Virus record (IMG/VR): IMGVR_UViG_3300046798_000079
Span: 1-39,297 of that record
DNA from: a virus
Length of the DNA stretch: 39,297 nucleotides
Reading direction: 5' to 3' (one strand)
Below the pieces are notes generated by a model that was given only the letters and a program-made list of their open reading frames with translations, was not told the DNA's origin and ran no database searches. The position numbers and the translations under genes are program-made. Of the stretch, positions 1 through 39,297 are shown piece after piece. Position 1 is the stretch's first letter; each line of letters begins with the position of its first letter.

Positions 1-21
1 CGCAACAAGGGAATACTTCAT
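1..21 (-). CDS. start of a further gene, cut by the window edge
   Basis: An ATG at 21-19 lies one base after the stop of the upstream gene (TGA at 25-23). It opens a frame that reads MKYSLVA and then leaves the window. Only the start is visible, so no function can be given. Position and direction fit continuation of the same operon. Confidence 0.5.
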
Positions 22-22
22 G

Positions 23-184
23 TCAGGGTCTTTCTGTTGCGCCCGCGTCGCTGTGGCGCGGGTGTTCTGCGCTTCCGAATGCCGTCTTGACGAGCTTCGT
101 GGCATTCGCGTACCCACGTCCTAGGCCGATGAAGTAGGCCGCGACCATCGCCGTCGTCCAGACGACCCAAAGATGCGGCGTCAC
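23..184 (-). CDS. small single-pass membrane protein, 53 aa
   Basis: A short frame starts with GTG at 184 inside the GTGA overlap with the stop of the 105-aa gene upstream (TGA 183-181). It reads VTPHLWVVW at the start, has one hydrophobic segment at about residues 4-21 and ends in a polar, charged tail. The exact start/stop overlap, shared by most genes here, is the main reason to accept so short a frame. Small one-helix proteins are common in phages as holins, anti-holins or membrane modulators, but nothing in this sequence selects one role. Confidence 0.6.
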   Translation of the reverse strand: MTPHLWVVWTTAMVAAYFIGLGRGYANATKLVKTAFGSAEHPRHSDAGATERP

Positions 185-498
185 TTCGCGCCCGCCTTGT
201 CGAGCGCGGTGGTGATAGCGCCCAAGAGATCGTGGGCCTTCCCATCTGCGCCATGGCCTTCGTTTACCAGATCAACTCCGAACTGGCCTTGGTGACTTTC
301 GAGGAAGTGGATTGCGAACAGCGCTCGGGCGCCTCCCGGCTCCATCCACTCCTCCAGACGCCGCAGCGCGATTGCGGCGTCGAGCAGAGCGAGCGCTTCT
401 AGTTGCAGTAACGGTCCGCGCGTGTCCAGGTATCCGAATTGCGTAGATGCAATTTGGTCTCGTAGCGCGCACATACGCTCCTTGCTCGGCAGCGTCAC
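181..498 (-). CDS. unknown protein, 105 aa
   Basis: The start is taken as GTG at 498, which forms a GTGA overlap with the stop of the preceding gene at 497-495. The longer frame from 540 would overlap that gene by 46 bases without benefit. The protein is largely helical, with the stretch LLQLEALALLDAAIALRRLE in the middle and a polar C-terminus. I do not recognise a family. It lies in a run of small coupled genes after the transglycosylase-like gene. Confidence 0.7.
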   Translation of the reverse strand: MTLPSKERMCALRDQIASTQFGYLDTRGPLLQLEALALLDAAIALRRLEEWMEPGGARALFAIHFLESHQGQFGVDLVNEGHGADGKAHDLLGAITTALDKAGAK

Positions 499-803
499 TC
501 GGCACCTCGATCCTGCGCGCGGCGGGCGAGCCTTGCCCAATACAGTTCCATGGATGCGTCGATCTCCTTTTGCGACAGCCAGGCATCGCCCTGGCCAAGA
601 TACTCGCCGGCCTCAATCTCCAGCGCGAGACGACCAGCATCTTGCAAGTCGCTCGGAAGTGTGGCCCTATGAATCCAGCGCGCGAGGCGATCAGCACCGA
701 TTAGGTGCGCCAGTTCCATTAGCGGATGGCCGCATAGGTTGTGCAGCGAGAATGCCACGCGGCTACGCTTAGGCCGGGTAGGGGAGTCGGCTTGCGTTGC
801 CAT
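495..803 (-). CDS. unknown protein, 102 aa
   Basis: The ATG at 803 has a strong Shine-Dalgarno AAGGAG seven bases upstream, so this start is preferred although it overlaps the preceding gene by 35 bases. The protein has a basic N-terminus followed by helical sequence including HPLMELAHLIGADRLARWIH and DAGRLALEIEAGEYLGQGDA. No recognised family. Its stop overlaps the next start as GTGA. Confidence 0.7.
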   Translation of the reverse strand: MATQADSPTRPKRSRVAFSLHNLCGHPLMELAHLIGADRLARWIHRATLPSDLQDAGRLALEIEAGEYLGQGDAWLSQKEIDASMELYWARLARRAQDRGAE

Positions 804-1395
804 GGTGCTGCTCCTTCAGAAAAGAGATGAGACGAGCGAGTTGTCTCCGGTTGCCGCGAAACCAACCAGTGCCGTCCACCGATTCGACTCCGCACGCGAG
901 ACACGCATCCAGGCCGCCGAGCGTATTCACACGACCTACATGCAACCGCAAGCCGGCATCGGAGAACGAGCGCAGCGCCGACCACTTCCACGCCAGCGTA
1001 CCGCCGATGAACACGACGGACGCCTCTATCGGCACGTCGCGCGGCGTCATGCCGTCCTGAGCGGCAAACGCGGCGGGAATCTCACGCGAGGTGACCGCGC
1101 CCTTCCACTCATCCCACAATTCCAGTGTACGCCCGCGATCTCCAACGCAGTCGGGCACAAGTGCCCACAGTGGCCGCTGGGCTTTAGACGCTGCCCAATC
1201 GAGCAGGCGCATCCACGATCCGGTATCCAACTGCGTAGCGTTCTTGAACGCCGCGAAGGCTCCATTATCCAAGGCGTACGGGAAGCATGGAAACGGACCA
1301 CGTTGCCCACCCGGAGAGTATAGATGTCCGATCGCTCCAGGATACATGACAGCCAGTTCGCGCGCTTCACGGCCGGATTGATTGGCGATCATCAC
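769..1395 (-). CDS. tRNA-guanine transglycosylase/DpdA-like protein, 208 aa
   Basis: The protein resembles short phage proteins related to queuine tRNA-ribosyltransferase and to DpdA, which inserts 7-deazaguanine bases into DNA. Visible motifs in order are IANQSGREAREL near the N-terminus, YALDNGAFAAF at about 40-50, LVPDCVGDRGRTLELWDEW at about 79-97, QDGMTP, VVFIGGTLAWKWSALRSF, and HVGRVNT with GVESVDGTGWFRG near residues 152-181. The repeated strand-then-acidic-loop pattern suits a TIM barrel. The start is GTG at 1395 (GTGA overlap, GGAG eight bases upstream); a GTG at 1401 is possible but too close to that ribosome site. No preQ0 synthesis genes (folE, queD, queE, queC) are in the window, so the substrate (DNA, tRNA or neither) is unknown. 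Family placement is from memory of motifs and is fairly sure; activity is not. Confidence 0.7.
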   Translation of the reverse strand: MMIANQSGREARELAVMYPGAIGHLYSPGGQRGPFPCFPYALDNGAFAAFKNATQLDTGSWMRLLDWAASKAQRPLWALVPDCVGDRGRTLELWDEWKGAVTSREIPAAFAAQDGMTPRDVPIEASVVFIGGTLAWKWSALRSFSDAGLRLHVGRVNTLGGLDACLACGVESVDGTGWFRGNRRQLARLISFLKEQHHGNASRLPYPA

Positions 1396-1745
1396 CAGCA
1401 CTTCTCCATCCCCTCCGCCCTGACGACAGCCGCGAGCGCGCGCAGGACGGTGGAGAGCGGCGCGGTGCGGATCGCGGCAAGCTCTTCGCCGCTCACCACA
1501 TACTGACGCTCCTTGCCGAGCGGGTGCGGGGAGACATCGTATAGCTCACGCATGAGTTGTTGCCCGTACGCCTCGCCGAGGCCGCGCTCGACCATGAGCG
1601 ATTCGCACTGGGAGACCCACTCACGGTTTCGTCCGTAGGTGTCGGCGAGCACGTTCTGCGCGCCAACCTCCCATTCCTCGATGTTCGGGTCGCGCCACCG
1701 CGCCACGGTGAGCGCGTCGCTGACGAGTTCAGGGGCGGGCGTCAC
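1392..1745 (-). CDS. unknown protein, 117 aa
   Basis: GTG at 1745 forms a GTGA overlap with the previous stop, and the frame ends in another GTGA overlap with the transglycosylase-like gene. The N-terminal half contains NIEEWEVGAQNVLADTYGRN and GLGEAYGQQLMRELYDV; the C-terminal half contains EELAAIRTAPLSTVLRALAA. It looks like a soluble, mostly helical phage protein of unknown function. The first residues (VTPAPE) resemble the start of the 625-aa gene (VTPAPQ), which may reflect duplicated gene-start sequence. Confidence 0.75.
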   Translation of the reverse strand: MTPAPELVSDALTVARWRDPNIEEWEVGAQNVLADTYGRNREWVSQCESLMVERGLGEAYGQQLMRELYDVSPHPLGKERQYVVSGEELAAIRTAPLSTVLRALAAVVRAEGMEKCW

Positions 1746-1969
1746 GGCTTCACCTCGGGCGCGGCGTGGCGCTTCGGTCCAGGCCCAGGCGGCCGGGCCA
1801 TTAGCGCGCGCAGGTCGTTCAGGTCCACACGATCGACAACAACGGTAAGCGTGGCCATACCATAACTAACGTCCAGGACAGTCTCGCCGACATCGTTCTG
1901 AGAGAGCGTGACGCTGGCAACGCTCTTGCGGATTGGCTCTAGCTTGCGCAGATCGACCTTGCCGCTCAC
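1742..1969 (-). CDS. unknown protein, 75 aa
   Basis: The start is GTG at 1969 in a GTGA overlap with the preceding stop; the longer frame reaching 2077 runs inside the neighbouring gene and is not credible. The sequence alternates hydrophobic and polar residues (ASVTLSQNDVGETVLDVSYG, ATLTVVVDRVDLNDL), which suggests a small beta-rich fold with a proline-rich tail. No family recognised. Confidence 0.7.
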   Translation of the reverse strand: MSGKVDLRKLEPIRKSVASVTLSQNDVGETVLDVSYGMATLTVVVDRVDLNDLRALMARPPGPGPKRHAAPEVKP

Positions 1970-2178
1970 TTGCTTCCCCTCCCCTTCGCGCGCGGCAGCG
2001 GGCGGATCGGTTCCAGCCCTGCCGTCTTGTAGCAGTCCGGATCGTCCTCGTCGTCCCACTTCACGACGGACCACCACTGCTCGACGAACACGCGCGCAAG
2101 CTCCACGCCGGTCCTGGAGTGCTTGTACCAGCCTTCCCTTACTCGTACCGCCTTCGGCTTCTTTCCGACCCTAGCCAT
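1966..2178 (-). CDS. unknown basic protein, 70 aa
   Basis: ATG at 2178 is preceded by GGAGGA with a five-base spacer and overlaps the upstream stop (TAG 2173-2171) by eight bases. The product is basic at both ends (MARVGKKPKAVRVREGWYKH; RPLPRAKGRGSK) with a central WWSVVKWDDEDD segment. It could bind nucleic acid, but that is inferred from charge only. Confidence 0.7.
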   Translation of the reverse strand: MARVGKKPKAVRVREGWYKHSRTGVELARVFVEQWWSVVKWDDEDDPDCYKTAGLEPIRPLPRAKGRGSK

Positions 2179-2470
2179 TGGAGTCCTCCGTCTCGCGCGC
2201 AAGCTCGCGGAGCTGAGCTAGACGGTGCTCGCGCCTGACCAGGTTTTGCCGTGCGAGCGTGATGGCCTCCTCTTCTTCGAGGACCGCCTTGAGGATGGCG
2301 TCAATTGCTGTGAGGCTGACCTCATCTGGCGTTAGGTATTCACGATGCTGCGAGGCCGGAGCGCGAACGACGACTATTCGCTTCGCCGTTTTCTTGAGGA
2401 TCTCTGTCGATTCAATAGTGGGCGCTCCGTTGTTCCAGCCGAAGACGGCGCGATAGTGACGTTCGCTCAT
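2171..2470 (-). CDS. unknown protein, 99 aa, helical C-terminus
   Basis: ATG at 2470 has AAGGAG eight bases upstream, and the preceding gene ends five bases away (TAG 2478-2476). The N-terminal third is strand-like (HYRAVFGWNNGAPTIES, RIVVVRAPAS). The C-terminal half is a likely amphipathic or coiled-coil helix (DAILKAVLEEEEAITLARQN, EHRLAQLRELARETE). Function unknown. Confidence 0.75.
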   Translation of the reverse strand: MSERHYRAVFGWNNGAPTIESTEILKKTAKRIVVVRAPASQHREYLTPDEVSLTAIDAILKAVLEEEEAITLARQNLVRREHRLAQLRELARETEDSNG

Positions 2471-2475
2471 CGGCT

Positions 2476-4353
2476 CTACTCCTTCTTCTTCGCGCCCGCG
2501 GCGCGCAGCTCGGACAGGACTCGCTCGGCCTCTTTGAGAGCATCTCGTGTTCCGATTCCGGTTCCTCCGGCAGTGGCGAGATATCTCGTCGTTCTGTGGA
2601 GATTCTCCAGCGCCGCGACGCAGCCGCCGAAGCGGGAGCGGAGATACTCGGTCGCGGAATCGAGCCACGGTGCCTCCAACTCGCACAGGTCGTTCATCTC
2701 GTTCGCCATGCGGATGAACTCGAACACGTCGCCGGTGGCGGGCGGCGGAGCGGGTTCTTTCAACTGGTCGGGCGCGTCGTCGAAGTCCTCGGCCCTGTAC
2801 TCCACGAGTTCCTCCCCGCACTTCGGGCACCATCCCATGCCGTTCTCCTTGGGCGTGCCGTTCGGCAGGCTCCACGCGACGCCGCACGTTCCTTCCCAGA
2901 GGTCGCCATCCTCGTCGTCGTGCGACCACACGCATGTCGGCCGCGCCTCTCCGCCAGCGGGCGAGGCGAGCGGGGCGGTGCGGAGCCTTTCGATTAGTTC
3001 CGTTGCGAGCCAGTGAACGCCGCTCGCGAACTGCCCGCTCTGCCTCTCGTGGTTCTCAGCAATCCATTCAAGGTACTCCAGCGTCTCCGCGTACTCGCGC
3101 GGCGCGGAGGCAGCCCGATTCAGCTCGGCGCAGACGACCTCGGCGCCACCTTCGCTGTTGTTGCGGAACGAGCCCTCTCGAAGATGCACGACCCACACAC
3201 CGCCTCGGCTGAGCGCGACCGCCAGGCCGATCTCGTCGCGCTCAATCTTCCACGGGCCGGTCAGCGCGGCGAGGTTGGGCGGCGCGGAGGCAGCCGAGGG
3301 CGCACGACCCGCAGGTCTGCCCCCTACCTGAGGCACAAGCGGGCTTCGCCCCTCAGGATCGTCAGGTGTCTTGGCGCCTTGCCGTGGCGCCCCCGGCTGT
3401 TCTTCTTCGGGGCGGCGCAGGGCCGCTCGGATCTGTGATCTAGCGGCGGCTACAAGCCTGGGCGGTTCATCGCAGTACGCTAACGCGCGATCGGCGGTAT
3501 CCATTGCTGCGCGAAGCCTGTCGTTTTCTCGTACGGCGCGATCAATCAATTCGGCCATGTCCTCGTGCGGCACCTCACAGTGCGGGTCCACGTTGGCGGC
3601 TCGATATGCCTCCAAGACGACGTTGCCTTGCCCAGGCCATGGGGCTGAACGCAGCCGCTCGACCTCCGCCTCCAGCTCGGCGACTCGCTTCTCGGCAGAG
3701 TCCATCGCACGGCCACGGTCCTCGCACGTCTGTCGTAGCTCGGCGACGCGCCCTCGGTGCATGTTCGTCCGCTCGCATTGCTCGTGGTAGAGCCGCTCAG
3801 TGTCTGCGATCCGCGCGTCGCGGGTCGCGCACTCGGAGCGAGCGAAGCGCGTATAGCGTGCCGACTCCGACTCTACGGCGTCGGGATGGCATAGCTGCCC
3901 GAACTCCTGTCGTAGGAACGTTCGCGCCCGCTCGACCATCGCCGCGTCGCGCGCGGCTGGAGAGGCGCCCGGGGCAGGACTCGAACCTGCTCCTTGAGGC
4001 AGTGAGCCGCTAGCGGCGTGCCCCTCTGCTCCCGTTACAACACCCGGGCCTTGTTCCTGTTCCGCGGAGCCGGACGCGAGGGAGGCAATCTCGTCGAGCG
4101 TGAAGCCGAGGACCTTCGCAGCCCACGCGCATTCAGCGTCGTAGCCCTGTTCGAACTGCGACCGCCTCTTCTGCTGCACAAGATTCGCCGCCTGCTCCAG
4201 CCCGGCTCTGCGGCCACGAGACTCGGCGGCGCGCAGAGCGCAGGCGATCTCTTCTTCCTTCGCGGCCTCGCTGACTCCTTGCGTAGCGATTAGGTCGAGT
4301 GATCGAAGTAGGAGACGCGCATCCTCGCGCGACGGTTGGGGGGCGGGGGTCAC
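2476..4353 (-). CDS. composite unknown protein with coiled coil and Cys-rich domain, 625 aa
   Basis: GTG at 4353 makes a GTGA overlap with the preceding gene. The protein is a mosaic. Residues 1-95 are helical, and 100-135 are a Gly/Ala/Pro linker encoded by the tRNA-like element described separately. About 190-260 is a coiled coil with repeated heptads (AEKRVAELEAEVERLRS). A proline-rich segment follows near 375-410, and about 415-470 holds a small alpha/beta part (WKIERDEIGLAVALSRGGVW). From 473 there is a probable zinc site with Cys474, Cys490 and the pair WCPKCGEE at 508-515. The last 90 residues are helical. The Cys-rich part resembles small phage zinc proteins normally encoded alone, so this may be a fusion of several short genes. 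No enzyme motif is visible. Confidence 0.75.
   Translation of the reverse strand: MTPAPQPSREDARLLLRSLDLIATQGVSEAAKEEEIACALRAAESRGRRAGLEQAANLVQQKRRSQFEQGYDAECAWAAKVLGFTLDEIASLASGSAEQEQGPGVVTGAEGHAASGSLPQGAGSSPAPGASPAARDAAMVERARTFLRQEFGQLCHPDAVESESARYTRFARSECATRDARIADTERLYHEQCERTNMHRGRVAELRQTCEDRGRAMDSAEKRVAELEAEVERLRSAPWPGQGNVVLEAYRAANVDPHCEVPHEDMAELIDRAVRENDRLRAAMDTADRALAYCDEPPRLVAAARSQIRAALRRPEEEQPGAPRQGAKTPDDPEGRSPLVPQVGGRPAGRAPSAASAPPNLAALTGPWKIERDEIGLAVALSRGGVWVVHLREGSFRNNSEGGAEVVCAELNRAASAPREYAETLEYLEWIAENHERQSGQFASGVHWLATELIERLRTAPLASPAGGEARPTCVWSHDDEDGDLWEGTCGVAWSLPNGTPKENGMGWCPKCGEELVEYRAEDFDDAPDQLKEPAPPPATGDVFEFIRMANEMNDLCELEAPWLDSATEYLRSRFGGCVAALENLHRTTRYLATAGGTGIGTRDALKEAERVLSELRAAGAKKKE
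3966..4049 (-). tRNA. tRNA-like element with an aberrant anticodon arm, inside a CDS
   Basis: Read on the minus strand from 4049, the seven bases GCCCGGG pair perfectly with CCCGGGC at 3973-3967. The T arm GCAGG-TTCGAGT-CCTGC (3990-3974) abuts the 3' acceptor strand exactly as in a tRNA. A D-arm-like hairpin (TTGT / GCAG with A14, A15 and GGG in the loop) follows the two linker bases T8 G9. The anticodon stem GGGGC/GCCTC is present, but its loop is 19 bases, not 7, and contains the perfect palindrome GCCGCTAGCGGC; no U33 can be placed. The 3' end reads G-CCT rather than CCA. The surrounding CDS reads through in frame. It may be a tRNA relic, a tRNA mimic or an attachment-site derivative; a functional decoding tRNA is unlikely. 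The length is 84 bases. Confidence 0.45.
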
Positions 4354-5108
4354 TGGCGCTCCCACTCCGTGAACAGGCGCCCAACGAGCGCCCAGTTCTT
4401 GTATGGGCCTGCGGCATCGCACGCCGCGTAGAGCTGCTCGAGCGCCGTCGCCCGCTCGCTCTTCATTCTCGCGTACCGCTCGGCGAACATGGGCGTCCTG
4501 CGCCACTGTGGGCACGTCTGCATCTCGGTCAGGAGGATCTCGAGCACGAGGAAGTCACGGCTGGCTCGCTGCACGCCTGGGACACGCCAGGCGGCCTCGC
4601 AGTCCGCCATGGTGGGGAAGCCTCCCACGAGGGCGAAGATGGTCGTGGGGAGCGTCCCAAGCTCATCTCCGGCCACGGGGAGGAGCGCGCGCGCTTCCTC
4701 TGTCGTCAGCGCCACGAACCCGCACTGCGACCATAGCTCGGTCGTCATGGCGTAGAGGCCGGATGCGTCGGCCTGGAAGGCGTCGCCGTCCACGCCATCG
4801 AAAGCCTCCAGAGGCGTGACGAGCCCTACGGGATCGCTGCCTAGCTGCGGCTGGTGTAGGCCCCCCGCAACGTCGCCGGCTGTCGTGCGCCCTGCATCGC
4901 CAGCCTCTGGAGAAGAAAACTGGACGCCCGCCTCCGCTACGTCACCAGGAGGAGAGAGAGGAACCCGCGCGGCTGGCTGGAGGGGTCGAGTCTCCGCCTG
5001 GCGGGCGTCCAGAACGTGCTGCTTCTCGCCGAGAAGCATGTAGAAGCATAGGGCGACTACGCCCACGAATCCGAGCGCAGAGAACGCGATGCCTAGATTG
5101 TCCTTCAC
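4350..5108 (-). CDS. membrane-anchored unknown protein, 252 aa
   Basis: GTG at 5108 lies in a GTGA overlap with the preceding gene. Residues 6-26 form one hydrophobic helix (IAFSALGFVGVVALCFYMLL) followed by positive charge, so the remainder is probably on the far side of the inner membrane as a signal-anchored protein. Residues 30-110 are proline/alanine-rich and flexible. About 120-250 is a compact region with several Cys and Trp (ATTELWSQCGF-like segment, CPQWRR, YAACDAAGPYKNW). No family recognised. Its stop overlaps the start of the 625-aa gene. Confidence 0.75.
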   Translation of the reverse strand: MKDNLGIAFSALGFVGVVALCFYMLLGEKQHVLDARQAETRPLQPAARVPLSPPGDVAEAGVQFSSPEAGDAGRTTAGDVAGGLHQPQLGSDPVGLVTPLEAFDGVDGDAFQADASGLYAMTTELWSQCGFVALTTEEARALLPVAGDELGTLPTTIFALVGGFPTMADCEAAWRVPGVQRASRDFLVLEILLTEMQTCPQWRRTPMFAERYARMKSERATALEQLYAACDAAGPYKNWALVGRLFTEWERQ

Positions 5109-5806
5109 GGCTTCCACTCCAGCGCGCGGCGGGCGATGTTGCGCGGCGCATCTGAGCGGAACTCGCAGCGCCCCAGCGAAGGATTCTCTGCAACAAACCG
5201 CTCGGCGTTCTCGGCGATCTCGCGCAGCGCCTCCTCGAGGACCCGCTCGCGGGTCTTGGGCGCTGGCGGGCTGAAGATCGTGACCCCGTTGCCGTCCCAT
5301 TCAACGCTCGCGCCTTCTTCGAAGCCCCAGGACTTGCACTCGGCGGGCGTGAGCGGGCGGCGCGACTTCCCGGCCGGCGGCTCATTCGGCTTCGTGATGG
5401 TCGAGCGGGCGAGGTCGTGCGCTTGCATGACGATCTCACTCCGAGCAGTCAGCTTCTGGAGCAACAGTATGGCGATCTCATCCGCACGCGCGTCGGCGGC
5501 GCCGAGCAGCTTCCGGAGGCACTCCTCCGTGTGCGTCCACACGTCTGACGGGTACAGCGCGCATGTGGCGCCACCTCGTAGGCCGGCCGTGTCTAGCGCG
5601 CCAGGAATCAGCTTGCGCAGCCGCTTGTAAGCGTCGCTCAGGTCGTGCTCGGCCTGCTGCCACTTCTCGCGCTCGGCGTCGGCGGCCTCGCGGGCGAGCT
5701 GCACCGCCATCTGCCGCGTGTACGACATCGTGTAGCCAGGCCCAGGCATGTCAGGGCCGACAATCAATTGCAGCGCCCGCTTCTCTATGTCGAACGGCTG
5801 GCTCAC
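5105..5806 (-). CDS. unknown protein, 233 aa
   Basis: The start is GTG at 5806 (GTGA overlap); the much longer frame upstream runs through two other genes and is rejected. The protein is mostly helical and charged, with AVQLAREAADAEREKW, AYKRLRKLIPGALDTAGLRG, a segment resembling helices that repeat in other small phage proteins (EEALREIAENAERFVAENPS), and a basic C-terminus. Function unknown. It lies between the resolvase-side 83-aa gene and the membrane protein. Confidence 0.75.
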   Translation of the reverse strand: MSQPFDIEKRALQLIVGPDMPGPGYTMSYTRQMAVQLAREAADAEREKWQQAEHDLSDAYKRLRKLIPGALDTAGLRGGATCALYPSDVWTHTEECLRKLLGAADARADEIAILLLQKLTARSEIVMQAHDLARSTITKPNEPPAGKSRRPLTPAECKSWGFEEGASVEWDGNGVTIFSPPAPKTRERVLEEALREIAENAERFVAENPSLGRCEFRSDAPRNIARRALEWKP

Positions 5807-6054
5807 ATTGCCTCGCGCGGTATCTGCGCCGTAAGTCGCGTCTCGATCGCCGACAGCGCGAGTTGCGCGCCGTCCCAAGGCGCGTCGGCTGTACCGGCGG
5901 CATCCGTTGCTTCCTCCAACGCCGCCTTGCAGTTCTTCACGATGCCGAGTGCCTTCTTGGCACCGGCCCAATCGTGGCGCAGCAGCCATGCCTTCTTCTC
6001 GGCGGCAATCTCGTGGTCGGGGCGTCGCTTCTTGGGCTTCTTCTCTTCGGTCAT
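5803..6054 (-). CDS. unknown Lys-rich protein, 83 aa
   Basis: ATG at 6054 forms an ATGA overlap with the stop of the RuvC-like gene. The first 20 residues are strongly basic (MTEEKKPKKRRPDHE) and are followed by a helical body (WAGAKKALGIVKNCKAALEE). Coupling to the resolvase suggests a role in the same DNA-processing step, but this is context only. Confidence 0.7.
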   Translation of the reverse strand: MTEEKKPKKRRPDHEIAAEKKAWLLRHDWAGAKKALGIVKNCKAALEEATDAAGTADAPWDGAQLALSAIETRLTAQIPREAM

Positions 6055-6509
6055 TTTGTTCCGTTCCTTCGGTTGTAGAGTCGTCGTGCGTACTCGGCCA
6101 GCAGGAGCGCATCGGCCGTGGCGTGCGTGATCTTGAGTGATGGGAAGAGCTGTTGCGCTCGTCGCTTCGTGACGTTCTTGTCGCCCTTCGAGAGGCATCC
6201 GAGTTCATTCTGCCAGCGCTGCGGCGTGACCTCCTCGAAGGGGACACCGCTCGCAATCAGGCAGCCGCGCAGAAACCCGTAGCTGCGGCCGAACTTGAAG
6301 GAGGACGCGACGCCCTGCTTTGGCATCGAGTGGACGGCTTCGATCACGGCGAAGGCTGGGAACTGGCGCGGCTCCCAGTCTTCGAAGATCGTCCACAGGT
6401 CTCGCTCGGTGTCCGGCATCTTGAACGCATCCGGCTCGGTCGGGTGGAGGTCGTTGTCGAGACGCGCAATCCCGCCGCTCGCACCTGGATCAAGGCCAAT
6501 GAAGATCAT
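6051..6509 (-). CDS. ruvC: RuvC-like Holliday junction resolvase, 152 aa
   Basis: The protein has an RNase H fold of the RuvC type, which cuts four-way DNA junctions. In phages it resolves recombination or packaging intermediates. Residues 3-13 (FIGLDPGASGG) hold the first catalytic aspartate Asp7, FAVIEAVHSMP the glutamate Glu57, and THATADALLLAEYARR near the C-terminus Asp133 with the adjacent His129. KFGRSYGFLRG after the second motif is typical of phage members. The length (about 150 residues) is normal. The ATG at 6509 overlaps the preceding stop as ATGA. It fits with the ERF and YqaJ recombination genes elsewhere in the window. The gene symbol denotes the family, not orthology with the bacterial RuvABC gene. 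Confidence 0.88.
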   Translation of the reverse strand: MIFIGLDPGASGGIARLDNDLHPTEPDAFKMPDTERDLWTIFEDWEPRQFPAFAVIEAVHSMPKQGVASSFKFGRSYGFLRGCLIASGVPFEEVTPQRWQNELGCLSKGDKNVTKRRAQQLFPSLKITHATADALLLAEYARRLYNRRNGTK

Positions 6510-6790
6510 GGCGCTTTCTTCCCGTCGAGCGTACGCGCCTGCGGGCGGCCGTTGTTGGCTCGACGCGAAAGCGCCTGCGTCGGCGTGCCGAGGAATGGTG
6601 CGCCTTCGAGCACGAGTAGCAGTGCCGTCACCTCGAAGGTCGTGGCTCCGAGCTGGCACCGCCTGGCGAAGTCGGCAATGGCCTCGCGGAGGCGGGCGCA
6701 GTCGGCGAGCACCGACTCTATTTCCTGCGGGCGCACGGTGCCCCCGTGACACACGCGGTCGAACACGAGCGAGAACTCCGCCGCGTTCAC
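6506..6790 (-). CDS. unknown protein, 94 aa
   Basis: GTG at 6790 is chosen because GGGGGAA lies about four bases upstream; a GTG at 6820 in the same frame has no ribosome site. The protein is helical (EFSLVFDRVCHGG, IESVLADCARLREAIADFAR) with the strand-like TTFEVTALLLVLEG and a basic tail. It has no recognised family. It is coupled to the resolvase gene by ATGA. Between 6791 and 6869 I see no further gene. Confidence 0.65.
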   Translation of the reverse strand: MNAAEFSLVFDRVCHGGTVRPQEIESVLADCARLREAIADFARRCQLGATTFEVTALLLVLEGAPFLGTPTQALSRRANNGRPQARTLDGKKAP

Positions 6791-6869
6791 CGCGTTCCCC
6801 CACTTCGATCTTCCATCCACACAACGCTACCGGGCCGCGCGTGGTCCGCAAGGTGGAATCGCGGATCCC

Positions 6870-7358
6870 TCAGCCGGCGCCGGTGATCGTCACGCCAGGC
6901 TCCGTGTGGACGGCGCCGATGTAGCGCGCGAGGTCGCCCGCCAGGTTCTTCGCAGGACGGCCTGTGCCGGGGGCGGCGGACTTGATGAGGTTCACGGCGT
7001 GCCGGCGCCCGCGCGGCCCCAGGAGCGGAGCCAGGCCCATGCCGAGGGCGCCAGCCAGGATCTCGCCGCCAGGCCCCAGGAGTCCGCCGATGGCGCCGAT
7101 GAGTCCGGAGTTCTTCCTGGTCTCGACGGCGCGCTCGAGCGTGTCCATGGCGTCCTCGAGTTCGGTCTGGCGCGTGGCCAGCTTCTCGCGCTCGACGGCG
7201 GAGAGGCCCGGGGCGGCAAGCTGGCCCTCAAGCGTCTCCTCCTCGTGCGCCATGGCGAGGTACTTCTCGGCCTCGCCCTGGGTGAAGTCGGCTGCCGTCG
7301 CAGCGCAGGCGGCCAGGAGGGCAAGGAGGGCGACGAGGAGCGGCAGGGCGGTCTTCAT
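6870..7358 (-). CDS. predicted lipoprotein, 162 aa
   Basis: The N-terminus MKTALPLLVALLALLAAC is a lipoprotein signal peptide: Lys2, a hydrophobic core and the lipobox LAAC with Cys18. The mature part starts with a predicted coiled coil (about 25-85, including EREKLATRQTELEDAMDTLE). A glycine-rich hydrophobic stretch follows at about 88-120 (GLIGAIGGLLGPGG), then a basic tail. The context after a one-helix holin-like gene and near the tail spike suggests a lysis or envelope function, such as an outer-membrane spanin component, but the Gly-rich segment is unusual for spanins. A superinfection-exclusion lipoprotein is an alternative. ATG at 7358 has AGGA upstream. Confidence 0.75.
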   Translation of the reverse strand: MKTALPLLVALLALLAACAATAADFTQGEAEKYLAMAHEEETLEGQLAAPGLSAVEREKLATRQTELEDAMDTLERAVETRKNSGLIGAIGGLLGPGGEILAGALGMGLAPLLGPRGRRHAVNLIKSAAPGTGRPAKNLAGDLARYIGAVHTEPGVTITGAG

Positions 7359-7368
7359 CCGCCCGATC

Positions 7369-7641
7369 CTATCGTCCGGCGGGCGGCGGGTGGGTCACGC
7401 GCGTTCCCACGATCGCCTCCAGGGCCGTCAGGCGCTGCGCACAGTCCTCCATGGCTGCCAGGCGCAGATCCACGCGCGAGGCCCAGTAGCCGGCGTAGAA
7501 GAGCCCGCCGCCGATGGCGATCATCAGGCTGATCGTGATCGCCGACGAGTGCCCGATGACCGCTTCCCGTGTCTTCTGGATCACGGCGCGCACCGTGTGC
7601 TCGTGGCCGCTTCGGGACGGGTTGGCTTGTGCGATGTCCAT
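7369..7641 (-). CDS. one-helix membrane protein, possible holin, 90 aa
   Basis: A charged N-terminal tail is followed by one clear transmembrane segment at about residues 33-54 (AITISLMIAIGGGLFYAGYW), then a short amphipathic helix (LRLAAMEDCAQRLTALEAI). Size, topology and position next to a lipoprotein gene fit a single-span holin or a related lysis protein, but no family motif proves it. No endolysin is recognisable nearby. The ATG at 7641 lacks a good Shine-Dalgarno sequence, so the start is less certain. Confidence 0.65.
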   Translation of the reverse strand: MDIAQANPSRSGHEHTVRAVIQKTREAVIGHSSAITISLMIAIGGGLFYAGYWASRVDLRLAAMEDCAQRLTALEAIVGTRVTHPPPAGR

Positions 7642-7770
7642 GTGCGAACTGTGGGCTTCGGCATCGTCTGGATCGTTACAGCCCCTTCATGAGGCGCCGC
7701 GATGGTCGGGTACTGGATCGGATCGTCCCGTTCCTGGGCGCCGCTGTCTACGACCTTGGTAGACGATCGC
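7642..7770 (-). other. intergenic gap with a small hairpin
   Basis: This 129-bp gap is one of the few between late genes. A six-base-pair hairpin (GTCTAC at 7746-7751, GTAGAC at 7759-7764, loop of seven) lies just after the stop of the possible Tat-signal gene. No run of T follows it, so it is at best a weak terminator or RNA-processing site. Just before the hairpin, a GTGAGC start-like sequence opens a frame of only eight codons, perhaps a relic of the gene that once followed the tail spike. Confidence 0.35.
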
Positions 7771-7788
7771 TCACGGCTTCGGCACCGC
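7768..7788. repeat. 21-bp direct repeat, copy 1
   Basis: This sequence is identical over 21 bases to 8040-8060. It covers the last codons and stop of the small possible Tat-signal gene. See the paired copy at the end of the tail spike gene, 272 bp away. Confidence 0.9.
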
Positions 7789-8046
7789 GCTCCAGTCGAG
7801 CGGATCGAACACACGGCTGCCCTCCATCCGTGTCACATAGCGGATCGGGATGCCGAGGTAGTAGATCCGCTTGCCCTCGTTGAAGAACTCCGGCACCGAG
7901 TGCCCGAGCGCGAAGCCCACCGAGTACGGCCGCCAGTTGGGCGCGTCGGTCGTCTTGAACGACGGTTCCGGCTCGACCTTGGCTTGGCGCAGCGCGAACG
8001 GCAGCCCGAGCGCGAAGCCCAGCAACGTGCGGCGTGTGACGCTCAC
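7771..8046 (-). CDS. small secreted or membrane protein with possible Tat signal, 91 aa
   Basis: GTG at 8046 forms a GTGA overlap with the tail spike stop. The N-terminus VSVTRRTLLGFALGLPFAL has a twin arginine (Arg5-Arg6) followed by a short hydrophobic stretch, which resembles a Tat signal peptide or a signal anchor; the motif after RR is only a partial match. The rest is soluble (YSVGFALGHSVPEFFNEGKR, YYLGIPIRYVTRMEGSRVFD). Its last residues AVPKP are the same as those of the tail spike, and 21-bp direct repeats lie at its end and at the tail spike's end. It may have entered by recombination at that repeat. Function unknown; export would be unusual for a phage accessory gene. Confidence 0.7.
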   Translation of the reverse strand: MSVTRRTLLGFALGLPFALRQAKVEPEPSFKTTDAPNWRPYSVGFALGHSVPEFFNEGKRIYYLGIPIRYVTRMEGSRVFDPLDWSAVPKP

Positions 8047-8060
8047 GGCTTCGGCACCGC
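8040..8060. repeat. 21-bp direct repeat, copy 2
   Basis: This copy is identical to 7768-7788. It covers the AVPKP-stop end of the tail spike gene and the GTGAGC start of the gene downstream. Deletion between the copies would remove the 91-aa gene exactly and restore an intact tail spike end. Confidence 0.9.
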
Positions 8061-9182
8061 CTGCGCCGTGTACCGCGACAGCGGGATCACGGCATCGTGC
8101 GTCGGAATGCCGGCCTCGTACGTCACGTCCACGCCGAGCGCCTGCGCGTACTCCTTCGCCTGTGGCGTGTTGTTCTCGCGCACCGTCAGGCTCGGGATGT
8201 TGCTGAGCTGAAGCTGAAGGTTCTGCCCGTAGACGGCGTTCTGCTCGATGAGCAGCGACTTCGCCACCTTGTGCGTGCCGGCGAACAGGTTGCCGACGCG
8301 GATGCATGGCGTGAGGTTCTCGGTGCCCGGCCCCGCGCGAAACAGATTGCGGCGGATCACGATGTTGCCCGTGGCGAAGCCCTTGCCGATCTGCCCCGTG
8401 TTCGCGTCGTAGAACGCGGCGATCCCGTGGTTCGGGTCGTCGTCCACCATGACCGCGCGTGTATGGCTCGCATCGGGCGGCGCCCAGAACTCGTTGCCCT
8501 GGATGAGCACGTCGCAGCCGACGCCCTGGAGCACGACGCCGCCGCCCCCGCGTGAGGACCACGGGCGATACCAGTCCTTGAACGTGCAGTCGATGACGGC
8601 GAGCGTGACCTTGGGGCCGGCCCAGAGTGTCTCGATCGGATCGAACCGACCCTTGATGCACTCGGCCGCGCACTCGTGGAAGCGCAGGCGCTCGTAGCGG
8701 CCCCCGCCAGGGCCGGCGTAGGCGTGCCCGTAGAAGGCGTGCTCGCGTGCAGGCCCCCACCAGATGTCGCCGTCTCGCGCGTCGATGTTGCACTGGTAGC
8801 TGAAGATGCCCCAGGCGACGCGGCCGTAGGTGGGCGAGTTCTCCTCGGCGATCAGCTCGAAGTCGGCCAGCTCGAGCTTGAACTTCTTTTTCACCCCGGC
8901 CTTGTTGTCGCGGCCGGCCTGGATCGCAGCGCGCCCGTGGCCGTGCAGCGAGAGCGACTCGAAGCGCACGATGCCGTCGTGCTGGTCGATGCCGATGGTG
9001 GTCCACACGCCCGAGCTGGGGCGGATGTGCGTCTTCCCCTTGCCGGCGCCGATGAAGCGCACGCCCGCGTAACCCTGCGAGAGCCAGAGCGCCGGGTTGT
9101 ACTGGCGCGTGCCGTTCTCCCAGCGGCCTCCGATGTCGAACCCGGGCACGTCGCCCTCGGGGAGCGGGATGTCGTACAGCAT
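8043..9182 (-). CDS. tail spike with parallel beta-helix, 379 aa
   Basis: The protein is likely the receptor-binding tail spike, which may degrade a surface polysaccharide. From about residue 45 it shows the repeating short strand and turn pattern of a right-handed beta-helix of the pectate-lyase type (GVRFIGAGKGKTHIRP; GIVRFESLSLHGHGRAAIQ; KVTLAVIDCTFKDWY; GCDVLIQGNEFWAPPDA; GNIVIRRNLFRAG; KSLLIEQNAVYGQN). The first 45 residues would attach it to the virion. ATG at 9182 overlaps the preceding stop (TGATG); the longer frame upstream enters the 56-aa gene. It follows the giant ejected protein, the usual place for a spike gene. No catalytic residues can be assigned by eye. Confidence 0.82.
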   Translation of the reverse strand: MLYDIPLPEGDVPGFDIGGRWENGTRQYNPALWLSQGYAGVRFIGAGKGKTHIRPSSGVWTTIGIDQHDGIVRFESLSLHGHGRAAIQAGRDNKAGVKKKFKLELADFELIAEENSPTYGRVAWGIFSYQCNIDARDGDIWWGPAREHAFYGHAYAGPGGGRYERLRFHECAAECIKGRFDPIETLWAGPKVTLAVIDCTFKDWYRPWSSRGGGGVVLQGVGCDVLIQGNEFWAPPDASHTRAVMVDDDPNHGIAAFYDANTGQIGKGFATGNIVIRRNLFRAGPGTENLTPCIRVGNLFAGTHKVAKSLLIEQNAVYGQNLQLQLSNIPSLTVRENNTPQAKEYAQALGVDVTYEAGIPTHDAVIPLSRYTAQAVPKP

Positions 9183-9352
9183 CACGAGCTTCTCTTTCGT
9201 CCTGCGGCGGCCATCTTGTGCATCCGCTCGTTGCCGTACTTCTGCGACCCGATCCACGCAGCGAGACGCTTCGCGTTGCGCACGCCTGGCCGCTTCTCCA
9301 GCTTCGAGGTCAGGGCCGCGAACCGTTCACCGCTGCCTAGTTTGGGCTTCAT
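9182..9352 (-). CDS. small conserved phage protein, 56 aa
   Basis: ATG at 9352 sits in an ATGA overlap with the stop of the giant gene, and the frame ends in a TGATG overlap with the tail spike start. The sequence has the pattern of small phage proteins of about 60 residues: GSGERFAALTSKLEKRPGV, then a helix NAKRLAAWIGSQKYG and a basic end MAAAGRKRSS. Such proteins often sit near virion genes, but their function is not known to me. Confidence 0.75.
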   Translation of the reverse strand: MKPKLGSGERFAALTSKLEKRPGVRNAKRLAAWIGSQKYGNERMHKMAAAGRKRSS

Positions 9353-12300
9353 TTCAGGAGGGGCTTGAACTGTCTCGGGGCTGGCAGCGTCACGGTCGCC
9401 TTCTTCTTCTTGTCCTCGTAGGTCTGGAGGCTCGCGCCGAAGATGCCGAGGATACCGAGCGCCGCACCCTCAGGCACGCCACGGTCGCGGAGAGCCTTCT
9501 CGAGATCGGAGAAGGCCATGGCAAGGCGCCACGGGTGCGTCGGCAGTTCCTTCAGGTCTTGCGCGATCGTCTCCTTGGTGAACGGCTCTCCGGTCGGCGT
9601 GTTGCCTTCCAGGAAGTTGATCGGGATGCCGATGGTCGGCGAGAGCTTGGTGCGCATGAAGCGGCCGAGCGTGGCCGCCGTCTTCGCGTCCTTCTTGCCC
9701 TTCGCGGCGAGGCCGACTGCCTGGAGCGCGTCCAGACCGATGCGCGACATCAGCACCGTGACTTGCGACAGGCCGGCGAGCGGATCCACGCGCGTGTTGC
9801 CAAACCGCGCCTTCCCGAGGTCGGGCGAGGTCAGGTCGTGGCTTATGTCTGTGTAGCCCTCGGCGCTGCGAGTTAGGCGCTTCATCCTGTCCTTCTCTGT
9901 CTCCATCATCGCGCCGTACATCTTGGTGAGCGCGTAGAAGCCGGCGAGGCCGATCAGGAAGCGCCCGTACTGCTTTGCCACGGCCACGCGGGTCTGCGCC
10001 GTGCCGCCGTAGAGCGGCTGCGCGAGGATGAGCTGGAAGCGACTGAGGAGCAGACGCGGAGACCAAAGCGGAATCGCCAAGGCGCTGACGGCGCCCGCGA
10101 ACTTGCCTGGGTTGCCGCGCCCCGTGCCGATGTTGACCGCGTTGGCGATGGCCTTCCCCTCGGCGACGGTCGGCGGAACCGGAAGGCCCTGCACCATCGT
10201 GTCGAAGATGTAGGAGCGCTGGAGATTCAGGAACGTGATGAAGGCGCGGTTCGACGCCTTGATGCCCGGGATCATGTCGGAGATCGCCGAACGGATTGCC
10301 TCTTCGTGCGGCCCGATGTCGTCGCCGTGCTTCGTCAACTGAAGTCCGGAGGCTTCGCCGTACTGCGCGAGCGGACGGTTCCGGATCATCACGTCGGCCT
10401 CGAGCGCGCCACGCTCCGAGAAGGCGGCGCGCAGCATCCTCGGAATGTGCTCGGTGGCCGTGACGACTGGGTGCCCAAGTGAGAAGAAGCCGCCCTGACG
10501 CAGGACCGCCGAGAGGTCCCAGGCCGTCATGACGGCCTTAGGCAGGTCGATCACCTCCTTGACGCCGGCCAGCACCTTCTGCGTCTTCGTGCGGTTGGCC
10601 AGCGCGAACATGCGCTTCCGCGTCTCGAAACGACGACGGACGGTTTCGGCATCGGCCTTCGCCTTCGTGGCCTCGGCATCGAGCGGCAGCGGCGGCTTCT
10701 TGGGCCTCGGCCCGAAGTCCTCGGTAACCATGCGCTCCTTCAGGCGCGCGATCTCGTTCGCCTTGCGCGTCTTGTACGCCTTGAGCGCCATCCGTTCCTT
10801 CTTCGCGGCGATCTCCTCGGGCGTCTTGGCGGGCACGGCCGCCTCCTGCCAGGCGCTCAGCTCGGCTCGCAGCGCGTCGCGGCGCGCGCGCATGGCCTCG
10901 AGCGCGGGCGTGGTCGGACCGGGCTTCGCCTCGGCCTTCGACGTGTCGCCTGCCGCGAGGCGCGTCTCGAGGTCGGCCAGCGACTTCTCAACGGCGCGGG
11001 TAGCCGCTGCAATGCGCTCCTCGGGCGTGCGCGGGCGTGCCTCAGCCGGGAAGATTTCCTCGTACTGGGCGCGGAGCACGTCGCGGCGCGCGCGCAAGTC
11101 CGCCACCTCGGCGTCGGTCGGCGGCGGGGCGCGCTCGTCGATGGTGCGCTTCCCGCTGGTGATCTGCTCGGAGAGGTCGGCGATCTGGTTGCGGAGCCGC
11201 GTCTTCGTCGCGTCGAGCGCCGTGCGGAGCTGCGTCTCAGGGCTGGTCGTCTTGATGCCGAGCTTCCGCTTGAGGTTCTCCACCTGCTTGATGAGGCCGC
11301 GCTCGGTGTCGCTCGGCGTGGGGTGCTCGACGCCGCTCTTCTTGGGCGGGATCTTGGCGAGCAGGTCCTCGATCTTCGCCACCTGGCGGAGTTGGCCTTG
11401 GTAGTCCCGCAGCTTCACATCGACCTCGCCCTTCGAGAGCGGGCGGAAGTTTCCGTATCCGGCGATGGCGTCGAGCGTCTGCCGGCGCGTGAACGGAATG
11501 CCGGCGTCGTTCAGCGTCTCTTGTACGGCCGTGACGAGCGCTTCCCGGTCGTTGACGCCGTTCTCTACTGCGTGCCGCGCAATCTCGCGGATCTGCTTCC
11601 CGAGCGCGGGCAACTCGGCGCCGGCCTCGAGCTTCTCCTTGATGTGCCCGGCCAGTTCGGTCGCGCGCTCCTTGCGCGCCATGTCCCACGCCTCGCGCAG
11701 ATAGGGGCGGATGTGCTCGCCGATGCGGCCCACCATTTCGTCGGCCCAGGCGGCAAACTGGCGTGCCCCTCGTTCGATGCTCTTGGCGGCGAGTTGCGCC
11801 GTCAGCTTGAGCGTCTCCGGGTCGAGACCGCCCGCGAACGCGCCGGGGCGCTTCGCCTTCGCGGCGAGCTGCGAAACGATGTCGTCGATCTCGGTCGAGA
11901 GTTGCGTGATGCGGGCTTGCCGCTTCGCCTGGCGCGGTCTGGAGCTGACCTCGGCCTTGAGGCGCAGCATCGCGGCTTCGGCTTCCGCTTCTGCTCGCCC
12001 CTGCTCGGACTCGGCCAGGCGGCGCTCGAACAGCTTGTTCTTGGTCGAGAGTTCGTCGTACTCCTTGCGCACCGTCTCCAACTCGCTCGGAGTCAGAGGC
12101 TCGCCCTTGTCGGCCTGGAGCGAGCGCTCCATCTCCGCGAGCGAATAGTCGCGGTTGACCATCATCTGCCGGATGTCGAGCGCCTGGGCGTTGGTCGTGC
12201 CTGCGCGCGTCACCACATCGCCAGCGCGCGCGTAGGCGGACCGTGCGGCATCGACCTCGGCTTGCGATCCTTCTCCTCGGTTGAGCGCATCTTCGGCCGC

Positions 12301-15300
12301 GTCGCGTTCGTTCGCCAGGCGTGTGACCTCAAGCGCGAGGAGCGCGCCCTCGTCCGCATCCGGGGGCCGCTCGGTCGCCTCGAGGTCGTTGACCAGCTTC
12401 TCGCCAGCGCTCGCGTCCCGGTCGAGTGCCGCCTTGGCGCGGTCGAAGTGCTCGAGCCGCGTGACGCTCTCGCCGTGCTGCGGCTCGGGCAGGCCCATGT
12501 CGCGGAGTTCACGCTCCACGGTCTTGTTCTTGATCCCGGTCGGCTGCGGCGGCGGCCCCGGCAGAGGTTCGATGAAACCGCCCGTCTCCGTGGCAGCCCT
12601 GGGGGGCTCCTCCGCTGCTACTGCGGGCGTCGATTTCTCGACGGGAGGAGCCGTCCCACGGACGGAGACGGGCAGAGCGGGTAGGCGCGCGATGGGCGGC
12701 TGTCCGGGGCGGTTTGGCGTAGCTTCCTCGCCCTCGATCGCGCCGCGCGTGACGAGCTTGCCGTAGACGGCGCGCATCTCGCGGCTGATCTTGAGATCGA
12801 CGGCGCTGCCCCGGATGCGCGTGTAGATTTTCGAGAGCCAGTCGCGGAACTTCTGGAAGAGGCTGCGCAACTCGGGCGTCGGGGCCTTGCCGTCGCGGAG
12901 GAAACGCTCGAAGCCGCGCGCGAACTTCTCCTCGGCGTCCTTCGTCCAACCGTTCTCGGCGCCGGCCCACTTCTCGGCCACGTCGATGTCGGCATTCGAG
13001 ATGCCGGCGCGCGATGTCTCTGGCACGGAGCGGTCGAGCAGCCAGCGGCGCGCGACGTGGGCAAGCTCGTGCGCGCCCGTGGACACGTCAGGCGCGTTCA
13101 GCGCGCGGATCAGGGCATGGCCGGCATCGGTGAACTCGACGGACCCCTTCTCGCCCTGGAAGAGCGGGAAGCCCTCGGCCTTGATCTTCTCGCGCGCCTC
13201 GGGCGACAGCGGCATGACGTGCGCGCGGCCGACGTGCTCATCGACCTCGCCCTTTTCCGGCTTCGCGCCGAGCGGCTTGCCGAGTTCGGTGGCCTGCGCG
13301 ACGAGTTGGCGGTCGTACAGATTCTTGGCCCATTGGCCGCCGATCGCTAGATCGGCCTCTGTCGTTACGCCGTCTCTCTCGTTCTTGATCCGCTCCGCCA
13401 ACTCCTTCGGTACGACTGAGCTGATGTCCTGCCCTACGAGCGAACGCAGCGCGCCGTCTGCGGTCTTCACCGTGCCGTGCCCGTCGATGAAGACCTGATG
13501 GGACTCGCCTGTTGTCGTGTGGATTTTGATGACCCGCCGGCCCTCCGTGAGGCTCGGTCCCCACGTCAGCCGGTCTACAACCCGGCTGAGGTTGTACCGC
13601 TCGGCGACGATCCTGCCGGTTGACCACGAGATGCCATCGAACCCGTGCTCGGCGGCGTAGGCGAGTGCGCGCTTGAGTGTGAGGCGCGACCACGAGGCGC
13701 CCTTGAACGGCGCATCGGGCACGCTCGTCGATGGTTGGTCTTCAACCTCTTCGAGGTTGTCGCGGTAGCTCTGCGCTTCCTCCAGATCGCCCTCGCGCGA
13801 GTGCAGTTCATCCTGGGCTTCCTCGATCGCCGCCTCGTGGTCCTTCAGCGCCTTTACTGCGTCGGCGACCTCGATGCCCTTGCGCACCCACGCGATGCGC
13901 TCGTCGGTGTCCATCGGGCGCTCGCCGTTCCGGTCGTAGGCGCGCGGCACGAGGTACTCGGCGTGCGTGTGCGCAAGCTCGTCGCGGAATGACTTTGCTT
14001 CGTTCTCGGTGAGATTCTCCCACGGGACGCCGAGCGTCGTACCTTGGCCCATCTTTCGGGCCAGTGTCCGCCATTGCCAGAACGTCTCGTAGTACTCCTG
14101 GGCCAGCGCATTGGCCTTGTCCTCGTAGCTGTCGCCGTTGTCGTCCTCGGGGCCGTTGTTGCGCAGGTTGTCAAGGGCTTCCTCCGCGTCGTGTCGGGCG
14201 TCGTGGGCGTCCTGTAGGCGCTCGTTTGCCTCGTCGATCTCGTCTTGGTTGCCGCGCTGGCCACCTTCCTCGTAATCCTCGTCGTAGCCCTCTTCGCGCC
14301 CGCGCCGGTGCCAGTCGGATTGCACCTCTTCGATGTGGAAGAGCTTGCGGCCCTGCGGGTCGGTGCGCGTCTTGGCGAGAACGTGGGCCACAACGTCGCG
14401 CGTGTCCCAGTGTCCCTGATCGAAGTCCGGCCCGTCCTTCAGTACGAGGAGCAGCTCGGTGTAGTCCCGGCCGCCAGGCTTCATGTAGGACTCGTACTTC
14501 GGGCGGAGGTATGTGCGGTTGCGCGAACTGTCCTCGACCACCGTTCTGTTGAACTCAAATTGCCGCAGCAGGTTCACGGCCGAGCCTAGCGTGTCGGCTG
14601 TTCCGACCAGCTGCCCATTGGTGGCGTCCCAGGCCCGCCAGGATCCGGACCAGTCTGATCCGACAACCTGATACTGGTGCCCGTTTGAGCGTGACTCGTA
14701 CCTGTAGCGCCAGTCGTTCGTTTCGCTGTTGAGAACCTCCTGGCCGTTCCCGTCAAACACCGGGATCCGTTCGGCGTCTCCAGACACGATGAATGAGATG
14801 TCCTCCGGGCCATTGAAGCGCCGCGCTTCGATGCGGCTTCCGCCGCGCTGCACCTCGATGAGGTGAACTTGCCGCCGGCCTACGAATTCGGCGATCTCGT
14901 CGCGCGTCAGCTTGCCCTTGCGCCGCGCCCAGTCTTCGAGACCGATCCAGTTGGCCTCTTCCTCGGCGCCCTTCGTCTTCTTGATGTGCGCGAGAAACTG
15001 CTCGGCCGTGCCGCGCGGCTGCCACTTCTCCAGCGAGCCGAGCAGGTTCGAGAAGTACCACTGTGGTCCCTGCTGGTGAAGCGCGCCGCTGCCGGGTTTT
15101 CCGCCCTTGATGACGCGGATGCGCGAGCGGTCGAGGCCCATCGCCTGCGCCAGTGCATCGAGCGCGACAGACTGCTCGCCGGTGACGGCGAGCGCCGACT
15201 GCAACGCCTTCGGGTGGAACGGTTCGCTCTGCTCGGGCGCCTGGCGCTCGACTTCGGGCGGGCCGGGAGGAACGCCGGGCGTCTTCTTGCCCTTGCCTGC

Positions 15301-17973
15301 TTGCTCTGTCGCGGCCTTCTCGCGCTGCGCCTGCAGTTCTTCGGGCGTGGCGATCTTGACCTCTTGGCGCGGCCGCTCGCCGCGTTGCGCGCGTTCGGCT
15401 GCGAGCTTGATCGCGCCCGGCGCCTGCTGCAGCTCATCGGGCGTCAACGTCTCGCCGCGCAGGATGCGGTCGGACGCCTCCTCGGTCGGCGTCAGCGCGC
15501 GCGGCGGCTTCCCTTCGCCGAGCGGCTTGTTCTCGGCGCGGCGCTCCTCGCCCGCGAACGGCTCTTGCCCTGCGTCGAAGGCATCGAGCGCGCCTTGCGC
15601 CCGTTGCATTGCCGCCTGGAGATCGTCGGTCGCTTGCCGCTCCTGCTGCGATCCAATCTCGGCGGGCGGTTGTCGAGTGGCGTATGCGAGATCGGCAAGC
15701 GCCTCGTCCAGCTCGGTCGGCTTGAGGTTGCGCGCGGCTCGCTCGTCGATGACGCGCTCTGCGCGTTGGAGCAACTCGGGAATCGCCAGTTCGTCCTGCG
15801 CCTCGGCTGCCGTGCCGCTCTTTTTGTGCTCGTCAACAAGTCCTCGCAGCACGTCAGCAACGTCCGATGCCCGCGCCTTCGGTGCCTCGATCGTCGAACC
15901 CTCCGGAGTTTCCGGAGACTTCGCCTCGGCTGCGGCCGGGAGCGGTGCGTCCGTGGCCGTTTGTCTTTCGGTCTTGATCCGCGCCTTGCGCATGTCGCGC
16001 AAAAAGCCCCTCGTCTCTTTGTTGTAGGCGCCCCAGTTGCCCTCATCTGGCGGGTTTTCTAGATCGACGAGTGACGCTTGCAGCGCCTCTTCGGTCCGCC
16101 TGGCCGTCTCGAAGTCTTTGTTATCGAGAGCGTCGTGGTGAAGCGAAACAGCGCCTTCTAAATCGTGTTGCTCGGTGATGTCGCGAAGCTCCTGTTCGAC
16201 CTTTTCCGCGGCGCCACGAAGAAGGGCGGGCGGCGAAGGCTCCGGAGTTTCCGGAGGGTTCGACTCGGCCTCGACGATGCGCACCGGGACGTGATCGAAG
16301 CCGAGACGATCGGCGGCCTCGATGCGGTGGTGCCCGTCGAGCACGGTCAGCTTGCCGCTCGGCGAACGCTCGGCGATCACGGGCGGCAGTTCCTCGCCCG
16401 CGTGCATCTTCTCGGCGAGCGCCATGACGCGCTCTTCGTCGATTCCAGACCGGAAGCGCTCGGCTTGCTTGCGCTCTAGATCGGCTATCGGCGTCTCGAC
16501 GACCGGCGCGAGCTTGGACTTGGGCGGGACATTGAATTCGGCTGCCGGATGCTCGCCGTGGGCGTAGGTTTTCGGTGCTTCCGGGGCCGGCTGACCCGGA
16601 ACAGGAGCAGGCACGCCCTGCGCGCCTGGTTCACCGCCGGCCCCGGTTGCGCGCTCTTCGCCGATCGGGCCGCGCCCAAGGAACTCGCCGCCGCCTTCGA
16701 GTGGCTTGCGCGGGCCGCGCGGACCGAGGAAGTCAGCGCCGCCGATCGGCCCCTCCTCGCCGCCGCCGCCCTTCGGCTTCTGGGCGCCCTTCGCGCGCCC
16801 GGCGCCGGCCAACTCGCTCGTCCCGTGGACGATCGCGCCGACCGTCCCGCCGAAGAGCAGCCCGAGCGCGCCCGCGTGCCCGGCGCTCTCCAGGCGGTCA
16901 AGGTAGGTCATCTCGCGCGGCGTGAGCGCGGTACTGGCCGCGTCGAGCATCGCCTGCTGAAACGTCTGCTGCGCGCCCTGGGTCAGGGTCTCGGTCGCCA
17001 GCGCGGTTGCGAAGCGCGTCAGGGAGCCGTGGGAGGCACGCTCGAGCTTCGAGAGGATCGGAGCCACCCCGAAGACCTGCGTGGCGCCCACGCCGAAGCC
17101 GAGGGCCATGCCGAGCATCGCCTTGTCCTCGTCGCCACCGGTGGCGGCAAGGATGTCGTGGTACATCGGGACGGCCACCTGGGCGCCGCCCGCGAGGATC
17201 GTCCCGGCGCGTGACCCAAGCGCCTCGGCGGTCCCCAGGAACGCCTCCCGTGCCCCTAGGCGCCCGGCAAGGCCGAGGGTCTCCGGGAGGAGCGCGGCGG
17301 CGCCCTCGCCCGCCACAGCCCCGGCGGCGCCGCCAGCGAGGCCAGCGCCGGCCAGTGGGGCGAACTGCCCGAGCATGTAGGGGAGCTGGTGGATGCCACC
17401 GCCGCGCAGGGCCGGCGGCGATGCTTGCTCGGCGGCCGCGCGCAGCTCCTTGCCGTAGGCGGCCATCTTCGAGGCCCCGGCGAGGATGTTCGGAATCTGC
17501 TGCTGCAACACCTCGATCGGGATGACGTGCGAGAGTGCCTTGAACGCCACGTCGGGCGCCTCGGCGAGTGCGGCCAGGCCCTCGCTCGCGCCGATGGCGG
17601 CCTTCTCGAGCGGGCTGGGCGTGTAGACGTGGACGGCCGCCGCGATCTCGTTGTCGATGTCGTCGGGCTCGTCGCCCTCAAGCGGCGCGTTGCGCTCCTC
17701 CTTCAGCCGCGCCGCGATTTCGCGGTCGATCGCGTCATCGGTCTCGACCGGCTCTTGCGGCGGCGCCTGCTGCACCCGCGCAAGAGTAGGGCTCGCAGCC
17801 TCCGGAAGAAAGCTGCGAGCCCTTGAACGTTGTACCGGGGCACGGTACACCGCTGGCGTCTTACTTCCAGGCGCATCTTCGCCGGACGAGCCGCGCCGAT
17901 CAACCCTAAGTCCACCCTGCGGGATAGTGGCAAGCCCGGAACGACCCTCCCTGCTGGTGGACACGGCCGGCAC
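9349..17973 (-). CDS. giant polyvalent protein with ParB-like and metallopeptidase domains, 2874 aa
   Basis: This is a very large multidomain protein, probably packaged and injected with the DNA. Domains in order, numbered from GTG 17973: residues 1-70 low complexity; about 105-385 helical and Gly/Ala-rich hydrophobic; 485-570 ParB/sulfiredoxin-like fold with DGHHR at 546-550; 600-900 acidic coiled coils; about 920-1605 a large phage polyvalent-protein domain (LFHIEEVQSDWH at 1211-1222, FKGASWSRLTLKRALAYAAE, GFDGISWSTGR, a C-terminal LSPEAREKIKAEGFPLFQG); 1608-1740 zincin metallopeptidase with HELAH at 1635-1639 and the EEKFARGFERFLRDGKAPTP helix; 1850-2450 long coiled coils; about 2480-2874 a hydrophobic C-terminal domain of the polyvalent class. 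It follows the internal virion genes, as in podoviruses whose ejected proteins build a DNA channel. The start is uncertain: GTG 17973 lacks a ribosome site and GTG 17772 is a plausible alternative. Confidence 0.88.
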   Translation of the reverse strand: MPAVSTSREGRSGLATIPQGGLRVDRRGSSGEDAPGSKTPAVYRAPVQRSRARSFLPEAASPTLARVQQAPPQEPVETDDAIDREIAARLKEERNAPLEGDEPDDIDNEIAAAVHVYTPSPLEKAAIGASEGLAALAEAPDVAFKALSHVIPIEVLQQQIPNILAGASKMAAYGKELRAAAEQASPPALRGGGIHQLPYMLGQFAPLAGAGLAGGAAGAVAGEGAAALLPETLGLAGRLGAREAFLGTAEALGSRAGTILAGGAQVAVPMYHDILAATGGDEDKAMLGMALGFGVGATQVFGVAPILSKLERASHGSLTRFATALATETLTQGAQQTFQQAMLDAASTALTPREMTYLDRLESAGHAGALGLLFGGTVGAIVHGTSELAGAGRAKGAQKPKGGGGEEGPIGGADFLGPRGPRKPLEGGGEFLGRGPIGEERATGAGGEPGAQGVPAPVPGQPAPEAPKTYAHGEHPAAEFNVPPKSKLAPVVETPIADLERKQAERFRSGIDEERVMALAEKMHAGEELPPVIAERSPSGKLTVLDGHHRIEAADRLGFDHVPVRIVEAESNPPETPEPSPPALLRGAAEKVEQELRDITEQHDLEGAVSLHHDALDNKDFETARRTEEALQASLVDLENPPDEGNWGAYNKETRGFLRDMRKARIKTERQTATDAPLPAAAEAKSPETPEGSTIEAPKARASDVADVLRGLVDEHKKSGTAAEAQDELAIPELLQRAERVIDERAARNLKPTELDEALADLAYATRQPPAEIGSQQERQATDDLQAAMQRAQGALDAFDAGQEPFAGEERRAENKPLGEGKPPRALTPTEEASDRILRGETLTPDELQQAPGAIKLAAERAQRGERPRQEVKIATPEELQAQREKAATEQAGKGKKTPGVPPGPPEVERQAPEQSEPFHPKALQSALAVTGEQSVALDALAQAMGLDRSRIRVIKGGKPGSGALHQQGPQWYFSNLLGSLEKWQPRGTAEQFLAHIKKTKGAEEEANWIGLEDWARRKGKLTRDEIAEFVGRRQVHLIEVQRGGSRIEARRFNGPEDISFIVSGDAERIPVFDGNGQEVLNSETNDWRYRYESRSNGHQYQVVGSDWSGSWRAWDATNGQLVGTADTLGSAVNLLRQFEFNRTVVEDSSRNRTYLRPKYESYMKPGGRDYTELLLVLKDGPDFDQGHWDTRDVVAHVLAKTRTDPQGRKLFHIEEVQSDWHRRGREEGYDEDYEEGGQRGNQDEIDEANERLQDAHDARHDAEEALDNLRNNGPEDDNGDSYEDKANALAQEYYETFWQWRTLARKMGQGTTLGVPWENLTENEAKSFRDELAHTHAEYLVPRAYDRNGERPMDTDERIAWVRKGIEVADAVKALKDHEAAIEEAQDELHSREGDLEEAQSYRDNLEEVEDQPSTSVPDAPFKGASWSRLTLKRALAYAAEHGFDGISWSTGRIVAERYNLSRVVDRLTWGPSLTEGRRVIKIHTTTGESHQVFIDGHGTVKTADGALRSLVGQDISSVVPKELAERIKNERDGVTTEADLAIGGQWAKNLYDRQLVAQATELGKPLGAKPEKGEVDEHVGRAHVMPLSPEAREKIKAEGFPLFQGEKGSVEFTDAGHALIRALNAPDVSTGAHELAHVARRWLLDRSVPETSRAGISNADIDVAEKWAGAENGWTKDAEEKFARGFERFLRDGKAPTPELRSLFQKFRDWLSKIYTRIRGSAVDLKISREMRAVYGKLVTRGAIEGEEATPNRPGQPPIARLPALPVSVRGTAPPVEKSTPAVAAEEPPRAATETGGFIEPLPGPPPQPTGIKNKTVERELRDMGLPEPQHGESVTRLEHFDRAKAALDRDASAGEKLVNDLEATERPPDADEGALLALEVTRLANERDAAEDALNRGEGSQAEVDAARSAYARAGDVVTRAGTTNAQALDIRQMMVNRDYSLAEMERSLQADKGEPLTPSELETVRKEYDELSTKNKLFERRLAESEQGRAEAEAEAAMLRLKAEVSSRPRQAKRQARITQLSTEIDDIVSQLAAKAKRPGAFAGGLDPETLKLTAQLAAKSIERGARQFAAWADEMVGRIGEHIRPYLREAWDMARKERATELAGHIKEKLEAGAELPALGKQIREIARHAVENGVNDREALVTAVQETLNDAGIPFTRRQTLDAIAGYGNFRPLSKGEVDVKLRDYQGQLRQVAKIEDLLAKIPPKKSGVEHPTPSDTERGLIKQVENLKRKLGIKTTSPETQLRTALDATKTRLRNQIADLSEQITSGKRTIDERAPPPTDAEVADLRARRDVLRAQYEEIFPAEARPRTPEERIAAATRAVEKSLADLETRLAAGDTSKAEAKPGPTTPALEAMRARRDALRAELSAWQEAAVPAKTPEEIAAKKERMALKAYKTRKANEIARLKERMVTEDFGPRPKKPPLPLDAEATKAKADAETVRRRFETRKRMFALANRTKTQKVLAGVKEVIDLPKAVMTAWDLSAVLRQGGFFSLGHPVVTATEHIPRMLRAAFSERGALEADVMIRNRPLAQYGEASGLQLTKHGDDIGPHEEAIRSAISDMIPGIKASNRAFITFLNLQRSYIFDTMVQGLPVPPTVAEGKAIANAVNIGTGRGNPGKFAGAVSALAIPLWSPRLLLSRFQLILAQPLYGGTAQTRVAVAKQYGRFLIGLAGFYALTKMYGAMMETEKDRMKRLTRSAEGYTDISHDLTSPDLGKARFGNTRVDPLAGLSQVTVLMSRIGLDALQAVGLAAKGKKDAKTAATLGRFMRTKLSPTIGIPINFLEGNTPTGEPFTKETIAQDLKELPTHPWRLAMAFSDLEKALRDRGVPEGAALGILGIFGASLQTYEDKKKKATVTLPAPRQFKPLLK
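15901..15917. repeat. 17-bp hairpin repeat within the giant gene, copy 1
   Basis: CTCCGGA-GTT-TCCGGAG is a perfect seven-base-pair inverted repeat with a three-base loop. An identical copy lies at 16240-16256. Both encode PETPE-type linkers between domains. Confidence 0.8.
16240..16256. repeat. 17-bp hairpin repeat within the giant gene, copy 2
   Basis: This copy is identical to 15901-15917. Both copies sit in proline-rich linkers, consistent with slippage or recombination between linker sequences, or with RNA structure between domains. Confidence 0.8.
17789..17849 (-). repeat. two strong inverted repeats at the start of the giant gene
   Basis: GGGCTCGCAGC (17789-17799) pairs perfectly with 17812-17822 across a 12-base loop, and TGTACCG (17831-17837) pairs with CGGTACA (17843-17849) across a five-base loop. 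No T run follows either, so they are not standard terminators. If translation of the giant gene starts at GTG 17772 they lie in its 5' leader and could control initiation; if it starts at 17973 they are inside the coding region. Confidence 0.6.
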
Positions 17974-17989
17974 GCGGAGTCCAAGGCCC

Positions 17990-18301
17990 CAACGTCCGCC
18001 GCTCCGATGGGCCTGAGCGGCGTCCGCGCCTCAAGCGCGCCCGGAGACCACGACTACCGGGGGGTCGGTGCAAAGGTGTAATCGTGGCTCCCCGAAACGA
18101 AAGCGACCGCCTGACCGGCGAGCGTCTTCCGGGGGTCTCCCGAGAGGCCCTCACTCCGCTCCCACCTTCCCAGCGAGGTCCGGTCAGAATCCGGAGGGCG
18201 AGCCCCGAGGCGAGCCCGCATCTGAGAGAAGAGGGTGAAACCCTCCCTGCCCGCTGGTCCTTCCGGGAGGGGCGAAGCCCCGTGAGGGTTGACCGCTGCA
18301 A
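17990..18301 (-). ncRNA. hairpin-rich non-coding region, candidate structured RNA
   Basis: No convincing gene covers the 328 bp between the nuclease stop and the giant gene. Five or more stems are visible: 17998-18021 (GCCGCT/AGCGGC); 18043-18057 with 18078-18091 (14 pairs, one bulge, one G-U); CTGACCGG 18111-18118 with CCGGTCAG 18180-18187; 18134-18149 (GGTCTC/GAGGCC); 18231-18245 (GAGGGT-GAA-ACCCTC); 18269-18281 (GGGGC-GAA-GCCCC). AACCCTC at 18239-18245 can also pair with GAGGGTT at 18284-18290, so two stems compete for the same bases, as in attenuators and riboswitches. It could be a leader controlling the giant gene or a free phage RNA. I do not recognise a known RNA class, and group I intron core sequences were not seen. 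Confidence 0.4.
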
Positions 18302-18901
18302 TCAGAAGAGGCTGGGAGGATCCCGGCGAGCAACGCGAGCGATCCGGGGATTTTCCGGGGGCGCCGTCCAGGCGACCTCGAGCGGCATCAGCCATGCGTA
18401 GCCGAAGGACCACGCCGGCACTTCCATGCGGATGTCGAGTTGTTTCCGTCGCTCGAACGCGGCGGAGCTGCAGCACCCACGGAGGTCAACGGCCATGCGC
18501 CCATCTCGGTCCTCTGTCTCGGGCAGAACCCATCCGAGCACGAGCCAATCCGGGGGCGTCTTGGGTGGCCATCTGTCGCGCTTCACGATCAGATTTCCGG
18601 CCCACCCGGCGGCTCCCTTCACGTCCACCTTGCCGATTCCTGGGAGGTCGAAGTCGTACCCGGGGTCGGTCTCACCGGCGAGGACGAGCACGCTGGAATC
18701 CGGGAGTTTCATGAAGCGTGAAAACGCGAGTTCTGCGGCTGCTCCGAGGAGATCAATGGCTCCGGAGCTGACGCGCCCGTCGTGACGCTTTCGCTTCCTG
18801 TTGGCGGCGTCTCGCGCCTCGGCGATACGGGAGACCAGGCTACGCTCGACTTCGATGTACATGGCGGCGAGGTGGTCTTGGCCTTGCGCTCGTTCCGGCA
18901 C
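18302..18901 (-). CDS. PD-(D/E)XK-type nuclease, 199 aa
   Basis: The sequence carries the signature of a PD-(D/E)XK nuclease: a helix AIDLLGAAAELAFSRFM (Glu57), then GYDFDLPGIGKVDVKG with Asp83 and the Asp93-x-Lys95 pair, and GNLIVKRD two strands later. Small phage enzymes of this kind act as homing-type endonucleases or resolvases. Its place between internal virion genes, next to a hairpin-rich non-coding stretch, suggests an inserted accessory or homing gene. The start is GTG 18901 or ATG 18862; neither has a good ribosome site, and a stop lies 24 bases upstream of the GTG. It overlaps the basic ORF 18709-19080 in another frame. Confidence 0.65.
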   Translation of the reverse strand: MPERAQGQDHLAAMYIEVERSLVSRIAEARDAANRKRKRHDGRVSSGAIDLLGAAAELAFSRFMKLPDSSVLVLAGETDPGYDFDLPGIGKVDVKGAAGWAGNLIVKRDRWPPKTPPDWLVLGWVLPETEDRDGRMAVDLRGCCSSAAFERRKQLDIRMEVPAWSFGYAWLMPLEVAWTAPPENPRIARVARRDPPSLF

Positions 18902-19080
18902 CGTCTTCGGCGCGTCGCCTTCAACTCATAGGTCACGACGTTGACCGTCCAGGCCCCGATACTCGTCGGGTCGATGGCCTGCACGCCACTCTGTCGCCAC
19001 CAGAACCGCCGCGCGCGCTCAGCCCGTTTCTTCGTGCGAACCGACTGGTGGATGCGCGGTCGTCGGCGTCCGTGTTTCAT
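18709..19080 (-). CDS. basic ORF overlapping the nuclease gene, 123 aa
   Basis: ATG at 19080 has CCAGG just upstream. The first 60 residues look coding: a basic stretch (MKHGRRRPRIHQSVRTKKRA), then WWRQSGVQAIDPTSIGAWTV and a strand VVTYELKATRRRR. The remaining 63 residues overlap the nuclease frame and look like antiphase sequence. Either this is a short basic protein with a long overlapping tail, or a frameshift near 18900 once joined it to the nuclease as an N-terminal domain. No slippery site is obvious. Between 19081 and 19227 I see no gene. Confidence 0.4.
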   Translation of the reverse strand: MKHGRRRPRIHQSVRTKKRAERARRFWWRQSGVQAIDPTSIGAWTVNVVTYELKATRRRRCRNERKAKTTSPPCTSKSSVAWSPVSPRRETPPTGSESVTTGASAPEPLISSEQPQNSRFHAS

Positions 19081-19227
19081 CCTGGAGACTCTACACCGCC
19101 TCGGCGGCGGCGGGGAAAGCGCCCGGCCCGTGATTCATGAGCCGATCGGACACCAGGCCAGCACCGGGATCTCCCCGGGCAACACAGCGAACCGAGCGCT
19201 GGGCCAAGGGTAGCGGAAAGCGCCGAG

Positions 19228-20775
19228 CTACATGCCGCCCGCGCCGGGATGCAGGTGCGAGACGGTCTCGCCGAGACTCGGACCGGAAGCCTTACCGGCG
19301 GCGCGTGTGCGCTTTCCGCCGAGCTGCCCGGCTCGCAGCTTCAAGAGCGCCGACGTGAGCGCGCCGCGCACGAACGGGTCGCGCGGGTCGAGTCCGAGCG
19401 TCTTCGCCAGGCCCATGCGCAACTTCCGGATCTCGGCCGGCTGATCGGTGTCCATCGAGATGGCGGGCGTGCCGTTGTCGGCCACGAACGCCTCGATCTG
19501 AGCGGTAGCCTTGGCCTTGCCCTCGGGCGCGATGGTGCGGTACTCGCCCTGCGCGGCGGGCTTCTCGCGCGCCTGCGGCGCCTGCGGCGCCTTCGCCGGC
19601 TTCTCAGTTCCACGTGGAACACCACCGACATTGACCTTCTTCCCGAGGTTGTCGGCGCGTCCGTACTTCGGCTGATTCGTGACGGTGCGGTTCTCGGCCG
19701 CCGCGTCCTGGAGTTGCCCGGCCCTGATCTGCGCCTCGGGACTCATCTGGAGCGCCGGATTAGGCCCGCTTTGCGTCTGGTACGAGGGCGGCGTCGCCAA
19801 CTCGCCGGCCGCCGCTTGGGCACCGAAGAGCACCGCCTCGAGGCCGCCGACGGACGCCTCGCCGTCGTTCTTCGAGCGGAAATCCTCGTGCTGCGTGCGC
19901 GCCCACTCGCCCTGCGCGGCGCTCACCTTGTCGAGGAGCGCCTGGCGCACCTTCGGATCGGTGGCCTGGATCGCCATGCCCTTGAGCGTGGAGATGAGTT
20001 CGCCGGCCCGCTTGTCGCTCTCCTCCCAGCCGGCGGCGCGCTTCATGACCTTCGCGTGGAGGTCGTACGCCTTGGCCAGCCGCTCGCGCGTGGCGCCGGG
20101 CGCGACCGTCGGCGGGCCGCCCTTCGCCATTGAGTGAATCGACTGCTGGATGGGCGTGATGAAGTCGCGGCCCTGCTCGGGCGTGATGACGCCATCGACC
20201 ACGGCGCCTTGCACGGCATCGGCCTCGTGTTGGTACGCCTGGGCGTGAATGCGCTGCTTCTCCTGCGCCGTCTCCTTCGTGAGGTACGCCGTGGCGCCGG
20301 CCGCCGTCATCTGCTTCGCAAACTCGATCTTCGGCCCCATCGTCTCCTCGACGTTGCCGAAGCCCTCGGCCACCTTGGCGAAGAACTTGTTGCCGAGGAT
20401 GCCGAACGGTCCGAGCGCGCCCTCGGGCGACTTCACGGCATCGGAGATCGCCGCCTCAGTCGCGTCGCCGCGCTGTTGCTGGGCGATCTTCTCGAGGCCC
20501 TGCAGCGCGGCGGTCTTCTGGGCCTCGAGCGCCTTGTCGCGTTCCTCGCGCGCGGCGGCGATGTTCGCCTGCCCGAGCACGCGCGCCTTCGCGTTCTGCT
20601 CCTCGATGGCGAGTGCGCGCTCCTTGAGCGCCTGCTCCTTCTCGAGTTCCCCGGCGTGGACGCGCTCCTTGTGCGCCTCGTTCACGCCCCCGGCGATCTC
20701 CTTGCCGGCGTCGCCGATGTACTCCCACCACGGGCGGGAGTTCATCGTGTAGTCGCGGAACGTGATGCGCGGCAT
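19228..20775 (-). CDS. internal virion protein, 515 aa
   Basis: This is a likely internal core (ejection) protein. Residues 25-110 form a long charged coiled coil (LEKEQALKERALAIEEQNAK; EERDKALEAQKTAALQGLEK). A helical middle follows, and the C-terminal third is proline/alanine/lysine-rich and disordered, with an APQAPQA repeat. It lacks enzyme motifs. It sits between a gp14-like internal protein upstream and the giant polyvalent protein downstream, as internal virion genes do in T7-like phages. ATG at 20775 lies three bases after the preceding stop. Assignment rests on order and composition rather than a family match. Confidence 0.7.
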   Translation of the reverse strand: MPRITFRDYTMNSRPWWEYIGDAGKEIAGGVNEAHKERVHAGELEKEQALKERALAIEEQNAKARVLGQANIAAAREERDKALEAQKTAALQGLEKIAQQQRGDATEAAISDAVKSPEGALGPFGILGNKFFAKVAEGFGNVEETMGPKIEFAKQMTAAGATAYLTKETAQEKQRIHAQAYQHEADAVQGAVVDGVITPEQGRDFITPIQQSIHSMAKGGPPTVAPGATRERLAKAYDLHAKVMKRAAGWEESDKRAGELISTLKGMAIQATDPKVRQALLDKVSAAQGEWARTQHEDFRSKNDGEASVGGLEAVLFGAQAAAGELATPPSYQTQSGPNPALQMSPEAQIRAGQLQDAAAENRTVTNQPKYGRADNLGKKVNVGGVPRGTEKPAKAPQAPQAREKPAAQGEYRTIAPEGKAKATAQIEAFVADNGTPAISMDTDQPAEIRKLRMGLAKTLGLDPRDPFVRGALTSALLKLRAGQLGGKRTRAAGKASGPSLGETVSHLHPGAGGM

Positions 20776-20778
20776 GGG

Positions 20779-21408
20779 CTACCCGTAGAGCCCGAGCATC
20801 CCGGCGGGCGTGTAGTTCTGGAGGAATCCGCCGATGCCGTGCTTCTTCTTCGGCTGCTTCACAGGCAGGTAGTCGAGGCCCGCCATGCCGATCTGCCCTT
20901 GGAACTGGCGCCCGGTCCCGAGGAGTTGGGCCAGCTCGTCGCTCTGCTGCCCGCGCACCTCGCCCTCCTGAAGCCCGAGGTCGGCGAAGGCCGACGCGAG
21001 CTGCTGGTCGATCGACGCGAGCTGTTGGGTCGTCTGGCCGGCGAGGTCGGTGGCGACTCCGGTGCCGGCGCTCGTTCCGATCAGGCCCTTCGAGATGAGG
21101 CCCTGCGTTGCGTCAGCCTGCATCCGCTGCCCCTGGTTGAGCACATCGCGCCGCGCGGCGTCTGCGCCCAGCTCGACCGCCTTGTGCGCTCCTGCGAAGC
21201 CCTGGAGCTGTTCCTTGTGCCCCTTCTTGAGCTGGGCCTCCTGGAGCTGCTGGAAGAAGGCGTCTTGGCTGCCAATCTTCCCGAGGAGCTGCCGCCCGGC
21301 CAGCTTCTCGCTCTCGGCCATCTTCCGCGCGCGTTGCTCGTCCTGACGGGCCTGGAAGCCCTGGAAGAGGTTGACCCCCGCTCCGATGGCCGCTGCTGTG
21401 ATGGGCAT
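20779..21408 (-). CDS. internal virion protein, gp14-like, 209 aa
   Basis: The small N-terminal hydrophobic segment (PITAAAIGAGVNLFQGFQAR) followed by a long Gln/Ala-rich helical region (KIGSQDAFFQQLQEAQLKKG; TTQQLASIDQQLASAFADLG) is the usual look of the smallest internal virion protein of podoviruses, which embeds in the outer membrane during DNA ejection. The C-terminus is glycine-rich (GIGGFLQNYTPAGMLGLYG). The gene lies after the tail hub and sulfotransferase genes and before the larger internal proteins. Confidence 0.72.
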   Translation of the reverse strand: MPITAAAIGAGVNLFQGFQARQDEQRARKMAESEKLAGRQLLGKIGSQDAFFQQLQEAQLKKGHKEQLQGFAGAHKAVELGADAARRDVLNQGQRMQADATQGLISKGLIGTSAGTGVATDLAGQTTQQLASIDQQLASAFADLGLQEGEVRGQQSDELAQLLGTGRQFQGQIGMAGLDYLPVKQPKKKHGIGGFLQNYTPAGMLGLYG

Positions 21409-21414
21409 GGGTGG

Positions 21415-22017
21415 TCAGCTACAGGGCGCAGCCACACGAGCCGTAGCCCTGGCGATGGACGCAGCATCGCGTACCCCGAGGGCCTCCGCAAGCCCCGCCA
21501 CGCGCACCTCCGGCTCGGCCACCAGGGCCTCGTACGGCACGAGCAAGCCGTGCCGGATGTAGCCCACGCGCTGAATCATCCCGTTCCAACGCCGCATGAC
21601 CGCCGCACCCCGCTGCCGGTCGATCGACCGCTCGAGCGCCGCACGCTCCCTCTGCACGAGCACAGTGGTCACCTCGAACCCCTGGGCCATCAGCGCCGAG
21701 AAGAGGGCGCGCTCCGTGTCCAGCGCCAGCAGCGGGCTCTTGAACCCGATCGACTCTCCGAACCCGAAGGCGTGCGCGTGGTTGAGCCGCAGGCGGATGT
21801 TGGACGCCACGTCGCTGTCCGTCCACGGCCCGAACCCGGCCTCGACGTTCCCGGCCATCTTCCAGGTCACGTCCGCGTCCTCCCAATCGAGGCGGAAGTC
21901 AGGCGCGATCGGCGCCACGAGCGTGCGCGCCATCGAGAAGCCGAGATGGTGGCAGACCTCGGCGACCGCCGCGCCGCCCGAGCGGCACAGCCCGGTGATG
22001 ATGACCGCGCGCTTCAG
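21415..22017 (-). CDS. sulfotransferase-like protein, probable CTG start, 200 aa
   Basis: This is a P-loop protein of the sulfotransferase family, which uses PAPS. The N-terminus LKRAVIITGLCRSGGAAVAE carries the 5'-phosphosulfate loop (G-L-C-R-S-G-G) followed by the helix VCHHLGF. Residues 86-96 read GFGESIGFKSP, and 121-133 (VQRERAALERSID) match the 3'-phosphate motif with Arg123 or Arg125 and Ser131. The first ATG in frame (21933) would delete the whole P-loop. No ATG, GTG or TTG precedes it, but CTG at 22017 overlaps the preceding stop (CTGA), and AAGGGA lies eight bases upstream. The target is unknown; it could modify virion, host-surface or tail glycan material. It lies within the tail/injection block. 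Confidence 0.7.
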   Translation of the reverse strand: MKRAVIITGLCRSGGAAVAEVCHHLGFSMARTLVAPIAPDFRLDWEDADVTWKMAGNVEAGFGPWTDSDVASNIRLRLNHAHAFGFGESIGFKSPLLALDTERALFSALMAQGFEVTTVLVQRERAALERSIDRQRGAAVMRRWNGMIQRVGYIRHGLLVPYEALVAEPEVRVAGLAEALGVRDAASIARATARVAAPCS

Positions 22018-22271
22018 GCCCCTTGTCCCTTGCGAACCACCAAGTTAAGCCGCGCGATCACGTCCGCGAGCGTCGCGTCTTCCGGCAGAGCGCCGATCCC
22101 GTCGAAGGCGGCCACGCGCGCCCGCCCCTCTGAGTCGCGCTCGAGCGACCCAGGCGCGAGATCGTTGTCGGTCACCGACCCCTGGGCGTTGCGCCGCAGC
22201 CTCGGATCTCGAGCGCCGAGCTTCGCGCTCGCGCTGCCGATGGAGACGCGCCCTTGGCGGGGGAGGGCCAT
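22014..22271 (-). CDS. unknown protein in the tail block, 85 aa
   Basis: ATG at 22271 overlaps the stop of the large tail protein (TGATG), and the frame ends in the CTGA overlap with the sulfotransferase-like gene. The N-terminal half is basic (ALPRQGRVSIGSASAKLGAR), and the C-terminal half has a helix (EDATLADVIARLNLVVRK). Small proteins at this place are seen in many podovirus tail blocks, but I cannot assign a role. Confidence 0.75.
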   Translation of the reverse strand: MALPRQGRVSIGSASAKLGARDPRLRRNAQGSVTDNDLAPGSLERDSEGRARVAAFDGIGALPEDATLADVIARLNLVVRKGQGA

Positions 22272-25200
22272 CAGGTGCTCCTGTTCTTCTGCGGCGACGA
22301 GACCACGAACTCGCACTCGCCACGCTCCAGCGCCCAGCTCCGGCCCGCAAGCGCGCTGCGCAGACGCGCCCACAGGTAGGGCGCATTCACCCTGGCCCGG
22401 AACGGGTCGTTCAGCCCGGCCACGAGGTCAGTCGCCGCCACGATCGGCCCGATGTCCTCCAACTCCTCGCTGCCGAACAGCTCGAGCCGGCACCCCTGCA
22501 TGTCGCCCTGAAGCGCCACCTGGGTCGAGATGAGCCGATGCGCGAGCATCTCCGCCGAGGCGTTCACCGGTCCCATCGTGACGAAGCTGTCAATCGCCGC
22601 GCCGTCGTCGTCGCGCGCGTCCTTGTCCACGATGCGAACGTAGCCGTCCTCGCAGCCGAGCAAGAGGCCGCGATTCGAGTCGCCCGCCAGGAACGTCGCC
22701 GCCGTCGGCTGCCTCCCGCTCACGGCGTAGCGGTCCGTCCAGATCGCGCCGCCCTGCACCATCCGGTGCGTCTTCTCCTCCCAGAACCAGTGATTCACGA
22801 TCGTCCCGCCGGCCCCGTGCGGCACCTGGAAGATGTGCATTCCCTTCTGGATCGGATCCCAGCACAGCTCCATTCGATGCGTCGAGAAGTCGATGGCCTC
22901 GAACTCCGTCTCCTCGATCGTGTAGCGCGACAGCGGCACGACGCCATCCGCCCCAAGCCCATACAACCCCGGCGGATTCCCGAAGAAGTAGGCGCGGCCC
23001 ATCGTGTCCTTGCACCACGAGCCGCCGAACGTGCCGCCGATGTCGTCTGAAATCTTGTCGATCTGCCCGCCGTCCATCGGGTCGCCCGTCAAGCGCAGGA
23101 TGCGCGACTCGCCCAGCACGAAGAGCAGGTCATCCGAGTACGGGAGCAGCGCCACGATCACGTCCTCGACCTCACCGGCTCGCGTCAAGCTGGCATCGAA
23201 CGCCATGGTCGAGAGGCGCGGCTCGCGCCGTAGATCCCAGTCGCGGATGTTCCCGATCGCGCTCGCCGCGTAGCGCCCCGGCTTGTCGGCGAAGCGCGCC
23301 AACACCAGCCGGTGACGCCACATGCAGCCGAGTTTCGCCCGCAGCGGGATCTCGCCAGCGCTCGTGCTCTCCAGCGCCGTGACGAGGCCGGTCAGCGCGC
23401 TGTAGCTCCAGTACCGCAGGCCATCCAGCACGATGACCTCGGAGTCCGCCTGGAACGCCTCGACGTACTGGCTCGTCGCGTCCACCACGCCGGCCCCGCC
23501 GCTCGGAATGGCCACCGTCGTCGCGTCGATCGTCTTGATGTCCGTGCCGCTCACGCCAACCGTGATGATCGTGCGCGGGCTGCCGCTCGCCACCGCGTTC
23601 GTCGTCACGAGCAGGATCTTGTAGACGCTATCGAAGAGCTGCGACCCCGAGGCTTCCATGGTCGTGAAGACATACGCAACCTCCGCCGGCCCTGTCGGAA
23701 GATCGGTGCGGTAGTCGGGCGTGAGCGCATCAGGCGGCAACGCCACCGCGAACGCGAGGCTCGAGCTTCCCGGCAGAATCACCTCCGTGAGCTGCACCGC
23801 TGCGCCGGCCACTCCGTCCTTGAGCAGCACATGCAGCGCTCGCAACGTGCCGCCGCCCGTGTTGTACCCGGGAATGAAGATGTTGCCGAACTTGTCGCTC
23901 GCCATGCGCGGGTAGGCGTAACCAGGCACCGCGCCGCCGACGAAGGCGTGCGTCCAGGCTCCATCCCCGGACGCGAAGGAGAAGCTCGTGCCGTTGTCGA
24001 TGAGCTTCTGCACCGCCTTCGTGCCGGAACCAGTCGTCACGCCATCAACCGGGCCGATGCTCCAAACGTGCGTCTTGCCATCACTCTCGACCTTGCGCGC
24101 ACGCACGCCGTAGCCGAAGCCGCCCTCTGGCGTCACGACGTTGCTGTTCGCCGCCCAGCGCAGTTGCCCATTCGAATCGTGCTTCGACACGAGGCCATCC
24201 GGGCGCAGCAGCGCCGCATGGGCCGCGTAGAGTCCGCCAACCACAGGCGCCGGCGGCCCAGGTAGTACCGCCGCCGCCCCCGCAACGCTGCGCCCGTACG
24301 GGTGGAACACGTTGAGCACGTTCCCGAGGCCCCACTTGTAGGCGAGGTATGCCTCGATCCTGTTCATCTGGTTGTCCGTGCCCGCCACGAACCCAAGCTC
24401 GAACTGGTCGTAGGTCAGGACCTTCGGCTCAGTCAGGCTCGTGCGGTCCTTGCGCTCGAGCACCAGCATCTCGGCGATCTCTCCGCGAAACCTCCGAGCC
24501 ACGTCCATGCCCGTTGCGAAGATCGTCGTGGGCGCAGCGCCGAGCCACTGAGGTTGCAGGCTTGCGAATCCAAGGCCGTCCGCGATGTCCACCGGCCGCC
24601 CGTTGTAGCGCATCGCCACGCGCGTCTTCGTGAAGTCGGCGGGCTCGACCGCGCCATCCCACAGGAGAGCCACGATCGCCGCGCCCGTCTTGTGGTTCGT
24701 CGTCGAGTCCGCCAGGTACTCGAACCCGACGAGCTGCCCGCCCGTGCCGCTGCCGCCGCTGTTCAGCGTCGCGTAGTAGCTCAGGAACCCCGGATCCACC
24801 GTGCCAGGCAGCGCGACCTTCGAGTCGCGGTTGGCGAACAAGACGTGATCGCTCGCGCCGCCCACCTCGTTGTCGAGCGCAAGCACTGTGCGCGGGCTGG
24901 GCGTCCCTACGTCCGAATCCGGCGACGGACGCAGCACCAGGAACATGCACCACATGCCGCCCGTGTACGCCGGGATCGGTGTCCGCTGCTGGTCCGCCAG
25001 GTTCACGTCGATCGAAGCATTCGGCAGCGATACCAGGCTGTGCTTCACGCTTGCCGTGCGCCCGGTGTCGAAGCGGATGTTCGGCAGACCGCCGAGGCCG
25101 TAGCCGAGGTATTCCGGCCCAGTCTCGCCCACCGTCTGGAGCGTGCCCGCGTACCAGTGGCGTCCGTTCCCGCTCTTGTCGCGCCAGCGCAGCACTTGCT

Positions 25201-26191
25201 GCCCGTCGCTCTTCGTCACTTCCGACCCGCTCTGTTCGAGGTCTGTCTCGTCGAGCGAGTCCGGGTCGCTTGCGTCAAACCAGCTCCAGATTTTCAGCGT
25301 GCTGTCGTCGCGCGGCGTCCAGCCGATCAGCGGCGGAGTGAAGAAGGTCGTAGGCCCCGGACGCTCCTTCGTGAAGAAGCCCACCGATGTCGGCGCCGAC
25401 GCGCAGTAGAACTCGCCCGACAGCGCAAGATCGAAGCCGTTGATCGGGTACGCCACGCTCTCGATGCGCTTGACTTCCGTTGGCTCGAGCCCGAGGCCAT
25501 CGTAGACCACCACGCGCGCGCGGCTGACGCCCGGGTAGTTGTGCGCGCAGTAGAGCTGGGTGCCGCGAAACACCCGCAGTTCCTCGGTGTAGGCGCCAGG
25601 CGTCAGCGTCCACAGAACGAAAAACTGGTTCGGGTCGTCGGGCGCGATCTGTCCAGGTTGGGGACGCTGCAACACGCAGAAGACCGCTGCGGTGCGCACG
25701 TCTCCGCCCGAACTCACGCCCGCGAAGATGCGGTCAGAATCGTCCACGAAGAGCGCCCGCACCACATGGCTCGCATCCGCCACCGGCAGGGCCACCTTCA
25801 TCAGCAGGCGGCCGGCGCTGTTGAACTTCGCCACCGCTGCGCTGCCGTCGATGGCGTAGATGTTCCCCTGTCGATCGGTCACGCCGCCGACCGTGTTTGT
25901 CTTGCTCGGCGTCGGCTCGCTCCACACGTCATCGACCGCGCCGCTGGAGAACGAGTACGCCACCTTCCGGTCGTCGATCGCCGTCGAGCACAGCGCCCGC
26001 ACCTTGCCCGTGCCGAGCGCCGTCGCGTTGAACTTCACCGTCCCCGCGCGCTGCGCCCCCATGAGCCGCCCGTTCTTCGGGTTGCGGGCGCGCACGTTCT
26101 GCGCCTGCCGCGTCGTCAACTCGGGCTGCGCGTGCAACGCCACCGCATCGCTGCGTCCGGCCCACGGGAAGACGAGCGGGCGCTTCGGCAT
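22271..26191 (-). CDS. tail hub/nozzle protein with LamG-like insertion, 1306 aa
   Basis: This is the large protein of the short tail tube, comparable in place and layout to the tubular tail protein B/nozzle of podoviruses. The N-terminus (about 1-290) and the part after about 640 contain repeated beta-strand blades that suggest propeller-like folds, and the C-terminal 350 residues (LLFVLGESRILRLTGDPMDG; GGTFGGSWCKDTMGRAYFFG; LLGCEDGYVRIVD) are typical of nozzle proteins. Between about 295 and 635 lies an inserted concanavalin/LamG-like carbohydrate-binding domain (WSWFDASDPDSL; LRWRDKSGNGRHWYAG; GEIAEMLVLERK; RIEAYLAYKWGL). The insertion explains the length, above the usual 600-900 residues. 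ATG at 26191 lies three bases after the adaptor stop. Confidence 0.8.
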   Translation of the reverse strand: MPKRPLVFPWAGRSDAVALHAQPELTTRQAQNVRARNPKNGRLMGAQRAGTVKFNATALGTGKVRALCSTAIDDRKVAYSFSSGAVDDVWSEPTPSKTNTVGGVTDRQGNIYAIDGSAAVAKFNSAGRLLMKVALPVADASHVVRALFVDDSDRIFAGVSSGGDVRTAAVFCVLQRPQPGQIAPDDPNQFFVLWTLTPGAYTEELRVFRGTQLYCAHNYPGVSRARVVVYDGLGLEPTEVKRIESVAYPINGFDLALSGEFYCASAPTSVGFFTKERPGPTTFFTPPLIGWTPRDDSTLKIWSWFDASDPDSLDETDLEQSGSEVTKSDGQQVLRWRDKSGNGRHWYAGTLQTVGETGPEYLGYGLGGLPNIRFDTGRTASVKHSLVSLPNASIDVNLADQQRTPIPAYTGGMWCMFLVLRPSPDSDVGTPSPRTVLALDNEVGGASDHVLFANRDSKVALPGTVDPGFLSYYATLNSGGSGTGGQLVGFEYLADSTTNHKTGAAIVALLWDGAVEPADFTKTRVAMRYNGRPVDIADGLGFASLQPQWLGAAPTTIFATGMDVARRFRGEIAEMLVLERKDRTSLTEPKVLTYDQFELGFVAGTDNQMNRIEAYLAYKWGLGNVLNVFHPYGRSVAGAAAVLPGPPAPVVGGLYAAHAALLRPDGLVSKHDSNGQLRWAANSNVVTPEGGFGYGVRARKVESDGKTHVWSIGPVDGVTTGSGTKAVQKLIDNGTSFSFASGDGAWTHAFVGGAVPGYAYPRMASDKFGNIFIPGYNTGGGTLRALHVLLKDGVAGAAVQLTEVILPGSSSLAFAVALPPDALTPDYRTDLPTGPAEVAYVFTTMEASGSQLFDSVYKILLVTTNAVASGSPRTIITVGVSGTDIKTIDATTVAIPSGGAGVVDATSQYVEAFQADSEVIVLDGLRYWSYSALTGLVTALESTSAGEIPLRAKLGCMWRHRLVLARFADKPGRYAASAIGNIRDWDLRREPRLSTMAFDASLTRAGEVEDVIVALLPYSDDLLFVLGESRILRLTGDPMDGGQIDKISDDIGGTFGGSWCKDTMGRAYFFGNPPGLYGLGADGVVPLSRYTIEETEFEAIDFSTHRMELCWDPIQKGMHIFQVPHGAGGTIVNHWFWEEKTHRMVQGGAIWTDRYAVSGRQPTAATFLAGDSNRGLLLGCEDGYVRIVDKDARDDDGAAIDSFVTMGPVNASAEMLAHRLISTQVALQGDMQGCRLELFGSEELEDIGPIVAATDLVAGLNDPFRARVNAPYLWARLRSALAGRSWALERGECEFVVSSPQKNRST

Positions 26192-26194
26192 CGG

Positions 26195-27178
26195 CTACAC
26201 CGACGTGCCGAGCACGGTGCCCTTGTCGAACCAGCCACCGCCGTGCGGGTACATGTACGAGTCCGTCCACCCGCCGCGACGCACGCGCCCAACCTGCGCC
26301 TGCATCGTCTGATCTCGAGCCACCGCGAGCGTGAACAGCGAGCCTGCGCGCACCTGCTCGAGCCGCACGGCCAGCCCGGCCTTCTCCTCCTCCTCCTGGC
26401 CGAGCGCGAACGCCTTGACCACCTCGAGGAAGAGCGCGTTCAGCCACCCGCTCATGGGCAGCGGCAGCGGCGCTCCGTCGTCCTCCGGCGTGGTCCATCC
26501 CGCGCGGTAGAACATGACGAACTGCTCCGTCCCGTCCAGCTCGCCAGGTGCGAGGTCGAGACGTGGGATCGTGCGCCCATCCGCCGTTGACCTGACGTGG
26601 TTGATGAGGCCCCAGAAGGAGCACGTCCACCGCGCCCCCGTCCAGCGTAGGTCGAGCAAGTCTTGCCCCGTCCCGAGGCCCAGCCAGTTCGGGAACCCCG
26701 TCGCCATGCCCCACGCCGTGATCCGCTGGATGTCGAAGTCAGACGGCAGCGCTACCTGGTCGTTCCGGAGTGTCCCACCGATGTCTGTCTGACCGTCAGC
26801 AGCGCTGCCGATGCTTGTCTGAAGCGTGATCGTGTTCGCGTCCACGCGCGACGCCACCTCGTAGCGGCCCGTCGTCGCGCCCGTCCCAGCGTCCACGTCG
26901 ATCCCGTCGGCCTCGAGCCAGGTGTAGGCCGTGAACGCGCCCGTGAGCGTCAGGCTCTTCGTGGCCTCGGTCCAGGTCGCGCCAACGAGAACCACCGGCG
27001 CCCGCGTCCGGATCCGCGCCTCACGCCCCTGGAGCCAGCGCCACGGCGCCATGCCGACCAGGTAGTGCCCCGCCTGGTCCACCAGCTCGCGCGTCTCGAG
27101 CGGCCCGCCGAGCTTCCCGCCCACGGCGTACTCGATCACGCGCGCACACGTCTGCACGTTCAGCGGGTACGCGGTCAT
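26195..27178 (-). CDS. head-tail adaptor (tubular tail protein A-like), 327 aa
   Basis: The N-terminal helices (NVQTCARVIEYAVGGKLGG; ELVDQAGHYLVGMAPWRWLQ) are characteristic of the adaptor that docks under the portal in podoviruses. They are followed by beta-rich sequence, including the phrase VALPSDFDIQRI and an Ig-like stretch (SLTLTGAFTAYTWLEADGID). The C-terminal part is helical and charged (EEEEKAGLAVRLEQV). ATG at 27178 overlaps the upstream stop as ATGA. Order (capsid, small genes, adaptor, nozzle) supports the call. Confidence 0.75.
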   Translation of the reverse strand: MTAYPLNVQTCARVIEYAVGGKLGGPLETRELVDQAGHYLVGMAPWRWLQGREARIRTRAPVVLVGATWTEATKSLTLTGAFTAYTWLEADGIDVDAGTGATTGRYEVASRVDANTITLQTSIGSAADGQTDIGGTLRNDQVALPSDFDIQRITAWGMATGFPNWLGLGTGQDLLDLRWTGARWTCSFWGLINHVRSTADGRTIPRLDLAPGELDGTEQFVMFYRAGWTTPEDDGAPLPLPMSGWLNALFLEVVKAFALGQEEEEKAGLAVRLEQVRAGSLFTLAVARDQTMQAQVGRVRRGGWTDSYMYPHGGGWFDKGTVLGTSV

Positions 27179-27366
27179 GCGTCCTCCCGGAGCATCCTGT
27201 ATACGAGATCGGCCCGACCGTCGAGTGCCTCCTCGGTCAGGCGTACGGCGTCGTTCAGCGGCCAGTGGTAGTGAAGGGCCTTGTGCCGCCAACCGACGTC
27301 ACCCTCCCACCAGCCGCACGCCTCCAGCCACGCCATCACCTGCGCGATGGGCGCCGAGTTCCGCAT
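27175..27366 (-). CDS. unknown small protein, 63 aa
   Basis: ATG at 27366 is preferred because GGAAG lies about seven bases upstream; the same frame could start at GTG 27402 (75 aa), which has no ribosome site. The product is rich in Trp (AWLEACGWWEGDVGWRHKAL) and ends in a helix (AVRLTEEALDGRADLVYRML). It is coupled to the adaptor gene by ATGA. Head-completion or tail-assembly roles are possible by position only. Confidence 0.65.
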   Translation of the reverse strand: MRNSAPIAQVMAWLEACGWWEGDVGWRHKALHYHWPLNDAVRLTEEALDGRADLVYRMLREDA

Positions 27367-27429
27367 CCGACGCTTCCGGCATTGTTCGGCGGCGTGCTTC
27401 ACGCCGCGAAGGCTACCGAGACCGCGCCC

Positions 27430-27735
27430 TCAGGACAACGACGCCGGGAACGGCACCGCCATGGCCCGCTCGAGCGCCTCCGCCAGCGTGCGCCCGCGCT
27501 GCGTCAGGCACGGCTGGCCCGCAATCGGCCAGTAGCTCACCTCCCACGCCATCTCGCGCGGCGGCGCCGGCAAGCCCTGCACCTTCGCGTAGCCGCACCG
27601 CGCCTCGTACGAACCGAGCGGCTCGTGCAGGATGCGGAACTCGGCGCCGCGACGTTGCGTCTCGCCAAGGGGCAGCGGCGCGTCCCTCAACTCCTTCAGC
27701 ATCCGACGGAAGAGGCGGTATTCGCGGAACAGCAT
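27430..27735 (-). CDS. unknown protein, 101 aa
   Basis: ATG at 27735 is taken as start; TTG 27741 is possible. No strong ribosome site is seen for either. The protein begins with a basic helix (LFREYRLFRRMLKELRDAPL), followed by a strand-rich centre (AEFRILHEPLGSYEARCGYA; AWEVSYWPI) and a final helix. It resembles an accessory protein of the head-tail region, with no recognised family. Confidence 0.65.
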   Translation of the reverse strand: MLFREYRLFRRMLKELRDAPLPLGETQRRGAEFRILHEPLGSYEARCGYAKVQGLPAPPREMAWEVSYWPIAGQPCLTQRGRTLAEALERAMAVPFPASLS

Positions 27736-27795
27736 CGCCAAATGGTAGCGCCGAGCCCGGAGCCTCGCTCAGCCCCGAGCCCGGCGCGTTCCAGA

Positions 27796-27812
27796 AGGTC
27801 GTCGAACGACCT
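27796..27812 (-). terminator. small hairpin after the 180-aa head gene
   Basis: AGGTCGT (27796-27802) pairs perfectly with ACGACCT (27806-27812) around a three-base loop, and the stem begins at the stop codon of the 180-aa gene. There is no T run, so complete termination is unlikely; RNA stabilisation or partial attenuation after the abundant head genes is more plausible. The remaining gap (27742-27795) contains two direct copies of CCGAGCCCGG. Confidence 0.35.
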
Positions 27813-28353
27813 AGGTGATGTCGGTCACCGACAGGATCGAACCGAAGCCGCTCACGCCGTTGTACCAGCCATCGGTCAGGCCGGCACCCGTGCGAGCGGT
27901 CAACGGAATGAACACGATCTTCCGCGACACAGCCGTGCCAGCGTTGCCGTCGATGACGTACGGGGTCAGCACGACTGCCGCCTCCGTCCCGTCACCGATG
28001 CCGCACACGGACGTGCGCAAGACGATCGTGCCGTCCACGGCCACCGCATCGCACTGGCCTTGCAGCCGGAAGCGAATCGGAGGCCCATCGTCGGCAACCG
28101 CCTGCTGCACGACGCCGGAAATCGCGCACACGAGCGTGAGCGTGTCCGTCGTCGAGTCGTAGGTCGGCACCACGATGTTGGCCACGCCGGCAGTCGTTGC
28201 GCCCGGCGCATTCGTCGTCGAGGCCGCGTCGAGTCGGCTGTGGTCGAGCACTTCCACGTCGCCGACCGCCACGGCAGAGCCGGTGCGGTTGGTAACCAGA
28301 ACGTCGATCGGAGCCGGCCCCATCCATCCAAGAGCAGGTTGCAGAGAAGTCAT
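27811..28353 (-). CDS. head-associated protein, possible decoration protein, 180 aa
   Basis: The gene lies directly after the major capsid gene with a good ribosome site (AGGAG, nine bases before ATG 28353). The sequence is beta-rich throughout (APIDVLVTNRTGSAVAVGDV; GVANIVVPTYDSTTDTLTLV; TEAAVVLTPYVIDG) and has few charged residues, as in Ig- or barrel-like capsid decoration proteins. No family signature is recognised, so a head fibre or head-completion role is an alternative. Confidence 0.7.
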   Translation of the reverse strand: MTSLQPALGWMGPAPIDVLVTNRTGSAVAVGDVEVLDHSRLDAASTTNAPGATTAGVANIVVPTYDSTTDTLTLVCAISGVVQQAVADDGPPIRFRLQGQCDAVAVDGTIVLRTSVCGIGDGTEAAVVLTPYVIDGNAGTAVSRKIVFIPLTARTGAGLTDGWYNGVSGFGSILSVTDIT

Positions 28354-28368
28354 TGGGGTGTCTCCTGG

Positions 28369-29646
28369 CTAGATGCCCGCAGCGGTGAAGTCCACGTCCT
28401 CGTAGGGCGTCGTGCCCGTGAGGTACGCGGGGGAAACGACGCCACCCGCCTTGCGGCGCGTGCGACACACGTTGTTGTGCCAGTTGTCGAAGTAGACAAC
28501 ACGATCGAACGGCTGAGTCTGGCTCGGCGGAGGGGTCTCCTCTTCCAGCCAGTGCTCGGCGTGAACGATCTTCTTGTACTTCGACGGGTTGATCCACACG
28601 AAGCGCGGACCGCTCGTGTCCGGGTTCTGCGTCGCCGCTCCGGCCTCGTCCAACGTCGCGTCGAACTCGCCCGCGTTGAGCGTGCCCGAAGATGCAGTCC
28701 ACACCACGGCCGTGTCCATCTTCTCGATGTAGCGGACCGGGATGCCCTGGTACATCAGCTCAGCGCCGCTGAGCGTGATGCTCGGATCGTTCACCTTCCC
28801 GCGCAGGAAGTCACCACGAGAGCCACCATTGGCCTCGTAGAGCGCCATCCCGCGAAGGCTCGTGAAGATGAACCCGCTCGGCTCCTGCGGAGAGCCGTAC
28901 TCGGGCCGGAACACCAGCGACTCGAACGAGAGCCGCTTGTGCATCTTCATGAACGCCGAGTAGCCCGCCCAGCGAGCAGTCCCCGGAGCCGGCACCACCG
29001 CGCCCGAGTAGAACTCGACCGGGTTGCGCCACTTCGGCTGCGTCGTCGGGTTGATGCCTTGGATCGTGGTGAAGCCAGGCGGCACCGTGCCCGTCGGCTT
29101 CGTGTCCGCGATCACCGCACCGAACTCCGTGATCGTGCAGAACACCGAGTACGGCACCTTGCCGCTCGTCGCCTCCATCGTCGCCGTGTTCGGCGCGAGG
29201 AAGAAGCCACGCTCCATGTGGTTGTTGAGCGACGTGATGACGTTCATCCACTTCGCCCAGATGATGTCTTTGTAGACCATCCCACGAGCGCCCTTGTTGA
29301 GCTGCCCGACGTTCTGCAAGCCCTTCTCGTGCTTGTTGAACACCTCGTTCACTTGTGTGAACCGCCACGGCACCGACCAGGTGGTCAAGTGCTGCGCCAG
29401 TTGCGGAGCGAACTCTTCCATCGGCTGGTAGTCCGTGGCCGAGTTCACTTCGTCGAAGTACACGAAGTCCTGGATCGACGCGCCGCCCTGGATCTGCTGG
29501 CTCATGTCGTGAGCCTGCATGATCTGCCGCAGCAGAGTCGTTCGGAACGACGCCTCGTTCTCGATCATCTTGATCGCAGTGAGCGTCGTCGGGCTCGTCG
29601 CCAGAAACAGGTCGACGAGCGTGTTGAGTGCTTGTCCGCCAGCCAT
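28369..29646 (-). CDS. major capsid protein, 425 aa
   Basis: This is the likely major head subunit, of HK97-like fold. It follows a scaffold-like gene, starts at ATG 29646 behind a good ribosome site (GGGGAG), and has a normal length. The N-terminal helices (TAIKMIENEASFRTTLLRQI) are followed by the long extended region (QIQGGASIQDFVYFDEVNSA), then alternating strands and helices (WAGYSAFMKMHKRLSFESLV; GFIFTSLRGMALYEANGG; ELMYQGIPVRYIEKMDTAVV). The C-terminal part includes FVWINPSKYKKIVHAEHWLE and VVYFDNWHNNVCRTRRKAGG. Assignment rests on order, size and this pattern; no cleavage site is obvious. Confidence 0.8.
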   Translation of the reverse strand: MAGGQALNTLVDLFLATSPTTLTAIKMIENEASFRTTLLRQIMQAHDMSQQIQGGASIQDFVYFDEVNSATDYQPMEEFAPQLAQHLTTWSVPWRFTQVNEVFNKHEKGLQNVGQLNKGARGMVYKDIIWAKWMNVITSLNNHMERGFFLAPNTATMEATSGKVPYSVFCTITEFGAVIADTKPTGTVPPGFTTIQGINPTTQPKWRNPVEFYSGAVVPAPGTARWAGYSAFMKMHKRLSFESLVFRPEYGSPQEPSGFIFTSLRGMALYEANGGSRGDFLRGKVNDPSITLSGAELMYQGIPVRYIEKMDTAVVWTASSGTLNAGEFDATLDEAGAATQNPDTSGPRFVWINPSKYKKIVHAEHWLEEETPPPSQTQPFDRVVYFDNWHNNVCRTRRKAGGVVSPAYLTGTTPYEDVDFTAAGI

Positions 29647-29670
29647 GGGAGTCTCCCCTGGTTAGGCGTT

Positions 29671-29694
29671 GGCCGCAGGCCGGGGCGCTGCCCC
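29671..29694 (-). other. two adjacent hairpins between scaffold and capsid genes
   Basis: GGCC-GCA-GGCC (29671-29681) and GGGGC-GCT-GCCCC (29682-29694) are two perfect short stems placed back to back just upstream of the capsid ribosome site. No T run follows. They could mark an RNA-processing or stability element that raises capsid expression over scaffold; this is inference. Confidence 0.4.
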
Positions 29695-29703
29695 GCCTAC
29701 TTC

Positions 29704-30690
29704 CTAGTGCGTACGCCGCCGCTCGGGCGGTCCCCAACTCATCTTGGAGCCCACTCGCCGCGCACCACGCAGGTCGCCCGCTTCCACGCGATCAAGAGCT
29801 GCCATGAACGGATCCTCAGACCCGTCCTCGAGATCCGTGCGACCCTCGGGCGGAGCCGAGGCCCCGTTCCGACGCTTCGCGGACAGATCCTTCGTCGGTG
29901 CCCCGAGCACCAGCTTCGCCGCGTCGTCGTAGACGGACTCGGCATCCTGGTACTCGCCGCTCTTCCACAGAGCGATCACCTTGGAATTCAGCTTCTCAAC
30001 CAGCGCTTCGTCAGACTTCAGCTTGGGATACGGGTCTGCAAGTCGGCGTACTTGTTCGCTGATCTGTCGGCGCCCCTCGGCCGCGCGGGCTTCCTGAAGC
30101 GTCTTCTCGTGCGTCGAGAAGCGCCCGTCGAACTCCGAGCGTACCTGTTGCGCAACCGCATCGAGCGCGGGCGCGAAGGCTTCCGTCATCTCTTCCGGCG
30201 TGAGCCCGAGCTTCTCCCCGAGTGCCTTCAGATGGGGCGACCAGTCCACCGTCGCCGGCTTCTTCGCCGGCTCGGCGGGTGCCTTCTGCCCCTCTTCCAG
30301 TTCGCGGATCCGCTTGGCCCGCTCCTCGAGAGCGGCCTCCGTCTTCGCCCGCCTCGCGGCGGCTTCAGTTCCCCAGGCGATCAGCTCATCCCGGGAAGCG
30401 TTCTTGATGGCCGCGCTCGGGACGCCGCTGTAGCGCAGCGCGAGCAGGGCCTTTTCGTACTCCTCGTCGCTGGCCGGCGCGGCCTCGTCCTTCTCGGCGG
30501 GCGCACCCTCGGCTCGCGGCTCATCACGCTCGGCCGGAGCGTCGTCGCCATCCGTCTCGGCGCCAGGATCCAGCTCGGCGAACGCCGCTGCGAACGAGGC
30601 ATCCACCTCGGCGCGGCCCTTCTCCTGCTCGCTCTGCGGCGCGGCCGGCGCCTCGGGCGTTGCTACCTGCGGCTCGAGCTGCTCATCCAT
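29704..30690 (-). CDS. scaffolding/capsid assembly protein, 328 aa
   Basis: The protein is strongly acidic and Ala/Glu-rich in its first 110 residues (ASFAAAFAELDPGAETDGDD; AERDEPRAEG). It has coiled-coil helices in the middle (AARRAKTEAALEERAKRIRE; RSEFDGRFSTHEKTLQEARA) and a basic C-terminus (ARRVGSKMSWGPPERRR). This composition, and the place directly before the major capsid gene, are typical of scaffolds. ATG 30690 has GGAAGGG eight bases upstream; a TTG at 30696 is less likely. Confidence 0.8.
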   Translation of the reverse strand: MDEQLEPQVATPEAPAAPQSEQEKGRAEVDASFAAAFAELDPGAETDGDDAPAERDEPRAEGAPAEKDEAAPASDEEYEKALLALRYSGVPSAAIKNASRDELIAWGTEAAARRAKTEAALEERAKRIRELEEGQKAPAEPAKKPATVDWSPHLKALGEKLGLTPEEMTEAFAPALDAVAQQVRSEFDGRFSTHEKTLQEARAAEGRRQISEQVRRLADPYPKLKSDEALVEKLNSKVIALWKSGEYQDAESVYDDAAKLVLGAPTKDLSAKRRNGASAPPEGRTDLEDGSEDPFMAALDRVEAGDLRGARRVGSKMSWGPPERRRTH

Positions 30691-30865
30691 TGGCAAGACC
30701 CTTCCGTGCGCGCTTCTCGTCGGCTCGACGCATCCGCCCCGTGTCGTGCGGATGCGCTTCGCACCACGCCGCCCGCTGCTCGGGCGTCATGAAGTGCCAC
30801 AGAACGCGCCGCTGCACCGCAGCGGGCAGCTTGGACAGCCAGGCGGCCTGTTGTGCCGTGTTCAC
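30683..30865 (-). CDS. unknown small protein, 60 aa
   Basis: GTG at 30865 makes a GTGA overlap with the preceding gene, and the end overlaps the scaffold start by eight bases. The body is helical (AAWLSKLPAAVQRRVLWHFM; TPEQRAAWCEAHP) with a basic tail (MRRADEKRARKGLANG). Similar short proteins occur near capsid genes, but no function is known to me. Confidence 0.65.
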   Translation of the reverse strand: MNTAQQAAWLSKLPAAVQRRVLWHFMTPEQRAAWCEAHPHDTGRMRRADEKRARKGLANG

Positions 30866-31191
30866 GCCCGAGAGCGTGGCTCACCGCCGCCGCCCATGTC
30901 AAGGCCGCCGCAGATACTCGCAGCGTCGAAGTGGTCGACCACGCCCTCGAACGCCTCCACTTCGCAGGCATGTGCGCCGGTCGCATCTTCGGCCTCACTG
31001 TCGATCCCGGCGCTGCGCCCGTAGAGACACCGAGCCGGCGTCCAAGTCTGACCGCCTTCGCGGTCCCATCCTCCAGCGCGGCCCTTGTCGCGGCGCAAGA
31101 CGCGCGGAGTGAGCGCCTCCACAGCGAAGCCCACGAGGATGCGCAGACCACCCTCGCGCCACAGAACCTTGCGCTTCAATGCTCCCGCCAT
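30862..31191 (-). CDS. unknown protein, 109 aa
   Basis: ATG at 31191 overlaps the end of the preceding gene by 16 bases. The N-terminal half is basic (AGALKRKVLWREGGLRILVG; VLRRDKGRAGG) and the C-terminal half acidic (IDSEAEDATGAHACEVEAFE), ending in a glycine-rich tail. Family not recognised. The GTGA coupling at its end supports that it is translated. Confidence 0.6.
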   Translation of the reverse strand: MAGALKRKVLWREGGLRILVGFAVEALTPRVLRRDKGRAGGWDREGGQTWTPARCLYGRSAGIDSEAEDATGAHACEVEAFEGVVDHFDAASICGGLDMGGGGEPRSRA

Positions 31192-31415
31192 CTGATGTCA
31201 CGCCCATCCGCCTTCGACCGCGCCAGGTGCTCACGCAGGCTCCGCTCGTAGCGCACCGTCGTCACACCGTCCTTCGGGTCGAAGTGCGCCCCGATCTCCG
31301 CCGCCTGCTTCTCCGTCAGCTGCGCCGTCTCGAACTCCTTGAAGTGCAGCACCGCGCCGGCCCGGTCGATCGGATCCCATGCTCCGGTCTCCTTGTTGAA
31401 GCGAAGGCGTGTCAT
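31176..31415 (-). CDS. unknown protein, 79 aa
   Basis: ATG at 31415 opens a frame rich in charged residues (MTRLRFNKETGAWDPIDRAG; DGVTTVRYERSLREHLARSK). It lies directly after the portal gene in the order of transcription. No family recognised; a small head-assembly or accessory role is possible from position only. Confidence 0.65.
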   Translation of the reverse strand: MTRLRFNKETGAWDPIDRAGAVLHFKEFETAQLTEKQAAEIGAHFDPKDGVTTVRYERSLREHLARSKADGRDIRWREH

Positions 31416-31463
31416 GTGGCTACGGCGCGTGCGCGGCGCTCGCGGGAACCGTCCGGTCGCCGA

Positions 31464-31493
31464 AGCGTACAATCCCTGCGCAAGGGCCGGCAA
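31464..31493 (-). promoter_or_regulatory. weak promoter candidate after the portal gene
   Basis: In the 98-bp gap after the portal stop, TTGCCG (31493-31488) and TACGCT (31469-31464) are separated by 18 bases, resembling the spacing of the better promoter at 33706-33734. The match to a sigma-70 consensus is partial. Confidence 0.25.
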
Positions 31494-31513
31494 GGGGTCA
31501 GGAAGGCCGTCTC

Positions 31514-33415
31514 TTAGGCCGTCTGGGCCGAAGTGGGCTTGATTCCGGTCACGGCTGGCATCGCCGCAGGCTTCATCTGGGCCGGCGGAAGAGCGCGAGG
31601 CCCGGCACCTGGAGAGGTAGTGCGGCCCGTCGGGCGCGATGCGCCGAGGCGCCCCGCCTGGGCCTTGACCGTGCCAACATCGCGGAGGAAGCGGGGCAGC
31701 GGATCCTCGTCCGGGTTCGGATTCTGGCTCGCCTCCATGACCTTCGCCATGTCCACGCCCTTCTCGAGGTTCGGGATGGCGTAGGCGTCGCCCACCGCTC
31801 GCAGCAGCGGCTCGATCTTCCAACCTGCAGCAGCGAGCTGAGGCAGAGCCGGCGCGAGCACCGGCAGCACGTTGGTGTAGAACGAGGCGCGCAGCACCTT
31901 GGTCTGATCGCTGGGACGCTCCATCGAGAACGGCTCGATCTCAAGGCCCAGGTCGTCGTAGGTGACGCCTGAGCCGGCCTCGAACGAGCCTCCCTCGAAG
32001 AGGGCCTCGTGGCCCGGCGGTGCGCCCATGGCCTCGCTCGCCTCTTCGCCGAGCGTGAACGTCACTTCGTCCGTCGAGAAGAGGTAGTAGCCCACCGTCT
32101 TCAGGATGCGTCGCACGAAGTCCTGATAGCGCGACTTGATCTGCGCCACGCGCGCGCCGGCCGCCTGGCTGGCCTCGGCCACCTCGGTCGCGGTCGCGTC
32201 GCCAGTCACAACGCCACGCTGCACGTCATCCATGCCCAGCGCGCGGTCGCGGTCAGCGCGCACGAGCTGACGGGCCTCGAGCATCTGCTGCGTCACGCCA
32301 CCCTTCTCGATGGAGACGAGCTTGCCGGCCAAGTCGCCGAGAGATGCGGTCGTGTAGATGCCGGTGTGCTGGCCGTCGTTCATCAGCTCAGCGATCGTCG
32401 TGTCGCTCGTGACGGCCATCTTCGCGTACGACTTGATGCCCTCATCGACGGCGCGGCCCACGCGCGTGGCGCGCTCGATGTGGCCAGCGTTCGCCAGGAT
32501 CACCGAGAGAGGATGCGGGCGATCGGGCACGGCGTAGGTGCCACCGATGACGTACGGACCCCAGCGCGGCGCGAAGCACGGGCGCGGGGGCGCCACGATC
32601 ACGCCATCGGAGGGAGAGCGAGTGCCGCCCGGCGCACAGCCGAGCGTGATCTGCGTTCCGTTGAAGCCCTCGCGCGGACCAGGTTCGCCGTCGAGTTGAC
32701 GGCCGGGCAGGTAGACCGTGACGAAGCGGACTTGCTTGCGATCAACGGCGTAGTCCTGCGGATCCTGCATCTGTGCGCCGAGCAGCGAGAGATTGCCAGG
32801 CGTGGTCTTCAGGTCCTCGATCGCGGCACGGTCCCAGCCCTCGCGGACAGATTCGGGCCGTTGGCCGTCGCGCTTGGCGCGTTCGATCATGTCGTCTTGG
32901 TCGGCCCACCACTCGTGCCAGAGGATGCGAGCCTGACGCCACGTCGGGCACAGGTGATCCCAGCCGAAGCGATCTGGAGAGAAGCGCGAGACCTGCGGCC
33001 ACAGCGGCGGATCTTCGGCTTCGTACATCTCGGCTTTGGGCGCGAGCGTGACGTGAGCGATGCACCAGCCGTAGAGGTAGTCAACTACGAAGTCTTCGAG
33101 TGTGGTCTTGAGGTCGCCGTCAACGATCCAGCGATTCATTCCCCAGTGCATCGCCTCGGCAACTTGTTGCGCGGGTCCGGGGCGTTTTGTGGTGACTGAA
33201 ACTCGCGGATTTGACCAGACGAGTTGTGTCGCCAAATACGACACCATCTCGAATCCAGCATTGTCTGGGTCGAACTGTCCGTCGCCAGGAACGCCGTTCC
33301 ACCACGAGCCGGGGAACTTGTCGAGCATCGCTTGGATGCCCTCGCGGCGGACGTTGCGCGCCTTGGCGGAGGCGAGCACTTCGCGCATCAACTCTTTGGG
33401 GTCGAGCGAGAGCAC
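31514..33415 (-). CDS. portal (head-tail connector) protein, 633 aa
   Basis: This is the likely portal, the ring through which DNA enters the head. It is first in the head block and has the usual length for podovirus portals. Typical segments are the N-terminal WWNGVPGDGQFDPDNAGFEM and YLATQLVWSNPRVSV, helices around EAMHWGMNRWIVDGDLKTTL, the DYLYGWCIAHVTL strand and the PDRFGWDHLCPTWRQA segment. The stem and crown part follows (AGHIERATRVGRAVDEGIKS; ARVAQIKSRYQDFVRRILKT), then a proline-rich C-terminus. GTG 33415 starts six bases after the preceding stop; no clear ribosome site is seen. Confidence 0.82.
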   Translation of the reverse strand: MLSLDPKELMREVLASAKARNVRREGIQAMLDKFPGSWWNGVPGDGQFDPDNAGFEMVSYLATQLVWSNPRVSVTTKRPGPAQQVAEAMHWGMNRWIVDGDLKTTLEDFVVDYLYGWCIAHVTLAPKAEMYEAEDPPLWPQVSRFSPDRFGWDHLCPTWRQARILWHEWWADQDDMIERAKRDGQRPESVREGWDRAAIEDLKTTPGNLSLLGAQMQDPQDYAVDRKQVRFVTVYLPGRQLDGEPGPREGFNGTQITLGCAPGGTRSPSDGVIVAPPRPCFAPRWGPYVIGGTYAVPDRPHPLSVILANAGHIERATRVGRAVDEGIKSYAKMAVTSDTTIAELMNDGQHTGIYTTASLGDLAGKLVSIEKGGVTQQMLEARQLVRADRDRALGMDDVQRGVVTGDATATEVAEASQAAGARVAQIKSRYQDFVRRILKTVGYYLFSTDEVTFTLGEEASEAMGAPPGHEALFEGGSFEAGSGVTYDDLGLEIEPFSMERPSDQTKVLRASFYTNVLPVLAPALPQLAAAGWKIEPLLRAVGDAYAIPNLEKGVDMAKVMEASQNPNPDEDPLPRFLRDVGTVKAQAGRLGASRPTGRTTSPGAGPRALPPAQMKPAAMPAVTGIKPTSAQTA

Positions 33416-33421
33416 GCGCGG

Positions 33422-33670
33422 TTAGCGGTACGGCGTGCGGTTCGTGAGGCTCGAGAGGTAGGCGCCGCCGAGTGTGCCGGCGTTCATGCCCTTGCCGCCC
33501 TTGGCGGGTGAGCTTCTCGCGGCTTGGCGCTTGCGGGTCTTGTCTCGGGCGGCCATGTCGGCCGTGAGTGCGGCGCGATCTACGCGGCCCTGCGCCTCGT
33601 AGCTGATCTGGTTGCCCATGCCGAAACGCTGCGTGCGGGCTTGGGCGGCGGTCGTGCGTCCGTGCTGCAT
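33422..33670 (-). CDS. unknown protein, first gene of the late operon, 82 aa
   Basis: ATG at 33670 lies about 30 bases after the predicted transcription start of the promoter at 33706-33734. The product is basic and hydrophilic (MQHGRTTAAQARTQRFGMGN; AARDKTRKRQAARSSPAKGG), ending in a short Leu/Ser/Thr-rich segment. Family not recognised. Position before the portal suggests a small DNA-binding or packaging-related protein, by context only. Confidence 0.6.
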   Translation of the reverse strand: MQHGRTTAAQARTQRFGMGNQISYEAQGRVDRAALTADMAARDKTRKRQAARSSPAKGGKGMNAGTLGGAYLSSLTNRTPYR

Positions 33671-33705
33671 GTGTAGAGCCTGTGGCGCCTGTGGTGGGCG
33701 TCACT

Positions 33706-33734
33706 GTCGTACACACGGCGACTCCGAGAGTCAA
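33706..33734 (-). promoter_or_regulatory. promoter of the late (head/tail) operon
   Basis: TTGACT at 33734-33729 and TACGAC at 33711-33706 are separated by exactly 17 bases, a good sigma-70-type match at the -35 box and a fair one at -10. It lies in the 161-bp gap before the first late gene and points to the minus strand. A 12-bp inverted repeat lies 14 bases upstream. Confidence 0.5.
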
Positions 33735-33747
33735 CGTCGGCAGGAGT

Positions 33748-33797
33748 GAGCTGGCAGGGCTCAGGAAGATCGGCCACGCGGACCACCCTGCCAGCTC
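33748..33797 (-). repeat. 12-bp inverted repeat upstream of the late promoter
   Basis: GAGCTGGCAGGG at 33748-33759 is the exact inverse of 33786-33797, with a 26-base spacer. There is no T run, so it is not a normal terminator of the recombination operon. It could be a regulator binding site for the HTH protein at 37097, or an RNA hairpin at the end of that operon. Confidence 0.55.
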
Positions 33798-33831
33798 GGG
33801 GTCAATCCATGAACGGCCCGCGTGCGTGCAA

Positions 33832-34494
33832 TCAGAATGGGCGCTCGTCGATGGCGAGCATCCCGGGGAGGATCTTGAGGGTTGCGGGGGTGCAGCCCAG
33901 GGCCACGAGAGCGGTGCGGCGAACCTTCATCTGCTCGATGAACGTGTCGAGTGCGGCGCTGAGGATCTCGAGGAAGTCCTCGTCGCGCTCGATGCGCTTG
34001 ATGACGGGCGGGAGTGCCGGGTTGAAGGCGCAGAGGTCGCACCACGCGCGGCCAGTGATGAGGAGTTGCCCCTGCACTTGGGTCCAGTATTCGCCCTCCA
34101 GGCCATCGAGCAGGTAGCCGACGTGGACGGCTGCGCTGGGGCACTTCAGTTCGACGAGGCCGTCATCGCCCACCAGGCCGTCAGGCGAGCAACCGGCGAG
34201 GCGATCGTCGCGGAGGCAGAACCCGACCGTCTGAACGTCCACGTCCTTCTCCATGGCGTAGCGGGCGCGGGCAGCCTTCTCCATGTGCGTGCCGCGCTGC
34301 ATGAATTGGGACGCCTGTGCCTCGGCCGGCTCGCCGATGAAGTGCTCCGCGAGGAGGCGGCGCATGTAGCCGTCGGCCGACTTCGAAGGCTTGCCGAGCG
34401 TGGTGACGATCTGCGAGAAGCTGGAAGCGGTCGGGATGCCGAGCCGAGCGGCGTACCACTCGGCGGTTCCCTGTTCGCACTGAACGACGATCAC
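33832..34494 (-). CDS. YqaJ-type (lambda exonuclease family) recombination nuclease, 220 aa
   Basis: The protein belongs to the PD-(D/E)XK exonucleases that chew DNA ends for single-strand annealing. QGTAEWYAARLGIPTASSF at the N-terminus is the family opening. RGTHMEKAARARYA carries Glu72, AGCSPDGLVGDDGLVELKCP carries Asp105 with Glu115-x-Lys117, and YWTQVQGQLLITGR carries the conserved Gln of the last motif. The length is normal. The start is GTG 34494 (GTGA overlap); the longer frame from 34590 enters the preceding gene. It works with the ERF protein two genes upstream, as in lambda exo/bet and similar pairs. Confidence 0.88.
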   Translation of the reverse strand: MIVVQCEQGTAEWYAARLGIPTASSFSQIVTTLGKPSKSADGYMRRLLAEHFIGEPAEAQASQFMQRGTHMEKAARARYAMEKDVDVQTVGFCLRDDRLAGCSPDGLVGDDGLVELKCPSAAVHVGYLLDGLEGEYWTQVQGQLLITGRAWCDLCAFNPALPPVIKRIERDEDFLEILSAALDTFIEQMKVRRTALVALGCTPATLKILPGMLAIDERPF

Positions 34495-34679
34495 AGCGGC
34501 ACGTCCAGGAGCAGCGTCGGCGCGTGCTCGAGCTTCGACGGTCGTGGGTTGCAGAGGGCGCAGTACCCACTCGCCTTCGGCGCCGTGCAATGGCAGCGCG
34601 GGCAGCGGCGTCCAGGCTGAGCCGGTTGGGCCGTAGGGTTCTTTCCGCGCGCTTCCTTGTCGATTGTCTTGGCCTTCAA
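34491..34679 (-). CDS. small zinc-binding protein, TTG start, 62 aa
   Basis: The start is TTG at 34679, inside a TTGA overlap with the ERF stop, with GGAG seven bases upstream; no ATG or GTG exists in the non-overlapping part. Two Cys pairs (CPRCHC at 26-31, CALC at 40-43) form a zinc ribbon. The gene sits between the annealing protein and the exonuclease, so it may assist their complex. Confidence 0.65.
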   Translation of the reverse strand: MKAKTIDKEARGKNPTAQPAQPGRRCPRCHCTAPKASGYCALCNPRPSKLEHAPTLLLDVPL

Positions 34680-35437
34680 GGTTGCGCTCCGATCTTCTGC
34701 TTGAGGTCCGCGACGAGCCAATCGAACTTCGACGCCGGGATCTGCTCCAGGGTTGTCGAGTTCCACTCGGCCGAGATCCAGTCGAGCAGGCGCGAGCGCG
34801 AGCCGGCCGGGCGCTTGTCGATCAGGGCCTCAAGGACGAGCACCTGCTCAGGCGTGATCTTGGCCTCCGGCTCGCTCGCACCGTCCGCGTCCGGGTCGCA
34901 CGTCGTCAGCCCGAGAACCTGAATGAGCGACTGCCGCCGGGCGAACGTGAGCGCCGCCGCGTGCCGTTGCTGAGGCGACATCGCCTGCGTGACGGCCTCG
35001 GTTGGAGCCTCGAACGTTGCCGATGCCTTGTGCCCGTTCGCGTGCGAGACCGTGCAGACGCAGCGCAACATCGCCCCGCTCTCGGACAGCGTGCTGTCCC
35101 ACGAGTAGCTGAGGCCGTGCCGGTGCAAGATCGGTCGCACCGTGCGCGCGATCTCGTCCAGCTCGGCGTAGGCATAGCTGTAGCTGCCGCCGCTCTTCGT
35201 CACGACCTTGGCCGTGCTCGTCTTGCGAACAGGCGGGCACTCTTCCTGGAAGGCCGCCATGGCTGCCGCGAACTCGCGCGCCGAGTCGCGGTCCATCATG
35301 CGCTCATGCAGCGCGGCGAGGCGCTCCAGCGCGTCCACGCCGCCCTTCTCGACGGCGAGCTTGAACAGCTCCGGCATGGATGCCGGTGTGAGCGCGACGA
35401 GCGGCTCAGGGGTGATCGGTTCGAGAGAATCGGACAC
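34676..35437 (-). CDS. erf: ERF-family single-strand annealing protein, 253 aa
   Basis: The protein has the ERF signature. EFAAAMAAFQEECPPVRKT is followed by SGGSYSYAYAELDEIARTVR, PILHRHGLSYSWDST, a strand-rich part (CVCTVSHANGHKASATF), and MSPQQRHAAALTFARRQSLI with QVLGLTTCDPDADG. ERF proteins bind single-stranded DNA ends and anneal complementary strands. The C-terminal 60 residues form a separate helical tail. GTG 35437 has GGAAGG nine bases upstream and overlaps the one-helix gene by 32 bases. Together with the YqaJ exonuclease this is a complete phage recombination module. Confidence 0.9.
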   Translation of the reverse strand: MSDSLEPITPEPLVALTPASMPELFKLAVEKGGVDALERLAALHERMMDRDSAREFAAAMAAFQEECPPVRKTSTAKVVTKSGGSYSYAYAELDEIARTVRPILHRHGLSYSWDSTLSESGAMLRCVCTVSHANGHKASATFEAPTEAVTQAMSPQQRHAAALTFARRQSLIQVLGLTTCDPDADGASEPEAKITPEQVLVLEALIDKRPAGSRSRLLDWISAEWNSTTLEQIPASKFDWLVADLKQKIGAQP

Positions 35438-35543
35438 GGATGCAGACCTTCCTTCGGAACAGGGCGTAGAGGATGAAGAAGAGCGAGAGCGTGAGCAGGT
35501 CGAAGGCGACCCACAGGCCGAGGAAGCGGAGAACTGTGCTCAC
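35406..35543 (-). CDS. one-helix membrane peptide, 45 aa
   Basis: GTG at 35543 makes a GTGA overlap with the zinc-protein stop, and the frame runs to TGA 35408-35406 inside the ERF gene. Residues 7-29 are hydrophobic (FLGLWVAFDLLTLSLFFILY), followed by RRK. The overlap rule and the clear membrane segment support it. Role unknown. Confidence 0.6.
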   Translation of the reverse strand: MSTVLRFLGLWVAFDLLTLSLFFILYALFRRKVCIRVRFSRTDHP

Positions 35544-35800
35544 CGGGGGTGCTTCTCGGCCGCGTCCAGCATCCGCAAGCCTGCGGCGTAGGCGTGGATG
35601 CGAGCCAGCGGGTAGATCGCGTCACACTTCGAACAGCAGAAGCACGCGCCAGTCATGCCGCGCAGCTTGCCCTCGCACTGGGGGCACGGGGGAGGCGAGT
35701 ACCCCAGCTTGTCCAGCGCCGCGCACGCCGCGCAGCAGCTCGTCATGCCCTCGCCGACGAAGGCTCGTCCGCACTCGGCGCAGTCGCGTTCGGAACTCAT
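35540..35800 (-). CDS. Cys-rich zinc-ribbon protein, 86 aa
   Basis: ATG at 35800 is in an ATGA overlap. Four Cys-x-x-Cys-type pairs are visible: CAEC (7-10), CCAAC (22-26), CPQC (39-42) and CFCCSKC (53-59). The protein probably folds around two zinc ions, and the C-terminal helix (LARIHAYAAGLRMLDAAE) is metal-free. Similar phage zinc proteins bind nucleic acid, but the target is unknown. Confidence 0.75.
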   Translation of the reverse strand: MSSERDCAECGRAFVGEGMTSCCAACAALDKLGYSPPPCPQCEGKLRGMTGACFCCSKCDAIYPLARIHAYAAGLRMLDAAEKHPR

Positions 35801-36033
35801 AGCCAGTGCCCGCTGTCGCGGTCCCACTTCGGTTCGTAGGCGTGGTCGCCTGCGCGCTCGGGCTGGTCACTCTCGGCGTTCGAATCGCACTCATCGTCCT
35901 GCGGCTCGGCATCTAGGGCGCGGATGCGCGCCTCGACTTGTCGGATCCACCAAGCGGCGCCGCGCACGCCTTGGCTCTCGGCGTCCTTGGCGAGTTCGTG
36001 GGCGATCTCGGCGCAGCGTTCGTAGGGATTCAC
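35797..36033 (-). CDS. unknown acidic protein, 78 aa
   Basis: GTG at 36033 forms a GTGA overlap, and the end overlaps the next start as ATGA. The N-terminal half is helical (YERCAEIAHELAKDAESQG; RQVEARIRALDAE). The C-terminal half is acidic and disordered (QDDECDSNAESDQPE). Family not recognised. Confidence 0.7.
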   Translation of the reverse strand: MNPYERCAEIAHELAKDAESQGVRGAAWWIRQVEARIRALDAEPQDDECDSNAESDQPERAGDHAYEPKWDRDSGHWL

Positions 36034-36299
36034 GGGCGGGCCTCGCTTCCCACCAGCGACTCCGCCCACGCTTCGGTCTCTGCGCTCCAGTCGGGCACGT
36101 TCTTCCATGCGCGCACTCCGGCCACCAGCTCTGGAAACCCGAGGCCGATGAGCCTCAGGTTGTCGGCGTCCGCGTGCGCGGCGGCGCGAAGTAGGTCATC
36201 GAAGAAGCCGTCGCCCTTGAGATACTGCCAGCGGATCGCCCAGTATCGAGCGTCGTGCGGTTGCGCGAGGACGGCGCGGAGAGCTTCGTGGGAGATCAC
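36030..36299 (-). CDS. unknown protein, 89 aa
   Basis: The start is GTG 36299 (GTGA overlap). The product is helical and Trp-rich (YWAIRWQYLKGDGFFDDLLR; FPELVAGVRAWKNVPDW) and ends in SEARP. Its last bases repeat the end of the gene upstream, TGA preceded by a GEARP-type codon run, part of the repeat set described for 36378-36627. Function unknown. Confidence 0.7.
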   Translation of the reverse strand: MISHEALRAVLAQPHDARYWAIRWQYLKGDGFFDDLLRAAAHADADNLRLIGLGFPELVAGVRAWKNVPDWSAETEAWAESLVGSEARP

Positions 36300-36568
36300 G
36301 GGCGGGCCTCGCCTTCGCGGCACTCGCAAGTTGCGGCGTTCCCGCCGCGGGCGCATGTGCAATCGGTGATCGTTCTTCGGGCCTCGCCTTCGCCGAGCAG
36401 GCCGAGGGCAATCGCTGCATCCTTGAGCGGCGATTGCCACTGGTGCCGACTGAGTTGGCGCACCTCGTCCTTGCGCAACAGGGCAAGCAGAGCCGTGGCG
36501 AGCTGGGCGAGCCTCTCCTGTCGGTCCTGGGTGGCCTTGGATGTCGGGGTGTTGGTGAGGGCGCTCAC
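36296..36568 (-). CDS. unknown protein, paralogue of the upstream gene, 90 aa
   Basis: GTG 36568 lies in a GTGA overlap. The protein shares with the 78-aa product upstream the helix (RQERLAQLATALLALL here, REKRLAQLGARVLEIL there) and the motif LGLLGEGEAR. It adds a Cys cluster (CTC at 70-72, CEC at 81-83), perhaps a metal site, and ends in EGEARP. The two are likely products of a tandem duplication that diverged, with a 29-bp DNA repeat kept at the motif. Confidence 0.7.
   Translation of the reverse strand: MSALTNTPTSKATQDRQERLAQLATALLALLRKDEVRQLSRHQWQSPLKDAAIALGLLGEGEARRTITDCTCARGGNAATCECREGEARP
36378..36406. repeat. 29-bp direct repeat, copy in the 90-aa gene
   Basis: These 29 bases are identical to 36599-36627, 221 bp away, and encode the LLGEGEAR motif. 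Shorter versions lie at 36303-36318 (16 bases) and 36037-36046. The repeats mark gene ends and suggest recombination between short genes. Confidence 0.85.
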
Positions 36569-36801
36569 GAGGGCACCGCCTCTCCCGAGATGGCTGCGCG
36601 GGCCTCGCCTTCGCCGAGCAGGCCGAGCGAGCGGGCGGCGGCCAGCGTCATGCGCAGTTGATGCTGCTCTGCATCCAGCACGTTGTTGAGACTGACGGCC
36701 TGTTCGCAGTTTCGGCGGTACTCGCCGAGGATCTCCAGCACCCTCGCGCCGAGCTGGGCGAGCCTCTTCTCCCTGGCTTCGAGCAGTTCGTCGAGCTTCA
36801 C
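36565..36801 (-). CDS. unknown protein, 78 aa
   Basis: GTG 36801 makes a GTGA overlap with the HTH gene. The protein is helical (LDELLEAREKRLAQLGARVL; NNVLDAEQHQLRMTLAAARS) and contains LGLLGEGEAR like its downstream neighbour. The coiled-coil character suggests oligomers. Co-expression with the regulator may imply a partner role, but this is not shown. Confidence 0.7.
   Translation of the reverse strand: MKLDELLEAREKRLAQLGARVLEILGEYRRNCEQAVSLNNVLDAEQHQLRMTLAAARSLGLLGEGEARAAISGEAVPS
36599..36627. repeat. 29-bp direct repeat, copy in the 78-aa gene
   Basis: This copy is identical to 36378-36406; see that entry. Confidence 0.85.
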
Positions 36802-37097
36802 AGCGCCACCTGACCCTTCGCCTTGCCCTTGGCGCGGAACACGAGGTCGAAGCCGAAGGCGTGGAAAATCTTGCGCGTGGTGTCTGTGCGCGGATCCTTC
36901 GTCGCCTTGAAGCCGTCGCCCTGTAGGTCGAGGTAGTTGGCGCACGTCTGCCACGCGCAGCCCGTGAGGTCGGCGAGTTGCTGGACGCTCCAGCCGTGGG
37001 AACGTAGCTGTTCGCGGCAGAACTTCGCGCGCAGCGGTTGAGTCGGAAGGAAGTGAACCGCCGAGGCGGCACGCTTGATTTGAGTGTCGATCTTCAT
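36798..37097 (-). CDS. HTH regulator, first gene of the recombination operon, 99 aa
   Basis: Residues 36-57 (WSVQQLADLTGCAWQTCANY) form a helix-turn-helix of the XRE/Cro type. It follows an N-terminal basic part and is followed by KDPRTDTTRKIFHAFGFDLV, the helix and strand often seen after the HTH in small repressors. ATG 37097 lies just downstream of the terminator at 37141-37190, so this is the promoter-proximal gene of the next operon. It probably controls the operon and maybe the late promoter; a good promoter was not visible in the 40-bp gap. Confidence 0.75.
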   Translation of the reverse strand: MKIDTQIKRAASAVHFLPTQPLRAKFCREQLRSHGWSVQQLADLTGCAWQTCANYLDLQGDGFKATKDPRTDTTRKIFHAFGFDLVFRAKGKAKGQVAL

Positions 37098-37140
37098 GCT
37101 GAAAGCCTACATCGGCGGCGCGAACCGTGGGGCTGAAATG

Positions 37141-37190
37141 AAAAAAACCGGCCGCCACAGGTGAAGGTCGAAAAGCCCTGTGACGGCCGG
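37141..37190 (-). terminator. strong intrinsic terminator
   Basis: On the minus strand CCGGCCGTCACAGG (37190-37177) pairs with CCTGTGGCGGCCGG (37161-37148) over 14 positions with one G-U pair, closing a 15-base loop. Seven T residues follow at 37147-37141. It separates the 37226-39297 genes from the recombination operon. Confidence 0.9.
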
Positions 37191-37225
37191 CGGGGCGAGA
37201 GAGTGAAGCCCCCTGCCGTCTGATT

Positions 37226-37720
37226 CTACCCGGCTTCCGAAGCGGCGGGCGGAGCTACGTCGCCCGGAGCGCCAGGCATCGGAACCTCGAGGCGCCCGAC
37301 GCGAACCTCGATGACCTCGGCCTCCTTCGGCGCGGCCTCTTCCTCTTCCTTGCGGCGCAGCGGCGCGATCGTGATGCGGTAGACCTCGCGCTGCGCCTGG
37401 AGGAACCACGGCGAGTTCATGTCGCACGCGGCCTTGTGGAGCGCGATCAGGCGCGTGACCATCCCCATCGGGAAGCGCTTGAGGAGGACCTTTTCGGAGT
37501 TGCCGCTCTCGATGGCCTCCATGCACTTGCGTTGGCGAGCGGTCGCCGCGCTGCCGTTGTTGCCGCGATCGTTGCCGCCCGGCTTGCCGAACTGGTGGGC
37601 GGTGATGTTGTTCGTGGTCGGCAGACTCCAGGCAACGCCAGCCGTGTTTGTCGGTGCGTGGCCTGGAACCGCGCCGCCTCGGTACTGCTTGTCGCCGAAC
37701 GGGTTGGGGTTGGGACTCAT
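37226..37720 (-). CDS. unknown protein, last gene before the terminator, 164 aa
   Basis: ATG 37720 is in an ATGA overlap; the frame could extend to 37819 but would then run through the 46-aa gene. The N-terminal 60 residues are Asn/Gly-rich and flexible (SPNPNPFGDKQYRGGAVPGH). The middle is helical (ATARQRKCMEAIESGNSEKV; MGMVTRLIALHKAACDMNSP), followed by a charged KEEEEAAPKE stretch and a proline-rich tail. A small terminase subunit was considered, but no HTH is convincing. Confidence 0.7.
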   Translation of the reverse strand: MSPNPNPFGDKQYRGGAVPGHAPTNTAGVAWSLPTTNNITAHQFGKPGGNDRGNNGSAATARQRKCMEAIESGNSEKVLLKRFPMGMVTRLIALHKAACDMNSPWFLQAQREVYRITIAPLRRKEEEEAAPKEAEVIEVRVGRLEVPMPGAPGDVAPPAASEAG

Positions 37721-37857
37721 CGCTTCGTCTTTCCCTTGATGCCCTCGCCCATCATCCGCTTGGCGTCGGCCGGCTTCGGGCATGGCTTCCGCGCCTTGGC
37801 GCGACCTGGGCCGGCGCACAGGGCAAAGAAGGCGTGCGCGGCGGGAGACCAGGGCAT
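37717..37857 (-). CDS. small basic protein, 46 aa
   Basis: ATG 37857 starts three bases after the preceding stop, and the end overlaps the next start as ATGA. The sequence is Lys/Arg-rich with two Cys (PGRAKARKPCPKPADAKRMM) and a helical end. The tight spacing on both sides is the support; function unknown. Confidence 0.6.
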   Translation of the reverse strand: MPWSPAAHAFFALCAGPGRAKARKPCPKPADAKRMMGEGIKGKTKR

Positions 37858-37860
37858 GAG

Positions 37861-38274
37861 CTAGACCGGCAGGGCGACGATGTTCCGGATGAAGACCGCT
37901 CGCACCGTCCCGTCGCTCGCGGTCGGGAAGCGGTAGACGTGCATGTACGAACGCCCGCCGAGCCAGGCCGGCGCACCAGGCGCCGCCGCGAGTTGCGCGA
38001 CGGTCGGCAGGTAGCGCCAGTTGTAGCCGATCAGGTCGAGGCCCCAGAACTCGTCAACCTGAGGCACGTCGTAGAGCGGTCCGGTCGTGCCGGCCGTGAA
38101 CGACGTGGAGTAGATCGGCGTCTGCGTGCGGCGCTCGATGATGTCGAGCAGGACCGGCCCAGTGATGTCGGAATGCACGAGAAGGGTGCGTCCGTCGCCG
38201 CCGACAATGGCGCCCACGTCCGAGGCATCTGTTCCTTCCAAAACATCCTCGACGGCGATCACAATATCCGACAT
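37861..38274 (-). CDS. unknown protein, 137 aa
   Basis: ATG 38274 has AGGAGG four bases upstream. The sequence is strand-rich with a short N-terminal alpha/beta part (DIVIAVEDVLEGTDASD; GRTLLVHSDITGPVLLDIIE). The middle contains VDEFWGLDLIGYNWRYL and the end GTVRAVFIRNIVALPV, which suggest a compact beta protein, possibly a minor virion component given its neighbour. Family not recognised. Confidence 0.75.
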   Translation of the reverse strand: MSDIVIAVEDVLEGTDASDVGAIVGGDGRTLLVHSDITGPVLLDIIERRTQTPIYSTSFTAGTTGPLYDVPQVDEFWGLDLIGYNWRYLPTVAQLAAAPGAPAWLGGRSYMHVYRFPTASDGTVRAVFIRNIVALPV

Positions 38275-38345
38275 GCCGCCTCCTTCTGCCGCTGTCGTCG
38301 CTTGCGGTTGTGCAACTGCTCCTGCGGTACGAGGCCGGCCTTCAT
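38259..38345 (-). CDS. possible basic micro-ORF, 28 aa
   Basis: ATG at 38345 overlaps the stop of the preceding gene as ATGA, and the frame ends 16 bases inside the 137-aa gene. The product would be basic (QLHNRKRRQRQKEAA). The overlap pattern argues for translation; the length argues against certainty. It may act only to couple translation of the two flanking genes. Confidence 0.35.
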   Translation of the reverse strand: MKAGLVPQEQLHNRKRRQRQKEAACRIL

Positions 38346-39297
38346 GTGTCTTCGCCTTCCTTCAGGCTAGACCCGACGATCCGGCCCCGCAACAGACCCG
38401 GCTGCGCGATGCGCCCCTTGGGGGGTTGCTCGAGCACGGTTGCGACGGGGGGCGTCGTGGTCTGGAGGATGGGCCGGAACCGCAGGCGCGCCTGGGCAGC
38501 CCTGCGGATGCGCCCCACGGCCTTCCAGAAGCCCCGCAGGAGGGGCGGCTGCCCGACGGGCTTCCCGCCAATCATGGGCACCAGGCGGCGCCTGAGGGCA
38601 CGGCGGCGGCTCCTGCGGGCCGGGCGGCGCACGGGCAGCGGCGGGTTTGGGACGAGCTGGATGCCGAGGGCGGTCAGAAAGCCAGTCGCCGAGGCAACGG
38701 AGAAGCTCAGGATGAAGCCGCCCGAGCCGGAGGCACCCAGCCAAGTCGCGCGCTGCACGACGGTGCCGGTGTGGTCGTACTGGAGCACGGCCACGTCCTC
38801 TTGCCGTGTGTGGGCGTCCGTCGTGGCGCGGTCGGCCGGGATGCTGATTCCCTCGCGGGTGTGCCACGCGATCGCGCGCGATGCGTAGCGTCCCGTGACG
38901 AAGTAGGACATGCAGGAGGCGAGCGGGCCGTCTTGCTGCGCTGCATCGACCGCCGAGAGGAGCGTGCCCATGCCCAGCACGATGTCGGGCGTGAAGCCGA
39001 AGGAGTTGAATGCCTGGTCCGCCGCGCTCGCCGCGACGGCGAAGTTGGCGACGGCCAGCCGCACATTGCCGGAGAACTTGAGCGCCAAGTAGTGCGCGTT
39101 GACGGTCCCGGCGTCCGACTGGTGCGTGAAGCCGCTTGCCGGGAAGGCCGAGATGGTCGATACCTCGCGCGCGCGAGTACCGGAGTTCATGTGTCCGAAG
39201 GCGTTGGCGCTGCGGATAAATCCGTCTGCGTCCGTCGGCTCCGTCGCGTCGTCGGCGTTGATGTGCGCGCAGACTTGGGCCAGCGATGCCTTGACCG
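38342..39297 (-). CDS. virion-associated-looking protein, 5' end outside the window
   Basis: The frame is open to the right edge, so the start is missing; at least 317 residues are visible. The first 210 residues are a regular beta-rich domain (HYLALKFSGNVRLAVANFAV; GFTPDIVLGMGTLLSAVDAA; EDVAVLQYDHTGTVVQRATW; GSGGFILSFSVASATGFLTA), suggestive of a capsid, fibre or tail surface domain. The last 100 residues are strongly basic and Pro-rich (PARRSRRRALRRRL; WKAVGRIRRAAQARLRFR) and might bind DNA or an inner surface. Family not recognised. Confidence 0.7.
   Translation of the reverse strand, partial: VKASLAQVCAHINADDATEPTDADGFIRSANAFGHMNSGTRAREVSTISAFPASGFTHQSDAGTVNAHYLALKFSGNVRLAVANFAVAASAADQAFNSFGFTPDIVLGMGTLLSAVDAAQQDGPLASCMSYFVTGRYASRAIAWHTREGISIPADRATTDAHTRQEDVAVLQYDHTGTVVQRATWLGASGSGGFILSFSVASATGFLTALGIQLVPNPPLPVRRPARRSRRRALRRRLVPMIGGKPVGQPPLLRGFWKAVGRIRRAAQARLRFRPILQTTTPPVATVLEQPPKGRIAQPGLLRGRIVGSSLKEGEDT

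Follow-up and report, generated by a model that had tools for sequence, protein, structure and literature searches.

Comparison of three phages establishes, through covariation, that positions 17985–18157 of the DNA analysed here (the window, a 39,297-base IMG/VR virus record with 67.5 % G+C) specify a conserved, pseudoknotted RNA on the plus strand. This RNA, designated element 1, lies back to back with a separate minus-strand element, element 2 (17903–17780), composed of a predicted promoter and two hairpins. By the same kind of comparison it is element 2, and not the RNA at 17985–18157, that is the leader of the neighboring giant gene.

A non-coding stretch among minus-strand genes

Nearly all genes of the window are on the minus strand, as judged with a gene picker based on codon-position G+C. 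The hairpin-rich stretch is flanked by a minus-strand ORF (18302–18901, 199 aa) and by a giant ORF, listed at 9349–17973 (−), that contains ParB- and DarB-like stretches. A preliminary description had seen no credible gene between them, in agreement with the coding signal: the codon-position G+C pattern disappears from ca. 17750 to ca. 18300, and the absence of codon-phase bias among substitutions relative to homologues (12/11/15, 17/15/23 and 38/29/26) argues against ordinary coding. Coding through a 131-aa minus-strand ORF (17906–18301) was considered and rejected; its frame is partly kept in the related phages G005 and G017, but without phase bias, and Pfam and PHROGs gave no match for the candidate coding reading of the stretch. 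The 199-aa ORF is convergent with the RNA and is the nearest ORF on its downstream side in the window; no relatives of its product were found in the databases searched.

Where the 515-aa gene and the giant gene meet (17775–19228), the sequence is hypervariable, as are its counterparts in G002 and G003; in the relatives, this region includes genes of Ig-like, TPR-like, holin-like and HNH type, partly on the opposite strand. A short basic peptide can be read at ca. 18925–19057 (−), similar to G002 2061–2174 (51 %) and G005 12923–12789 (71 %); found at a differing genome position each time, it is possibly encoded by a small mobile gene. Identity between the window and G005 is uneven, with proteins from 181–5300 and 8043–9257 being 93–100 % identical and the capsid, portal and giant proteins only 25–44 %, which is due either to strong mosaicism or to chimeric assembly. 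Because this metagenome contig is partly near-identical to G005, the way this region is arranged could stem from assembly or mosaicism.

Two conserved elements in related phages

The phage relatives G002 and G003 were found through a capsid-protein scan. A 92-base DNA match in G003, immediately ahead of its giant gene, revealed a block of two hairpins in which CGTTCAAGGG is conserved, and a pattern scan on this block led to G005 and G006. In a pattern scan on ACACCTTTGCANCGACC, all matches other than G005 and G006 were chance, as were both matches from a genome scan with the leader hairpin. A scan with a 1306-aa protein family yielded 19 members, including G017, G016 and G003.

The non-coding region of G005/G006 is 75 % identical to the window over about 410 nt (446 columns), from ca. 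17777 to ca. 18183, with no significant similarity seen outside this conserved block in that comparison, and G017 carries the same element as the window (E 1.4e-20; 73 % identity over 182 nt). The similarity to G005 reaches ca. 17777 because the second, minus-strand element is situated there. Element 1 is common to the window, G005/G006 and G017, three distinct sequences from one phage family; element 2 occurs in single copy in each of the window, G003, G005, G016 and G017. The DNA of element 1 is 73–75 % identical, while the giant protein shares only 39–44 % amino-acid identity with that of G005, and the gene neighbors differ, with a giant gene in the window and a terminase operon in G005 and G017.

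A weak match of the RNA model to G003 (13.2 bits, plus strand; E 0.00035 when 921 bases were searched and 0.17 when 440 kb were) tentatively suggests this phage as a possible, diverged fourth homologue. The match lies at a syntenic place (L025, 3577–3741, +), and an HNH gene (3776–4216, +) is found directly after it.

Blastn searches of annotated phages and plasmids, with the window, G005 and G017 as queries, gave chance-level pieces only, and the covariance model R2 had no match in 396 Actinomycetota genomes (strict filters, no positive control). In the Rfam search proposed in the preliminary description, run with Rfam 15, no family reached the gathering threshold in the window, and at E up to 10 the locus gave only sub-threshold, chance-level matches for the window, G005 and G017. 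The fold of element 1 appears to be absent from these libraries.

Fold of the plus-strand RNA

Element 1 matches R2, which was built on the window, G005 and G017, so that their matches hold by construction, and comprises four stem-loops plus a pseudoknot. The pseudoknot pairs GGCCCC at the 5′ end (17985–17990) with GGGGUC (18061–18066) within the loop of P2, and in G017 two of its pairs are changed on both sides, from G.U to C-G and from C-G to U-A. Helix P4 (17997–18022), with 8 pairs between 17997–18004 and 18015–18022, coincides with a stem of the preliminary description that proved real and conserved; two of its pairs are changed on both sides, and in G005 and G017 it includes G.U pairs that are possible on the plus strand only. 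Two-sided changes are also seen in helix P3 (18025–18039; 18025–18029 with 18035–18039), numbering one pair in the MAFFT alignment and up to three when G017 is realigned by hand; in this phage, P3 reads CAGC-GAAA-GCUG, with a GAAA tetraloop on the plus strand.

The 14-pair stem formerly described at 18043–18057 and 18078–18091 is likewise real, with 10 + 4 pairs and one bulge, and corresponds to the conserved helix P2 (18043–18046 and 18048–18053 with 18082–18091) and its inner helix P2c (18055–18058 with 18075–18078), together spanning 18043–18091. One pair changes from A-U to C-G in G017, the remaining pairs are invariant, and the loop is near-invariant (CUACCGGGnGGGU...GCAAAGGUG). Helix P1 (18132–18151; 18132–18139 with 18144–18151) forms its 8 pairs in each of the three phages; three of these pairs vary via G.U, which only the plus strand allows. 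A further helix, P5 (ACGUCC/GGACGU), was omitted from the model because it is broken in the window, though present in G005 and G017.

The stretch originally delimited was 17990–18301; with homologues, the core of the RNA is 17985–18157 (+). Further 3′, the 8-bp pair between 18111–18118 and 18180–18187 is an exact complement in the window but is lost in the homologues. No homologue was found for the hairpin-rich stretch at 18225–18300, past the end of similarity to G005, which is specific to the window. By inspection, the segment at 18240–18245 does have two partners, GAGGGT at 18231–18236 and at 18284–18289, but this region is not conserved; the mutually exclusive stems that had been read as a switch rest on 18225–18300, which the homologues lack.

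Covariation, strand and stability

Given the structure (P4, P3, P2, P1 and the pseudoknot), 119 of 119 comparable cells are paired on the plus strand across the three phages, and six pairs carry two-sided changes, where shuffles gave 2.1 (1 of 500 shuffles). When partners were slid, 38–54 % of the cells were paired, with 0–1 two-sided pairs. Since the structure had been picked on these same sequences, we ran a structure-free search that compared all perfect helices of at least 5 pairs with 500 column-permuted alignments. This identified six covarying pairs on the plus strand, against 0.65 expected (0 of 500), and one on the minus strand, the top two helices being the pseudoknot and P4. The candidate structured phage RNA of the preliminary description is in this way supported by covariation among homologues.

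A first model, in which the whole stretch was a single minus-strand RNA, was dropped because its broken cells (in P1, P3, P4 and the pseudoknot) are A.C mismatches, that is, G.U on the plus strand, and because the structure-free search favors the plus strand. RNAalifold energies were too close to decide between the strands (−64.9 for minus, −63.3 for plus). The stretch does not fold with unusual stability either: 17990–18301 folds no better than shuffled sequence (z −0.21 on the plus and −0.54 on the minus strand), nor does the conserved core (z −0.44), so the shuffling comparison that had been envisaged lends no support. The case shows a real RNA being overlooked by folding energy, in phage DNA of very high G+C content, and detected by covariation.

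A minus-strand leader ahead of the giant gene

Element 2 begins with a predicted sigma70-type late promoter (17875–17903, −), formed by TTGATC (17903–17898) and GAAGAT (17880–17875) separated by 17 nt. The boxes were recognized by inspection and comparison in five phages, and occur at the matching position with a spacing of 17–18 nt as TTGAAC/GACGAT in G005, TTGATG/TAGACT in G003 and G017, and GTCACA/TACACT in G016; a consensus scan made no promoter or terminator call at the positions of element 2. In all five phages the leader starts 2–3 nt after the boxes and runs through hairpin B and a CAAG spacer to hairpin T. In the window, hairpin B (UGUACC/GGUACA, outer AGCG/CGUU) and its CAAGGG spacer (17820–17856, −) match R3 with 49.7 bits; hairpin B of G003 reads UGUACCUG-GAAA-CAGGUACA. 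Hairpin T (17788–17823, −) is terminator-like and is followed by TACTCTTGC; a long hairpin occurs here in five of the five phages, with arms that differ in sequence. Hairpins B and T together are more stable than shuffled sequence (z −4.6 to −6.2), and the minus strand is more stable in every case.

Element 2 precedes either the giant gene or, in G005 and G017, the terminase operon, with the terminase large subunit encoded in the G005 operon after the leader and a similar ORF in G017. The GTG opening the giant gene is situated 12–15 nt after hairpin T in the window, G003 and G016, and therefore the giant gene here likely begins at GTG 17775 (9349–17775, −) and not at 17973. This codon aligns with the GTG of G003 (GTGGCGCAGGCG) and of G016 (GTGCCGCTCCAGG). 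The listed start, GTG 17973, falls inside the conserved control region, and an obvious Shine-Dalgarno sequence was not seen for GTG 17775.

Possible role of the RNA

The preliminary description had left open whether the stretch regulates the giant gene or is an independent RNA, and the latter is favored here. We incline slightly to a stand-alone, plus-strand regulatory RNA that would time divergent late transcription. The plus strand would yield a non-coding RNA of ca. 170–220 nt, folding into P4, P3, P2 and P1, with the pseudoknot joining the 5′ GGCCCC to the P2 loop. It would sit in a divergent control region that holds, within ca. 100 bases, the minus-strand promoter and its two-hairpin, terminator-ended leader, which would drive the giant gene in the window and, in both G005 and G017, the terminase operon. 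The RNA may then act in trans or on RNA polymerase, helping to time divergent late transcription. A stand-alone product is suggested because the window keeps the structure intact though no same-strand gene comes after it there, its neighbor being convergent; a plus-strand promoter or terminator for the RNA was not found. The defined pseudoknotted fold, the near-invariant loop and the clear setting beside a late-operon leader make its role, be it as a trans-acting RNA, an antiterminator or a packaging RNA, directly testable.

A broader proposal, which we make tentatively and at somewhat less than even chance, is that this phage RNA of ca. 170–220 nt, pseudoknotted and acting in trans, represents a new class that moves between the control regions of unrelated operons, on the giant-gene or the terminase side, and that its target of control is the divergent late promoter or the host RNA polymerase. 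As the evidence consists of three sequences from one phage family, such a claim should await more homologues.

A serious rival, if on balance an unlikely one, is that the RNA heads the transcript of a divergent plus-strand operon as its 5′ untranslated region, acting in cis as a put-like antitermination element or riboregulator. Its weight comes from the same-strand genes downstream of the RNA, which start ca. 108 nt past the core in G005 and ca. 117 nt past it in G017 and are homologous by inspection (DVERCLDLVEADGRR / AVERAFRMILADGRR), and tentatively from the weak G003 match, in the matching place and with the plus-strand HNH gene next. The window, nevertheless, has no plus-strand gene after the RNA, the next ORF being convergent, and G017 has promoter-like boxes, TTGACC-18-TACTGT (L075, ca. 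2240–2275), after the RNA and before the GTG, so that transcription of the gene may not have to pass through the RNA. The boxes are a few bases ahead of this GTG, which suggests that the divergent gene is translated without a leader.

It is improbable that the stretch is instead a DNA element (operators, an origin or a packaging site) whose inverted repeats mimic RNA stems. The divergent transcription units on either side of it in G005 and G017, and the almost invariant P2 stem, would suit such a site, but the one-strand G.U changes, the two-sided changes in P3, P4 and the pseudoknot, the GAAA loop and the pseudoknot itself are unexpected in DNA sites. Least probable of all is a minus-strand 5′ leader regulating the giant gene by attenuation, for although the stretch is upstream of that gene, and a separate leader with a terminator-like hairpin exists at 17903–17780 (−), a riboswitch or attenuator would share the strand of the gene and lie in its leader, whereas the evidence for 17985–18157 places the RNA on the plus strand, the site is upstream of the predicted promoter, its counterparts in G005 and G017 adjoin the terminase operon and are not near the giant gene, and G016 has the leader yet no R1 match.

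Comparison with known systems

Structured phage RNAs are known as a kind, and to our knowledge few come from phages of uncultured hosts. The stand-alone plus-strand RNA that we favor can be compared with several of them. GOLLD, ROOL and OLE are several hundred bases long, and GOLLD is phage-linked. These are large structured RNAs without a protein product (PMC12286853); element 1 differs in its length of ca. 170–220 nt and in having no Rfam match even at E 10. The phi29-type pRNA, a phage RNA that the packaging motor needs, is encoded next to packaging genes, as element 1 is in G005 and G017, but element 1 has no Rfam match and in the window is not near a packaging gene. The oop RNA of lambda, of 77 nt and antisense to cII, is also a small RNA, divergent or antisense, from a control region; element 1 exceeds it in size, has a pseudoknot and is antisense to no conserved gene.

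The put RNA of HK022, which mediates antitermination in cis by acting on RNA polymerase, consists of two stem-loops with no pseudoknot. Element 1 is likewise a short structured RNA that could stand at the start of a phage operon, but it has four stem-loops and a pseudoknot and, in the window, lacks a same-strand operon, so that neither its architecture nor the layout of the window is that of a two-stem-loop element acting in cis at an operon start. The late leader pR′-tR′ of lambda (6S RNA, Q antitermination) would be a counterpart of the neighboring minus-strand element and not of the RNA at 17985–18157: like it, element 2 would combine a promoter, predicted in our case, with a short folded leader and, just before late genes, a hairpin of terminator type, in one copy per genome, but their sequences are unlike, and here the terminator-like hairpin ends 12–15 nt ahead of the start codon.
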